A stretch of 64,000 nucleotides of DNA from Opitutia bacterium. Its GTDB lineage: Bacteria; Verrucomicrobiota; Verrucomicrobiia; Opitutales; Opitutaceae. Below are positions 1 through 64,000 of this stretch, piece by piece. The DNA lies in the NCBI GenBank assembly GCA_947449835.1, contig CANFSZ010000007.1, positions 1-64,000 of the forward strand, written 5' to 3'. The translations under genes were made by a program, and so were the position numbers. The number at the start of each line of letters is the position of its first letter. The stretch's first letter is position 1. The notes under the pieces were generated by a model that worked only from the letters and a program-made list of their open reading frames with translations, was not told the DNA's origin and made no database searches.

Positions 1-1836
1 GGTTTCATCGACTTGGTCACCAAGCGTCCTTACTTCGACGGCACCAAGGGCTCCGTCAGCCTCACCATGGGCTCCTACGACACCAACCGCTGGACCCTCG
101 ATGTCGGCGGCCCGCTCTCCAAACAGCTCGCTTACCGCTTCAGCTACTCCGGTGAAAACTCCACCGGCTACTACGTCGACGGCCACAAGAAAACCGACTC
201 CTTCTACGGCGCGATTACCTGGCGCCCGAACCAAGTTTACGAACTGTTCGTGAACAGCCAGTGGTTCTCCGCTAACTACACCGAGAACTGGGGCATCAAC
301 CGCGTCACCCAAGACCTAATCGACAACGGTCGCTACGTCACCGGTATCAATATCAATAACGGTGCCACCGCCACGCCTTCCGACGCGCAGAACTCCAAGT
401 ACGTTCTCGGCGGCGGTAACACTATCGCTTGGGGCCCCACGGTTAAAATCAACCGACACACCCGCCTCTTGAAGCCCGGCAACGAGTCCCAAGGAGACGA
501 ATACAACTTCCAAGCCATCCAGACCGCCAAACTCAGCTCCGAGCTGAACTTTAAAAACACCTCCTACTGGAACTACACAAAGCGCAACACGCTTTCGACC
601 TACTATTACTCGGAAATCATCGACCCATCCTGGTTCGCTGAAAATCGCACCGAACTCATTCTCACCCAGAAGAACTACACCATCAACGCCGGTCTCGATC
701 TGCGCTATCAAAAGACCAAGGCCTACGACGACTACTTCTTCGAACCCGCCAACGTGTGGGACATCACCAAAGACCGCTCTGCAATCGATGTTTATCGCTC
801 CGACGCCTTCAATAGCGGCGGCAAAGGCTTCGCCGTCCCCGGCTGGCCCGGCCGCTACGCCGAACCCGGTCTATTCAACGGCGACACCAACGACAGTAAC
901 GCAACCACCTTTGGCCCCTTCGCCCAAGGCACTTACAAGTTCAGCGACGAGCTCAGCACGGTCGCCGGCTTCCGTCTCGACCACCTAACGGCCAACGTGC
1001 GCGAGCCCCTGCTCCCGCCCTACAAGAGCGCCGATATCAGCGTCGATATTCCCAGCTACAACGGCAGCGTCATCTACAAGACCACACCCAACTCGAGCCT
1101 CTACTTCACGTATAACTACAGTGAAAACACCTCCGGCGCTGTCGGCAACGGTGGTGGTATTACCGGTTGGAACGCGGCCGGCACCGCCCTCGACAAAGAA
1201 AACTTCACGCAGCCCAGCACGCTCTACGAACTCGGCGCTAAGTTTGCCCTCATGCAAAACAAGGTGTTCCTCAACTTCGCCGTCTACAACCAAGAGCGCA
1301 CCGCCAAGAGCACCAGCTCCACGGTCATCTCGAAGTATAAATACAAGGGCTTCGAATCGGAGTTGAACTACCAACCCAACAAGCACCTCTACGCGACGAT
1401 CTCCTACTCCTACATCGACGCGAAGCAGTCGGCTCCCTACCAGTACGGCCTCTTCGGCGGCTTCTCCGAATTGCCTCCCGCCAACCGCGCCAACCCGACC
1501 GCCAACATCGGCTCCGACGTCAAGGTCTCCGGCCTCCCAGAAAACCTCTTCAACGGCCTCATCTCCTACACCTTCACCAACGGTTTCGGCCTCAGCGCCA
1601 ATACCGTTGTGACCGGCAAGATGAACAACAACGCCGCCGGCTCCCTCGTGATCCCGCTGCAATACACCCTGGATCTCGGCGCTTCCTACAAATTCAAAAA
1701 GTGGGATTTCCGCGCCAACCTGCTGAACGCCACCAACGAGGAAAACTGGTCGCCACCGAATGCCGTCTACGGCAACGGCTCGATCCTCGCCCTCCCCGGC
1801 ACGCAGCTCCAGATCACCGCCAAATACAGCTTCTAA
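1..1836 (+). CDS. TonB-dependent receptor, 5'-truncated by window edge
   Basis: Frame is open from base 1 (GFIDLVTKRPYFDG...), plug-domain-like VTKRP motif, many beta-strand-like repeats, C-terminal aromatic end ...ITAKYSF typical of outer-membrane barrels. Confidence 0.9.
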   Translation, partial: GFIDLVTKRPYFDGTKGSVSLTMGSYDTNRWTLDVGGPLSKQLAYRFSYSGENSTGYYVDGHKKTDSFYGAITWRPNQVYELFVNSQWFSANYTENWGINRVTQDLIDNGRYVTGININNGATATPSDAQNSKYVLGGGNTIAWGPTVKINRHTRLLKPGNESQGDEYNFQAIQTAKLSSELNFKNTSYWNYTKRNTLSTYYYSEIIDPSWFAENRTELILTQKNYTINAGLDLRYQKTKAYDDYFFEPANVWDITKDRSAIDVYRSDAFNSGGKGFAVPGWPGRYAEPGLFNGDTNDSNATTFGPFAQGTYKFSDELSTVAGFRLDHLTANVREPLLPPYKSADISVDIPSYNGSVIYKTTPNSSLYFTYNYSENTSGAVGNGGGITGWNAAGTALDKENFTQPSTLYELGAKFALMQNKVFLNFAVYNQERTAKSTSSTVISKYKYKGFESELNYQPNKHLYATISYSYIDAKQSAPYQYGLFGGFSELPPANRANPTANIGSDVKVSGLPENLFNGLISYTFTNGFGLSANTVVTGKMNNNAAGSLVIPLQYTLDLGASYKFKKWDFRANLLNATNEENWSPPNAVYGNGSILALPGTQLQITAKYSF

Positions 1837-1871
1837 ACCCTTCGCCTCACGCGAACGTTTAGAAAACCTTC

Positions 1872-1899
1872 AGCCGCTCCCTCACCGGAGCGGCTTTTT
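1872..1899 (+). terminator. Rho-independent terminator after TonB receptor
   Basis: agccgctcc-ctcacc-ggagcggct followed by tttt. Confidence 0.85.
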
Positions 1900-1981
1900 G
1901 CTGCTCGCCCTCAGCCACTCCCGCCCGCTCCACTCAGGACGACATCAACCCCACTGGCCCGCCCCCTGCTAATCTTACCGT

Positions 1982-3313
1982 ATGTCTGCACCCCAGCCAC
2001 CTAGCGACCTTGCGTCCAAATCTACTCACCTCGTCTACGCCCTCGAGGCCCGCGTCCCGCTCGGGCCCGCGCTGCTCGTCAGCTTCCAACACGTTTCGGC
2101 CATGGTCGTCGGCACGATCACGCCCGCCCTCATCCTCGCCGGCATCCTCAAATTTTCTCCCGCCGATACCGCCTACTTAGTCAGCATGGCGCTACTCGCC
2201 TCGGCCGTGGGCACGTTTTTTCAAACCGGTCGCTACGGCCTCGTCGGCTCGGGCTTGCTCAGCGTCACCGGCACGAGCTTCGCGTTTCTCGGACCGCTGA
2301 TCCAAGCGGGCCAAGCCGGCGGACTTGCCCTGATGTTCGGCATGTCGCTGGCCGCCGCGCCCGTGCAACTCATCTTCGCGCCGTTTCTCCCCAAACTTAA
2401 AAACCTCTTCGCGCCGATCGTCTCAGGTGTCGTCGTTTTGCTCATCGGCCTGTCGCTAATTCCCACCGCGATGTTTGGCATCGCCGCGCCGATCGCCCCC
2501 GGCGCGCCCGCTTGGGGCGGAGCTTTAGTCGCTGCCATCGTGGTCGCGGTGATGCTCATCGCCCAAACCACGGGCCGCCCTTGGGCTCGCCTCGGCAGTG
2601 TGCTCTTCGGTCTCATCGCGGGTTACTTGGTCTGCGGTTTCGCCGGGTGGCTCCAACCGCCCGCGCTCGGCGATGGCACGTGGATCGTGATCCCGAAACT
2701 ACTCCCGCACCACTTGGCTTTTAGTTGGGCGCTGCTGATGCCTTTCGCGTTTATCTATCTCGTTTCCGTCCTCGAAGCGCTCGGCGACATGACCGCCACC
2801 GCGCAACTCTCCGGCCTCGACACGCATGGGTCCGAGCATTGGACGCGGCTGCGCGGCGGCATAATCGCCGACGGGCTCACGAGCATCTTCGCCGCGCTTA
2901 CCGGCGGTTTCCCGAGCACGACCTTCGCCCAAAACAACGGCGTGATACAGATCACCGGCGTCGCGAGCCGCCGCATCGGGCCGATCATGGCGTTGATGCT
3001 CGCCGCCCTCGCACTTTTCCCGGCGGTTGGGCGTTGGATCACAGCGATGCCGGGTGCAATTCTTGGCGCGCTTGCGCTGATGCTCTTCGGTCTGGTCGCC
3101 GTCTCCGGTCTGCGCCTCATCGAACGCGCTGGGCTAACGTCGCGCAACGGCCTGATCATCGCGCTCTCGCTGGCCGTCGGCCTCGGTGCGCCCACGCAGG
3201 CCGCCTGGATTAAAACGCTGCCCGGCGTCATCCAAGCCCTTCTCGACTCCGGCATCGCCGCCGGCGGACTCACTGCGCTCGTGCTCAACCAGATCTTGCG
3301 GGAGCGCACTTGA
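1982..3313 (+). CDS. NCS2-family nucleobase (xanthine/uracil) permease
   Basis: 443 aa polytopic protein; FQHVSAMVVGTITPALILAG, GGFPSTTFAQNNGVIQITGVASR motifs typical of xanthine/uracil permeases. Confidence 0.88.
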   Translation: MSAPQPPSDLASKSTHLVYALEARVPLGPALLVSFQHVSAMVVGTITPALILAGILKFSPADTAYLVSMALLASAVGTFFQTGRYGLVGSGLLSVTGTSFAFLGPLIQAGQAGGLALMFGMSLAAAPVQLIFAPFLPKLKNLFAPIVSGVVVLLIGLSLIPTAMFGIAAPIAPGAPAWGGALVAAIVVAVMLIAQTTGRPWARLGSVLFGLIAGYLVCGFAGWLQPPALGDGTWIVIPKLLPHHLAFSWALLMPFAFIYLVSVLEALGDMTATAQLSGLDTHGSEHWTRLRGGIIADGLTSIFAALTGGFPSTTFAQNNGVIQITGVASRRIGPIMALMLAALALFPAVGRWITAMPGAILGALALMLFGLVAVSGLRLIERAGLTSRNGLIIALSLAVGLGAPTQAAWIKTLPGVIQALLDSGIAAGGLTALVLNQILRERT

Positions 3314-3398
3314 GCTGGCGGTGCAGATCACCGCGACGCGCTTCGCGCGATAATACCTTGTCGGACCCGCGCGATTTCACCGAAACTCGGCGTCACGG

Positions 3399-6300
3399 AT
3401 GAAGTATTTCTTCTCACTCCCCACCCTGCTAGTGGCCGCGTTGCTCAGCATCGTTGTTTCGATCCCGTTTCTACCGTTTGCCGCACCGGCTAGGGAGCAA
3501 TTTCATTTTGATATCACCGTAACGAGTAACACCCCGGGCTCGGCTCAACTCTTTTTTGACGTGGGTCGCGGCATCAACGAAGCCGACTCCACTCGCGTCA
3601 CGATCGAAAATAAAACCGGCCCACAATCGCTGCATTTGCCACTTCCGAGCGGAACTTATCGCGCATTCCGATTCGATCCTATTGACCGCACCGCCGAACT
3701 AACGCTGAGCGAGGCCGTCATCCGCGCCCACGACGGCCGCGTGCTGCAACGTTTCGCACTGAGTGAATTTACCGCGGACAATCAGATCCATTCTCTAGTG
3801 ACCAACGGCGACGCCCTTCGAGTCATCACCACGCCCGGTGCCGTCGATCCCAATCTCGGCCTCCGCCTTGCCTCCCCGTTTGAGCTTGTAACCACGATCG
3901 GCCAAAATTTACGCGTCAGTCTCAAAATCACCCTAGGTGTTTTCCTCTTCGTACTCGCCACCGTATGGTTAGTCGCTCGCTCGCGCGATCCACTGCGGCG
4001 CGGCTGGTCGTGGCTCGCGGCCCGCCCGTTGCGAGCGGTCTCGCTGGGGGCTTTGCTTGCGGTGGTCGCCAGCTCTTACCCCGTGCTGTTCTTCGGCAAA
4101 AGCATCGTCTCGCCCAACAATGGCACGATTCTCCTATACGAAGATTACCCGACCCTGCCCGGCAACCGCGACCGCGCCACCGCCAACGTCGCCGGCGCTG
4201 ATATCGGAGCAATCATGTGGCAACACATCCCGCTATCAATGCTGCAGCGCGACGCTGTACTGCGCGACGGCGAGCTCCCACTCTGGAACCGCTACAATTC
4301 CGCCGGCACCGTCTTGCTTGGCCAGGGCCAATCGATGTTCGGCGACCCGCTGCATTTCCTGGTCATCCTCGCCAACGGCGCGACGTGGGCTTGGGACTTA
4401 AAATACCTCATCGGCAAATGGCTGCTCGCCTGCGGTCTGGGCGTATGCGTCTTGCGGCTCACGAGCCATCTGCCCGCCGCGTTGCTTGTGACCTTCGCCG
4501 CGGATTTCGTCGGATTCTTTCCCTTTCGCGTCAATCATCCCGCGTTCTTCAGTTTTTGTTACGCGCCGTGGGCGCTTTATTGTTGGCTGCGCATCAGCAC
4601 CGCCCCGCGCTGGACGATCGCGGCTCGCTGGGTAGCCGGCCTGATGCTCGCCAACGGGATGTTGATGAACAGCGGCACGGCGAAAGAAGCCTACATGTTG
4701 TTGCTCACGCTCAACTTTGCCGGCGCCTGCACGCTCCTGCTCGCACCGCTTTCCGGCAGCGAGCGGCTGATCCGTTTCGCCCTCGGCGCTTGGGCCGGAA
4801 TTATTTTCCTCTGCCTAGGCGCGCCGGTCTGGCTCACGTTTCTCGATGCGCTGAAAGAAGCCTACACGAGCTACAACGCCGCCACCGCGTATCAGCTCCA
4901 ACCCAGCCTCGCCCTCGGCTTTTTTGACGAAATCCTCCTGCGACCATTCTGGGTTAACGAAACCGTTTACAACCCCTCCGCGAATTTCTTGTTCCTCACC
5001 GGGCTGCTGGGCTTCCTCGTTTATCTGCGCGCCGTTACGCTCAATCGCGTCGTGCTGGCGCTCGCCCTCGCCGCGTTGGTGCCGTTGTCCATTGTCTTCG
5101 GACTCATACCGCCGCTCTGGATTATAAAAATCCCGTTCCTGGGCAACGTCGCCCACATTGATAATTCCTTCGGTATCGGGCTCATTCAACTGCTGATCGT
5201 GCTCGCTGGGGTCGGCTTCGCCAGCGCCGCGACGCGCCTCAAGCGCCCCGAGGCCCGCGCCGATCTCGGTATCGCCAGCTTGCTGTTAGGCGCGCTCGTT
5301 TTCCCCTACATCGCTTTTCGGCAAACCATCCAACGCAGCACGTTCTCTTACCTACATTGGGGTGAAACATTGCCCTACAGCTCGTTTGTCTGGGGCAGTC
5401 TCATCGTGCTGCTCCTCGCCGCGGTCGGCTTCATGCTGATCGCACGTCGCATCCTCACCCGCGGCCCCACTGCAGCCACGCTGATTTTTGCCCTCACGTG
5501 CATGGTTGTGATGCTCTGGCGCCACGGCTGGCACGCCGGCGTGGGCTTTGAGGGACGCGTGGTCGCTCCCGCCGCCCGTGCCGACTTCAACGCTGCATCT
5601 CCCGCCATCACCGCCCTCCGCGCCGATCAAAAAAATGAGCCGTCGCGGGCATTCGGTTTCCAAGGTAATCTCTTCCCGGGCTGGAACGATGTTTACCGCC
5701 TAGAAGGCCTTAACGGCCCCGATGCTCTCATTAACCCACACTATCGAGAACTGATCGAGGCCTGCGACTTTGTGCGCATCTGGGATTGGCGCATCTACCA
5801 AGAGATTGGCCCCTACGCACCGCTTCGCCCCTACTATGATTTTCTCAACGTCCGCCATTACCTCGACTACCACAGCGGACAACCTGCACTCGCCACTCTT
5901 TTCACGAAGATCTTCGATGGCGACCTCGACGTTTACCGCAGCGAGTCCGTCTGGCCGCGCGCCTTTTTCACCGACCGCCTCGCCACCTACGGCACGGCTA
6001 AAGACTTCGCCAAACTCATCGCCGCCAGCGACGGCCGCCCCTTCGCCGCCATGCAGGCCGGCGACCCCGCCCTCCGCACGGATATTCCCGCCACCCTCTC
6101 TACGCGTATCGTTACGCCTGCGCGCAACTACCGCATCACGACCAACACCACGGCATTCGACGTCGACGCTGCCGGCCCCGGCCTCGTCGCCCTCACCGAA
6201 GCCTGGTTGCCGCACGACTTTCGCGTCACCCTCGACGGCAAACGCGTAGATTACTTAAGGTTAAATCACGCCTTCAAAGGCGTCTTCATTCCCAAGGCCG

Positions 6301-6428
6301 GTCTCCATCACCTCGAGTTCACCTACCGTCCCCAACGCTTCACCCTCGCCCTCAACCTCGCCACCCTCGGCCTCGGGCTCTTGGGCCTCAGCGCTTGGCT
6401 CGTGCGGCGTGCTGAAAAAAAGGGGTAG
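3399..6428 (+). CDS. Large polytopic membrane protein, YfhO-like
   Basis: 1009 aa, many TM segments, C-terminal periplasmic part ending LVALTEAWLPHDFRVTLDGKRVDYLRLNHAFKGVFIPKAGLHHLEFTYRP plus TM, as in YfhO-type proteins. Confidence 0.7.
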   Translation: MKYFFSLPTLLVAALLSIVVSIPFLPFAAPAREQFHFDITVTSNTPGSAQLFFDVGRGINEADSTRVTIENKTGPQSLHLPLPSGTYRAFRFDPIDRTAELTLSEAVIRAHDGRVLQRFALSEFTADNQIHSLVTNGDALRVITTPGAVDPNLGLRLASPFELVTTIGQNLRVSLKITLGVFLFVLATVWLVARSRDPLRRGWSWLAARPLRAVSLGALLAVVASSYPVLFFGKSIVSPNNGTILLYEDYPTLPGNRDRATANVAGADIGAIMWQHIPLSMLQRDAVLRDGELPLWNRYNSAGTVLLGQGQSMFGDPLHFLVILANGATWAWDLKYLIGKWLLACGLGVCVLRLTSHLPAALLVTFAADFVGFFPFRVNHPAFFSFCYAPWALYCWLRISTAPRWTIAARWVAGLMLANGMLMNSGTAKEAYMLLLTLNFAGACTLLLAPLSGSERLIRFALGAWAGIIFLCLGAPVWLTFLDALKEAYTSYNAATAYQLQPSLALGFFDEILLRPFWVNETVYNPSANFLFLTGLLGFLVYLRAVTLNRVVLALALAALVPLSIVFGLIPPLWIIKIPFLGNVAHIDNSFGIGLIQLLIVLAGVGFASAATRLKRPEARADLGIASLLLGALVFPYIAFRQTIQRSTFSYLHWGETLPYSSFVWGSLIVLLLAAVGFMLIARRILTRGPTAATLIFALTCMVVMLWRHGWHAGVGFEGRVVAPAARADFNAASPAITALRADQKNEPSRAFGFQGNLFPGWNDVYRLEGLNGPDALINPHYRELIEACDFVRIWDWRIYQEIGPYAPLRPYYDFLNVRHYLDYHSGQPALATLFTKIFDGDLDVYRSESVWPRAFFTDRLATYGTAKDFAKLIAASDGRPFAAMQAGDPALRTDIPATLSTRIVTPARNYRITTNTTAFDVDAAGPGLVALTEAWLPHDFRVTLDGKRVDYLRLNHAFKGVFIPKAGLHHLEFTYRPQRFTLALNLATLGLGLLGLSAWLVRRAEKKG

Positions 6429-6461
6429 CCAACCCGCCCTCGCTCCCACCACCGTCAACGC

Positions 6462-7211
6462 GTGTCTGCTCTCCCGCCCACACCTCTCACTCTATCCGTC
6501 ATCGTCCCCATCTTCAATGAGGCCGCGACGCTCCGCACTGCGCTCGACGCCATCGTCGCCAAATCCGTCGTCGGCTGGGAGATCGAATTAATTTTCATCG
6601 AAAGTAATTCCACCGACGGCTCTCGCGCCATCGTCGAGACTTACCGCAGCCACCCACGCGTCACGCTCCTGCTCGAAGATAAACCTCGCGGCAAGGGCCA
6701 CGCCGTCCGCGCCGCCCTCGCCCGCGCCACCGGCAGCTTCGTTCTGATCCAAGACGCCGATCTCGAATACGATCTCAACGACTACGAAAAACTCCTCGCG
6801 CCCCTCGCCTCCGGCGAACGCACGTTCATCCTCGGCTCCCGCCACGGCCCCGGCGACGGCTTCGCAATGCGCAAGTTCGACGACCAGCCCTTTCACGCGT
6901 TTCTCCTCAACTCCGCGCATTGGACGTTCACGCTGCTCATCGATGTTTCCCTCGGTATTTGGCTGAAAGACCCCTTCACGATGTACAAAGTCTTCCGCCG
7001 CGATGCCCTTAACGGCCTCACGCTCAAGTGCAACCGCTTCGACTTTGATTGGGAGCTGCTCATCAAGCTAATCCGCGCCGGCCACCGGCCTATCGAAATT
7101 CCCATCAGCTACAACTCTCGCTCCTTCAAAGAGGGTAAAAAAATTCGCATGTTTCGCGACCCGCTCACGTGGATCGTCGCTTGGGCCAAGGCGCGCTTCG
7201 GTCCGCTCTGA
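6462..7211 (+). CDS. Glycosyltransferase family 2 (DPM1-like)
   Basis: LSVIVPIFNEAATLRTALDAI, IQDADLEYDLNDY, GSRH motifs. Confidence 0.88.
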   Translation: MSALPPTPLTLSVIVPIFNEAATLRTALDAIVAKSVVGWEIELIFIESNSTDGSRAIVETYRSHPRVTLLLEDKPRGKGHAVRAALARATGSFVLIQDADLEYDLNDYEKLLAPLASGERTFILGSRHGPGDGFAMRKFDDQPFHAFLLNSAHWTFTLLIDVSLGIWLKDPFTMYKVFRRDALNGLTLKCNRFDFDWELLIKLIRAGHRPIEIPISYNSRSFKEGKKIRMFRDPLTWIVAWAKARFGPL

Positions 7212-7244
7212 GTTTTTAACGCTCTTACCGCTTACTCATTAGTC

Positions 7245-8306
7245 ATGGCTAAAACCCTACTTGTCACCGGTTCTTCCGGCCTCATCGGCTCCGAAGTCTG
7301 CGTCTATTTCGCGCGCGAACTCGGCTACACTGTCCACGGCGTCGACAATAACCAACGCGCCGTCTTCTTTGGCCCCTCCGGCGACACACGCTGGAACCAA
7401 AGCCGTCTCGCCGCCGAGCTACCCGGCTTCGTCCACCACGAGCTCGATATCCGCGACCGCGCCGGCGTCCTCGCCCTCGTCAAAGCCGTCAAACCTTCCG
7501 TCATCGTTCACACCGCCGCGCAACCGTCGCACGACCGCGCCGCCGCCATTCCCTTCGACGATTTCGACACCAACGCCGTCGGCACGCTCAACCTCCTCGA
7601 AGCCGCTCGCCAAGCCGCGCCCGAGTCACCGTTCGTGCACATGTCGACGAACAAAGTCTACGGCGACGCGCCCAACCGCATCGCGCTCCGAGAGCTCCCC
7701 ACCCGCTGGGATTACGCCGACCCCGCGTACGAACACGGCATCGCCGAAACCTTCACCATCGACCAATCGAAACACTCGCTCTTCGGCGCCAGCAAAGTCG
7801 CCGCCGATGTGATGGTTCAAGAATACGGCCGGTATTTTAATCTCCCGACCTGCGCCCTCCGCGGCGGCTGCCTCACCGGCCCCAACCACACCGGCGTCGA
7901 GCTCCACGGCTTCCTCAGCTACCTCGTGAAGTGCAACCTCGAGGGCCGCGAATACCGCGTCTTCGGCTACAAGGGTAAACAGGTCCGCGACAACATCCAC
8001 TCGCTCGACGTCGCCCGCTTCATGGCCGCTTTCGTCGCCGCCCCGCGCGCCGGCGAAGTTTACAACCTCGGCGGCGGCAAGGCCAACAGCACGTCCATTC
8101 TCGAAGCGTTCAAAATCGCGGAAAAATTCACCGGCAAAGCGCAGGTCCACACCTACGTGAACGAAAACCGCGCCGGCGACCACATCTGCTACTACAGCGA
8201 TCTGCGCAAAATGCGCGCCCACTATCCGTCGTGGGATATCACTCAATCACTCGAAGAAACGATCCGCCAGATCGTCGAATCCTGGAAAAAACGGAACGCC
8301 CCCTGA
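7245..8306 (+). CDS. NAD-dependent epimerase/dehydratase, CDP-paratose 2-epimerase-like
   Basis: [11 protein letters not shown] Rossmann motif, [46 protein letters not shown]. Confidence 0.82.
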
Positions 8307-8322
8307 TTCGCTTTTTTAGTTC

Positions 8323-9114
8323 ATGACCGATTTTAAACACTTCTTTGGCGTCCCGCCCTCCGATCAAAACGCCCTCGATCTCTTCGCTGGCGAATGGTCG
8401 TCCTCGCCGCCCGCCTGTCGCCCCGATTTAAAAGCTGGTGCGACGCCGTTGTTTGATGATCCGCGCATGCAATGGGCGCACGACCGCTTCAACGAGATGG
8501 GTCTCACCGGCGGTTTCGCCGGTCGCGACGTGCTCGAGCTCGGGCCACTCGAGGGCGCGCACACGTACCTCATCGACAAACTCGGCGCCACCAGCATCAC
8601 CGCCGTCGAAGCCAACGCCCGCGCTTACTTGAAATGCCTCATCGCCAAAGAAACCTTTGGCATGCCCCACGCCCGATTCCTCCTCGGCGATGTGCTTTCC
8701 TACCTGCACTCGAACGAGCGCACCTTCGACATCACGATCGCCTGCGGCATTCTTTATCACCTTACCAATCCCGTCGAACTCCTCGAGCTTCTCGGCCGCC
8801 GCAGCAAAGCGATTTTCCTCTGGACGGTTTTCTACGACCCCGAATTCGTCGCAAAAAACCCCGTCCCCGGTGCCAAGTTTTCCGAGGCATTGCCCATGGA
8901 ACACGCCGGCTACAAACACACCGTTCATCGTTTCAACTACGGCCCTTCGCTCGACTGGAAAGGCTTCTGCGGTGGCGGCGAGATTTACAGTTATTGGATG
9001 GAGAAATCCGAAATCGTCGGAGCCCTCGAAAAATTCGGTTTCACCGATTTCCGCATCGAGCAGCATCCGAACATCCACGGCAGCGCGCTCATGCTTGCCG
9101 CCCGAAAGGCATAA
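8323..9114 (+). CDS. Class I SAM-dependent methyltransferase
   Basis: DVLELGPLEGAHTYLIDKLGATSITAVEAN motif I region, CGILYHLTNPVELLELL. Confidence 0.8.
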   Translation: MTDFKHFFGVPPSDQNALDLFAGEWSSSPPACRPDLKAGATPLFDDPRMQWAHDRFNEMGLTGGFAGRDVLELGPLEGAHTYLIDKLGATSITAVEANARAYLKCLIAKETFGMPHARFLLGDVLSYLHSNERTFDITIACGILYHLTNPVELLELLGRRSKAIFLWTVFYDPEFVAKNPVPGAKFSEALPMEHAGYKHTVHRFNYGPSLDWKGFCGGGEIYSYWMEKSEIVGALEKFGFTDFRIEQHPNIHGSALMLAARKA

Positions 9115-9144
9115 AAAAACTTCCGGCAACGTCCGGAATTTTTT
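9113..9144. terminator. Bidirectional terminator between convergent genes
   Basis: aaaaaa-c-ttccgg-caacgt-ccggaa-tttttt between convergent CDSs ending at 9114 and 9180. Confidence 0.8.
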
Positions 9145-9179
9145 ACTTGGAGACAGTCGCGCGAAATTCGCGCTGAGGC

Positions 9180-10259
9180 TCAATTCACCTCGATAATATT
9201 AGCCTTCTTGATCCGCGTGGAGCCGACGCCGAGGGTCTCAGCGAATTCCAAAGTGCGGATTTCTTCGGAAACATTTTCAAAGCCATTTTGCCGACGCGCC
9301 CGATCGATCTTGGCGCGCATGAGCGAGTCGAGCATCACCGGATCGGTACTAAGCCAGAGCAACGGCTCGGTCTTGCTGTAGAGCGAATTAAAGAACGGCC
9401 CGCCGATGTATTGGTAATGCTCGAGGCTCGTAATCGTGAACATCCACGTCTGGCGTAGCTCGGGGATCGCGCTCATTTCCGCGACGGCGGCAGGCGCGTT
9501 GGCCGGTGAACGGAAGAAACGCGCGGTGTTGGAGGCGTTCCAGAGCGTGGCGTTTACGAGCGCACCGTTGATGCCGAGGATCGGGTGATCGGTGTAAACG
9601 GGTAAGTTGATCCAAAAATCCGCATCGAAGAAAAGCGGTGTCGCGAGGAAGCTCTTGCGGTCTTCATCCTTGGAGGAGTTGTTCGCGAAATCTTTCGTCT
9701 GCGATTCAGCGAAAATCGGGTCGAAGCGCTGAGGAAGCGGGCTGTCGTAGAACCACGCCGGATCGTAGAAGCGGCCAGACTCGAGCACGTAGATGAGGTT
9801 GCCCTTGAACGGCGTCTCGCCCGTCACGAGCGACGGCAGATATCCGGTCATGCGCAGGCGCAGTTGATTCAGCCCCACGAGAAAAATGTCAGTGTTGGCG
9901 AAACCGCGTTTCACGAGCGCACGAATCACGCCGCGCACGAGGGGCAGCGGCGTCGCCATGCCCGCGCCCGAATCGGTGTAAACCTTGAGGCCCACTTTCT
10001 TTTTTTCGCCAGGGACCAGTTTTTTACCCGTGGATTGCTCGAACGTAGCGATCAGGGCTTCGACTTTTTGTTCGTAGGCGTAGTCGTCAAACGTCGGCAA
10101 TTTCGCCTGCCAGACCGGCGCGATCGGCGCGGCCGCGACGGCCGGAGCTTTGGCAACCGCCGCTGGAGCCGGCGACGGTGGGCCGTCAGCGGCGCGCGCG
10201 ACGGAAATCGTCGAGACTAAACTAAAAACGAGCAAGGCGATGATGGGAAAACGCAGCAT
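9180..10259 (-). CDS. Exported protein, DUF362-like
   Basis: N-terminal signal peptide (MLRFPIIALLVFSLVSTISVARAA); KVGLKVYTDSGAGMATPLPLVRGVIRALVKRGF and INLPVYTDHPILGINGALVNATLW resemble DUF362 proteins. Confidence 0.55.
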   Translation of the reverse strand: MLRFPIIALLVFSLVSTISVARAADGPPSPAPAAVAKAPAVAAAPIAPVWQAKLPTFDDYAYEQKVEALIATFEQSTGKKLVPGEKKKVGLKVYTDSGAGMATPLPLVRGVIRALVKRGFANTDIFLVGLNQLRLRMTGYLPSLVTGETPFKGNLIYVLESGRFYDPAWFYDSPLPQRFDPIFAESQTKDFANNSSKDEDRKSFLATPLFFDADFWINLPVYTDHPILGINGALVNATLWNASNTARFFRSPANAPAAVAEMSAIPELRQTWMFTITSLEHYQYIGGPFFNSLYSKTEPLLWLSTDPVMLDSLMRAKIDRARRQNGFENVSEEIRTLEFAETLGVGSTRIKKANIIEVN

Positions 10260-10407
10260 GAGTGAAAAGTAGGTCGCCCGCCGTCGGACAATGTTTCCTT
10301 AATAAGCACGAAACTTGACAGCGCCACCCTCGGGTTGAAAGTGCATTCTTCGATGCGCTTCGCGCCCTAGTGTTGCGGGGTATCGCTCGCTCCTTCCTGC
10401 AACGTCC

Positions 10408-12267
10408 ATGCCCGCCATCAAACCCAGCTGCGTCCGCGACCTCAAACTACGCGTCAATCTTGCCGACGTCGTTTCGCGCGTCGTGACATTGCGCAAGGCC
10501 GGCGGCGCGCGACTTAAAGGCCTGTGCCCCTTTCACAACGAAAAGACCCCGTCTTTCAACGTCGATACCGACAAAGGTTTTTTCAAATGCTTCGGCTGCG
10601 GCAAAGCCGGCGATGCGATCAGCTTCGTGCGCGAGACCGAGCAGTTAAATTTCACGGAGGCCGTAGAAGCGCTTGGCCAACGTTTTAACATTCCTATCGA
10701 ATACGAAGCCGGCTCAGGCGGCCCGAGCCGCGAAGAACGTTCGCTGCGCCAGGAAATCTACGATCTGCACGAGCACGCCGCTGAACATTTTCACCAAGCC
10801 TTCAAGGCCCAAGACGCGACCGGCGAATTTATGCGCAAGCTCTGGCATGAGCAGCGCAAATTCCCGCTCGAGCTCGCGGACGAATTCAAAATCGGCGCGG
10901 CCGATGCCACGGGCAGCGGCCTCGGCGCGGCGTTGCTGCGAAAAAAATTCTCGGAGTCCGCGCTGCGTCAGTGCGGGCTGTTTTTCATTTTCGACGATGC
11001 GCTCCTGACCGGCGCTGCGCTGCGTCCGCGCTTCCGCGGGCGCTTGATGATTCCGATTCGAGATCACCAAGGCCGCGTGGTCGCCTTCACCGCGCGACAG
11101 ACGGAACTCACTCCGCCCGACGATCCGGCGCACGAAGCGAAGTACGTAAATTCGCCCGAGACACCCATTTTCACGAAGAGCAACTTGTTGTTTAACCTCG
11201 ACCGCGCTCGCTCGCACGTCGGCGACGGTCACCCATTTGTGATCGTAGAAGGCCAGCTCGATGCTCTCCGCTGCTGGTCCGTCGGCCTCAAAACCGCGAT
11301 CGCGCCCCAGGGCACTTCGATCACCGAGGGCCAACTCGTCTTGTTGCGGCGCTACCACACACAGGTAGAATGCTTCTTCGACAGCGACAGCGCCGGCCAA
11401 AAAGCTGCGCTACGTTTTCTACCGATGGCCCTGAAAGCCGGGCTCGAAGTGCGTTTTCTCACGCTCGCTGGCGCTTCGAAACTTGATCCCGATCTACTTT
11501 TTCTGGAACGAGGCCTGCCCGCCTACGAAGAAGTCCGCCGCGGCGCCCAGAGCGCGATGGCGTTTGCGTGCCGCGCGACGTTGCCCGATCCCGCCAACGC
11601 CACTTCCGAACACAAAACCCGCGCCGCACAGACGCTTTACGAACTGATTGCCGCGGCGGAAAGCCAAGTCGCGCGTTCCCAATTTCTCTCCGAGATCGCG
11701 ATCCACCTGCGTCTGCCCCTGCCGGCCCTCGCCGCCGATTTCCAGACCACCCTCGCTCGCCAAAATCGCCAAGCGGCCGCCCGCCCCGCCGCGGTGACTC
11801 CAACTCAAGCCCCTGCCCTCGTGACGGATACCGCGGAGCATCATCTTCTTTTGCTGGCGCTTAACCACGAACAACTCGGTCGCGCCCTCGCCGCCGCAAT
11901 CCCGCACGATTGGATCGACACCGGCCACATCGCCGGCGCCTTGCTCAACCGCGTGCTCGCCGAATTCGAGCAAAACAGTTGGCCCGGGCGCGAGCACCTC
12001 GAGGCGCTGCTGGAAACGCCCGAGGAACGTACCCTCGTCGCCACCCTGATCTTTAACGCCCTCGAGCTGGACGACCCCGCCAAGGTAGCGGCCGCCGGTT
12101 TGCAGCAATTACGCGCCCGCGCCCTCGAGCCCCGCCTCCGCCAAATAGAACTTGCTTTGGCCAACCCCCAACCGGACAGTAATTTTGACCCTATTTCACT
12201 CTTGAAAGAACGCTCAGAACTTCAACGTCAGCTCCGTCAGCCTATCACGCTCAATCTCGTCGGTTGA
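10408..12267 (+). CDS. dnaG: DNA primase
   Basis: CHC2 zinc finger [54 protein letters not shown] ... [10 protein letters not shown]. Confidence 0.97.
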
Positions 12268-12310
12268 GCGTATTTTTGCGTTTTTTAAGACTTCAGCACA
12301 TTCATTATTT

Positions 12311-14155
12311 ATGCCGCGCAAAGCCAAGTCCGCCGTTTCCGCCCAATCCGAAGCCGTTGAGGCCGCCCTCAGCCGCCAGCCGAATGCCCCCGCCGATTCC
12401 ACCGAGGGCGTTCCCGCCGTGCCCGGCAGCATCAACGAAAAAATCCGCCAACTGATCCGCCACTCCAAGGAACAGGGCTACCTCACCTTCGACGACATCA
12501 ACGAGGCCCTCCCCGAGTCCGTCGAAAACCAAGAGGAAATTGATAACGTCCTCTCCATTTTACAGAATTTGGAAATCGAAATCCTCGAGCCCGATCAGGT
12601 CGAAGATTTCAAGGCCCGTCAGGAAGAGGCCGAAGAGGAAGAATCCCGCACCTCGCAAAACGACATCCTAGACGATCCCGTCCGCATGTATCTGAAGCAG
12701 ATGGGCCAAGTCCCCCTGCTCACGCGCGAACAAGAAGTCGAAATTTCCAAGCGCATCGAAAACGCCGAAGCCAAGGCCATGGACGCGCTCTTCGTCGCCT
12801 CCGCCGTCGGCGCGCACATCGGCACCCTCGGCGCCAAGTTGATCACCCGCGAGGAACGTTTCGATCGCATCGTCATCGACAAGAAAATCGAGTCCCGCGA
12901 CGCCTACTTCAAGGGCCTCGAAAAACTCGTCGAGCTCACCCAAAAATCCGAAGCCGGCACCGCCGAAGCCTGGGCTGAATACGTCAAAGCCCGCACCGAG
13001 GCCGACCGCAAACGCATCCACGCGAAGTTCAAAAAACGCGAAAACATCCTGCGCGGCACCTTCGGCAAATATTTCTTTAAACTTAAAGTCTACGAGGAAT
13101 ATCTCGAAGCCCTGCGCCCCGCCCTCGAGGAAATCGAGACGCTCCTCGCCCAACTCGACCGGGCGAAGCACCCCAAGACCAAAAAGGACGCCGCTATCGA
13201 CACCAAGGCGATCAACGCCCGTCTCAAACAAGTCGAAGCCGCGCAGCGCATTGTCCCAGCCGACCTCCTCAAGGTCGTTGCCCAGACCAACGTCCACATC
13301 CGCGAGGCCCACCAAGCCAAGACCGAGATGGTCGAAGCCAATCTTCGGCTCGTGATCTCGATCGCGAAGAAATACACCAACCGCGGCCTCTCGTTCCTCG
13401 ACCTCATTCAAGAAGGAAACATGGGCCTCATGAAGGCCGTTGAGAAATTCGAATACCGCCGCGGCTACAAATTCTCCACCTACGCCACGTGGTGGATCCG
13501 CCAGGCCATCACCCGCTCCATCGCCGACCAAGCCCGCACCATTCGTATCCCGGTCCACATGATCGAGACGCTGAACAAGGTCATGCAGGTCCAGAAACAA
13601 CTTCTACAGGAATTCGGCCACGAGCCCACGCCCGAAGAAGTAGCCGACGAGATGAACCTGCCCGTCGAACGCGTACAGCAGATCATGAAGATGGCCCAAC
13701 AACCCATCTCCTTGCAGTCCCCCGTCGGCGACGGCGACGACACCTCCTTTGGCGATTTCATCGAGGATAAATCCGCCGAGAATCCCTACGACATGACCGC
13801 TTATTCGCTCCTGCGCGAAAAGATCATCGACGTCCTCGACACCCTCACCGAACGCGAACGCCGCGTCCTCTCCCTCCGTTTCGGTCTCGTCGACGGTTAC
13901 AGCCGCACCCTCGAAGAAGTCGGCAAACAATTCAAAGTCACCCGCGAGCGCATCCGCCAGATCGAAGCCAAAGCCCTCCGCAAGATGCGCCACCCCACGC
14001 GCATTCGCCAACTCCATGGCTTCTTCGACGCCGAGCAGATCGACAACGCCCAGAACCTGCTGAAAGTCGCCGCCACCGCGCGCCTCCCCGGTCTGCCCGG
14101 CGGCCCCGCGATGCCCGGCTTCTTGCCCACCATCCCCGGCCCGAAATCCTCATAA
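12311..14155 (+). CDS. rpoD: RNA polymerase sigma factor RpoD (sigma-70)
   Basis: Region 1.1-like N-terminus; [96 protein letters not shown]; region 4 [15 protein letters not shown]...[32 protein letters not shown]. Confidence 0.98.
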
Positions 14156-14170
14156 AGGAGATCTCGACCG

Positions 14171-14536
14171 ATGCCACGCACCGCCCGCGCGCTCCTGCCG
14201 CTGGCGGTGTTTTTTTTGCTCAGCGGCTGCGGCACCGCGCCCACGCCCAAAACCGCCAGCACCACCGCGGCGGAGCTCGCACCGAGCCCGAATCTTTACG
14301 TCGGCCGCATCCTCGCGATCGACCTCGAGCGACGCTTCGCGTTCGTGGCACTCACCCCCTCCGCTCCACCTATCGCCCTGCAACCCGACATGGAGCTGCT
14401 CGCGCGCAACGACGAACTCCGCCCAACCGCGAACCTTCGCACCAGCAGTCAGCTCCGCGGCCGCACCTTGGGCGTTCAGATCATCGCCGGCCAACCGGCC
14501 GTCGGCGAGGAAGTTGTGTTTCCCACCCTGCCGTAG
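14171..14536 (+). CDS. Small putative lipoprotein
   Basis: Signal peptide with lipobox LLSGCG; AAGGAG RBS at 14155-14160 upstream of ATG. Confidence 0.7.
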   Translation: MPRTARALLPLAVFFLLSGCGTAPTPKTASTTAAELAPSPNLYVGRILAIDLERRFAFVALTPSAPPIALQPDMELLARNDELRPTANLRTSSQLRGRTLGVQIIAGQPAVGEEVVFPTLP

Positions 14537-14608
14537 ACGAGTTGAGCACACCCGCAGACGTGCTTTCCCTCTTTACAGCCCCGCCCTCCAGCCTACGTTG
14601 CAACCACT

Positions 14609-14842
14609 ATGACCGCTGCTCCTATCATTCTTGCTGGCGTCCTCGGACTCGGTGCCCCCGAGCTGATTGTAATCCTGATCATTTTGTTGGTGCTCTTCGG
14701 CGGCTCCAAACTTCCGTCCCTCGCCAAAGGCCTCGGCCAATCGATCAAAGAATTTAAGAATGCGGCCAAGGATGAACCCATAAGCGAGAAGCCCGCCGAT
14801 CCCAAAAAGATCGAAACGCCTAAAACGCACGGCTCAAACTGA
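14609..14842 (+). CDS. tatA: Twin-arginine translocase TatA/TatE-family subunit
   Basis: 77 aa; GAPELIVILIILLVLFGGSKLPSLAKGLGQSIKEFKNAAKDE. Confidence 0.93.
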   Translation: MTAAPIILAGVLGLGAPELIVILIILLVLFGGSKLPSLAKGLGQSIKEFKNAAKDEPISEKPADPKKIETPKTHGSN

Positions 14843-14863
14843 GCCGTTATCCCACCACCACCC

Positions 14864-14891
14864 AGCGCGTCCCACCCGACGCGCTTTTTTT
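14864..14891 (+). terminator. Rho-independent terminator after tatA
   Basis: agcgcgtc-ccaccc-gacgcgct followed by tttttt. Confidence 0.85.
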
Positions 14892-14931
14892 CATGCCCTT
14901 GGCCAGCGCGCACCTTCGGATCCGTCACGCC

Positions 14932-15600
14932 CTAAGGCTTCACGCCGCAGCCGTAAACCCACATGGGGCGCGTCGCGACTTTCACATCCTTGAATCCCGC
15001 CCGACGCAGAAACGCATCGATTTCCGGCACCGAAGAACATTTTGAAATATGGGAAGGCCGCGCACCCGGAGCGATTTTCCGACTCGCCTCAAACATCGCC
15101 CAGCCCGCGTCGGAAGCGATATCCGCGTTGTCACAATAAAAACGCCCACCTGGCTTCAAGACCCGCATCGCCTCCAAGACATACGTGTAGCGATCCCATT
15201 CCTCCAGGTGCATGAACACGACCGTCGTGTAAACCACATCAACTGAAGCGTCCGGAATCGGCTGCAAATCGTAACCCGAAATTTCCTGCAAGCGCGCGTT
15301 CGGCAGGCCGATCAAGCGCCGCCCCGCGAGCGTGATCATATTGGGCGACACATCGCAACCGATCCACTCGCGCACGAGCGGCGCTAGGACTCGTCCGACG
15401 CGACCGACGCCACAGCCGATCTCCAGAAAAATATCATCCGGCTTGATGCCCGTCGTCGCCCGCAAGATGGCCAACGTGTCCTCCGCATCCGCGTGAAATT
15501 TCTCCTCATCGGTGTAACCCGACACGACCATGTAAGCATCTTCCTTCGTCGTGGAAAGCGACGTCCAGACCGCCTTATAATCTGCGCGCAGTTGACTCAT
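14932..15600 (-). CDS. Class I SAM-dependent methyltransferase
   Basis: DDIFLEIGCGVGRVGRVLAPLV, EAMRVLKPGGRFYCDNADIASD. Confidence 0.83.
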   Translation of the reverse strand: MSQLRADYKAVWTSLSTTKEDAYMVVSGYTDEEKFHADAEDTLAILRATTGIKPDDIFLEIGCGVGRVGRVLAPLVREWIGCDVSPNMITLAGRRLIGLPNARLQEISGYDLQPIPDASVDVVYTTVVFMHLEEWDRYTYVLEAMRVLKPGGRFYCDNADIASDAGWAMFEASRKIAPGARPSHISKCSSVPEIDAFLRRAGFKDVKVATRPMWVYGCGVKP

Positions 15601-15650
15601 GCCCGTCGAGCCAACCCCCGCCCGCCAACCGCGTCAAGCGAGGCGCTCGC

Positions 15651-16880
15651 TCAATCCGAACGCAAAGCCTCGACCGGACTCAACCGCGACGCCCGGATCG
15701 CCGGATAAAGCCCCGCCACCACGCCCACCAAACCACTGAACAAAACTCCGATCGCCAACGCCGCCGGCGAGAGCTCAGGACGATTCGCCTCCACTACGAT
15801 TTTTTGCAGCGCCTTGATTAGAAACACACTCGCCACCATTCCCATCACTCCGCCCGCCGCCGCCAGCGCAATCGACTCGCCCAAAATCTGGATCAAAATG
15901 TCCATGCGCTTCGCGCCGAGCGCGCGCCGCACGCCGATCTCGCGCACGCGTTCGTTGATCGAAGCCAGCATCACATTCATAATCCCGATGCCGCCCACGA
16001 TCAGGCCGATCACCGCCACGCCGCCGAGCGAAACGACATAACTCCGCCGCGTCTCCTCGAAGCGTTGCAGCAAATCTTCGCGCGTTTCGAAACGGATATC
16101 CTGAATCCCGCGATGTGTGTGCGTGAGCACGTTCGCGATTTGCTGCAACACGATCGGGATGTCCGCCACATCGGCGACTTTCACGTTGAGCACATCCACA
16201 TTTTCATCGAGCCGGTACAAGGTCTGCAACGTCGTCAGCGGTATAAACACCGCCTGGTTTTTTGAACTGAAACCACCGCCCATGCCACTTTGGTATTCGC
16301 GTAAAACGCCTACGACCGTAAACGGCTGGCCATTGATCGTTACGACGCGATCCAACGCATCCGTACCGCGCGGAAAAAGTTGATCGACGATATTCGAACC
16401 GAGCACGACCACTTGCGTCTGCAGCTCATTATCCAATTCGCCGATCGTCCGCCCCATCTGCACATCAAAACGATCCATCACAAACGTCGCCGGCAACACG
16501 CCGCGGATATTTTGCCACGTTGCGCGGCCTTGAAATGAAACCCGTCCGCCTCCTGGTATCGTCACCTCCGCTGTGACGTTTTGCGCCAGCGGCACCGCGG
16601 CCAAAATCGCATCCACGTCATTGAGCGTTCGCCCTGGAGAAAGTTGCGCGATCTCCCGCTGGGCCTCGGGCGCGGGCCGCGACATCACGCTGATCCGCTC
16701 GATGCCGCCGGTCTCATAAATCATCGTCTCCATCCCGCGCAAAAGTCCCTTCACCACGCCGAGCATGCCGACGAGCGCCGCCGCGCCCAACATGATCCCA
16801 AACAGCGTGAGAAACGAGCGCAGCTTATGCGCCAGCACCTCGTTCCAACCACTGCCGATGCCCATTAAAATCTGGCGCAT
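15651..16880 (-). CDS. ABC transporter permease, MacB/FtsX type
   Basis: 409 aa; LRSFLTLFGIMLGAAALVGMLGV N-terminus, periplasmic domain, IGGIGIMNVMLASINERVREIGVRRALGAKRMDILIQILGES. Confidence 0.9.
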   Translation of the reverse strand: MRQILMGIGSGWNEVLAHKLRSFLTLFGIMLGAAALVGMLGVVKGLLRGMETMIYETGGIERISVMSRPAPEAQREIAQLSPGRTLNDVDAILAAVPLAQNVTAEVTIPGGGRVSFQGRATWQNIRGVLPATFVMDRFDVQMGRTIGELDNELQTQVVVLGSNIVDQLFPRGTDALDRVVTINGQPFTVVGVLREYQSGMGGGFSSKNQAVFIPLTTLQTLYRLDENVDVLNVKVADVADIPIVLQQIANVLTHTHRGIQDIRFETREDLLQRFEETRRSYVVSLGGVAVIGLIVGGIGIMNVMLASINERVREIGVRRALGAKRMDILIQILGESIALAAAGGVMGMVASVFLIKALQKIVVEANRPELSPAALAIGVLFSGLVGVVAGLYPAIRASRLSPVEALRSD

Positions 16881-16887
16881 AAAAACC

Positions 16888-18078
16888 TCAGGGACCGCCG
16901 CGTTTCTGCGTCCTGGGCTTGGCCGGCGCCGCAGGTTTTGCGAGTGGAATTTCGCCTTCGAATTCCGTGGGCCGCATCAAAGCGACTTCATCCCCAACCT
17001 CGAGGCCAGAGATGATATGTACGCGCCGCGTATCCGCGATTCCGATATCGATGCCGCGCACTTCGAATCCCTCGCCCTTGCGCATAAAAACATAGCGCAC
17101 CGAGTCCGCATTGGAAAACACCGCCGAGAGCGGCACCGCGTTCACATCCTGCACCTGCGCCAAGGTGAACATCACCGTGGCCGACATCCCCGGGCGCAGA
17201 CGCGGATCGGTTTCATCGAGCACGACATCCACGGGAAACACTCGCGTCCGATCACCCAGTGATTCACTCGCAAATGTGGCGATGCGTTTGATCTCGCCGT
17301 TCATCATCATGTTTTTCAGCGAATCGACCCGCACGCGCGCCTCGTCGGCGACCTTGAGTCGAGCCACATCGATCTCGTTGATGTTGGTGCGCACCATCAG
17401 CGCGCTCAGATCCGCAACTTCGCCGAGTAGCGTACCGCCATTTTGCGCGGCGGCGCTGGTCACCAATTGACCTTCCGTCAAATCGCGCAGCAAGAGCGTC
17501 CCATCGTGCGGCGCGCGGATAATCGTCTTGTTCAATTTATCGCGGAGATTCGCCGCGCGAGCGTTAAACACCGCGGAGTCGTTTTCGGCGAGCGCGAGCG
17601 CGGTGCGTGCTTCTTCGTAATCCCGCGTCGCGACCAAGCCGCGATTCTGCAAATCTTGTTGGCGCTCAAAATCCCGCCGCGCTTTTTGCATCTTTAATTT
17701 TGCAGCCTCGATGTTGCGGTCAGATTCCTGCAGCTGCGTGAGCACGTCTTGTTGATCGAGCCGCAGAATCTCATCCTCGCGTTTCACGTGCTGGCCGTCG
17801 ATGACCGAGATTTTTGTGATGCGACCGCTGATTTCCGCGCGCAACTCCGTCGAGAACACCGCGCGCAACCGGCCCACAGCCACGATTTCTTCGGCGATAT
17901 TCGAGGTCTTCACGCGCGCGGTCGGGATTTTTTCCTCCCGCTTATTGCCAAATAATCCCGGGCTAATCCGCTGCCACAAAATCTTTCCGCCCCAAGTGAT
18001 CCCCGCTGAAAATACCAGCAACACGATAAGACGCGTGACGTTTTTTTTCCAACGAGACGAAGACAGGGTGGACAGCAT
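16888..18078 (-). CDS. Periplasmic adaptor subunit (HlyD/MacA-like)
   Basis: GRITKISVIDGQHVKREDEILRLDQQDV, coiled-coil hairpin, IIRAPHDGTLL. Start M at 18078 preferred; the supplied ORF extends to 18150. Confidence 0.85.
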   Translation of the reverse strand: MLSTLSSSRWKKNVTRLIVLLVFSAGITWGGKILWQRISPGLFGNKREEKIPTARVKTSNIAEEIVAVGRLRAVFSTELRAEISGRITKISVIDGQHVKREDEILRLDQQDVLTQLQESDRNIEAAKLKMQKARRDFERQQDLQNRGLVATRDYEEARTALALAENDSAVFNARAANLRDKLNKTIIRAPHDGTLLLRDLTEGQLVTSAAAQNGGTLLGEVADLSALMVRTNINEIDVARLKVADEARVRVDSLKNMMMNGEIKRIATFASESLGDRTRVFPVDVVLDETDPRLRPGMSATVMFTLAQVQDVNAVPLSAVFSNADSVRYVFMRKGEGFEVRGIDIGIADTRRVHIISGLEVGDEVALMRPTEFEGEIPLAKPAAPAKPRTQKRGGP

Positions 18079-18243
18079 AAGATAACTCAAGGGTGACGGG
18101 GTGGTCACATCAAAGCCGCGAATCCCGCCGGGGAAAGAAAGATTATCCAATCACGAAATGAATGCGCTCACGTCCCTCCAAGAAACCACCTCTCGTCACG
18201 CCAAAAATCTTCCCCCGCGCCGATTTTTCCTCAACTTAGCCCC

Positions 18244-19317
18244 ATGCGTATTCTCATCACCGGCATCTGCGGCTTCGTGGGCGGCACCCTTGCGCGCGCG
18301 TTCGCGGCTTCCGGTGCCGGCCATGAATTATACGGCTTCGACAATTTCATCCGCCCCGGCAGCGAGACCAACCGCGCCGAACTCAAAAAACTCGGCGTCA
18401 AAATTTTCCACGCTGATCTCCGCTCCGCCAGCGATCTCGAGTCGTTGCCCGCCGTCGACTGGGTCATCGACGCCGCCGCCAATCCCAGCGTGCTAGCCGG
18501 CGTCGACGGCAAAACCAGCTCCCGTCAACTCGTAGAACACAACCTCAGCGGCACGATCAATCTACTCGAGTTCTGCAAAACGCATCGCGCCGGCTTTATT
18601 TTATTGAGCACAAGCCGCGTGTATTCGATCCCGCCGCTCGCGAGCCTGCCCGTCGAAGCCCATGCCGATGCATTTCGCCTTTCCGCCGCCGGCCCGCGGG
18701 CCAAAGGCGTCGGCCCAGCCGGTATCGCCGAAGAATTTTCCACCGCCGCGCCCGTCTCGCTTTACGGCTCCACCAAACTCGCGAGCGAAGCACTCGCCCT
18801 AGAATACGGCGAGACCTTCGACTTACCGGTTTTTGTGAATCGCTGCGGCGTGCTCGCGGGCGCGGGTCAATTTGGCCGCGCCGACCAAGGTATTTTCGCC
18901 TACTGGCTCAACGCGCACGTGCGTCGCCGCGCGCTCAAATACATCGGTTTCGGCGGCCACGGCCACCAAGTCCGCGATTGCCTCCACCCGGGTGATCTCG
19001 TGCCGCTCCTACTCAAACAATTCGCCGCGCCCAAACTCGCCGCCGCGGATCGCCTCGCCAATATCGCTGGTGGCGCCCGCTCCGCGATGTCGTTGCGTCA
19101 ACTCACCACTTGGTGCGACGCCAAATTCGGCCCACACGCCGTCAGCTCGGATCCTGCGCCGCGGCCGTTCGATCTGCCGTGGGTCGTGCTCGATAGCGCG
19201 AAGGCTACGCGCCTTTGGTCTTGGCAGCCGCAGACGCCGACCGTCGCCATTCTTGAGGAAATCGCCGCCCACGCCCTCGCGCATCCGGAATGGCTCGAAC
19301 TCTCGGCGCCGCTCTGA
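18244..19317 (+). CDS. NAD-dependent epimerase, CDP-paratose 2-epimerase-like
   Basis: ILITGICGFVGGTLARAFAASG, DAAANPSVLAGVDG, NRCGVLAGAGQFGRADQGIFAYW, GHGHQVRDCLHPGDL. Confidence 0.82.
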   Translation: MRILITGICGFVGGTLARAFAASGAGHELYGFDNFIRPGSETNRAELKKLGVKIFHADLRSASDLESLPAVDWVIDAAANPSVLAGVDGKTSSRQLVEHNLSGTINLLEFCKTHRAGFILLSTSRVYSIPPLASLPVEAHADAFRLSAAGPRAKGVGPAGIAEEFSTAAPVSLYGSTKLASEALALEYGETFDLPVFVNRCGVLAGAGQFGRADQGIFAYWLNAHVRRRALKYIGFGGHGHQVRDCLHPGDLVPLLLKQFAAPKLAAADRLANIAGGARSAMSLRQLTTWCDAKFGPHAVSSDPAPRPFDLPWVVLDSAKATRLWSWQPQTPTVAILEEIAAHALAHPEWLELSAPL

Positions 19318-19359
19318 TCTTCGTTTTGCGCTGATCGTTTTGTTTTAATTTTATTTTTC

Positions 19360-20127
19360 ATGTCCGCCGCCGCTTCTTCCTCCGCTCCGCTCACGCTTTT
19401 CTCGGTCGTCATCCCTGCGCGGGACGAAGAGGAATCGCTGCCGTCCACCTTGGCTGCGATCTACGCGACGTTTGCCGCGGAAAAAATCCCCCACGAAATC
19501 GTCGTGGTCGACGACGGCTCGAAAGACCGTACGTGGACCGTGCTCCAAGAGCTCCGCGCTGCGATCCCGACATTGCGCCCGACGCAAAATCTCGGCCAAC
19601 ACGGCTTCGGCCGCGCCATCGTGTGGGGGCTTGATCAGTCGAAAGGCGACGCCGTCGTCATCATGATGGCCGACGCCTCCGATGCTCCGTCGGACGCCGT
19701 CAAGTACTGGAAACTCCTCGGCCAAGGTTACGACTGCGCCTTCGGCAGTCGTTTCGTTTCAGGCGGTAAGGTCGTAGATTATCCGCGCGTGAAACTTTTT
19801 GTGAACCGCTTGGCCAATTTCCTCGTTCGCATCGGCTTCAACATTCCGCTCAATGACACCACCAACGCTTTTAAGGCTTATCGGCGCACCGTGATCGACG
19901 GTTGCCAGCCGTTTCTCGCGCCGCATTTTAATCTCACCGTCGAGATTCCGCTCAAAGCGATCGCCCGCGGGTACACGTTTACGATCACGCCGATTTCTTG
20001 GCACAACCGCAAGTACGGCGAGGCGAAGTTGAAGATCAAAGAAATGGGCAGCCGCTATTTTTTCATCTGTGCCTATGTGTGGCTCGAAAAATACTTCAGC
20101 CGCGGCGATTATCGGCGACGCAGTTAA
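19360..20127 (+). CDS. Glycosyltransferase family 2 (DPM1-like)
   Basis: FSVVIPARDEEESLPSTL, VVVDDGSKDRTW, MADASDAPSDAVKYW, FGSRF. Confidence 0.88.
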   Translation: MSAAASSSAPLTLFSVVIPARDEEESLPSTLAAIYATFAAEKIPHEIVVVDDGSKDRTWTVLQELRAAIPTLRPTQNLGQHGFGRAIVWGLDQSKGDAVVIMMADASDAPSDAVKYWKLLGQGYDCAFGSRFVSGGKVVDYPRVKLFVNRLANFLVRIGFNIPLNDTTNAFKAYRRTVIDGCQPFLAPHFNLTVEIPLKAIARGYTFTITPISWHNRKYGEAKLKIKEMGSRYFFICAYVWLEKYFSRGDYRRRS

Positions 20128-20342
20128 TCACGCCTTCGCCTACACAAACTGTTTAAGCCTATCGTTTAGGCGAAATTCAACCTACGCGCACGCGCGGGTC
20201 AGCAGCGCGGGTTTTCAGCCGATGGTTTCAACGTGACCTGAAGGTAACATTCGGCGCCAAATCGGGACTCGACCTAACCGGCGTAAAACTCAAATAGTAG
20301 AGGCTCGTCCGAGTCGTTTTTAGACCAACCAAACACAGAACC

Positions 20343-23300
20343 ATGAATATCCGTTCCTTCCTGCGAAATACCGGCGCGCACCTTGTGCGTTTCGCCGCCC
20401 TCGCCTTAGCGCTGGCCGTGCTCCCGAGCATGTTCGCGCAAGGTATCACGACCGGTGGCCTTGACGGCTCCGTCACCGACGCCTCCGGCAAAGCCCTTGC
20501 CGGCGCGACCATCGCCGCCCTTCACGAACCGTCCGGCACCGTCGCCACCACGACGACCCGCGCCAACGGCCAGTACAATCTCTCCAACCTGCGCATCGGC
20601 GGTCCTTACACGATCACCGCCACCGCCGCCGGCCAGCCCACGCAGACCGCCAAAGACGTCTACGTCGATCTGAACGAAACCGCCTCGAAGGATTTCTCGT
20701 TCAAATCCGATATTATCCAACTCGAAAAATTTACCGTCGGCGCCGAGCGTGACACCACCTTCGGCAGCGGAAAAATGGGCACCAGCACCACGCTCAGCGA
20801 CAAAGAAATCGAGAACATCGCCAGCGTCCGCCGCAATGTCCAAGACATCGCCGCGACCGACTCGCGCCTCGCCCTCATGTCCCTTGACCAAGGCGGCCAG
20901 CTCAGCGCCCAAGGCCAAAACTTCCGCTTCAACTCCTTCACCGTCGACGGCGTGCAAGCCACCGATCCGTTCGGCCTCAACAGCAACGGTTTCTCCTCCC
21001 TCCGCAGCCCCATACCGCTCGACGCCATCCAGAGCTTCAGCGTCGATCTCGCCCCCTACGACGTCCGCCGCGCGGGCGCCACGGGCGCTTACCTGAATGC
21101 CGTCATCAAATCCGGCACCAACCAATTCCACGGCAGCCTCTACTACGAGCGCACCGACCAAGATTGGCGCGACAAGAATCCCGTCACCCAACTCAAAGAG
21201 GCCTTCAAAGAACGCACCTACGGCATCACCGTCGGCGGCCCGATCCTGAAGGACAAATTATTCTTCTTCCTCGCTTACGAAGATTTCCGCCGCGAAGCCG
21301 CTGCGCCACAGGCCAACTTCATCCCCAACGCCGCCGATGTCGCCACCGTGGTAGCCCGCGCCAAAGCCCTCGGCTACGAAGCCGGTGACCTCAGCGCCAA
21401 CAATATCGCCTTTCAAAAATCCGCGATCGCCAAGATCGACTGGAATATCTCCGGCGCTCACCGCCTGACGTTCACCTACCGTCGCGTCCACGGCCAAGAC
21501 GTCGCGTTCCCGAACTACACCGGTTCCACGACCACCTCTTTGAGCAATTACTGGTACGCGCAGCCCCGTAACACCGACAGCTACACGGCCCAGCTCTTCA
21601 GCCAATGGACCCCCGACTTCCGCACCGAAGCCAGCCTCTCCTACACGGAATACGACGGTTCTCCGTCGAACAACGGCAAAGCCTTCCCGCAGGTCCAAAT
21701 CCAAAGCCTCAGCGGCACGCGCCTCGACACAGGCGCCACGATCACCAACGGCGCCATTTTCCTCGGCACCGAGTCTTCCCGCCAGCTGAATGCCATCACC
21801 TCGAAAGAGACGAACGGCAAAGTCTCAGGTGAATACTCGCTCGGTAATCACAACATCACCTTCGGCGTCGAAGACGTTTCGACCAAATACACCAACGCCT
21901 TCGTCCAATACACCGACGGTTACTACACCTTCGCCAACATCGCCAGCTGGGTCGCCGGCACGCCCCCAAGCGCCTACCAGCTCGCCAAGCCCTATCCTGG
22001 CTTCACGGTCAACGACGCCATTGCGAAATGGCGCTACGATGCCTACGCCGGCTTCATCCAAGACAGCTGGAAACCCAACTCCCAGCTGACGCTCCTCGCC
22101 GGTCTCCGCTACGATTACCCCTACGTCCCGGAAAAACCTCCGGTCGCCGCGGGCTTCTCCTCGGCTGGATTCGTCACCGACACCGGCCGCGCCGTCACTG
22201 CCAATAACACCACCAACAGCGGCAACGCCACCCTCGCTCCTCGCGTCGGTTTCAGCTACCAATTCAAGACCGAGCGCAAGACACAGCTCCGTGGCGGCGT
22301 CGGCCTCTTCCAAGGCAAGAACCCCGCGGTCTGGCTCTCCAACGCCTACTCTAACGCCGGATCCGTCGCCAACGTCACCGCGACCACCGCGCAGCTCCCC
22401 GGCATCGCCTTCAGCTCCGACGTGAACAACCAACCTGTTCCCACCGGCACGTTGTCCGCCCCAAACATCAACATCACCGATCCCGACTTCAAACAGCCGT
22501 CGATCTGGAAGGCTAATCTCGCCCTCGACCACAAGCTGCCATTCCTCGACACGACGCTCACCATCGAAGGCTACTACACCAAGAACGACAAGATGCCCAA
22601 CACCGTATTCTTGAACTACCTTCTTTCAACGCCCGCCAACGGCGCCACTACGATGCCCGACGGCCGTCTCCACTACAACGGCACGATCACCAACGGTACG
22701 AGCACCAGCGTTAACGGTCGCCGTCGCGTCGCCACCGGCGGCCCCGTCGGCTCCGGCTTCGCCGACGTGCTCTACCTCACCAACACCGATAAAGGCTACA
22801 GCAACGGCGCCACCATCGGCCTCAAGCGCAACATGAAGAACAAATGGGCTTGGGGCTTCGACTGGACCCGCGCTCACGCCACCGAGGTCAGCCCGATCAC
22901 CTCCTCCACGGCCAGCTCCAACTACTCAAACCGCGCCGTCTTCAATCCCAACGAAGACGAAGCCTCGACCTCCAACACCAACATCCGCGACCGCTTCGTC
23001 CTCACGCTGGCCCGCGAATTTGAGTTCATCCAAGGCGCCAAGACCACCATCGCTGCGATCTACCAAAGCCGCACCGGCCACCCCTATTCTTGGGTGTTCC
23101 GCGGCGACGCCAACGGCGACGGCTACGCGTTCAACGATCTGCTCTACGTGCCCACCGGCCCAACCGACTCCAAAGTCGCCTGGGCCAGCACGGCTGAGCG
23201 CGATGCGTTCTTCGCCTTCGCTGACGCCAACGGCCTCATGAAATTCGCCGGCTCGCATGCGCCGCGTAACAGCCAAACCTCGCCATGGACCCAAAGCCTC

Positions 23301-23594
23301 GATCTCAAGATCACCCAGGTCATTCCGGTCTTCCGCACGGTCCGCGCCGAGCTGTTCGCCAACTTCCTAAACTTCGGTGGCCTGATCCACAAGGGTTGGG
23401 GCCAACTCGAAGAAGTGCCGTTCTCCTACCGCCGCGCCGTCGCCGGAGCCACCCTCAACCCGACCGCCAACGGCGGCGCGGGCCAATGGAACTACACCTT
23501 CAACGGTGGCACCCTCGACGGTATCCCGGTTGTCGCCAACGACACCCCGGTGTCACGCTGGCAGATCCAAGCCGGCATGCGCATCAAGTTCTAA
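20343..23594 (+). CDS. TonB-dependent receptor, Oar-like, with N-terminal carboxypeptidase-regulatory-like domain
   Basis: Signal peptide; GGLDGSVTDASGKALAGATIAALHEPSGTVATTTTRANGQYNLSNLRIGGPYTITATAAG; plug and long barrel; C-terminal aromatic MRIKF. Confidence 0.9.
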   Translation: MNIRSFLRNTGAHLVRFAALALALAVLPSMFAQGITTGGLDGSVTDASGKALAGATIAALHEPSGTVATTTTRANGQYNLSNLRIGGPYTITATAAGQPTQTAKDVYVDLNETASKDFSFKSDIIQLEKFTVGAERDTTFGSGKMGTSTTLSDKEIENIASVRRNVQDIAATDSRLALMSLDQGGQLSAQGQNFRFNSFTVDGVQATDPFGLNSNGFSSLRSPIPLDAIQSFSVDLAPYDVRRAGATGAYLNAVIKSGTNQFHGSLYYERTDQDWRDKNPVTQLKEAFKERTYGITVGGPILKDKLFFFLAYEDFRREAAAPQANFIPNAADVATVVARAKALGYEAGDLSANNIAFQKSAIAKIDWNISGAHRLTFTYRRVHGQDVAFPNYTGSTTTSLSNYWYAQPRNTDSYTAQLFSQWTPDFRTEASLSYTEYDGSPSNNGKAFPQVQIQSLSGTRLDTGATITNGAIFLGTESSRQLNAITSKETNGKVSGEYSLGNHNITFGVEDVSTKYTNAFVQYTDGYYTFANIASWVAGTPPSAYQLAKPYPGFTVNDAIAKWRYDAYAGFIQDSWKPNSQLTLLAGLRYDYPYVPEKPPVAAGFSSAGFVTDTGRAVTANNTTNSGNATLAPRVGFSYQFKTERKTQLRGGVGLFQGKNPAVWLSNAYSNAGSVANVTATTAQLPGIAFSSDVNNQPVPTGTLSAPNINITDPDFKQPSIWKANLALDHKLPFLDTTLTIEGYYTKNDKMPNTVFLNYLLSTPANGATTMPDGRLHYNGTITNGTSTSVNGRRRVATGGPVGSGFADVLYLTNTDKGYSNGATIGLKRNMKNKWAWGFDWTRAHATEVSPITSSTASSNYSNRAVFNPNEDEASTSNTNIRDRFVLTLAREFEFIQGAKTTIAAIYQSRTGHPYSWVFRGDANGDGYAFNDLLYVPTGPTDSKVAWASTAERDAFFAFADANGLMKFAGSHAPRNSQTSPWTQSLDLKITQVIPVFRTVRAELFANFLNFGGLIHKGWGQLEEVPFSYRRAVAGATLNPTANGGAGQWNYTFNGGTLDGIPVVANDTPVSRWQIQAGMRIKF

Positions 23595-23618
23595 AAATCG
23601 GTTCCACCGATCACCATT

Positions 23619-23649
23619 GGCGGTTGCCCTCGGGCAGCCGCCTTTTTTT
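23619..23649 (+). terminator. Rho-independent terminator after TonB receptor
   Basis: ggcggttgcc-ctcg-ggcagccgcc followed by ttttttt. Confidence 0.85.
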
Positions 23650-23678
23650 GTGCCCGTTAATAAAGCAACCTTCGCCGA

Positions 23679-25832
23679 TCAACGCCGGCGCAACCACGCC
23701 AGATGCGCCCGCGCATCGCGATTATCCGGCTCCAGCCGCAACGCCGCTTCATCCTGCGCGATCGCCGCGGGCACGCGTCCCAATTTTCCCAGCGCCAAAG
23801 CCAGATTATGATGCACCTGCGCCACCCCCGGCAGTAGCCGCAACGCCATTTCATAATGCGGTACCGCTTCCGCCACCCGTCCCGCGCTCACCAAGGCCAA
23901 CGCCAAATTATTCTGCGCCGCCGCCCAATCAGGCCGCAACCGCACCGCCTCCGCCAGCGCCGCCACCGCCTCCGGCCCGCGCGCCAAGCCCAACCAAATA
24001 TTACCTAAATTATAATGCAGCTCCGCCACCGCTGGGCGCAACCGCACCGCCCGCGCCAGCGCCCCCGCCGCATCGATCGGCCGCCCCACGCGCAACCCCG
24101 CATCGCTCAAACCCAACCACGCCTCCACCCGCTCCGGCTCCCGCCGGACGACCCGCTCAAACGCCACCACCGCGTCCGCCCCACGGCCCGCCGCCAACAA
24201 AGCTTGCGCGAAATTAAAATCAATAGCGCCGTCGTCCGGTTTTAAACGCGCCGCGATGGCGTGATGCTCGAGCCCTTCGGCCCTGCGCCCCAGTTGATCC
24301 AACACGTTCGCATAATCATTCTGCGCATCCGCGTAATCCGGCTGCAACCGCACCGCCGTCGCATAAAATTCCGCCGCCTCCGCCCAACGCGCCTCGCGCA
24401 CGCGCACTTGGCCCAGGCTCGCGTGCGCCCGCGCGTTGCCCGGCATTTTTTTAATCGTATCCAGCCAAATCGATTCCTCCGTCCCATAGTCCAGCGTTCG
24501 CTCAAACGTCCCCAAGCCCAACGCCAGCGCCAGCACGCCAACACCCGCGCCAAAAATAAAACCTCGGCCGAGTCGCGCCAAACCGATCACCGCCAACGTC
24601 ACGAGCGCAACGAGCGGCAAGTACATCCGATGTTCCGCGATCGTCTGCGTCGTCAGCGGCACGAAACTCGAACTCGGCGCCAAAATCACAAAAAACCACG
24701 TACCCAAAAATCCCCAAACCGGTCGCCGCCACAAGGCCCAGCCCGTCGCCGCCAACAATCCCAATATCAAAATTCCCTGCGCCCATACTTCACCTACGCC
24801 ACGCACCACGTTCGTTCCGTAATCCAACACCAACGGATGCGGCCACACCGCTAATTGCAGATATATCCCGAGCGCCCGACCTTGCGTGAGGAGATAAGTC
24901 CAGCTGCTCATCCCTAGGCCAAACCCCACCGTGCCCGCACGTGCCTCCGAACCAGCCATCAACACGCCGAGCGGAATCCAAGTCAGCGAAAGTGCCGCAT
25001 AAAATTTCCAACGCGCCCGCCACGCCGCCCCAAATGTCCCGGCGATAAACGTCCGGTCATATAAAAAAACCAAGAGCGGCGCCGTCGCCACCAGTTCCTT
25101 GCTCAACACGCCCGCGCCACACGCCGCCAGGCCGACCCCGCGCCACCACCCCACGCGCGGTGAATCCAATGAGCGTTCAAACGCATAAAAAATAAGCAGG
25201 TAAAAAAGTCCTGCCAGCAGCTCGTTGCGCTGAACGATGCAGATCACCGACTCCGTCTGCAACGGATGCACCAGCCACAGCAGCGCCACCGCCGCCGCGA
25301 TTTCTTCCGCACGCCGCTGCGCCACGCTCTCCGGCCCGCACCTCTGTAACGTTCGTCTTAAAAGTCCCCACAGCGCCAACCCCGCCAGCGCGTGTATAGT
25401 GAGATTAAAAACGTGATAGCCCGTCACCTCGAGTCCGCCCCATGCGTAATTGAGGGCGAGCGAGAGATTCACCAACGGCCGAGCCGTCGCGCCCGCCGCC
25501 GAGACCGGCGTCAACAACACGGGCGTGAGTGGCCACAACTGGCGGATCGTCGCGTTCCGCTCAATCGCCGGATGATCATCGAATATCAACGGCACCCGCA
25601 GGCTCGACCGATAGGCGAACGCCACCGCCGCCAAGAGCACCAGCCCAATAAAAAAACGCCACCGCCGCGTGGCTAGTTTTGCACGTTGGGGTCGAGGCTC
25701 GTTCACGCGAGTCGAGCAAACCGTCTTCGCCGCGGCGGGAAACTCAATTCTGCCGCGGACCACACTTTCGTAAAAATCATCCAGCCACCGCGCGCGGCCG
25801 ATTTCGTCACACACTCGTCGCGCGTTCGCCAT
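23679..25832 (-). CDS. TMTC-like polytopic membrane protein with C-terminal TPR repeats
   Basis: N-terminal membrane half with LIFDDHPAIERN, RPLVNLSLALNYAWGGLEVTGYHVFNLTIHALAGLALW, LLWLVHPLQTESVICIVQRNELLAGLFYLL, LSKELVATAPLLVFLYDRTF; C-terminal tandem ~34-aa TPRs. Start at 25832 (MANARR) preferred over 25985, which overlaps the divergent gene. Confidence 0.82.
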   Translation of the reverse strand: MANARRVCDEIGRARWLDDFYESVVRGRIEFPAAAKTVCSTRVNEPRPQRAKLATRRWRFFIGLVLLAAVAFAYRSSLRVPLIFDDHPAIERNATIRQLWPLTPVLLTPVSAAGATARPLVNLSLALNYAWGGLEVTGYHVFNLTIHALAGLALWGLLRRTLQRCGPESVAQRRAEEIAAAVALLWLVHPLQTESVICIVQRNELLAGLFYLLIFYAFERSLDSPRVGWWRGVGLAACGAGVLSKELVATAPLLVFLYDRTFIAGTFGAAWRARWKFYAALSLTWIPLGVLMAGSEARAGTVGFGLGMSSWTYLLTQGRALGIYLQLAVWPHPLVLDYGTNVVRGVGEVWAQGILILGLLAATGWALWRRPVWGFLGTWFFVILAPSSSFVPLTTQTIAEHRMYLPLVALVTLAVIGLARLGRGFIFGAGVGVLALALGLGTFERTLDYGTEESIWLDTIKKMPGNARAHASLGQVRVREARWAEAAEFYATAVRLQPDYADAQNDYANVLDQLGRRAEGLEHHAIAARLKPDDGAIDFNFAQALLAAGRGADAVVAFERVVRREPERVEAWLGLSDAGLRVGRPIDAAGALARAVRLRPAVAELHYNLGNIWLGLARGPEAVAALAEAVRLRPDWAAAQNNLALALVSAGRVAEAVPHYEMALRLLPGVAQVHHNLALALGKLGRVPAAIAQDEAALRLEPDNRDARAHLAWLRRR

Positions 25833-25864
25833 CTTACTGAAACATCGCCGCGCTAGATTAAGGC

Positions 25865-26503
25865 ATGCGTTTCGTATCGCTTTTTTTAGTAGCGCTCGCC
25901 CTCGCCACCCTTGGCCTCCCTCGCCTCCTCGCCCATGCCCGCCAGACCCCACCCACGCCCGCAGAGATAGCTTGGTCTCGCGCAACGATGAAATGGGATA
26001 AACTCAACCGAGATGCCCGCAACCTTCTCCCGCCCCGTCCGCCCGCACCCGCTGGTGTGACCGATCTCGAGTTTACCGATTTCTACGGCGCGGTCATCGG
26101 CGACCGCGGCCTCGAACTCACGGCCAAAGTCCGCGCCCTCGCCGGCCAGCAAGTCCGCCTCGTCGGCTTCATGGTCCGCCAATCCCTCCCTACGCCCGGC
26201 GTCCTGTTACTCGCGCCCCAGCCCATCCAAGTCGACGAAGTCGAATATGGCGCCTGCGACGACCTGCCGCCCCAGATCGTCCGCGTCTTCATGCCTCTGC
26301 CTACTGGAACTCAAGTTCCACTCACCCCCGGCCCGCTTCTGCTCACCGGCACGCTTGAAGTCGGCCAACAATCCGAGCCCGACGGCCGCAATTCCTTCCT
26401 GCGGATTCGTCCCAACACGCCCGCGCTCACCCCACTCGTCGCGAGCCGCACCGCCGTCACCACCACTTCCTCCGCCAGCTCACAACTTTCCTCCCAACCA
26501 TGA
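25865..26503 (+). CDS. Exported hypothetical protein
   Basis: N-terminal signal peptide, 212 aa, stop overlaps start of the next gene (ATGA at 26500-26503). Confidence 0.65.
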   Translation: MRFVSLFLVALALATLGLPRLLAHARQTPPTPAEIAWSRATMKWDKLNRDARNLLPPRPPAPAGVTDLEFTDFYGAVIGDRGLELTAKVRALAGQQVRLVGFMVRQSLPTPGVLLLAPQPIQVDEVEYGACDDLPPQIVRVFMPLPTGTQVPLTPGPLLLTGTLEVGQQSEPDGRNSFLRIRPNTPALTPLVASRTAVTTTSSASSQLSSQP

Positions 26504-28476
26504 AATTAAAACTACATCTCCTCTCGCTCGTCGCGCTCAGCGGCCTGCTCGCCACTGGTGCTTTTGCCGCCCCAAAAGTCTCCCGCCTCACCCCGCCCAG
26601 CGCGCTCTTCACTTATGGTGATGCGAAGCCACCCATCATCGCCCGCTTTTTGCCCGGCCAACGCTTCGACCTGCAAGCCACCATCTCGCCCGACGCCGGC
26701 GCGCTGATCGTCGGCGCCCAATTCATCGTCGATGGTGCCCGCCTCAGCGGTTCGGTCACCCTCGCGGCCGCTGACGTCTCCGGTTTGCCCGCCAACACCT
26801 ACATCGCCACCCAACGCGCCTACAGCAACTCCACACCGGGCATCCACACCTTCTCCATCACGACCACCGACAACAAAGGCGTGTCCACCTTGGCCACCGG
26901 CAACTTTGAAGTGGTCGATCTCGGCAGCGCCACCGGTGCGAAAGTTAAAAACATCATCTTCATGCTCGGCGACGGTATGGGCATCGCCCACCGCACCGCC
27001 GCTCGCATGGTTCTCAACGGCGTCAGCCAAGGCAAAGCCTTGGCCCCGCTCGCGATGGACACCTTCCCGGTCACCGGTCTAGTCCAAACCAGCTCGCTCA
27101 ACTCCATCATCACCGACTCTGCTCCCGGCGCCTCCTGTTACTCCACGGGCAATAAAAACAACAACAACCAAGAAGGCGTATTCCCCGACGACACCGTCGA
27201 CGCCTTCGACAATCCCCGCATGGAATACCTCGGCGAATACCTCGCCCGCACTCAGGGTAAATCGCTCGGGATCGTGACCACGGCCGACGTCTTCGACGCC
27301 ACCCCTGCCGCTTGGGCCGTCCACACCTCCAACCGCGGCGCCGGCACCGGTATCGCCGACCAATACCTCGACGAAGCCACCAAGTCCTCCAACCTCACCG
27401 TCCTCCTCGGCGGCGGGCGCAAATGGTTCCTGCCTTCCACCACCGCCGGCTCCGCCCGCGCCAACAGCACCGACTACGTCCTCCCTGCCGAACTCGCCAC
27501 GGGCTGGGGCATCGCCACGGGCAAACTCGACGCGACGCGCGACCTCATCAGCGAGTTTGAAACGTCCGGCTTCAGCTACGCCGCGACGAGCACCCAGCTC
27601 ACCGCCAAAGCCACCTCGGCCACCAAACTCCTCGGCCTGTTCTCGCTTTCCAACATGAACGTCGCCCTCGACAAAATCGACGGCCGCCGCGGCTCCACCA
27701 AAATCGTCGCCGATTACGGCTTCCCCGATCAGCCCATGCTCGACGAGATGACTGACGCCGCGCTCACCGTGCTCGCCAAAAACACCAACGGCTTCGTCCT
27801 CCTCGTCGAAGGCGCCAGCATCGACAAACAGGCCCACAACATGGACAGCGACCGCTGGATCCTTGAAACCATCGAGTTCGACCGCGCCATCGCCCGCGCC
27901 AAAGCCTTCGCCGCCGCCAACCCGGACACCCTCGTCATCATCTCCGCCGACCACGAATGCGCCGGCGTGAACATCATCGGCTCTTCCACCGTCACCGCCA
28001 GCAGCCTCGCGCAACGCGCCATCACCCCAGACAGCGGCGTGGTCGGCCTGCGCGACCAAGTCGTCGGCACCTACGATCTCGCCGGTTTCCCCGTCTACGG
28101 CATCATGCCCGACGGCTTCCCCGCGACCACCAACCCCGACCGCAAACTCCTCATCGGTTACGCGGCCAACAGCGACCGTTACGAAAACTGGATCAGCAAC
28201 CCCCTGCCGCTCCAAGATTCCCAACAACCGTTCAACGGCACCGCCCCGCTCAACACTTATCCCGCTGACCCCACAAAGCGTGACGTCGTGGGCAATTACT
28301 TCATCGCCGGCCAAGTCCCCGGCAGCAGCGCCGTCCACACCGCCTCGGACATTCCGCTCTCGGCCTACGGTCGAGGCGCCGCCGCCTTCACGGGCGCCTA
28401 CGACAACACCAGCGTGTTCTTCAAAATGGCCAGCGGCGTCCTCGTCGGCACTTCGACGACCATCGCCGAACGCTGA
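26500..28476 (+). CDS. Alkaline phosphatase (PhoA superfamily), exported
   Basis: Signal peptide; NIIFMLGDGMGIAHRTAAR; TDSAPGASCYSTGNKNNN active-site serine region; VEGASIDKQAHNMDSDR; IISADHECAGVNI metal ligands. Confidence 0.93.
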   Translation: MKLKLHLLSLVALSGLLATGAFAAPKVSRLTPPSALFTYGDAKPPIIARFLPGQRFDLQATISPDAGALIVGAQFIVDGARLSGSVTLAAADVSGLPANTYIATQRAYSNSTPGIHTFSITTTDNKGVSTLATGNFEVVDLGSATGAKVKNIIFMLGDGMGIAHRTAARMVLNGVSQGKALAPLAMDTFPVTGLVQTSSLNSIITDSAPGASCYSTGNKNNNNQEGVFPDDTVDAFDNPRMEYLGEYLARTQGKSLGIVTTADVFDATPAAWAVHTSNRGAGTGIADQYLDEATKSSNLTVLLGGGRKWFLPSTTAGSARANSTDYVLPAELATGWGIATGKLDATRDLISEFETSGFSYAATSTQLTAKATSATKLLGLFSLSNMNVALDKIDGRRGSTKIVADYGFPDQPMLDEMTDAALTVLAKNTNGFVLLVEGASIDKQAHNMDSDRWILETIEFDRAIARAKAFAAANPDTLVIISADHECAGVNIIGSSTVTASSLAQRAITPDSGVVGLRDQVVGTYDLAGFPVYGIMPDGFPATTNPDRKLLIGYAANSDRYENWISNPLPLQDSQQPFNGTAPLNTYPADPTKRDVVGNYFIAGQVPGSSAVHTASDIPLSAYGRGAAAFTGAYDNTSVFFKMASGVLVGTSTTIAER

Positions 28477-28493
28477 GTTTTTTAGTCACGTAT

Positions 28494-28530
28494 AAAAAAA
28501 GCCGCCGCCCCATGGGGTGGCGGCTTTTTT
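28494..28530. terminator. Terminator after alkaline phosphatase
   Basis: aaaaaaa-gccgccgcccca-tggggtggcggc-tttttt. Confidence 0.88.
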
Positions 28531-28594
28531 GCGCCCCTTAAAAAGCCTTGTTCCGCCATCGTGAAGCGCTTTCATTCAATACTCCTATTTTCCC

Positions 28595-29470
28595 ATGATT
28601 TACCTCCTCGGCGGTTCCGGCTACGTTGGCCAAGCTTACCAAGCGCTTCTCACGCAAAAAGGTATCCCTTTCCGTAACCTCAAGCGCGCCGAGGTTAATT
28701 ACGCCGATCCCGCGACGCTCACCGCCGCCCTTCGCGCCGATAAACCCGCCTTCTTGATCAACGCCGCCGGCTACACCGGCAAGCCCAACGTCGACGCCTG
28801 CGAGCTCCACAAAGCCGAATGCCTCGATGGCAACGCCGTCCTCCCCGGCCGCATCGCTGAAGCGTGCGCCGCCGCCGGCGTTCCCTGGGGCCACGTTTCC
28901 TCTGGCTGCATTTACACCGGCTCCCGCCCCGATGGCTCCGGTTTCAGCGAGACCGACGCGCCCAACTTCACGTTCCGCCAAAATAATTGCTCGTTCTACA
29001 GCGGCACCAAAGCCCTCGGCGAAGAAGTCCTCGCCGACACGCCCAACGTCTACATCTGGCGCCTCCGCATCCCCTTCGACCACCGCGAGAGCCCGCGCAA
29101 CTACCTCACCAAACTCATGCGCTACCAGCGCCTGCTGGAGGCCACCAACTCCATTTCTCAACTCCAGGAATTCGTCGCGGCGACCTTCGCCTGCTGGGAA
29201 AAACGCGTCCCCTTCGGCAAATACAACGTCACCAACCCCGGCCAAGTCACCACGCGCCAAGTCGTCGAGCACATCCTCGCCAGCGGCGTGCTGAAAAAGG
29301 ACTACGTTTTCTTCAAAGACGAATCCGAGTTCATGGACATCGCCGCCAAGACCCCGCGTTCCAACTGCGTCATGACTTCCGCCAAACTCGCCTCCGTCGG
29401 CATCCAGATGACCGAGGTCAACGAAGCCATCGCCCGCGACCTCAAGCGTTGGCAAAAAGCCTCCGCTTAA
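28595..29470 (+). CDS. NRS/ER-like sugar-nucleotide 3,5-epimerase/4-reductase family (RmlD superfamily)
   Basis: LLGGSGYVGQAY; INAAGYTGKPNVDACELHKAE; GCIYTGS; TDAPNF; FYSGTKALGEEVL; LRIPFDHRESPRNYLTKLMRYQRLLEATNSISQLQEFV; YNVTNPGQVTTRQVVEHIL; PRSNCVMTSAKLA. Confidence 0.75.
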   Translation: MIYLLGGSGYVGQAYQALLTQKGIPFRNLKRAEVNYADPATLTAALRADKPAFLINAAGYTGKPNVDACELHKAECLDGNAVLPGRIAEACAAAGVPWGHVSSGCIYTGSRPDGSGFSETDAPNFTFRQNNCSFYSGTKALGEEVLADTPNVYIWRLRIPFDHRESPRNYLTKLMRYQRLLEATNSISQLQEFVAATFACWEKRVPFGKYNVTNPGQVTTRQVVEHILASGVLKKDYVFFKDESEFMDIAAKTPRSNCVMTSAKLASVGIQMTEVNEAIARDLKRWQKASA

Positions 29471-29491
29471 AAACCCTCCCCGTTTTTCCGT

Positions 29492-30559
29492 ATGAACCTC
29501 CTCGTCACCGGCGGCGCCGGCTTTATCGGCTCGAACTTCATCCGTCAGCGCCTCCTCGAAAAAGGCTCGCCGCTCACGAAGCTCGTCAATCTCGACGCCC
29601 TCACCTACGCCGGCAACCCCGCCAACCTCGCCGACCTCGCGAGCGACCCGCGCTACGTTTTCGCCCACGGTGACATCGGCGATACCGCCCTCGTCACGCA
29701 GCTCCTCGCCGAACACCAGATCGACGCCGTCGCCAACTTCGCCGCCGAGTCGCATGTCGATCGGTCGATCGATTCGCCCGAGCCGTTTTTCCAGACCAAC
29801 GTCGTCGGCACACTCCGCCTCCTCAACTGCGTCAAACAACACTGGTCGAAACTTTCCGAGCCCAAGAAGAGTGCCTTTCGTTTCCTCCACGTTTCCACCG
29901 ACGAAGTCTACGGCACGCTCTCGGCCACCGACGCGCCGTGGAACGAAGAATGCCCCTACGAGCCCAATTCGCCCTACGCCGCCTCCAAAGCCGCCAGCGA
30001 CCACGTCGTCCGCTCGTTTCAACACACGTACCACCTGCCGACGGTCACGACCAACTGCTCCAACAATTACGGCCCTTATCACTTCCCCGAGAAACTCATC
30101 CCGCTGATGATTCTCAACGCCCTAGAAGGCAAACCGCTCCCGGTCTACGGCGACGGTCAACAAATTCGCGACTGGCTCTACGTCGAAGACCATGCCACCG
30201 CGATCTGGATCGCCCTCACCAAGGGCCGCGTCGGCGAGACCTACAACGTCGGTGGCCTCAACGAGCGCCCCAACCTCGAAATCGTTAACCGCATCTGCGC
30301 GATCTTGGACAAAAAATCCCCGCGCGCCGACGGCAAAGGCTACGCCACGCAGATCACCTACGTCGCCGACCGCCCCGGCCACGACCGCCGCTACGCGATC
30401 GACAGCGCCAAAATCCGCCGCGAACTCGGCTGGTCGCCCAAAGAAAATTTCGACACCGGCATCGAGAAAACCGTCGATTGGTACCTAACGCACCGCAGCT
30501 GGACCGCCGACATCACCGCCAAAAAATACGCCCGCGAACGTCTCGGCACCGCCAAATAA
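29492..30559 (+). CDS. rfbB: dTDP-glucose 4,6-dehydratase
   Basis: [111 protein letters not shown]. Confidence 0.97.
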
Positions 30560-30567
30560 TTTTTCCC

Positions 30568-31449
30568 ATGAAACGTAAAGGTATCATCCTCGCCGGCGGC
30601 TCCGGCACCCGGCTTTTTCCGCTCACCATCGCTGTCTCCAAACAGCTAATGCCCGTCTACGACAAGCCGATGGTGTATTATCCGTTGTCGGTCCTCATGA
30701 TCGCCGGCATCCGGGAAATCCTCGTCATTTCCACTCCGACCGATCTCCCGCTCTTCCGCCGCCTCCTCGGTGACGGCTCCCAATTCGGCGTCACGCTCAC
30801 CTACGCCGAACAACCCAGCCCCGACGGCCTCGCCCAAGCTTTCCACATCGCCGGCGATGTCGGTTTCCTCAAAAACGAGCCCGCCGCCCTCGTCCTAGGG
30901 GATAATCTTTTCTACGGCCACGACCTCGCCAAATCCCTCGAGCGCGCCAGCACCCGCACCGGCGGCGCCACCATTTTTGGCTACCACGTCGCTGACCCTA
31001 AGAGCTACGGCGTCGTTGAATTTGCGCCCGACGGTCGCGTCGTTTCCCTCGAGGAAAAACCGCTCCAGCCCAAGTCCAACTACGCGATTCCCGGCATCTA
31101 TTTTTACGACGCCGATGTCGTCGCTCTCTCCCGCAGCCTCAAGCCCTCGAAGCGTGGCGAACTCGAGATTACCGATCTCAACCGCCTCTACCTCGAGCGT
31201 GGCGACCTCCACGTCGAACTCCTCGGCCGCGGCACTGCGTGGCTCGACACCGGCACCCACGATTCCCTCCTCGAAGCCGGCCAATTCGTCTCCGTCATCG
31301 AAAATCGCCAAGGCCTGAAAATCGCCTGCCTTGAAGAAATCGGTTTCCGCCAAGGCTGGCTCACCCGCGCCGGCCTCGAAACCTCGATCGCCAAACTCGG
31401 CAAATCGAACTACGGCGCCTACCTCAAAAAAATTCTGACCGAGTCCTGA
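30568..31449 (+). CDS. rfbA: Glucose-1-phosphate thymidylyltransferase
   Basis: [67 protein letters not shown]; start at ATG 30568. Confidence 0.97.
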
Positions 31450-31465
31450 TCTCGCCCGGACTCGA

Positions 31466-31497
31466 TCGCTGGAAGCATCCACGTTCCCAGCGATTTT
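31466..31497 (+). terminator. Possible terminator after rfbA
   Basis: tcgctgg...ccagcga followed by ttttatt. Confidence 0.5.
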
Positions 31498-31527
31498 ATT
31501 CGGCCCGCGGGAAACAATCTGCCTGCC

Positions 31528-32490
31528 TTGCGAAACTCTTCCCGCGCTGTGCAGGTCTCGTTTCTCATCCCGCTCTACAATTGCCTCGCCCACACGCAGG
31601 CGATGCTCGCGTCGTTGCGTGCGAAGCTCCCACGCGGGTTGACCCACGAGATCATTTTTATCGACGACGGCAGCACCGATGGCACCCGCGCCTGGCTCGC
31701 CACCCTCGCCGCCGATCCCGTCATCCGCGTCGTCCTGCACGAGAAAAACGCCGGCTTCGCCGCCGCCAATAATTCCGGCGCCGCCCTCGCTCGCGGCGAA
31801 TTCCTCGCCCTGCTCAACAACGACCTGATCCTCACGCCGCACTGGCTTGAGCCCATCCTCGCTGCTCACCACGCCTACGGCCCGCGCGCAGGTCTCGTTG
31901 GCAACGTCCAACTCAACGCCGCCACCGGCGTCATCGATCACGCCGGCATCCGCATCAACCTCAAAGGCAAACCCGAGCACATCAGCTGGCTGCCGCGCCG
32001 CTCACGCTGGCCGCTTCTCCCATCGAGTCACCGGCGCGTGGTCGCCGTCACCGGCGCGTGCGTCGTGCTGCGGCGCACGCTCTGGGAAAAACTGGGTGGC
32101 TTCGACCCCGCGTACGTCAACGGCTGCGAAGACGTCGATCTCTGCCTCCGCGCCGCCGCCGCCGGCCACGTCAACCTCGTCGCGCTCCGCAGCCGCGTGC
32201 GCCACCACATCAGCGCCTCGCCTGGCCGCAAACTCCGCGACGAAGCCAACACCCGACTCCTCGTCCAACGCTGGTCCGACACCCTCGCCCGCCACGCCGC
32301 GCGGCTTTGGTGCCGCGATCATTTGGCAACGTATCTCCGCGATCCGCGTGATTTCCCCGATGCCGCGCTCGCCCGACAGGCCTTTTTCCACGCGTGGCAT
32401 CTGCGCCCCGCGCCGCCAGCGGGCGCCATCCTCGGCATGGGGAAAAACCTCGACGCCGAACTCACGCGTTGGCGCCGGCTCCTCGACTGA
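31528..32490 (+). CDS. Glycosyltransferase family 2 (rhamnosyltransferase-like)
   Basis: VSFLIPLYNCLAHTQAML, IDDGSTDGTRAWL, LLNNDLILTPHWLEPIL, FDPAYVNGCEDVDLCLRAAAAG; TTG start. Confidence 0.88.
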   Translation: MRNSSRAVQVSFLIPLYNCLAHTQAMLASLRAKLPRGLTHEIIFIDDGSTDGTRAWLATLAADPVIRVVLHEKNAGFAAANNSGAALARGEFLALLNNDLILTPHWLEPILAAHHAYGPRAGLVGNVQLNAATGVIDHAGIRINLKGKPEHISWLPRRSRWPLLPSSHRRVVAVTGACVVLRRTLWEKLGGFDPAYVNGCEDVDLCLRAAAAGHVNLVALRSRVRHHISASPGRKLRDEANTRLLVQRWSDTLARHAARLWCRDHLATYLRDPRDFPDAALARQAFFHAWHLRPAPPAGAILGMGKNLDAELTRWRRLLD

Positions 32491-32530
32491 GGCTACGCGC
32501 CGCCAGAATCTCCCGTCGTCGCCGGAAATT

Positions 32531-33484
32531 TTACTGATCAAGAAATCCGACCTTGCCGCCACCGCGCACGACTTCGCGCACCACGGACTGCGGACGCTGA
32601 TTCACCGCGAGAAACATCCGGCCGATGTATTCGCCGATAAGTCCGAGCAACACCAGTTGCGTGCCCGAGAACACCAGCAGCGCCGCCATCAGCGAGCCCC
32701 AGCCATAAGAGGGCCCCGAATCACGCCACCAGAGCCACGCCACCACCCCGAAAACAATCAAACCGAGCGCCGCCAAGAGCAGACCGAGGCCCGTCGCTAA
32801 GCGGAGGGGCAACACCGAAAAATTAATCCACGCGCTCAGCCACAAGCGCACCAAGCGCCGCAGCGTGTAACCGCTGGCGCCGGCCTGCCGTTCATCGTGC
32901 CGCACTTCGAGCGAGCCGATGCGTTGCGTGACTTGTAAAATCAGCCCGTCAACATACGGCAGCGGCCCGGTGTTCACGGCGACCTCCTTTGCGACAAACG
33001 CCGTCACGCACCGAAAACTCGAAAGATAAAATCCCGGAGGTTTCTCGAGCGCCCAATCGGTCATGCGATTCGTGAACCAACTCCCCAGATTGCGCCACGC
33101 CGAATGCTGCTTCACGGCGTAATGTCCGAACACGACATCGAGACCCGTGGTCTTCGCGTGGGCCCACATCCGCACTGCTTCATCGGGCGGATTTTGGCCA
33201 TCGTCGTCGAGATTCACGATGTGTTCGCCGCGCGCCTGCCGCCAGCCGCTCAAGACGGCGTTGTGTTCGCCGTAGTTGCGCGCGTGCTCCACATAAATGA
33301 TCGGCACCTGCGCCTCCGCCACGAGCCGGCGGCACACCTCTGCGGTGCCGTCGCGGCTGCCGTCGTTGACCAACACGATTTCATGGCCGCCCTCGATCGT
33401 GAGCGCTTCGATCCGTTTCACCAGCGGGCCGATGGTTTCGGCGCTGTGGTAGAGCGGAATCACAAAACTAAGCGCGAGTTTCAT
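32531..33484 (-). CDS. Membrane-anchored glycosyltransferase family 2, GtrB/ArnC (polyprenyl-phosphate glycosyltransferase)-like
   Basis: SFVIPLYHSAETIGPLVKRIE, LVNDGSRDGTAEV, NLDDDGQNPPDEAVRMW, two C-terminal TM helices and LVLLGLIGEYIGRMFLAVNQRPQSVVREV. Confidence 0.88.
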   Translation of the reverse strand: MKLALSFVIPLYHSAETIGPLVKRIEALTIEGGHEIVLVNDGSRDGTAEVCRRLVAEAQVPIIYVEHARNYGEHNAVLSGWRQARGEHIVNLDDDGQNPPDEAVRMWAHAKTTGLDVVFGHYAVKQHSAWRNLGSWFTNRMTDWALEKPPGFYLSSFRCVTAFVAKEVAVNTGPLPYVDGLILQVTQRIGSLEVRHDERQAGASGYTLRRLVRLWLSAWINFSVLPLRLATGLGLLLAALGLIVFGVVAWLWWRDSGPSYGWGSLMAALLVFSGTQLVLLGLIGEYIGRMFLAVNQRPQSVVREVVRGGGKVGFLDQ

Positions 33485-34482
33485 AGGTAATGGGGCAACT
33501 CCTTGCGATAGTACGCGAGCGTTTTTGTCAAAGCCGCGCGCAGGTCTGTCCGGGGTTTCCAGCCGAGCATTCGGCCGATTTTTCGGTCATCCGCATAGTA
33601 ATCGCCGATGTCGATTTTCTTCCGCTCCGCAGGAAACGTGCGCACGGCAAACGCGCCGCCTTGATTCACTTCGACCATCAACTCGGCGAGGCGCTGCAAC
33701 GTCACCGGCGGCGGTCCGCCGAGATTAAAAACTTCACCGACGGCCTCGTCCTTCGTCGCAGCGAGCAAGAACGCCTCAACGGCGTCATCCACGTAAGTAA
33801 AGTCGCGCTGCTGTTCGCCGCCCCAGACTTCGATCGCGTCGCCTTCGATCAACTGGCGCACCCACACGCCGACAAAGGTCTGCCGCGCATCCTTCACGCG
33901 CATTCTGGGGCCGATCGTATTCGTCAGCCGCAACGCCGTCGCCCGCAGCCCATGCACGCGCGCATAGAGCATGTGAAACGCCTCGCCCGCGGCCTTGTTG
34001 ATGCCGTTCACGTCCACGGGGCGCACGGGGTGGCGTTCATCGACGGGCAGGTAATCGGGCTTGCCGTAAATCTGGCGCGTGCTCGCGAACACGATGCGCA
34101 CCGCAGGATTATTTTTTCGACAGGCCTCGAGTAACGCGAGCTGAGCCCGACAGTTGATTTCAAGATCCGTCTCCGGATCCGTCATCGAATCCATGTGGCT
34201 GGTTTGCCCGGCGAGATTAAATAAAAATTCTTGCCCGCGCACGAGTCGTGCGAGCTTCGCGTGCTCCCGCACATCGGTGCGATGGATGCTGATTTTTCCC
34301 GCCAGACCAGCCAGGTTGCGCCGATTGCCTCCGTATTCGGGGATCATCGCATCGACCACCGTGACTTTGGCGCCGAGCGCGACTAAGGCCCGAGCGAGGT
34401 TGGAACCGATGAACCCCATGCCGCCCGTGATGAGCACACGACGTCCCGCAAACGAGCGCGCGAGAAATTTAGATTCAGCCAT
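33481..34482 (-). CDS. NAD-dependent epimerase/dehydratase (UDP-glucose 4-epimerase-like)
   Basis: VLITGGMGFIGSNLARALVALGAKVTVVDAM, FNLAGQTSHMDSMTDPETDLEINCRAQLALLEAC, RDFTYVDDAVEAFLLA; 4-bp ATGA overlap with next gene. Confidence 0.88.
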   Translation of the reverse strand: MAESKFLARSFAGRRVLITGGMGFIGSNLARALVALGAKVTVVDAMIPEYGGNRRNLAGLAGKISIHRTDVREHAKLARLVRGQEFLFNLAGQTSHMDSMTDPETDLEINCRAQLALLEACRKNNPAVRIVFASTRQIYGKPDYLPVDERHPVRPVDVNGINKAAGEAFHMLYARVHGLRATALRLTNTIGPRMRVKDARQTFVGVWVRQLIEGDAIEVWGGEQQRDFTYVDDAVEAFLLAATKDEAVGEVFNLGGPPPVTLQRLAELMVEVNQGGAFAVRTFPAERKKIDIGDYYADDRKIGRMLGWKPRTDLRAALTKTLAYYRKELPHYL

Positions 34483-34562
34483 CGCCCACTAGCCAACAGC
34501 TCCCACCCTCCTGCGCGCAAATTTATTTATCCATCCCAAGCCACTCCATGACCCGCGCAGGC

Positions 34563-36770
34563 TCACGCCTTAGGCGCATCCGTGTCGCGTTTCACTTCAA
34601 TTTCCAACCCATAGAGCGCTAAACCGAGCGGACGTCCCTGCGCGGGCACGGGCCGGGGACGTGCCGGGCTCAAGCGCAACTCCAGCACACTCGCTCCCGC
34701 TGGCACTGCGAATTCAGGGACACGCACCACGTCCAAATTTTCCGTCAGTTGCACCGTGCGCATCAGCTGGCCATTAAGCCAGAACTGCAACTCCCGCGGC
34801 TCCTCGCAACGCGCATTAAAGTGCGCAACCACGCGAAGAGGTCGGGCCTGCGGATTATCTACACGCAACGTCGCATCGCCTCGCGTCCAATTCCAACGGA
34901 CCGGTGAGCGCGCCAACTGCTCCAGCGCATACCACCCCTCGCCCAATCTCACGCGCAGGAAATAAGGATGCGCCGTATTCGCGATCGAGAAATGCGCACC
35001 GAGGCGTTCACTCCCGCCGTCGGGCAGTCGCAGTGAGATCAACCCGCCATTCAAATCCCAAGCGCCGCGCAAAGGCGTGTTGAGCCGGCCTTCATACGTG
35101 TGCGTTTCGAAATACTGCGGCTTTTTGAGCAAAAGCGCATGAGCCCAAAGCCGCGACCACATGTCAGGCACGAGCAAGTTCAACGACGTCACCTCCGCGC
35201 GCGCCTCCAGTTTCCGCAGCTGACGCAGTTCTCCATCCACGATCAACGGCGCCGTGCTCAAGCGCGAAAACACCATACTCGTGCCGATCAGATTGCCCGT
35301 AACCACGAGAAGTATCACGGCGACCACGCTACGTTTATCGCGGGGCTTACCACTCCAGCGCAACGCCACCCAGCCACAAAACGACGGCAACATCACCGGA
35401 TAAAACACCGAAAATAATTTGTACGCATCGTAGCTCGCGTTGGTACCAAAAACGGCTCCGCGCCATTGCAAAAACACGTAGCCCACCAGGACCGGCAACG
35501 TCATCGCGAGGGCGGTCCAGGCCTTGGCCCGACGTTGCCGCCAGGACCGCCAGCCCACCCATATCCAAAGCAGTATCACGCATCCGGCCAGCACCGCATT
35601 CAACCCCGCAGCACGCCAAGGCTCCAATTCCGGCCCGCTGACCAACCCCAACCAACCGTCCGGGCCCAACGCAGGAATTTTCCATCCAAAATCATACGTA
35701 CGCAGCAGTTGAAAGCGCTCGATCAATCCCGCGACCCGCCCGAAAAAAATCACCCCGCAAGCGACCAATGGCACGAGCATCGCCGCGAGCCACCGGCCAC
35801 CGCGCGCCCACGATCGGTTCCAACACATCCTGCCGGCCACGTAGGCCACGGCCGGCACCAGAACGATCACGATAATAAAATTATAACTGCCTAATAAAAT
35901 CCAATAACCCACCACCAAGACGCCGGCGAAACGTGCCGCGTTCAGCCACGTCAAACGCGCCCGCCACAACGCCACACCCGACCACGTGATCAAACCCACC
36001 GCCATCGCCGCCAGCAATTGCCCCGGAGCGACATGCCCCACCGCGTACCAAGTCAACGGACTCAGCCCATAAAGCGCCGCGATTACCACACTCTCCCGCC
36101 CACCAAAACCTAACAAAGCCCGCGCCATCCAAAACACCACCGGCACCGATCCCGCCAATAACACCATCGTGAAAAGGCTCGTCAGCTCGTGCGGCTGGCA
36201 GCCTAAAACCGAACCATTAAAAGCAATCAACGCCGACGGCGTGAAATGATTCAACCGCGTCCAATAATCAAAAAAATTATCTACCGACTGCACGCTGACC
36301 ACTTCCTTTAGCCCCAAAAATCCACTGCGATCATCCTTCGCGAATTCCTGCAAGACCCGCGCGCCCGCCGCGTAGTCGCCGGCATCGCAACTCCCCAAAG
36401 AAAACGTCGTCAGACCTTTTGAGACCCAAGCCAAAGGCATCACCAACACCCCCAACACCACGAAAACAACGCCCCAGATCCACGTGAACCGTTGCACATC
36501 CAGCCACGCCGCACGCCCATTTACGCGACGCCCCGCGAGCAGGAGCAATCCCAACGGCAACACCTCACTTCCCAACGCATAACTATTGGTGCCCTTGAGC
36601 CCAGCCAACGCTCCGGCCCAGACCACCGCCGATTGTAAGGCCAACCCCGCCGGCACCACCAGCACCGGCCAAAATTTCCGCCAACGCCACGGCATCACCC
36701 AGACCGCCAAACCCGCGCCCCAGAAAACCACGTGAGCGAGGACCGCGAAGGCGACGAAAAAATGAATCAT
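34563..36770 (-). CDS. Large polytopic membrane protein with C-terminal WxW[ST]xG module (putative GT-C type)
   Basis: 735 aa, ~12 hydrophobic segments, C-terminal soluble region with GWYALEQLARSPVRWNWTRGDATLRVDN... Confidence 0.65.
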   Translation of the reverse strand: MIHFFVAFAVLAHVVFWGAGLAVWVMPWRWRKFWPVLVVPAGLALQSAVVWAGALAGLKGTNSYALGSEVLPLGLLLLAGRRVNGRAAWLDVQRFTWIWGVVFVVLGVLVMPLAWVSKGLTTFSLGSCDAGDYAAGARVLQEFAKDDRSGFLGLKEVVSVQSVDNFFDYWTRLNHFTPSALIAFNGSVLGCQPHELTSLFTMVLLAGSVPVVFWMARALLGFGGRESVVIAALYGLSPLTWYAVGHVAPGQLLAAMAVGLITWSGVALWRARLTWLNAARFAGVLVVGYWILLGSYNFIIVIVLVPAVAYVAGRMCWNRSWARGGRWLAAMLVPLVACGVIFFGRVAGLIERFQLLRTYDFGWKIPALGPDGWLGLVSGPELEPWRAAGLNAVLAGCVILLWIWVGWRSWRQRRAKAWTALAMTLPVLVGYVFLQWRGAVFGTNASYDAYKLFSVFYPVMLPSFCGWVALRWSGKPRDKRSVVAVILLVVTGNLIGTSMVFSRLSTAPLIVDGELRQLRKLEARAEVTSLNLLVPDMWSRLWAHALLLKKPQYFETHTYEGRLNTPLRGAWDLNGGLISLRLPDGGSERLGAHFSIANTAHPYFLRVRLGEGWYALEQLARSPVRWNWTRGDATLRVDNPQARPLRVVAHFNARCEEPRELQFWLNGQLMRTVQLTENLDVVRVPEFAVPAGASVLELRLSPARPRPVPAQGRPLGLALYGLEIEVKRDTDAPKA

Positions 36771-36781
36771 ATCCGCCCCGA

Positions 36782-37531
36782 TTAAAACCCTGCGTTGGGC
36801 TTACGCGCCACCGCAAACACCGAGGAACCCCACGCCCAACGTCCGCCCGCCCGCATCCACAGATGTTCGGGCGAAACCAGCGCACGAAATACCCAATCTA
36901 CCAGCGCAGGATAAGCCTTCATGTCGCTCGTGTCTTTTGCCGTGCGCAACCATTTACGCTTGGCCCACAACAGCGGAAACGGGAGTGCATTCAAATGCGT
37001 ACTCCAACACTCCACCATCCCCGCCCCACGGCACAACGCCTCCAGCTCAGGCCGCGTGTAGCGATGCTTGGTCTGACACGAATCATCATGGTACGACCAC
37101 ATCCACATGTAGGCGGGCACATTGATCACGACAATCCCGCCCGGCTTCAACACACGATAAAACTCCTTCAGCGCCACCGCTGGATTCTCCACCTGGCAAA
37201 TCACATCCGCCGAAACCACAGCATCAAAACTCGCATCGGCGAACGGCAGCGCAGTCACACTGGCCTCACGAATATCCGTCGCCGGTCCGCAACGTTGCCG
37301 CGCCCATTCGCAGGCGATCGCCATAAAATCGATTCCGCTCCAACGCCAACCCGGCTGCTCCTGCCGCAACCGCAAAATCATGCCGCCCGTCCCGCAACCC
37401 GCATCGAGCACCTGCGCATCGGAACGTAGCCCCGCTCGCGTCAACCCGCGCACGACATGCCGATGCAGCGACCAAAAATACCACATTCGGTCTTCAACCT
37501 CAGCGAGTTTCAGATATTCATCGGCGTTCAT
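36782..37531 (-). CDS. Class I SAM-dependent methyltransferase
   Basis: VLDAGCGTGGMILRLRQEQPGW, FDAVVSADVICQVENPAVALKEFYRVLKPGGIVVINVPAYMWMWSYHD. Confidence 0.88.
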   Translation of the reverse strand: MNADEYLKLAEVEDRMWYFWSLHRHVVRGLTRAGLRSDAQVLDAGCGTGGMILRLRQEQPGWRWSGIDFMAIACEWARQRCGPATDIREASVTALPFADASFDAVVSADVICQVENPAVALKEFYRVLKPGGIVVINVPAYMWMWSYHDDSCQTKHRYTRPELEALCRGAGMVECWSTHLNALPFPLLWAKRKWLRTAKDTSDMKAYPALVDWVFRALVSPEHLWMRAGGRWAWGSSVFAVARKPNAGF

Positions 37532-37622
37532 GCGCGAAAGCTGATTGGGCGCGGGCCCCGTCCGCCCGCAACATTAAACATTGCCGCCCGCCAGTACGAT
37601 CGTGCTCTCTCCCCGTCCATTC

Positions 37623-38612
37623 ATGCGTCGTCTTTTTGACTCCCTCGACACCCCGCTGGGTCGCGCTTCGCGTTATATTTTTTCGACGCTGTTGATCGCC
37701 GTCTTGTTTGGGCAACTCGACTGGAAAGCGATCGGTCAACTCCGCGGACAATGGGCCGTCGGTCCGGTTATTTTGGGCACGCTCGTCGCTGGCGTTACGT
37801 TTCCTCTGCACGCTTGGCGCTGGTGGCTGCTGCTGCGTGCCCAAGGCCTCGCGCTCTCGCTGCCTTGGGCTCACGCGGTCACGTGGATCGGTAATTTCTA
37901 CAACGCGTTTTTACTGGGCGGCCTGGGGGGCGACACCGCCCGCACGTACTACGTGTGCCGAGACGCGCCCGAATACAAAGCGGCCGGGCTCGCCGCGACC
38001 TTGCTCGACCGCATCCTCGGTCTGATCGTGCTGCTCAGTATAGCCGCCGTCGCCCTCGTGCTCCAGCTCGATGCCTTGGCGCACCACCCAGAATTCCGCC
38101 AACTGCTTTATTTCTGCACCACGCTCAGTTTTCTGGGCGTGGTCACCGGATTCGTTTTCTGCCGCCGCCCGCCAGCATGGCTCGCACGACGAATCGGTGA
38201 AACGCACACGGCCACACTGACCTCCATCCTCGCGCACCTACAGTCGAAGCCCCTGACCCTGCTCACCGCATTGGCGGCAAGCTATGCGATCTGGCTCCTC
38301 GATTTCGTGGCCGTTTGGTTACTCGCCCAAGCCGTCAATCTGCCGCTGCATTTTATCGACGTTACGCTCGCTATGTCGGTCGCGTACGCTTCGACCATTT
38401 TGCCCATCAGTGTGGGCGGCCATGGCATCCGCGAAGGCGCCCTCCTTGCTACGCTGACCGCCTTGGGTGCCCTCGCAACCCCAGCCGCGCAGGAGCAAGG
38501 TCTGTTGCTGGCGCTGCTGGTCTGGTTGAGCACGATTTTCTGGAGCTTATTTGGCGGACTTTTTTCCCTCGCCGCCCCGCACCTTATCCCGGCGTCAAAA
38601 ATCCAGCAATGA
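37623..38612 (+). CDS. Lysylphosphatidylglycerol synthase TM-region/UPF0104-like flippase-type membrane protein
   Basis: ~330 aa polytopic; WLLLRAQGLALSLPWAHAVTWIGNFYNAFLLGGLGGDTARTYYV, SVAYASTILPISVGGHGIREGALLATL; start at ATG 37623 preferred. Confidence 0.8.
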   Translation: MRRLFDSLDTPLGRASRYIFSTLLIAVLFGQLDWKAIGQLRGQWAVGPVILGTLVAGVTFPLHAWRWWLLLRAQGLALSLPWAHAVTWIGNFYNAFLLGGLGGDTARTYYVCRDAPEYKAAGLAATLLDRILGLIVLLSIAAVALVLQLDALAHHPEFRQLLYFCTTLSFLGVVTGFVFCRRPPAWLARRIGETHTATLTSILAHLQSKPLTLLTALAASYAIWLLDFVAVWLLAQAVNLPLHFIDVTLAMSVAYASTILPISVGGHGIREGALLATLTALGALATPAAQEQGLLLALLVWLSTIFWSLFGGLFSLAAPHLIPASKIQQ

Positions 38613-38723
38613 TCTCGGCTCGCGCATGAGCACATAGTCCCAATAAGGCCTAAAAGCACACGACGCTTTAAGCCATGAAGCGGGCTGGGGCGGTTTCCGT
38701 TTAATAAACCCCTGCAGAAAGCT

Positions 38724-40451
38724 TTGCCAACGCCACCGTCCGTTAGCTTTGTTAGCCACAACGGCCCTAGCCGTTTTCACCTGATGCCCACCGCTTCCCG
38801 CACGCCCCCTTTTGGCGGCGCCTTCGCCCGGCGCTTTACGCACTACAACGGCATTTTCTTCGACGACTACGCGACTGATTCCGCTTGGATTCGCGAAACC
38901 GCGCAACTCCGACTGCCCCCGCTCGACGGCATCACCCGCCTCACCCTCCGCGGCGAGTACCGCCCGCACCCCGCCGCCCACGGCCTCGAAAAAAATCCAC
39001 CCTCGCTCTCGGTTTTTCTCAACGGCTCGCTCGTCAGCGCGCTCAGCAACTTCGCGCCCGGTCCGTGGGAAATCATCGTCCCGCTTCCGGCCCCTGCGCC
39101 CACGGCGGGTTTCACTCTCACGCTCCGCCTCGGTGGCACCGCGCTCACCAACGCTCTCGCTTGGCTCGCCCGCGTGTCCGGCCTCAGCCCATTACAACGC
39201 TTCCGCGCTCAAAATAAAAACCGCGCCCTCCGCCTCACTGCGCTCACCACCAACGCCATGCCGGCCGCGCCCGCTGAGTTGATCTACGATTTCTCGCGCC
39301 GCCACGCGCCGTTCCGCGCTGAGTTCGCCCGGCGACACGCGCACCTCGGGCTCAACATCGCCGGCTTCCTAACCGCCGATCTCGGCCTCGGCGAATCCGC
39401 CCGCTGCATGGTCCGCGCCGCCGATGCCGCCGACATTCCCGCCGCGCTCGTGCCGCTCAAGCTCAACTGCAAAAACCGCCTGGGCGATCTCACCTACGCC
39501 GCCCGCCTCACCGACGAAAATCCTCACGACGTTAACATCATCCACGTCGACCCGCCAGCCTCGCGCGATCTCGATCATCACCACGGGAAAGATTTTCGCG
39601 CCGGCAAATACAACATCGCTTATTTCGCTTGGGAACTGCCCGAGTTTCCCGACGACTGGGTGCCGTCCTTCGATTACTACGACGAGATTTGGTGCCCCAG
39701 TGATTTCGCCCGCGCCGCCATCGCCGAAAAATCTCCGCTGCCCGTGCTCACGTTCCCCCACGCGATCAGCGTCGCCGCGCCTACCGCAGACACCGCCGCG
39801 CTCCGCGCGCGGCTGGACCTGCCCGCAACACCGTTTTTGTTTCTCACGCTTTTCGATCTCAATTCCTACGCCGAGCGCAAAAACCCGCGCGCCGCCCTCG
39901 CCGCCTTCCGCGAATCCGGCCTGCCTGCGGCCTCGGCCAACTTGGTCGTTAAAGTCCAGAATCTCGCCGGCAACGAAGCTGATTTCGCCCGCCTGCAAGC
40001 CGACGCCGCCCGCATCCCCGGCATCCATTTCATCACCGAAACGCTCTCGCGCGCCGACATCTACGCCCTCGAAGCCGCGTGCGACGTGTTTGTTTCTTTG
40101 CACCGCTCCGAAGGCTTCGGGCTCGCCGTCGCTGAATGCATGGCGCTCGGCAAACCTGTCATCTCCACCGATTGGTCGGGCACGGCGGAATTCGTTAACA
40201 TCAACAACGGCTGCCCGGTGCGCGCGCCGTTGATCACGCTCACGTCTAATCACGGCCCTTACGCCAAAGGCCAAACGTGGGCCGATCCCGACATCGCGCA
40301 CGCCGCCGCGCACATGCGCACGCTTTTCGCCGACCGCGGCCTTTGCGGACGTCTCGGTGCGGCCGCGCGTGCGACGATCACCGAAAAATTTTCGCCGGCC
40401 GTCATCGGCGCGCGTTACCGGCGTCGGCTCGAAGCGATCGCCGGCTTCTAA
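38724..40451 (+). CDS. Glycosyltransferase family 4 with N-terminal extra domain
   Basis: C-terminal GT4 features: AACDVFVSLHRSEGFGLAVAECMALGKPVISTDWSGTAEFV; N-terminal ~170 aa not GT-like. Alternative start 38784. Confidence 0.82.
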   Translation: MPTPPSVSFVSHNGPSRFHLMPTASRTPPFGGAFARRFTHYNGIFFDDYATDSAWIRETAQLRLPPLDGITRLTLRGEYRPHPAAHGLEKNPPSLSVFLNGSLVSALSNFAPGPWEIIVPLPAPAPTAGFTLTLRLGGTALTNALAWLARVSGLSPLQRFRAQNKNRALRLTALTTNAMPAAPAELIYDFSRRHAPFRAEFARRHAHLGLNIAGFLTADLGLGESARCMVRAADAADIPAALVPLKLNCKNRLGDLTYAARLTDENPHDVNIIHVDPPASRDLDHHHGKDFRAGKYNIAYFAWELPEFPDDWVPSFDYYDEIWCPSDFARAAIAEKSPLPVLTFPHAISVAAPTADTAALRARLDLPATPFLFLTLFDLNSYAERKNPRAALAAFRESGLPAASANLVVKVQNLAGNEADFARLQADAARIPGIHFITETLSRADIYALEAACDVFVSLHRSEGFGLAVAECMALGKPVISTDWSGTAEFVNINNGCPVRAPLITLTSNHGPYAKGQTWADPDIAHAAAHMRTLFADRGLCGRLGAAARATITEKFSPAVIGARYRRRLEAIAGF

Positions 40452-40457
40452 GCGCGA

Positions 40458-42122
40458 TTATTTTTTGACGGGGATCGGCGCGAGCTCGGGCACCTTCCCG
40501 ACCACGCGGATTTCTAGATTGCGCAGGCTAAACGCCACTTTGCGCGGGTCGCCGTTGCTCGGGAATTGAGCCGCCTTATCGGTGTCGAATCGCCACACGG
40601 TATCACCGGGCGGCAAGAGCACACCGTTGAGCGCCACGCCGCGCAAGGTATGCACGGTTTCGCCCGCCCACAGCACGGCACCACCAGCGCCCTCGGCACG
40701 CACGTTCACCTTGCGCTCGTCACTGCTCTTCAGGTCGAAGGCGATATCGACCTGAATCGGAAACGGATGGGGATTGCGGAGCACCACCTCGGCGGCGCCC
40801 CGACTCCAGCGCCAATAATCAAAACGCGAGCGCTCGGGCAGATACCATTCTTCGTCTTTGAAGATCGCTTCGATCGTGCGGCCCGTCGACTCGACCATGC
40901 GCAAGGCCCGCGGGCCTTCGAGGCGGAAACTTTCGCGCCCCGGCGGCTTGAGCGTTTCGCTCGAGAAAAACACCGTAAGATTTCCGAGCAGCAATAAAAC
41001 CCACCAAGCCCGCCCGCGCGGCACGAGAATGTTAAACGCGAGCGTCATCGGCAGCAGCACGCGCGAAGCTGCCCCCGGGTAACCTTCCCAGACGGCATCG
41101 CCCAATACCACCAACAACATCGCATAACCGATTCCGGCCCGCCACCAAGCCTCGCTCCAGCGCGGCCGCAGCACGAAAAACAAACACTGCGCCGTGAGCG
41201 CCACCAACATCAGCGCGCTCCATAATCCGATGGAGCCCGCGTCGTCGGTCTTAAACACCGCCCACGTCTCCACCCACTTGTTAAAATAACCGACCAACGG
41301 CAGAGAAAAATTCCGCGCGCCCGCATCGCCGCCGTTACCAAGCCATAATTTTAAAATCACCATCCATACCGCCAACGGCGCGACCACCACCAAGCCCTGC
41401 GCGATCGCGCGCAACCAACCGCGCCGATCGCGCGCATTCGCCGGTGCAAACGTTGCTCCCGCGATGATGTTAGTTTCCTTGCCGAGTCCCGCTAGTCCCA
41501 ACACGCCAGCCGCCCACCACGAGCGCCCGCGCTCCGCCAAAATCATTCCCACGGCGATCAACAAGAGACTGGGCCCGTCGACCAGCGATCCCCGCACGCT
41601 GAAACAAAGCCCAAAAGAAAACATCACCCCAAACCAACGGAAAAAATTCCCCCAGAGTGTCGGCGGAAACCAGTACAGCAATAGGGCCGCGAGCAGAAAC
41701 CAGCACACGATATTCTGCACAGCGTAAATGTGCAGGGCCCACGCCGGATCTCCGCCCGCGAGGCCATACGCAGTCCAACAAAATAAAATCCGCCGCGCCC
41801 GATACGGCAACGAATCCACGGCCGCCCCCAGCGCCCGATTGCTCAACCACGGCCGCATCGCGATTTGCGCATAATATTGGGCATCGTAACCGGTCGAGTC
41901 GGGCTCCTCGTAGTGGTTGATCGCCTTGAGCGCTGGGACGTAGCGCTCACTGACTTTACCGCCAAACATCACCAGATAAGTGAAGCCCTTGCCCGGCACA
42001 TAAAATTGCGCGCAGATCCACACGAACAATGCCACGGTGGCGGCATAGGCAAAACGCAAAAACCAGGATGCGTTGCGTTGATAAAATGGGATCAGTCTGG
42101 CCACGAAGAGTTCAGACGCCAA
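40458..42122 (-). CDS. Polytopic membrane protein, family A copy 1 (putative GT-C glycosyltransferase)
   Basis: FYVPGKGFTYLVMFGG...STGYDAQYYAQIAMRPWL...LPYRARRILF; C-terminal EEWYLPERSRFDYWRWSRG; shares blocks with 46136-47746 and 49316-50869. Confidence 0.7.
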   Translation of the reverse strand: MASELFVARLIPFYQRNASWFLRFAYAATVALFVWICAQFYVPGKGFTYLVMFGGKVSERYVPALKAINHYEEPDSTGYDAQYYAQIAMRPWLSNRALGAAVDSLPYRARRILFCWTAYGLAGGDPAWALHIYAVQNIVCWFLLAALLLYWFPPTLWGNFFRWFGVMFSFGLCFSVRGSLVDGPSLLLIAVGMILAERGRSWWAAGVLGLAGLGKETNIIAGATFAPANARDRRGWLRAIAQGLVVVAPLAVWMVILKLWLGNGGDAGARNFSLPLVGYFNKWVETWAVFKTDDAGSIGLWSALMLVALTAQCLFFVLRPRWSEAWWRAGIGYAMLLVVLGDAVWEGYPGAASRVLLPMTLAFNILVPRGRAWWVLLLLGNLTVFFSSETLKPPGRESFRLEGPRALRMVESTGRTIEAIFKDEEWYLPERSRFDYWRWSRGAAEVVLRNPHPFPIQVDIAFDLKSSDERKVNVRAEGAGGAVLWAGETVHTLRGVALNGVLLPPGDTVWRFDTDKAAQFPSNGDPRKVAFSLRNLEIRVVGKVPELAPIPVKK

Positions 42123-42146
42123 AGTCTACCCGCACTCAACGCAAGA

Positions 42147-43655
42147 ATGGATTCTCCGACCGCCGCCGCAAATGCTTTACCTGCGCACCACTCGACGTGG
42201 TGGCGCACACTCTTTTTATGCGGATTTGTTGTTTATGCGTTTTTTTTAATTCGTCACGTGGGTGCTCAAGCCGGGGGCTCAGATTCCTCGGGTTATCTCA
42301 ATAACGCCCGCCTGCTCGCCGCGGGTCAGACGGCCACCCCGCAGCGCATTCCGCCGGGAATCGACGCGGCCCAATTCGACTCGTTCACGTTCATCCCGCT
42401 CGGCTTTCGACCGATGCCCGACGCCCAGATGGCCCCGACGTATCCGATCGGTTTGCCCTTGGTGCTCATCGCCGCGGCCAAAATTGTCGGATGGGAACTC
42501 GCCCCACCACTCGTGATGGTGGTCAGCGCCTTGCTCGCAGCCGCGTTGATGATTCCGCTCGGGCGCGCCGCGGGCTTGGCGCCGGGCTGGACTGCCGGTG
42601 GGGCGCTGTTGTTCGCGACGTGTCCGCTCACGACGTTTATGTCCGTTCAGCTCATGAGCGACATTCCCGCTACGACGGTCGCGCTTGTCGCGATTGGGTG
42701 CGCTTGGCGCAGCCGCTCGCGCAGAAGTTGGGCGCTCGCCGCCGGCGCGGGTTTCGCACTCGGGGTGTTGATTCGCCCGACCAACTTCATGCTCATCTTG
42801 CCGATCGCGGTGTGCCTCGGGCTGGATGGGCGACGTTGGTTACTACTTGGACTCGGTGGGTTTCCCGGCGCGCTCGTGCAGTTGTTTTATAACTCGGCCG
42901 CCTACGGCAACCCGTTCGCCTCCGGTTACGGCGACGATCTTGGGTCAAAATTTTCCCTCGGGATCGTGCCCGCCACGCTCGCGCATTATGTGCGATGGCT
43001 GCCGGTGTTACTCACGCCGGTCGGCATCCTCGCGGTGGTGCTCCCGTGGGTCGAACGCCGAACGCGTTTTGCGTGGGTCTTGATCGCGTGGACGGTGCCG
43101 CTTCTGGCGTTATACGCGGGCTACTGGCATACGCATGAATGGTGGTGGTATCTGCGTTTTCTGCTGCCGACGTTTCCTGCGATTATCATCGGAGGGTTGT
43201 GGGTCCTGCGGGAACTATGGGTTCGTCACTTGGCCCCAAGAATGCCGAGCCCGCTTGTAGCCCGAAGCTGCGGCATCGCCGCCATTTTAGTTATCCTCAT
43301 CCACGCCGCAGTTTGGCATCATCGACTCAACGCTCACCTCATCGGCTTTGGTGAATCCGTGTATCCGGAATCGAGCACGTGGGCTCGCGCACATCTGCCG
43401 GCGGATGCGATCATCCTCACCGAACAAACCAGTGGCGCGTTGATTTATTACACTGATTTTTCGTTGGTGCGGTGGGATAGCTTAAATCCCGAAAAATTCG
43501 CCCGTCTTACTGCGGTCGCCGGAAAACGTCCGATAGTGGCTGCTCTTTTCCCCCATGAGGTCGAAGCAGCTCTTGCCCCGCGCCTGCCGGGACGTTGGCA
43601 AAAAATTGGCGCCGTACGTCACGTCACTTTTTGGCAATGGTCACCCGAGGGTTAA
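42147..43655 (+). CDS. Polytopic membrane protein, family B copy 1 (GT39/ArnT-like)
   Basis: GGSDSSGYLNNARLLAAGQ; MSVQLMSDIPATTVALVAIG; TSGALIYYTDFSLVRWDSL; start ATG 42147 preferred over 41865. Confidence 0.7.
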   Translation: MDSPTAAANALPAHHSTWWRTLFLCGFVVYAFFLIRHVGAQAGGSDSSGYLNNARLLAAGQTATPQRIPPGIDAAQFDSFTFIPLGFRPMPDAQMAPTYPIGLPLVLIAAAKIVGWELAPPLVMVVSALLAAALMIPLGRAAGLAPGWTAGGALLFATCPLTTFMSVQLMSDIPATTVALVAIGCAWRSRSRRSWALAAGAGFALGVLIRPTNFMLILPIAVCLGLDGRRWLLLGLGGFPGALVQLFYNSAAYGNPFASGYGDDLGSKFSLGIVPATLAHYVRWLPVLLTPVGILAVVLPWVERRTRFAWVLIAWTVPLLALYAGYWHTHEWWWYLRFLLPTFPAIIIGGLWVLRELWVRHLAPRMPSPLVARSCGIAAILVILIHAAVWHHRLNAHLIGFGESVYPESSTWARAHLPADAIILTEQTSGALIYYTDFSLVRWDSLNPEKFARLTAVAGKRPIVAALFPHEVEAALAPRLPGRWQKIGAVRHVTFWQWSPEG

Positions 43656-45118
43656 CTTTTCTGACGGCGCCGCGCTCGTTTCCGCGGCTTCTCGTCGTGC
43701 TGGCAGCGCTCGGTTATGCGGCCTTCATTTATTTTGAAGGCTCACCCTTCGCCGCCGGCTCAGATTCTTCAGGCTACCTGAACAGCGCCCGTCTACTCGC
43801 TCAAGGAGAGTTTGACGCGCCCGTAAATTCGCTGCCGCAACTCGCGCCGCCCGACTGGCATTATTATTGGCAAGAACCGCTAGGTTTTACAGCTAAACAT
43901 CTGACACCGCGCATGGCGCCCACGTACCCAACAGGTCTGCCGCTCCATCTGGTGCTTGCCTCGCCGATTGTCGGTTGGGAAAAAGCCGCGCGCCTCGTCA
44001 ACGTCCTCAACGTCCTCGCTGCCGCCGCGCTCCTGTACGCGTTGGCGCGCCACTTGGCACTTTCCCGAGCTTGGGCTCTAAGCGGCGTCGCTTTTCTTTG
44101 GGCTAGCCCGCTCTTTATTTTTCAATCGCTGCAACCGTTAAGCGACGCCGTCGCGCTCACGTGGTCACTCGCGGCGATTTTATGCGCGCTGAAATCACGC
44201 CAACACGGACCTTGGGCGATAGCCGCGGGTGCAGCGTTAGCCATCGCGGTACTCGTGCGGCCGACGAGCGTGTTAATCGCCCTGCCGTTGAGCCTAGCGC
44301 TGCCCTTTGCAGGACGTCGCTGGCTCGCCGCCGCGTTGGGCAGCGCGCCCGGAGTGGCGTGGTTTTTTTATTACAACACCCAAGCCTACGGTTCCGCGTT
44401 TACCACCGGCTACGGAGACGTCAGTACTGCCTTTCACTCGAGATTTATCATCAGCAACCTGGCCCATTTTACGTGCTGGGTTCCGCTGTTGGTTTCCCTG
44501 CCGCTCACCTGCGCTGCCGTCTTTCTGCCTTGGCGCCGGCCAACATTCACTCCGCCGCGCACGATCTTAATGCTCGCGACATGGATCGGGGTTCTAGTCA
44601 TTTTCTACGTGTCGTATTTTTGCGCGGGTTCGATCTGGTCTGAAGTGCGTTTTTTATTGCCGGGATTTCCGGCGGTCATTCTAGCCGGACTTCTCGTCGC
44701 GCAACTATGGCGCCCCTCGCCGCCTTGGTGGATGCTCGTACTCGGCCTCAGCGCGCAAGTGCTACTTGCAAATCAGCTCCGCGTCACCGGTATCCGCGAC
44801 CAAGAACGCGCCTATCGTGTCGCTACGAGTTGGCTGGAAACTCATATCGCGCCGGGCTCCGTCTTACTCACGGCGCAACTCAGCGGCGCCGCACATTATT
44901 ATAACGATCTCAATCTCGTGCGCTGGGACATTCTTCCGCCTCATCACCTACCCCAACTGCGCGCCGCCGCCGCCAAAGCCCCGCGCGAGATCTACGCCGC
45001 GCTCTTTATCCCCGAAATTTCCGCCGCGCAATCCGCCTTCCCCGAAGCTCGCTGGGAGCAGATCGGCGAAACCCCCGGCGTGAAATTTTTTCGACTGCTC
45101 CCTTCGGACTCGCGCTAA
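43637..45118 (+). CDS. Polytopic membrane protein, family B copy 2 (GT39/ArnT-like)
   Basis: AGSDSSGYLNSARLLAQGEFD; FQSLQPLSDAVALTWSLAAI; LSGAAHYYNDLNLVRWDIL; start ATG 43637 overlaps copy 1 by 19 bp. Confidence 0.7.
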   Translation: MVTRGLTFLTAPRSFPRLLVVLAALGYAAFIYFEGSPFAAGSDSSGYLNSARLLAQGEFDAPVNSLPQLAPPDWHYYWQEPLGFTAKHLTPRMAPTYPTGLPLHLVLASPIVGWEKAARLVNVLNVLAAAALLYALARHLALSRAWALSGVAFLWASPLFIFQSLQPLSDAVALTWSLAAILCALKSRQHGPWAIAAGAALAIAVLVRPTSVLIALPLSLALPFAGRRWLAAALGSAPGVAWFFYYNTQAYGSAFTTGYGDVSTAFHSRFIISNLAHFTCWVPLLVSLPLTCAAVFLPWRRPTFTPPRTILMLATWIGVLVIFYVSYFCAGSIWSEVRFLLPGFPAVILAGLLVAQLWRPSPPWWMLVLGLSAQVLLANQLRVTGIRDQERAYRVATSWLETHIAPGSVLLTAQLSGAAHYYNDLNLVRWDILPPHHLPQLRAAAAKAPREIYAALFIPEISAAQSAFPEARWEQIGETPGVKFFRLLPSDSR

Positions 45119-45155
45119 AGATAAATCGGGCTCCGTGTGATTTTTACCAAGCGGC

Positions 45156-46139
45156 TTATTCGCCTGTTTTTCTCAGCCAAATTTGGCCACCACCGCCACC
45201 CGCGCACAAAGGCATGCGCTCGCGCAAAAACCCATTCTGCACGTTGTAAATCCAACTCGTGAACATCTCCACGCGCCACGCGCGGTTATACATCAAAAAC
45301 GCCCTCAACAAATACTGCTCATTCCACGCGCGCCCTTGTTCAAACCAGTCCCGCGGATAATCCAAATTGCCCGTCACATCGTGGATGTGCACGAACACAC
45401 CCGGCTTAAGCACCGGCAACACGTCGAAGAAAAGTCGGTTCACATCGCTGCCGAGTTTACTGACGTGCGACGAATCAATAAACAGCACGTCACCCGACTC
45501 CAAAGCGGAAAACACGCTAGTCGGCACGTCCTGCACCTTCTGCTCAATCAAAGTCACGCGCGCCTGATCGTCGGGCTTTAACAATTTCCGTAGGCGACTC
45601 ATGTCGGGGTCGATAAACGTGAGCTGCATCCGCCCGTCCCAAGTAAATTCATTCAAGTCCAACATCGCCGCGGAACTGAAGCCCGAGCCCACTTCGATCA
45701 CCCGCCGCGCGCCCGCGTGACGCAGCATCAGATACAACATGATCCCGTCGAAATGCCCATAGGAGGGATTATCCAAATGATAACGTCGTCCCGCTACGGG
45801 TTGCTCTGGGAACGGCTGCTCCGCGTAAAACTCCGCCAACGTTTTCAAGAGCGCGATTTGCCCCGCTTCATTCACATCGACGCCGGGAAACGGCGGACCA
45901 AATCCGCCGCGCGCAAACGCCTCCGCCACCTCGGCGCGAGAAGTCTGCGGCGAATAAAAATGCCCGGGCGGAAACACCCAGTCGCGCTCGGCCGCTTCGG
46001 CCACGAGACGCGCGTTGGCCTTTTCCAAATCAGCTACGTCACGCCGTAGATCGGCTTTGTCGCCTTCGAGTTCGTGTACGCGAATTTCCAACCGACGCAC
46101 CAGTTTGAATCTGCGCAGAAAATTATCCCAAGCCTTCAT
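45156..46139 (-). CDS. Class I SAM methyltransferase with N-terminal coiled coil
   Basis: RRVIEVGSGFSSAAMLDL, LTFIDPDMSRLRKLL, GDVLFIDSSHVSKLGSDVNRLFFDVLPVLKPGVFVHIHDV; N-terminal LEIRVHELEGDKADLRRDVADLEKANARLVAEA. Confidence 0.8.
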   Translation of the reverse strand: MKAWDNFLRRFKLVRRLEIRVHELEGDKADLRRDVADLEKANARLVAEAAERDWVFPPGHFYSPQTSRAEVAEAFARGGFGPPFPGVDVNEAGQIALLKTLAEFYAEQPFPEQPVAGRRYHLDNPSYGHFDGIMLYLMLRHAGARRVIEVGSGFSSAAMLDLNEFTWDGRMQLTFIDPDMSRLRKLLKPDDQARVTLIEQKVQDVPTSVFSALESGDVLFIDSSHVSKLGSDVNRLFFDVLPVLKPGVFVHIHDVTGNLDYPRDWFEQGRAWNEQYLLRAFLMYNRAWRVEMFTSWIYNVQNGFLRERMPLCAGGGGGQIWLRKTGE

Positions 46140-47746
46140 TTTGAGCCTTCAGGTTTGGCGGCCGGACCCGCCCGCGCAACTGCGATGTCCACATCGTACA
46201 CCGCAAACGCCAGCACGCGTTCATCGCCGTTCGCGTGCTGCACGCCAGAAGCATCGGCGCTAAATTCAATTTCCTGCGCCGCGTTAGCCGGAATCGAAAA
46301 CAAGGCCGTCTCAAAAGCCTCACGCTTCACCGCCACCGCGCCCTTCCAAAGTGCGACATCGCCCGCACGGATCGTTACGCGCATAGGTTTCAACGCGGCA
46401 ACTTCGCCGCTGAGCCGCACCGTCACGGATTCTTTCGAGGTATTGGTCAGCCGCAACCGCCCCGGACCGCTGCTCCAACGCCACTGCCGGCGGCCATCGC
46501 CTTCCGCCCCATACCAACCCACCCCACGCTCCCATTTTATCTGGGTGCGCACCGCACGTTCACCGCTGACCACAAAATTTTCATGCGGGGGCGCATTAAA
46601 TTCGTTCACCCCAACAATCGCCGAGAGGTTACCGAGCGCCAACACCGCCAACCACCGGCGCCCACGTGGTACGAGCAGGTTAAACGCGAGCATCATCGGC
46701 AGCAGCACGCGCGTCGCTGCGCCTGGATAACCTTCCCACACCGGCTGCGCGATGAAGAGCATCAGCACCGCGAAACTCGCCCCGATGCGCCACCACATTT
46801 TTCTCGGCTCACGGTGCAGCAAAAAAAACGCCGCCTGCGTCACCAAGGCCACCAGCACGAGCACATTACCCACGACCTGAGGTTCGATATTCCCAGCGAA
46901 TAATTCGCTCACAACGGTCGCAAGCTTCTCACCCAACCCAACCAAGGGCAGCGTAAAATTTCCCAGACCGGCGTCGTGATTGGCGCCAAGATGCCAGCGC
47001 ACATAACCCAGCCACGCGGCAAAGGGTAAGATCGCCAGCGCGCCCCAACTCGCTGCCACGGCCCACGCCCGCCAGACGCTGCCGCGTGACGGGATCAACG
47101 CTGTGCCTGCGAGCAAGCTCGTCTCTTTCGTCAAAAGCGCCGCCCCGAGCGCGACGACGGCACTGGGTTTTCGGCCTCGCTCAAGCGACACGACCATCAA
47201 GGCCACCAGCAAAAGACCTGGCGCATCCGCGAGCGAATTACGCACACTCATGCACATGCCGTGGGAAAATAAAATGCCCGCCCAGCGCAGCAGATTCCCC
47301 GCATTGTCCGGCGGCAACCAGCGCAATAGCACCCACGCGAGGGCGAGCCATACACCAACATTTAATAGCGCGAAAATCTGCACGATCCAGTGCGCCCGCC
47401 CAAGACCCAGAGTCCAAGCGACCCAACTCGGCAAAATCCGCCGCGCCCGATAAGAGGGGTTATCAATGGACTGCTTGAGTTGCTCGGGTTCATCTAGCCA
47501 CGGATGCAACGCGAGTTGGACGTAATACGTCCCGTCGTAGCCCCAAGAATCTTCGATCGTGTAATGGGGCACCGCCCGCAATCGCGGGACCGCCCGCTCG
47601 TCTGACTTGGCCCCGATCGACAGCAAACTCGTAAAACCCGAACCGGGAACATGGAAACGCGCCACCAAGCCCAAAAACGTCAGCGCCAAAACCAAGTAAG
47701 CGAACCGAAAACGCCAGCGCCATACCGCTATCAAGGCCCTTTTCAT
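46136..47746 (-). CDS. Polytopic membrane protein, family A copy 2
   Basis: FHVPGSGFTSLLSIGAKSDERAVPRLRAVPHYTIEDSWGYDGTYYVQLALHPWL...PSYRARRILPSW; C-terminal VGWYGAEGDGRRQWRWSSG. Confidence 0.7.
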   Translation of the reverse strand: MKRALIAVWRWRFRFAYLVLALTFLGLVARFHVPGSGFTSLLSIGAKSDERAVPRLRAVPHYTIEDSWGYDGTYYVQLALHPWLDEPEQLKQSIDNPSYRARRILPSWVAWTLGLGRAHWIVQIFALLNVGVWLALAWVLLRWLPPDNAGNLLRWAGILFSHGMCMSVRNSLADAPGLLLVALMVVSLERGRKPSAVVALGAALLTKETSLLAGTALIPSRGSVWRAWAVAASWGALAILPFAAWLGYVRWHLGANHDAGLGNFTLPLVGLGEKLATVVSELFAGNIEPQVVGNVLVLVALVTQAAFFLLHREPRKMWWRIGASFAVLMLFIAQPVWEGYPGAATRVLLPMMLAFNLLVPRGRRWLAVLALGNLSAIVGVNEFNAPPHENFVVSGERAVRTQIKWERGVGWYGAEGDGRRQWRWSSGPGRLRLTNTSKESVTVRLSGEVAALKPMRVTIRAGDVALWKGAVAVKREAFETALFSIPANAAQEIEFSADASGVQHANGDERVLAFAVYDVDIAVARAGPAAKPEGSK

Positions 47747-47828
47747 GCGTGCGAGATGCGCTGCGCCGCGCGCTTAAGGGTTGTCCGGTTCGTAAACAAT
47801 CTGTCGCATCACAAAACCACCTTCCGGC

Positions 47829-49319
47829 ATGTCAAATCCGAACCCCAGTCCTTCTGCAGCCCCACGCTGGTTTGCGTGGCTGGCCGTCGTCGCGCTGTTA
47901 GTTTACAGCTGTTTTCTGGGCGCGTATTTTACGCCCGTCGCCGGCGGCTCCGATTCTTCCGGTTATCTCAACGCCGCCCGATTGCTCGCGCGAGGCCAAA
48001 TCACGGCGCCGATGCGTGATTTCTCCGGACTCACGGCGAGCTCGGCCACGCAGTTTCAACCGCTCGGCTTCATCGCCGAACCGGCCCGCCAAAGGCTCGT
48101 GCCAACGTATCCGCTCGGCCTGCCCACGCACCTCGCGATCGCCAGCACGTTGTTCGGTTGGACGATCGGGCCGCTACTGGTGGGTGTCGGGGCTGCCTTA
48201 GCCGCGATCGTTTTGATGTACGCCATCGCTCGCGAATGGGCGATCGCGTGGCCCCTCGCCGCCGCAGGCGCGGTGATGCTGGGCGTTTTCCCGGTTACGA
48301 TTTTTATCGCGATCCAACCGCTCAGCGACGTCCTCGCCACCACGTGGGTGCTTGCCGCGATTTACGCCGCGCTCCGTGCTCGAGGCTCACCGCGCTGGGC
48401 CGTCGCCACGGGCGTCGCCCTTTCGATCGCGATTTTTGCTCGTCCGACGAACGTGCTGATTTCACCCGCCATTGCCGCGTTACTGAGTGTCGGTTGGCGT
48501 CCGTTCATCACCGCTGTTATTGGCGGATTGCCGGGCGCGCTTCTTCTCCTGGCCACCAACGCGCACCTCTTCGGTTCACCGTGGCGCATGGGGTACGGCT
48601 CGATCTTCGAGGCCTTCGACATCGCTTACTTCGGACCGACACTACTGCACTTTGGAAAATGGCTCGGGTTATTGCTGCCCGGACTTGGCCTTTTTTTTGG
48701 GTTCATCAGCTTTGGCTTTAGCCGCGCCAGTCTGCGTAACCGGATCGCGCTCGCGCTTTGGTTTTTCACGCCCGTGATTTTTTACGCGTATTACGAGGTG
48801 TCCGGGCAAACGTGGTGGTGCCTCCGCTTTATTCTGCCTGCGGTACCCGCTCTGATTCTGTCGGCGCTTTTTACGCTGGATTATTTTTTAGCGCTCCACT
48901 CGCGCACCGTGCGGATGGCGTCTGCTTTACTCGCGATTTGGGCCATAGGGTTGTCGGTGTTTTGGACGCGCGAGTTTCATACGCTGCTTAGTAAAACTTA
49001 TGAGCAAGCCTACGCCGAAATCGGCCAGTGGTCGCACGATCATCTCCCTGCGAACACCGTCTTGCTCACCAACAATGATAGCGGCGCGCTCTATTATTAC
49101 ACGTCGTTCCCGATTTTACGTTGGGACCAAATGAGCACTGCCGAATTCACCCAACACGCCGCGCACCTCACGCGGTCCGATCGCCCGCTGCATCTGATCA
49201 CCACTGAGGCCGAAGAAAATCATGTCCTCACCCAGCGCATACCCGCACGCTGGGAAAAAATCACGACCGTAGCCCAGCGCAGCATCTGGCGCTACAACGG
49301 ACCCGCCACAACTCCATGA
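47829..49319 (+). CDS. Polytopic membrane protein, family B copy 3 (GT39/ArnT-like)
   Basis: GGSDSSGYLNAARLLARGQI; IAIQPLSDVLATTWVLAAI; DSGALYYYTSFPILRWDQM. Confidence 0.7.
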   Translation: MSNPNPSPSAAPRWFAWLAVVALLVYSCFLGAYFTPVAGGSDSSGYLNAARLLARGQITAPMRDFSGLTASSATQFQPLGFIAEPARQRLVPTYPLGLPTHLAIASTLFGWTIGPLLVGVGAALAAIVLMYAIAREWAIAWPLAAAGAVMLGVFPVTIFIAIQPLSDVLATTWVLAAIYAALRARGSPRWAVATGVALSIAIFARPTNVLISPAIAALLSVGWRPFITAVIGGLPGALLLLATNAHLFGSPWRMGYGSIFEAFDIAYFGPTLLHFGKWLGLLLPGLGLFFGFISFGFSRASLRNRIALALWFFTPVIFYAYYEVSGQTWWCLRFILPAVPALILSALFTLDYFLALHSRTVRMASALLAIWAIGLSVFWTREFHTLLSKTYEQAYAEIGQWSHDHLPANTVLLTNNDSGALYYYTSFPILRWDQMSTAEFTQHAAHLTRSDRPLHLITTEAEENHVLTQRIPARWEKITTVAQRSIWRYNGPATTP

Positions 49320-50869
49320 CCGCAAACACCCGCCGATGGACCTTGCGCGGCAGCGCCGTTTTGGCTGTCGCCCTTTTTCTGACGCTCGTCGCCCAATTCT
49401 GGCACCCCGTCTACGGTCTCACCGCGCTGATCCAACTCGACGCCCCCAACGACGACTTAAAAATCTCCGCCTTCCGCGCGTACCCCGTCTACGTCCACCG
49501 CGACACCGGCGGCTACGATGGGCTCTACTACGCGCAGATCGCCTACGATCCCACCTTGCGCTCAACAGAACTTCCGCGCGCGATGGACAATTTTTCATAT
49601 CGCGCACGACGTATTCTGCCCCCGGCCTTCGCTTGGTTTTTCTCCGCCGGTCAACCGGCCGCCATCGTCCACGTTTACTCTTTTCTCAATGTCGCAACGT
49701 GGCTGTTCATGGCTGCGCTGCTCTGGCGCTTGCTCGGCGTAACGGATTTTCGCGGCTGGCTCGCCTGGGCCGGCGTGCTTTTTTCCGCCGGAGCGCTCAG
49801 CAGTGTGCGCCTCGCGCTCACCGATTTGCCGATGCTGGCTTTACTCACGCTCGCCGTGATCGCGGCCGAACGCGCCCGCCCCCGCACCGCTATCGCTTGG
49901 CTCGCCTCGGCAGCGCTCGCGCGCGAAACCGCGTTGCTTGGGGCCAGCGGTCTGCTCACGCGTCCATGGATTTCAGTTAAAAATGTGTGCGCGTGCGCCT
50001 TCGTGGCAGCCCCGCTTTTTGGTTGGCTCGCCTACATCCGTTGGCGGCTCGGTCCCGCTGATTCAGGCTGGGCTAATTTCACGCTCCCCATGGCCGGCTA
50101 CGCTGAAAAATTCGCGACCACACTCGTGGATCTATTCTATCTCGACGACACGCTCCTCGCTTGGACCACGTTTCTTGCCGTCGTGGGACTCACTGTTCAA
50201 GCGCTGTTCATCGTCTCCCGTTGGCGTCACTTCAACGACGCTTGGTGGCGTATCGGCGCGGCCTATACGGCTTTGATGGCGATGATCGGTACCGCCGTTT
50301 GGGAAGGTTACCCTGGAGCTTGCACGCGCGTGCTGCTGCCCCTGACGCTCGCGTTCAACCTCCTCGCCCACCGCACCCGCGCCGCTCTCGCGTGGCTCAT
50401 ACTCGGGAATCTCGGGGTCGGCGCCGGCTTTCTCGTGTTGCGCGATTTTCCCGTCAACACCCACGAGCTCTTCGCGGGCCGCGCGGGCGGGGCCGCCACA
50501 GTGATCCAGATCGACTCCGGTTGGTTTGGCGCGGAACACACCCCAAAGCACGTTTGGTCTTGGAGCTCGGGGCGTTCCCTACTCGCCCTCCGCACGTGGG
50601 CCGATGCTCCCGTCCAAGCCCAACTCGACTTCGGCCTGCGGAGCCTCACGCAGCGCACCGTCATCCTCCGCTCAGCCGAAAGAGAACTTTGGCGCGGCCA
50701 AGTCGGCGAAAAAACCACGCGTTTCAGCATCCCGCTCACGCTTCTACCTGGCGACACGCGACTCGAATTCTCGACTGACTCACCCGCGATCCGCGAAAGC
50801 GCCAACGCCGATGCTCGCGCCCTCGCCTTTGCGCTTTATGATCCGCGTCTGAGCGTCCCCAATCCCTAG
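49316..50869 (+). CDS. Polytopic membrane protein, family A copy 3
   Basis: FWHPVYGLTALIQLDAPNDDLKISAFRAYPVYVHRDTGGYDGLYYAQIAYDPTL...FSYRARRILPPAFAW; C-terminal SGWFGAEHTPKHVWSWSSG; ATGA overlap with upstream gene. Confidence 0.7.
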   Translation: MTANTRRWTLRGSAVLAVALFLTLVAQFWHPVYGLTALIQLDAPNDDLKISAFRAYPVYVHRDTGGYDGLYYAQIAYDPTLRSTELPRAMDNFSYRARRILPPAFAWFFSAGQPAAIVHVYSFLNVATWLFMAALLWRLLGVTDFRGWLAWAGVLFSAGALSSVRLALTDLPMLALLTLAVIAAERARPRTAIAWLASAALARETALLGASGLLTRPWISVKNVCACAFVAAPLFGWLAYIRWRLGPADSGWANFTLPMAGYAEKFATTLVDLFYLDDTLLAWTTFLAVVGLTVQALFIVSRWRHFNDAWWRIGAAYTALMAMIGTAVWEGYPGACTRVLLPLTLAFNLLAHRTRAALAWLILGNLGVGAGFLVLRDFPVNTHELFAGRAGGAATVIQIDSGWFGAEHTPKHVWSWSSGRSLLALRTWADAPVQAQLDFGLRSLTQRTVILRSAERELWRGQVGEKTTRFSIPLTLLPGDTRLEFSTDSPAIRESANADARALAFALYDPRLSVPNP

Positions 50870-50877
50870 CGCCGCCC

Positions 50878-52077
50878 ATGTCTGCCCCGTTTCTCCTCGA
50901 CCTCTCGCACACGAGCCACACGTCTGCCCGCACCGGCATCCAACGCGTCGCCCGCTCGCTCTGGCGCGAACTCGGCGACTCCGCTCGGCCCATCACGTAC
51001 GATCCCCACCAACGCACGTGGCGCGCCCTCGATGCCTGGGAACGCGATAATCTCGCCGCCGATTCCTTCAGCCGCAAACGGGGCGCCACGTGGCCACTCT
51101 CCGCGCGCCTCCGCGGCTATTCCCGCCGCCTGTTTTCATCGGCGCCTTCTACTCAGCACGCTTCCGCCCTCGCGCCCCACTCTGGCTTGCTCGTACCCGA
51201 GTTGTTCACGCCCGCCGTGGGGGCGACGTTGCCGGCTCTTTTCACCGCAACGAGTGGACCTCGCGCCGCCGTTTTCCACGACGCCATCGCGCTCAAATTT
51301 CCCGAGCTCACGCCCACGAAAACCGTCGCGCGTTTCCCCGCTTATTTGCGCGAACTGCTGGCCTTCGACGGCATCGCCGCCAATTCCGCAGACTCCCACG
51401 CCACGCTGGTCGCTTATTGGGATTGGCTCGGCGTGCCGGCCGCAGCGCGCCCCGTCGTCGTGACCATTCCGCTCGGCATCGATCAGCCTTCGGCCGTTGC
51501 GGCGGCGCACACCGCCCCTGAGTCGGCCTTGCCCGTCATCCTGTGCGTCGGCTCCCTCGAAGGTCGCAAAAACCACCTCGCGTTGCTCGAAGCGTGCGAA
51601 ACGCTTTGGTCCGCTGGCACTCGTTTTGAACTGCATCTGATCGGGCTCGCTCACCCGCAAACGGGACGTACCGCGCTCGCGCGCGTGCAATCGCTCCAAG
51701 CCGCCGGGCGCCCGCTCCGCTATTCTGGTCCCGTGAACGACGCGACCCTCGCTGCGGCTTACGCGGCCTGCGCGTTCACGGTTTATCCTTCATTGATCGA
51801 AGGGTTTGGTCTGCCGGTTTTGGAAAGTCTCGCGCGCGGCAAACCCTCCATTTGCGCCGCGCGCGGCGCACTCGGTGAAGCCGCCCGCGACGGCGGTTGC
51901 ATCGCGCTCGAGCAGGTCGATGCGCCCGCGCTCGCGGTCGCTATTGCGCGTTTACTTACGACGCCGAGCGAACTCGCTGCACTCGCTGGCGCCGCCCAAG
52001 CCCGCACGTTTCGCACGTGGCGCGACTACGCGCGCGATGTCGCCACGTGGCTGCCCACGCTTTCCCGCCGTCCATGA
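50878..52077 (+). CDS. Glycosyltransferase family 4
   Basis: ILCVGSLEGRKNHLALLEACETLW, AAYAACAFTVYPSLIEGFGLPVLESLARGKPSICA. Confidence 0.87.
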   Translation: MSAPFLLDLSHTSHTSARTGIQRVARSLWRELGDSARPITYDPHQRTWRALDAWERDNLAADSFSRKRGATWPLSARLRGYSRRLFSSAPSTQHASALAPHSGLLVPELFTPAVGATLPALFTATSGPRAAVFHDAIALKFPELTPTKTVARFPAYLRELLAFDGIAANSADSHATLVAYWDWLGVPAAARPVVVTIPLGIDQPSAVAAAHTAPESALPVILCVGSLEGRKNHLALLEACETLWSAGTRFELHLIGLAHPQTGRTALARVQSLQAAGRPLRYSGPVNDATLAAAYAACAFTVYPSLIEGFGLPVLESLARGKPSICAARGALGEAARDGGCIALEQVDAPALAVAIARLLTTPSELAALAGAAQARTFRTWRDYARDVATWLPTLSRRP

Positions 52078-53051
52078 AAATCCGAGTTCTCATCCTCGCC
52101 AGTATTCTCACCTTGCCGCTGATCGGCGCAAATTCTCCGCGTCGCCCGCGCATCACGGGCATCGCGCACGCGGCGTTTTACGTCACCGACATGGCCAAGG
52201 CTCGGGCGTTCTACGAAGGTTACCTCGGTTTCCAGTCACCGTTTTCCATTCCACGCAAAACGCCTGGCGAGAGCCTCGTCTGGATCAAAATCAATGATCG
52301 CCAGAGCGTAGAACTTTTTCCCGCGTCGGAAGTTTCTCCTGCCGCGGACCGACTTTACCACATCGCCATCGAGACCGACGACGCCGAGGCGATGCGCGTT
52401 TACCTCCAGTCCAAAGGCATCGCCGTCCCGCCCAAAACCGCCATCGGTCGCATCGGAAATAAAAACTATTTCATCAAAGATCCCAACGGTAACACGGTCG
52501 AGATCGTCGAGTATCTGCCCGAAGGTTGGACGCGCCGTGAACAGGGTAAATTTCTGCCCGATACCCGCATCGCCACGCGCATGAGCCACGTCGGCATTAT
52601 GGTCGGCCAACTCGATGCCTCGCTGAAATTCTACGGCGACATCCTCGGCTTCACCGAGATCTGGCGCGGCGGTGGCGGCAAACTGCTCAGTTGGGTGAAC
52701 CTCAAAGTCCCGGATGGCGCTGACTACGTCGAGTTCATGCTCTACGACAAACCACCGACGCGCGAAGGCTTGCTCACCAAGCACCATATCTGCCTCGAAG
52801 TCGCCGACGTCGCCCAAGCCGGCGCCCTCCTCAAAACACGCGCGCTCCCGGCCGGCTCAAAAACCCCCGACGCCATGAAGACCGGCGTGAACGGCAAACG
52901 CCAAATCAACACCTTCGACCCCGACGGCACACGCGTTGAAATCATGGAACCGGGCACGTTTGACGGGAAACCAGTTCCGCCCTCGAAGGCTCCGCCCCCA
53001 CCGCCGCTCCCGCCTTATCAACCGCTTGCGACGCCGAAAGCCGCAAGCTAA
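52074..53051 (+). CDS. Exported protein with two VOC (glyoxalase/bleomycin resistance-like) domains
   Basis: Signal-like N-terminus MKIRVLILASILTLPLIGA; IAHAAFYVTDMAKARAFYEGYLGF...; second copy MSHVGIMVGQLDASLKFYGDILGFTEIWR...; start at ATG 52074 in ATGA overlap. Confidence 0.82.
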   Translation: MKIRVLILASILTLPLIGANSPRRPRITGIAHAAFYVTDMAKARAFYEGYLGFQSPFSIPRKTPGESLVWIKINDRQSVELFPASEVSPAADRLYHIAIETDDAEAMRVYLQSKGIAVPPKTAIGRIGNKNYFIKDPNGNTVEIVEYLPEGWTRREQGKFLPDTRIATRMSHVGIMVGQLDASLKFYGDILGFTEIWRGGGGKLLSWVNLKVPDGADYVEFMLYDKPPTREGLLTKHHICLEVADVAQAGALLKTRALPAGSKTPDAMKTGVNGKRQINTFDPDGTRVEIMEPGTFDGKPVPPSKAPPPPPLPPYQPLATPKAAS

Positions 53052-53166
53052 GCGATCCGCCCGCCCACGATTTTGATCCCGATCCAGAGATGCAAACACG
53101 GCCTCTGGCTAACCTGTCTTTGCATTTGCCAACCCGCTTTCACCGCGCAGGGTTTTGAGCTCAGAC

Positions 53167-54366
53167 ATGGCGCTCTCATTCTTTAGCAAAAGCAAAAAAG
53201 CCGTTCAGAACCGCTTCCGCGACGATTACGCGACGAAGATGCGGTTAAAGTACGACCCGTACTACCACGCCATGGAGTCGCAGCAGGGCACGACGGTGCG
53301 CCTGGATGGCCGAGAGATGATCATGCTTTCCAGCAACGATTACCTCGGGTTGTCGTTTCACCCCAAAGTCATCGAAGCCGGCCGCGCCGCCCTTCTCAAA
53401 TGGGGCACTTCCACCACCGGCGCTCGCATCTCGAACGGTTCCCGCGCCTTTCACATCGAGCTCGAAGAAAAACTCGCCGCCTTCCTCGGCCGGGAAGCCT
53501 GCCACGTCCACGCTGCCGGCTACCTCTCTTGCCTCTCCAGCGTCGCCGCCTTCGCCCAAAAGGGTGATATCATTTTCGCCGACAAAAACATTCACTCCTG
53601 TCTCTGGGAAGGCATTCAGCTTTCGCGAGCCACCGTCGAGCGTTTCTCGCACAACAGCCCGGACGACTTCCGTGAAGTTGCCGCAGCAGCAGCCTCTAGC
53701 GACGCACCCAAACTCCTCGTAATCGAAGGCGTGTATTCCATGGAAGGCCACATCGCGCGCCTCCCTGAGCTCACCGAAATCGCCGAAGAACACGGCTGCT
53801 TCACCGTCCTCGACGATGCCCACGGTTTTGGCGTTCTCGGCCGCAATGGCCGCGGCACCGTCGATCACTTTGGCCTCAACGACAAAGTCGACGTCATCTG
53901 CGGCAGCCTCTCCAAATCTCTGGCCAGCACCGGCGGCTTCGTCGCTGCCTCCCGCGAAGCCATCGAATATCTTCGCACCAGCTCGAAACAGACGGTCTTC
54001 AGCGCTGCCCTCAGCCCCAGCCAAGCCGCCTGCGCGCAAGCCTCCCTCGAGCTCATGCAGAATGAGCGCGAGCACCACGAGCGCCTCTGGGCCAACACGA
54101 AAAAATATCGCGCCATCCTGAAAAATCTCGGCCTCGACACGTGGGGCAGCGAGACACCGGCCACTCCCATCGTACTTGGCTCCAAAGAACGCGTTTACCC
54201 TTTCTGGAAAGCTCTCCTCGAAAAAGGCGTCTTCACTGTCATGTCCATCGCCCCCGCGGTGCCCATCGGCAAAGACCTCATCCGCACCGCCATCTCCGCG
54301 ATGCACACCGACGAACAGCTCGACAAGATCGCCGACGCGATGGCCTACGCCGTCAAAAAGCTCTGA
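53167..54366 (+). CDS. Alpha-oxoamine synthase family PLP enzyme (KBL/BioF/serine palmitoyltransferase-like)
   Basis: SSNDYLGLSFHPKVIEAG, GTSTTGARISNGSRAFHIELEEKLAAFLGRE, VIEGVYSMEGHIARLPELTEIAEEHGCFTVLDDAHGFGVLGRNGRGT, GSLSKSLASTGGFVAAS. Confidence 0.9.
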   Translation: MALSFFSKSKKAVQNRFRDDYATKMRLKYDPYYHAMESQQGTTVRLDGREMIMLSSNDYLGLSFHPKVIEAGRAALLKWGTSTTGARISNGSRAFHIELEEKLAAFLGREACHVHAAGYLSCLSSVAAFAQKGDIIFADKNIHSCLWEGIQLSRATVERFSHNSPDDFREVAAAAASSDAPKLLVIEGVYSMEGHIARLPELTEIAEEHGCFTVLDDAHGFGVLGRNGRGTVDHFGLNDKVDVICGSLSKSLASTGGFVAASREAIEYLRTSSKQTVFSAALSPSQAACAQASLELMQNEREHHERLWANTKKYRAILKNLGLDTWGSETPATPIVLGSKERVYPFWKALLEKGVFTVMSIAPAVPIGKDLIRTAISAMHTDEQLDKIADAMAYAVKKL

Positions 54367-54370
54367 GCCT

Positions 54371-55387
54371 TCAGCCCAGCGCCGCCCGCAAAGTACTCGC
54401 CGCCTCGGCCCAGACTGGCAACGCCCGCGTCGCCGCCTCGACCTCCAACCGCGCCACCAGCGCGTCGTCCGTCAACACCCGCCGCAGCGCGTCCGTCCAA
54501 GCCGCACGATCGTTCGTCGCCACGGCCCAACACCCGCCCGCCGTCGCATTTTCCCTCAAGACCGGCAAATCGCTGCACACGCACGGCACGCCTTGCCACA
54601 GCGATTCGAGTAACGGCAAACCGCAGCCTTCCGCGATCGTCGGAAACACACTCGCACGCGCCCGCGCGTAAAGCGCCGCGACCGCCGCATCGTCCGCCGC
54701 CGCATGATAACGCAGCCCGCGGAAACGTGGCTCCAGCGCCCGCACCCGCGCGACAATCGGCGCACCGAAATGCGGATTCACCCGACCGACTACATTCAAC
54801 TCAAAGTCCAACCCTTCGCGCCACAACGTCTCGGCCGCATCAAGCAGCAGCATTTGATTTTTCCGCGGCTCTAAAATCCCTACCGACACGAGTGACGCCA
54901 CGCGCTTCGCGCCGTCCATGCGCCGCGCCCGCGCCGCGCGATTAAAATCCGCTCCGAGCGCGAGCACGTCAACCGGTGGCATTTTCGCCAAACCCTGCCA
55001 GCGCCAAAACCCCAGCAACTCGTCGCGACTCGCCGCCGAGACCGCCCACACGCGACCGAAATGCGCGAGCAATTTTAAATAAGAGGGATGCCGCGCCACA
55101 CTCTGCGGCCACGTGATGTGCGGATGCTTGAGCGGGATCGCATCATGAAAAATCGCCGCCGTCCGACCCGCATACGTCGCGAGAAATTCGGTCAACCCCG
55201 GACGTTCTTCCTCGGAAAACAACTCGCTCGTGAGAAACCAATCGCCGGCGCCCATACGTCGATCCCACGTCGCCCAATGCACCGCGCGCGCCGCCGACCC
55301 CAGCTCCTCGGCCAACCGCGCACTCACGCGCATCAATCCGGAACGATGCCCGGAGCGGCCGGTCTTGGTGGCGTCGAAAAAAATCAT
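54371..55387 (-). CDS. Glycosyltransferase family 4
   Basis: SVGILEPRKNQMLLLDAAETLW, ALYARARASVFPTIAEGCGLPLLESLWQGVPCVCSDLPVLRE. Confidence 0.87.
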   Translation of the reverse strand: MIFFDATKTGRSGHRSGLMRVSARLAEELGSAARAVHWATWDRRMGAGDWFLTSELFSEEERPGLTEFLATYAGRTAAIFHDAIPLKHPHITWPQSVARHPSYLKLLAHFGRVWAVSAASRDELLGFWRWQGLAKMPPVDVLALGADFNRAARARRMDGAKRVASLVSVGILEPRKNQMLLLDAAETLWREGLDFELNVVGRVNPHFGAPIVARVRALEPRFRGLRYHAAADDAAVAALYARARASVFPTIAEGCGLPLLESLWQGVPCVCSDLPVLRENATAGGCWAVATNDRAAWTDALRRVLTDDALVARLEVEAATRALPVWAEAASTLRAALG

Positions 55388-56607
55388 GACTGCCTCGACG
55401 AGGCGATCGTCGCCTCGAAATGTTGCAGCAAGCGCGCCGCGTTTTTGTGCGCGTCAAAATTTTCTTCGACCCAGAGTCGCGCCGCTGCTCGGAATTTTTC
55501 CGCCACGACGTCGTCACTCGCCAACCGGCGCAAGGCCGCAACCCAGCGGGCCGGAGCGTCTTCGGGCACCACGATCCCACTCACCCCGTCGGAGATCGCC
55601 TCGGTCGTGCCCGCAGTCGGCGAGGTCACGACCAACACGCCGCACGACATCGCCTCGGGAATCACGTTGGGCAAACCATCACGATCCCCACTCGGCGCGA
55701 TCACACCCGTGTGCAACAACACATCGGCCCATGCAAATTGCTCCCACACTTCGTGCTGCGGGAGATGACCGCAAAACGTCAGATCAGCGGCGATCCCCAG
55801 CAAACCCGCCATCTTTTCTAACGCGGGCCGCAACGGACCGTCGCCCACGATACGCGCTTGAAACGGTACACCCGCCGCGCGCAACGCCGCGTAAATCCGC
55901 AGCTGATGATCGAGGCCCTTTTTCTCCACCAAGCGGGCCACGCAAATCAGGTGAAGCGGTTCCCGCGAAGAGCGCAGGCGCTTCAGCTTCGGAAGTCGAT
56001 CAAGGCCACGGCGGATCGGTAAAATTTTATCCGCCGCGATGCCACGTGCGACCAAGGCAGCTCGCCCCATTTCGGTCGAGGTGTGAATGAAAGCGGCGTG
56101 CGCGAGCTTGTCGTTGAGCCACCAATCGCCGCCGTGTTCGTAAATATCGTACGCATGCGCCGCCGCACTGAAACGATGCCCGTCGAGCCGCCAGAGCAGC
56201 CACGCCGCCGTGGCCGGTGCTCCGCCCCAGGCCGCGTGGATAAGGGCTGGCGGATTTTTCCGGAAACTACCTGCAAACAAACAGGCGAAGCCGGCACCCA
56301 GCATGTTCTCCCAAAAATTTATCCACGAGGGTGGCCGCCGCGTAAACAGACCGTGCAGGACCTGTTTCAAGACTTCAGGTCGGCGCCAGCCTTCGTACGG
56401 GATCATCCAAAACAGCGTAAGCAGACGCCACTTGTTGAAGCGCGTGACGGGCAGGCCGCGAAATGAACTCAAGCCTCCCCAGAGCGAATAAAGGCGCACG
56501 TTTACCCCGTGTGCGCGCATGGCGATGATTTCCCGTTGGAGAAAAGTCTCCGTGCTTTTGGGAAACGTGGTGAACAGGTAGGCGATGACGGGCTTCGAGT
56601 CGGACAA
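55384..56607 (-). CDS. Glycosyltransferase family 4
   Basis: IAYLFTTFPKSTETFLQREI, LICVARLVEKKGLDHQLRIYAALR, GDRDGLPNVIPEAMSCGVLVVTSPTAGTTEAI. Confidence 0.9.
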   Translation of the reverse strand: MSDSKPVIAYLFTTFPKSTETFLQREIIAMRAHGVNVRLYSLWGGLSSFRGLPVTRFNKWRLLTLFWMIPYEGWRRPEVLKQVLHGLFTRRPPSWINFWENMLGAGFACLFAGSFRKNPPALIHAAWGGAPATAAWLLWRLDGHRFSAAAHAYDIYEHGGDWWLNDKLAHAAFIHTSTEMGRAALVARGIAADKILPIRRGLDRLPKLKRLRSSREPLHLICVARLVEKKGLDHQLRIYAALRAAGVPFQARIVGDGPLRPALEKMAGLLGIAADLTFCGHLPQHEVWEQFAWADVLLHTGVIAPSGDRDGLPNVIPEAMSCGVLVVTSPTAGTTEAISDGVSGIVVPEDAPARWVAALRRLASDDVVAEKFRAAARLWVEENFDAHKNAARLLQHFEATIASSRQS

Positions 56608-56678
56608 GGTAGCTCGAAACTAGAGCGACGGGCGCATCGCGGCCAAGCGGATTGCGCGGGCCGGAGTCATTCTGTCGT

Positions 56679-57899
56679 TTAGGCGGAGGCCGCTTGGCCG
56701 TTGGCCGGCGGGAAGACGCGGCGCTGCAACTGGGCTTGGGCGACGTCGTTGGCGAGCGCCACGATCTCGTCGATCAAGAGCGTCGGATCTTCATCGTAGC
56801 GGAGCTTGAGGAAATTTTCTTTCACGCGCGCGTAGGTCGCAGGATCGGCCATCCACGTGTCGATGATGCGTGCGAAGTCGGCGGCGTTTTCGATTTTATT
56901 GGAAGCGGCGCCGTTGCGGAAAAATTTCCACGTGAGCTCTTCCTGCGGCATGATGCCTTGAAAGGCGTTGAAAATAATCGGGCAGCGGAAATGCAGCGCC
57001 TTCGCGCACGTGGTCGTGCCGCCGCGGGTCACGATCGCGTCGCTCGCCTGCATGAGCAGATGGACGACTTCGGAATAACCTTCGAGGTAGCAGTTGAACT
57101 CAGGGTGATTCGCGCGCCAGTGCACGAGTTCGTTGTAGGATTGTTTATTTTTCCCGCAGATGACGATGGCTTGGACGCGGTCGGCGTATTTCACCAGCTT
57201 GGGCAACAATTCGAGGTGCTGGTTGGCGCCATTGCCACCGGTCGCGAGAAATACGGTAAAAAGGTCCGGCCGCAGCCCGAGACGTTTGACGCGAAAGTTG
57301 CCGCGCTCTGCGAGGCTCACGGTCTCGAGGAGCGCGCGAGGCAACATGAGATTACCGCGCACGCGGGATTTTTCGGGAGCGATGCCGGACCTCACCGCAA
57401 AATCGCGCGCCGTAGGGGTGCGCGAAAAATACAAATCCACGGACGGCTCGATCCAGTTGCGCGAGTAGCCCCAGCCGCCGGAAAACTCGCCGCAATACGT
57501 GACGCAGCGCACGCGATCGGCCCCGAGCGTCTCGCGCGCTAATTGGAAATAGCCGCGATTCAGACAATCATGCACGCTCAGGATCAGGTGCGGTTGATAC
57601 TCGCGCAGCACGCCGATGAAGTAGCTGCGACCAAACGTGACATCGCGGCTGTTGATGTACGAAAGCAGCTCAACGAAAGTGTAGAACGCCGTGTGCAACC
57701 AAGGCGCGACCTTTTGGATGCGGTTGTAGAAGCCGACGCCCGCGCGATTCACAACGGAAGATTTTTCCAACATCTGCTCGATGCGCACATCGACTTCGTG
57801 GCGATAGAGCTGAAAACACCATTCGGCAAACGCTTCGGCCCGGGCATCGTGTCCGCCGCCCGTGGAAGACGTGAGTATGAGGATGCGAATTTTGGACAT
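56679..57899 (-). CDS. MGDG synthase/processive diacylglycerol glycosyltransferase-like (GT28)
   Basis: ILILTSSTGGGHDARAEAFAEW, ILSVHDCLNRGYFQL, VFLATGGNGANQHLELLPKL, ASDAIVTRGGTTTCAKALHFRCPIIFNAFQGIMPQEELTWKFFRN. Confidence 0.85.
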   Translation of the reverse strand: MSKIRILILTSSTGGGHDARAEAFAEWCFQLYRHEVDVRIEQMLEKSSVVNRAGVGFYNRIQKVAPWLHTAFYTFVELLSYINSRDVTFGRSYFIGVLREYQPHLILSVHDCLNRGYFQLARETLGADRVRCVTYCGEFSGGWGYSRNWIEPSVDLYFSRTPTARDFAVRSGIAPEKSRVRGNLMLPRALLETVSLAERGNFRVKRLGLRPDLFTVFLATGGNGANQHLELLPKLVKYADRVQAIVICGKNKQSYNELVHWRANHPEFNCYLEGYSEVVHLLMQASDAIVTRGGTTTCAKALHFRCPIIFNAFQGIMPQEELTWKFFRNGAASNKIENAADFARIIDTWMADPATYARVKENFLKLRYDEDPTLLIDEIVALANDVAQAQLQRRVFPPANGQAASA

Positions 57900-57981
57900 G
57901 AAGCGAAGTTGAGAAAACGGGCTTAGCGCCGCGCACGCGAGGAGATGTCGATGCGTGCTACGACGTGAGGCGAAAACACGT

Positions 57982-59244
57982 TCAACGGGCTTGCTTGAAA
58001 ACGATGCTGACGTTGGCCCCGCCGAAGCCGCTCACGTTATTGAGGGCGAATTTGGGCTGCTGCGAAAGCGTAGTACGGATGATGTTCAATCCTTCGCACT
58101 CCGGGTCGAGTTGGTTGATGTGGGCGGAGCCCGGCATAAATCCGTCGCGGACCGCGAGGGCGCAAAAACCGCTTTCCATCGCTCCGGCCAGCGAAAGGCC
58201 GTGCCCAGTGAGCGCCTTGGTGCTACTGATCGCAGGGCGGGCGCCGCTAGGTTGAAAAATCGCGCGTAAAGCCCGCGCCTCCGAGGCGTCGCCGATCGGG
58301 GTCGAAGTGGCGTGGGCGTTGATGTAATCGATTGTTTCGGGCGCGGTACCGGTCGAGCGCAGGGCGTTAGTCATGGCCGCCCGTAGGCCAAGGCCTTCGG
58401 GATGTGAGATCGCGACGTTGTGGCCATCGGAGGACTGGCCCCAGCCCACGACTTCGCAATAAGGGGTCACGCCGCGACGGAGCACTTCGTCTTCGGTTTC
58501 AAGTACGAGGACGACGCCGCCGCCGGTGCCGACAAATCCATCGCGCCCGGTATCAAAGGGCCGGGACGCCGTCGCGGGGTCCGTCGAGAGCGACAAAGCA
58601 CGCATGCCGGCGAAGGGCAATATCGCGTCCATATTACCGTCTTCGGCGCCGACGACAAACATGCGTTTCTGGCGCCCCAAAACGAGGTCGTCGTAGGCAA
58701 AGCCCAACGCGTGCGACGACGAAGCGCACGCCGAGGCAAAGCCGCAGGAAGAGCCCTTAATCTTAAAATGCGCCACGAGATTAAACTGCACCGCGCCCGA
58801 GATGGAAGCGACGATGCCGAGCGGTGAGCAGCGCATGACGCCGAGTTTGTGCATGCGCTCCAACATGTGACCCATGAGGTACGGCGAACCGCCTGAAGCG
58901 GCGTACAATCCCGTCGCGTCGTTGGAGACATCGGCTTCGCCCAGTTTGGCGTCGGCGATGGCCTGTTGCATCGCGCACCAAGCATACACCACGTGCGGCG
59001 ACATGCCGCGTAGGAGCTCGCGCTTGATCGAAATTCCAGCCGGGAACGTCCAGTCTTCCGCGTCGGTGGAAGCCGTATTAAATCCACGGACGGGCGCGGC
59101 GACCTTGACCGGGATTTCCGGCGTCTGAAACGGCGGGTAAAGTTCGAGGCCGTGGCGCAATTCCCGCAGGCTTTGCGTGACCGAAACCGCATCATTGCCT
59201 ATGCTGGTGATGAAACCGAGGCCGGTAATAAAAACTCTGGGCAT
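57982..59244 (-). CDS. Beta-ketoacyl-ACP synthase (FabF/KAS II family)
   Basis: VFITGLGFITSIGNDAVSV; active-site-like FASACASSSHALGFAYDDL; INAHATSTPIGDASEARAL; KALTGHGLSLAGAMESGFCALAV; NVSGFGGANVSIVF. Confidence 0.92.
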   Translation of the reverse strand: MPRVFITGLGFITSIGNDAVSVTQSLRELRHGLELYPPFQTPEIPVKVAAPVRGFNTASTDAEDWTFPAGISIKRELLRGMSPHVVYAWCAMQQAIADAKLGEADVSNDATGLYAASGGSPYLMGHMLERMHKLGVMRCSPLGIVASISGAVQFNLVAHFKIKGSSCGFASACASSSHALGFAYDDLVLGRQKRMFVVGAEDGNMDAILPFAGMRALSLSTDPATASRPFDTGRDGFVGTGGGVVLVLETEDEVLRRGVTPYCEVVGWGQSSDGHNVAISHPEGLGLRAAMTNALRSTGTAPETIDYINAHATSTPIGDASEARALRAIFQPSGARPAISSTKALTGHGLSLAGAMESGFCALAVRDGFMPGSAHINQLDPECEGLNIIRTTLSQQPKFALNNVSGFGGANVSIVFKQAR

Positions 59245-59433
59245 GCGTGGTGCAGGGTGAAGAAGCGCAGAAATCGAGGACCGTCAGCCAGTCCGTGCTT
59301 CCAAGCTTATGTTGAGATTATGGGATAAAATCGAGGGTGAAGTCCGCGCGGTCAACGCGGGAGATGACCTTCGTTTCAAGTGACAAGCCACACGACTTAC
59401 CCCGCCATCGTCACTTATATCAATAGTAGCGGC

Positions 59434-59462
59434 AAAAAAAACGGCGGCCGATCAGGCCGCCG
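59434..59462 (-). terminator. Rho-independent terminator (minus strand) after ACP-dehydratase gene
   Basis: Minus strand reads cggcggcc-tgatc-ggccgccg-tttttttt. Confidence 0.85.
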
Positions 59463-59497
59463 CTGGAGAGCATGAAAACAGGCAATATTCTCGAATT

Positions 59498-60481
59498 TTA
59501 GGCGCTAGCTGCGGCCCGAAGAGGCGTCGCGCTCGGGGTCGTGGGCTTGGTCGGCGCGGTACCGTTGACCTCAGCCGCAGGTGGCGCGGGCGGCGGTACG
59601 ACGGCTTCGGCATAACCGAAGGTCAGCGTGATTTCCTCAGCGATGGCGGCCTTTTCTTGGCCGACGCGGATCGCACCTTCGAACGTCGCCAAGGGCATTT
59701 TCATGCGCTTGGGCTTAATCGAGAGGGTCAAAATATCGCCAGGGCGGCAGACGCGATGCGCGCGCACGCCTTCGCAGCCGGTGAAATAGATCATCGAGGA
59801 GCTGATGACCTTACCGGGCTCGGGGGTCGCACCTTCAAGCAAGAACAACACCGCGAGTTGCCCCAACGCTTCCAACATGATGGAAGCGGGCATCACGGGA
59901 TTATTCTTAAAATGGCCTTGGAGGAAAAGTTCTTGGCCGGAGATTTTATATTTTCCGTTGGCCCCACTGGAGCTCACCGAGGCTTCGTTGAGAAACAAGA
60001 AGGGCGGCTGGATAGGCATCACCGCCGCGATCTGCTCGATCGGGAGGAACTTCGTGGGCTTGGGCAACGCGAGGCCGCGAATCTTACAATCGATGAACAT
60101 CTTCACATCGCCGACCGTGCGCAGGTTGCGCAGTTCGTCGTTGTTGATCGACATCTGCAAAACGTCTTCCACGAGGATGACGATTTCCATCATCGTGAGC
60201 GAATCGATGCCGAGATCTTCGATCAGGCGCAGATCGTCGTCCGCATCCTTGAGTTTGATGCGCAGGTCGGGCTCGACGAAGCGCTCGATGATGCCAATGA
60301 CGACCGCCGGAACGTGCTCGGGATTACCGGTTTTACGGTATTGCACCGCCGACTCAAAAGCTGAGGGTGAACAACGCTTAAGTGCTTCTCTTAGCGATGC
60401 TTCGTCTTCCGGAGCAAACGGTTTTGGCGTGGCCAAAAACGGTTTAGCGTTACCGGGATTGGGTGGTGCTGCATCTGGCAT
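59498..60481 (-). CDS. Fused acyl carrier protein and FabA/FabZ-like hotdog dehydratase
   Basis: ACP motif DLGIDSLTMMEIVILVEDVLQMSINNDELRNLRTVGDVKMFID; hotdog region FLFLNEASVSSSGANGKYKISGQELFLQGHFKNNPVMPASIMLEALGQLAVLFLLEG. Confidence 0.85.
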   Translation of the reverse strand: MPDAAPPNPGNAKPFLATPKPFAPEDEASLREALKRCSPSAFESAVQYRKTGNPEHVPAVVIGIIERFVEPDLRIKLKDADDDLRLIEDLGIDSLTMMEIVILVEDVLQMSINNDELRNLRTVGDVKMFIDCKIRGLALPKPTKFLPIEQIAAVMPIQPPFLFLNEASVSSSGANGKYKISGQELFLQGHFKNNPVMPASIMLEALGQLAVLFLLEGATPEPGKVISSSMIYFTGCEGVRAHRVCRPGDILTLSIKPKRMKMPLATFEGAIRVGQEKAAIAEEITLTFGYAEAVVPPPAPPAAEVNGTAPTKPTTPSATPLRAAASA

Positions 60482-60696
60482 TATGGGTTTGTTCTAGGTC
60501 TGAAGGCTCGAAAGTAAACCCAATTTCTCAACGGCCAGCCCATGGCGAACCCCGACCGACATTTAATCCCCACCTTCAATTAGAAAACCTCAACGACTCA
60601 GGCCTATCGCCACGCTTGCCACGCCCAGCTCGGGAACCTAACTCCCTAGATGCGTCGCGCGGCTTCCACAGAAGCGCGGCCATATATAATCACCGC

Positions 60697-61845
60697 ATGA
60701 ACGTCCCGGCCCACGCCGTTCCTACCGTTTATCTCATTACTCATGAGTTTTATCCCGTACGCGGAGGGATAGCAACGTTCGCCGAGGAAATCGCCAAAGC
60801 CTCGGCTGGACTAGGCTACAAAATCGAAGTTTGGGCCCAATCCGCCCGTCCGCACGAGGAGAAGTCCTGGCCTTTCCGTCTGCGCCGGTTGTCCCTGCGG
60901 GGCACCCACGATCTGTGGTGCCAGCTACAGCTCGCCCGCGAACTCATCCGCGAGCGCCGCCAACTCCGCTACGCCACCGTTTATCTGCCCGAACCCGGGC
61001 CGATGTTGACGATGATGTTGCTGCAATTTTTCCACGCGTTTCGACCGCGCCAACTCGTCCTCACGTTTCACGGTTCAGAAATCCTGAAATTCGCCGAAAG
61101 CCCACTGCGGCGCGCCCTCGCCCGCCGACTCATCCGCCACGCGACCCGCATCAGCACGCTCACCAATTACACCCAGGAACTTCTCCTGAGCCATTTCCCC
61201 GAAGCGGCCGAAAAAATCTTTCTCACGCCCGGCGCCCTGCGGTCAGATTTTGCGGTCGTTCCGCCGAAATCCACCGCGCCCAAAAACAAAATCGTCATCC
61301 TCACCGTCGGCCGGCTCCACCCGCGCAAGGGCCAACTTCTGACCCTCGAAGCCCTCCAACTTCTGGCGCCCGCCGATCGCGCCCGCCTCGAATATTGGGT
61401 CGTCGGCGGCCAAAGCAAAGAAGGCTACGAACAATCCCTCCGCCACGCCGCCGCCAAGACGCCCGACCTCACTGTGCGTTTCCTCGGCAACATCCCCGAC
61501 CACGAACTCTCCACCGTTTACGAAGGGGCCGACATCTTCGCGATGACGAGCATCAACCACGGCCACAGCGTCGAAGGCTTCGGCCTCGTCTACCTCGAAG
61601 CCGCGGCCCACGGCCTGCCGGTCGTCGCCCACGAAGTCGGCGGCGTCGCCGAGGCCGTCCAAGATAATGTCACGGGCCTCCTCGTGCCGCCCAACCGCCC
61701 CGCCCAACTCGCCGCCGCCTTCGAAAAACTCATTCACGACGAATCGCTCCGCCACCGCCTCGGCACCGCGGGACGCGATTGGGCCGGCCAAAACCGTTGG
61801 GAAAAATCCGCCGTCGCCCTGTTCCGGCCCGACGACCGCGCATGA
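60697..61845 (+). CDS. Glycosyltransferase family 4
   Basis: YLITHEFYPVRGGIATFAEEIAKAS, ILTVGRLHPRKGQLLTLEALQLL, HGHSVEGFGLVYLEAAAHGLPVVAHEVGGVAEAVQDNVTGLLVPP; start ATG 60697. Confidence 0.92.
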   Translation: MNVPAHAVPTVYLITHEFYPVRGGIATFAEEIAKASAGLGYKIEVWAQSARPHEEKSWPFRLRRLSLRGTHDLWCQLQLARELIRERRQLRYATVYLPEPGPMLTMMLLQFFHAFRPRQLVLTFHGSEILKFAESPLRRALARRLIRHATRISTLTNYTQELLLSHFPEAAEKIFLTPGALRSDFAVVPPKSTAPKNKIVILTVGRLHPRKGQLLTLEALQLLAPADRARLEYWVVGGQSKEGYEQSLRHAAAKTPDLTVRFLGNIPDHELSTVYEGADIFAMTSINHGHSVEGFGLVYLEAAAHGLPVVAHEVGGVAEAVQDNVTGLLVPPNRPAQLAAAFEKLIHDESLRHRLGTAGRDWAGQNRWEKSAVALFRPDDRA

Positions 61846-62246
61846 TCACTTCGCGTACCCAAGTCACGGTCCGCTACGCCGAGACCGACATGATGGGCAT
61901 CGTCTACCACGCGAATTATCTCCCGTGGTTCGAGATCGGCCGCACGCAACTCCTCAAAGAACTCGGCCTGCCCTACCGCCAACTTGAGACCGACGGTTAC
62001 CGTCTGCCCGTCCTCGAAATTTCCGCCAAATACGCCCGGCCCGCACTTTACGACGACATCCTCACGATCGTCACTTATCTGCGCGAGAAACCTCTGCTTC
62101 GCATCCGGCTCGATTACGAAATTTTTCGCGGCGAAGAACTCCTCGCCACCGGCGAAAGCGTCCACGCCTTCGTCGACCTCGCCGGCCGTCCCGTGCGCCC
62201 GCCCGCGAGCGTCGTCGCCGTGATGTCGGCGGCGTTTAAAGCGTAG
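61842..62246 (+). CDS. Acyl-CoA thioesterase, 4HBT/YbgC-like
   Basis: VRYAETDMMGIVYHANYLPWFEIGRTQLLKELGLPY; ATGA overlap with upstream GT4. Confidence 0.92.
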   Translation: MITSRTQVTVRYAETDMMGIVYHANYLPWFEIGRTQLLKELGLPYRQLETDGYRLPVLEISAKYARPALYDDILTIVTYLREKPLLRIRLDYEIFRGEELLATGESVHAFVDLAGRPVRPPASVVAVMSAAFKA

Positions 62247-63402
62247 CCACCGGCGCCGCGTATTCAGCGAGCACCGCCGCATCGGTCTCCGCCAGACGCG
62301 CGCTCGCGAGCGCCGGCTCACCGCCCAATTTTCTCACCGCCCACACCGCGTGCGCCCGCACCAACGGCGACTCATGCGCCGCCAATCGCACCAACGACTC
62401 CAGCAAACTCACGTCACCCGAATTACCCGCCACGATACATGCGTTGCGCAACAATCCCGCCAGCTTCACGCGCTTGATCGGCGTCTTACGAAAGACTTCC
62501 GCAAACCGCGCCGGCGTCAGCGCCAACACGTCGCGCACCGTCAACCCCGCTAGCTCGCGCCGCGCCACGAGCAACACCGAGCGCCCTGCCTGCGCGAACC
62601 GGTTCCACGGACACACTTCCAAACACACATCGCACCCGTAAATGCGGTTACCGATCCCCGCCCGCAGTTCGCGCGGGATGATCCCTTTGTTTTCAATCGT
62701 CTGATACGAAACACACCGCCGCGCATCCACCACGCCCGGCGCCGCGAACGCCTGCGTCGGGCACGCTTCGAGGCAGCGCGTGCATTTGCCGCACAACAAC
62801 CCGGTGTCAGCAAAATCAGTCGCCTGCTGCCGCACGGGCGCGTCGGGCAGAAATTCCTGCCGCGTCAAAATCGTCGCCAAAAACAACCAGTTCCCGTGCC
62901 GCCGCGAGATCAACATCGCGTTTTTACCGATGAAACCGAGTCCCGCCTTCGCCGCCCAACCGCGCTCGAGCACCGGACCCGTGTCCACGTACGCGCGATA
63001 ATCTTCCCGCGTCGCGCCGTACATTTCCTTGAGCACGTTTCCCGCCGCGTTGAGCCCGACTTTAATCGTGTCGTGATAATCTTCGTGCAACGCGTACCGC
63101 GCCCACGTCGCGCGTGGCTCGCCCGTTGCGCCCGGCACCGTCGCTCCGGCCGCGTCACTCGCGTAATTTACGCCGAGCATGATCACCGCACGCGCCTCGC
63201 TCAAAACCAGCGTAGGCTGCAGGCGCTTCTCCGCCGTGCGCTCCATCCAGTGCATATCCGCGTGCTGTCCGGCGGCGATCCATGCGTTCAACCGCTCGCC
63301 GCCCAGCTCGGCCAAGGTCGCAAAACGCACTTCATCGAAACCAAGCGCAACGAGTCGCCCGCGCAAAATCTCCTGCTTTGTCCGCGCCGCCGTCGCGTCC
63401 AT
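62236..63402 (-). CDS. queG: Epoxyqueuosine reductase
   Basis: Two 4Fe-4S motifs CGKCTRCLEACPTQAF and CDVCLEVCPWNRF; DTGPVLERGWAAKAGLGFIGKNAMLISRRHGNWLFLATILT; start at 63402 preferred. Confidence 0.95.
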   Translation of the reverse strand: MDATAARTKQEILRGRLVALGFDEVRFATLAELGGERLNAWIAAGQHADMHWMERTAEKRLQPTLVLSEARAVIMLGVNYASDAAGATVPGATGEPRATWARYALHEDYHDTIKVGLNAAGNVLKEMYGATREDYRAYVDTGPVLERGWAAKAGLGFIGKNAMLISRRHGNWLFLATILTRQEFLPDAPVRQQATDFADTGLLCGKCTRCLEACPTQAFAAPGVVDARRCVSYQTIENKGIIPRELRAGIGNRIYGCDVCLEVCPWNRFAQAGRSVLLVARRELAGLTVRDVLALTPARFAEVFRKTPIKRVKLAGLLRNACIVAGNSGDVSLLESLVRLAAHESPLVRAHAVWAVRKLGGEPALASARLAETDAAVLAEYAAPVATL

Positions 63403-63407
63403 CGCGT

Positions 63408-63962
63408 TCACAGCGCTGCGCCCGCCGCGCGCGCAAATTCCACCGAATCCCGCCGCCATGTGCGCACCACGTGCGCGATGATGTCGTTCATCGGTCGACC
63501 ATCCGTCAAAATCACGCTGCCTGCGCTCCGGTAAATCGGATCGCGCTCGGCAAATAATTTCCGGATCCGCGCCTCCGGATCCTCCACGTTGAGCAGCGGG
63601 CGATTAGTTTGCCGCGAAGTCCGCGCCAAGATCGTTTCCACCGACGCGTGCAAACAAATCACGACCCCGCGCGCCTGCACGCGCGCCAACATCCCCGGTT
63701 GCACCACCAACCCGCCGCCGCACGCGACCACCGCCCGAATCGCCGGATGTCCGTCTTCGATAAACGCTCGCTCCATCCCGCGAAACGCCGGTTCCCCGAG
63801 CTCCGCGAAAATCGTCGGTATCGTTTTTCCTTGGACGCGCTCGATCTCGTGGTCGCTGTCGACGCACGCGAAACCGAGCCGCTGCGCCAGAGCGCGGCCC
63901 ACGGTGCTTTTGCCCGTGCCCATGAAACCCACCAGATAAAGATTAACGTCGTCGGCTTTCAT
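63408..63962 (-). CDS. aroK: Shikimate kinase
   Basis: LVGFMGTGKSTVGRALAQRLGFACVDSDHEIERVQGKTIPTIFAELGEPAFRGMERAFIE; CGGGLVV. Confidence 0.95.
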   Translation of the reverse strand: MKADDVNLYLVGFMGTGKSTVGRALAQRLGFACVDSDHEIERVQGKTIPTIFAELGEPAFRGMERAFIEDGHPAIRAVVACGGGLVVQPGMLARVQARGVVICLHASVETILARTSRQTNRPLLNVEDPEARIRKLFAERDPIYRSAGSVILTDGRPMNDIIAHVVRTWRRDSVEFARAAGAAL

Positions 63963-64000
63963 CGCGTCTGCGCGCGAGGCAAGCGCCCGCCCCGCCCGCT

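Follow-up and report, generated by a model that had tools for sequence, protein, structure and literature searches.

What is the role of six related membrane-protein genes that lie interleaved, in the order A1 B1 B2 A2 B3 A3, on a contig of an Opitutia bacterium? They represent two paralogous families, A and B, with three copies each, within the window, i.e. the whole 64,000-nucleotide stretch of DNA that was analysed. The original prediction was that they may be an undescribed set of paired periplasmic glycosyltransferases acting on polyprenyl-phosphate sugars. The interleaved array was confirmed as described, with all six reading frames intact and open and the previously named family motifs present, and it has the following layout:

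40458..42122, minus strand: A1, predicted GT-C-type membrane protein with a C-terminal CBM-like domain; A1 ortholog type
42147..43655, plus strand: B1, predicted ArnT/PMT-like GT-C protein, divergent from A1
43637..45118, plus strand: B2, second B paralog; Pfam PMT above the cut-off
45156..46139, minus strand: Methyltransf_24 protein, upstream of A2
46136..47746, minus strand: A2, predicted GT-C-type protein with a CBM-like domain; structure model
47829..49319, plus strand: B3, predicted ArnT-like GT-C protein; structure model
49316..50869, plus strand: A3, third A ortholog type

B1 and B2 overlap by 19 nt, the expected ATGA overlap joins B3 and A3 at 49316-49319, and A2 shares another ATGA overlap with the Methyltransf_24 gene. 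The true start of A1 is uncertain because it uses TTG and lies only 24 nt from B1. A2 and A3 are 37-39 % identical to A1, and B2 and B3 are 36-40 % identical to B1. The genome itself, a draft assembly of 3.0 Mb that is 87 % complete, contains exactly three A and three B genes, every copy within the array. Scanning the array for sigma-70 promoters gave fewer matches than shuffled sequence. Since both families recur in most sampled Opitutaceae genomes, they are not a product of chance.

In all six proteins the first membrane helix is followed by the motif D-x3-Y-x-[QN]-x-A, which was absent from the other window proteins checked. We aligned relatives, mostly from Opitutaceae contigs, in 59 rows for family A and 50 rows for family B, and every A (59/59) and B (50/50) sequence keeps the motif, bar one A-to-S change. 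The acidic first-loop Asp suspected from the window sequence is thus a fixed feature of both families. Invariant residues are D71, Y75, D174 and E208 in A and D42, Y46, D167 and R333 in B, with D71 and D42 located in the loop after TM1. Charged loops, judged by inspection and not by a topology program, fit an N-in topology that would place the first loop and the C-terminal domain of A outside. The characterised GT136 enzyme ORF12 cannot do without its first-loop D31, and its Y35A mutant is severely impaired (PMC11127046); D31 and Y35 share the +4 spacing of the A/B motif, as judged by comparing published residues and not by alignment.

The pairing of A with B received strong backing from adjacency, register and co-evolution. 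We surveyed 149 Opitutaceae genomes, not counting that of the window; both families occur in 78, A alone in 29, B alone in 5 and neither in 37, an odds ratio of 20 (Fisher p 9e-12, ignoring phylogeny), so the two families do not show the lack of co-occurrence that the original prediction had named as the contrary outcome. Of the best 60 B matches in relatives, 50 adjoin an A gene, and we counted 51 divergent A-B junctions and A-B-A triplets in 20 places; the two genome collections overlap and the pairing counts are not mutually independent. Sampling across the phylum detected full-length A and close B in no family but Opitutaceae.

The A tree contains three ortholog types. A1- and A2-type genes are divergent from a B gene and A3-type genes lie codirectionally downstream of one, the orientation state switching once on the tree. 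A3-type genes are codirectional after B wherever they adjoin one, with a single exception on a divergent branch (L123). On the B tree, the B3-type stands apart from the remaining B sequences. The types adjoin each other in register: divergent A1-type genes adjoin a B1/2-type gene in 29/29 cases and A2-type genes a B3-type gene in 23/23, and A3-type genes adjoin either B type. Because of the fixed positions of A and this register, the array reads as two old cassettes side by side, A1-B1-B2 and A2-B3-A3. A different arrangement was seen in genome G016 (contig C30, 59783-68958), where a same-strand array strictly alternates A B A B A B, as opposed to the usual divergent layout.

Distances within A and within B correlate at 0.71, compared with 0.26-0.45 for correlations with flanking genes. 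The partial A-B correlation after controlling for three neighbours is 0.66, a value reached in 0/999 permutations, and the within-type correlations are 0.27 (1/999 permutations) and 0.71 (0/999), in tests that keep some phylogenetic dependence. Flanking genes do not fully account for the co-evolution of A with B. Array parts have also been gained and lost: B2 is missing in the near relative L066, and is therefore an accessory gene; L070 has B1 in three broken fragments (8986-10225) next to an intact A1; and in L073 an intact A1 has no adjoining B. Both L070 and L073 still hold a B3-type gene.

Such losses bear on the best-surviving alternative, in which A and B each work on their own as GT-C enzymes at different steps of one glycan pathway, and their adjacency and register come from co-inheritance in a block. 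Gene blocks are often exchanged among surface-glycan loci. The 29 genomes with A alone mean that A does not always need B, A1 has outlived a broken B1 in L070, and each family keeps its own invariant acidic residues. However, the register and the partial correlation point to a coupling tighter than that to the neighbouring GT4 and serine palmitoyltransferase-like genes, although the same register could arise if A-B were transferred together as one block, a point that counts against the cassette reading. We consider independent enzymes a possible account, but a rather doubtful one.

Regarding family A, the membrane part of the AlphaFold model of A2 (pLDDT 93.6, pTM 0.89) matched EmbB best in a Foldseek search of the PDB (1.2e-4), followed by ALG9 and ArnT. 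Whole-chain TM-scores against known GT-C structures were low (0.25-0.39), and A is therefore assigned to GT-C on three grounds combined: the fold match, the GT87 profile, which matches 8/59 A members, and the hhalign match to B (E 8e-6, probability 83.7 %), in which the membrane part of A is colinear with B and the second-loop Asp is aligned. A PDB sequence search with the A profile gave only weak matches, to 'Cake' proteins. Judged by sequence profiles, family A lies near NCBIfam NF046093, the AZOBR_p60025 family ('cell surface glycopolymer formation'). This profile matches 59/59 A relatives at E <= 0.001 (best E 3.3e-44), but the window copies score 126-133 bits, under its curated cut-off of 150, and it spans only the N-terminal 232 positions, leaving the CBM-like domain outside. 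In the literature on AZOBR_p60025 we found no published mechanism.

The C-terminal beta domain of the A2 model matches CBM6/4/36/61 modules and is a predicted jelly-roll, in which W411, E415, W422, W424 and W467 are kept in at least 55/59 relatives. The C-terminal CBM of ORF12 binds the acceptor polysaccharide (PMC11127046), and in a review on Gram-positive systems it is speculated that a small GT-C may depend on another protein to bind its acceptor (PMC8035078). A might therefore be a non-catalytic acceptor-binding partner and B the sole catalyst, as the domain with its conserved Trp and Glu residues is present in A and absent from B. Yet D71, Y75, D174 and E208 are kept by every A relative, as expected of an active enzyme, which makes a non-catalytic A improbable.

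Regarding family B, the AlphaFold model of B3 (pLDDT 93.8, pTM 0.93) had ArnT as its top PDB match (Foldseek, E 1.9e-9), then ALG12, OST, PglB and AftD, and nearly all matches to rank 35 were GT-C enzymes. In the B relatives, PMT_2 was detected in 25/50 (E <= 0.001), Glyco_transf_22 in 11/50 and PMT in 8/50. In the window, B2 reached 23.4 bits with Pfam PMT, compared with a threshold of 22.7, and B1 and B3 had no significant Pfam match; a PDB sequence search with the B profile gave no match. Both families are thus confidently modelled as GT-C-type enzymes, in agreement with the fold that had been proposed for them, and models lacking this fold did not appear. The oligosaccharyltransferases PglB and OST among the fold matches of B could hint that A and B are oligosaccharide ligases or flippases and not monosaccharide transferases. 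We consider this very unlikely, as the top matches and profiles (ArnT, ALG12, PMT, GT87) are polyprenyl- or dolichyl-phosphate monosaccharide transferases and transporters matched the B3 model only at probabilities of about 0.1-0.2.

Six paralogs close together in one genome could also come from a recent tandem duplication in one strain without functional meaning, but this is refuted by the trees, with ancient types common to several genera and a single orientation change, and by dN/dS values of 0.09-0.17, calculated between orthologs of the two nearest relatives and the window. Purifying selection acts on all six genes, and on the same dN/dS values we rejected diversifying selection at the whole-gene level. 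Of the suggestion that the array is either old or selected for diversity, the A and B trees therefore support the first half, and the dN/dS values do not support the second.

The array is embedded in a surface-glycan locus, and many of its neighbour genes recur beside A-B in other genera:

32531..33484, minus strand: ArnC-like GT2, candidate polyprenyl-phosphate-sugar synthase; 24 related loci
33481..34482, minus strand: NAD-dependent sugar epimerase/dehydratase, overlapping the ArnC-like gene; 19 related loci
34563..36770, minus strand: P0007, large membrane protein, putative third GT-C; C-terminal domain common with family A
37581..38612, plus strand: flippase-like membrane protein (LPG_synthase_TM, TIGR00374); only 4 related loci
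38724..40451, plus strand: GT4 glycosyltransferase flanking the array; 41 related loci
50878..52077, plus strand: GT4 glycosyltransferase downstream of A3; 47 related loci

The GT2 is closest in NCBIfam to ArnC (undecaprenyl-phosphate Ara4FN transferase), below the cut-off. The C-terminal domain of P0007 matched that of A with an hhalign probability of 99.9 %, and its D129-x3-Y133 is kept in all 24 ungapped relatives. A relationship between the A C-terminal domain and the N-terminal domain of the GT4 at 38724-40451 was ruled out (hhalign probability 0.7 %). Methyltransferases and rmlABD-like genes, the latter named from Pfam and sequence, lie near the array, and the Methyltransf_24 gene is kept mostly beside A2-type genes. 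We found no dedicated flippase conserved among the related loci; GtrA and Wzx domains are encoded on other contigs of the genome, and a Wzy domain also elsewhere in the genome.

Several further genes of the window caught our attention. A serine palmitoyltransferase-like gene (BioF/Kbl family) at 53155-54366, conserved close to the A-B array in 45 of the related loci, hints at a link of a sphingolipid-type lipid to the surface glycan. The conserved locus also contains, at 57982-60481, a ketosynthase-like gene and what looks by eye like an ACP-dehydratase fusion; they could possibly provide an acyl chain dedicated to a glycolipid anchor. At 3399-7211, a YfhO-like membrane protein of 1009 aa (Pfam match weak, E 0.031) is followed by a GT2; the two resemble a YfhO/CsbB-type pair and are possibly a second extracytoplasmic glycosylation module. 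By eye, the large membrane protein encoded at 23679-25985, whose C-terminal repeats are TPR-like, resembles a TMTC-type O-mannosyltransferase.

The gene pairs lying side by side across Opitutaceae suggest that A and B decorate a surface polysaccharide together. We put the probability at roughly 0.6 that both are periplasm-facing GT-C glycosyltransferases which act in matched cassettes on one surface glycan and use polyprenyl-phosphate sugar donors. We infer catalytic activity, donor type, flipping, acceptor and A-B cooperation along the following lines. The ArnC-like enzyme of the locus, whose gene is indirect support for such a donor, would attach a sugar to polyprenyl phosphate in the cytoplasm, and this donor would be flipped across the membrane. 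On the periplasmic side, B, which has no CBM, and A would add sugars to a growing or finished polysaccharide, and the CBM-like domain of A may bind and hold the acceptor glycan. The cassettes A1-B1(-B2) and A2-B3-A3 probably differ in sugar or linkage. Against the cassette reading count the persistence of A1 without an intact adjoining B in L070 and L073, the low TM-scores of A and the lack of a conserved flippase. In a bolder version, to which we give only tentative credence, A and B would form obligate type-specific hetero-oligomers in which the CBM-like domain of A holds the acceptor and the two active sites take turns in adding sugars, and genomes would combine ancient cassette types to set their surface glycan.

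Several published systems are similar in part. The three-component pentofuranosylation of GT136 combines Citrobacter youngae ORF12 with a polyprenyl phosphoribose synthase and a MATE flippase (PMC11127046). By its published description, it shares with our locus the GT-C fold, the first-loop Asp with Tyr at +4, a C-terminal beta-rich CBM, and epimerase and lipid-donor genes nearby, but our candidate for the donor synthase is an ArnC-like GT2 and not a phosphoribose synthase, and two GT-C families are paired. Of the three-component scheme, the ArnC-like GT2 and the GT-C are present here, and a flippase-like gene lies in the window but in only 4 related loci. ArnT (GT83) and PMT (GT39) are close to B by best fold match and by PMT and PMT_2 profile matches, respectively, whereas B is only about 13-15 % identical to ArnT and most B members are weak on the profiles. 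The mycobacterial EmbA-EmbB pair (7bvc), EmbC and AftD likewise join a GT-C membrane part to a C-terminal CBM; however, A is globally only weakly similar to them (TM 0.39), and A and B are distant families, not close paralogs. The Gram-positive CsbB-GtcA-YfhO system (GT-A/flippase/GT-C) follows the same route from lipid-phosphate sugar through flipping to extracytoplasmic transfer, but with one GT-C per system in published examples, in contrast to the A-B cassettes here (PMC8035078).

The GT-C fold, CBM-bearing GT-C enzymes and lipid-phosphate donors are thus already known, and the strict A-B pairing appears to be undescribed. We found no description of in-register A-B cassettes in the literature, in which subscription journals were poorly covered, and a search on Opitutaceae glycans gave nothing useful. 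Of the predicted novelty, the conserved A-B cassette remains, and the families themselves are less novel, A being near NF046093 and B generic PMT/ArnT-like. The extracytoplasmic glycosylation systems compared use one GT-C per sugar, and the A-B pairing departs from that. An in-register pair, one member of which carries an acceptor-binding-like domain, offers a natural test of the two-protein GT-C speculation (PMC8035078). With it, a hypothesis of function is gained for NF046093, a family that has been named but for which we found no characterisation, and for a conserved surface-glycan locus of Opitutaceae.
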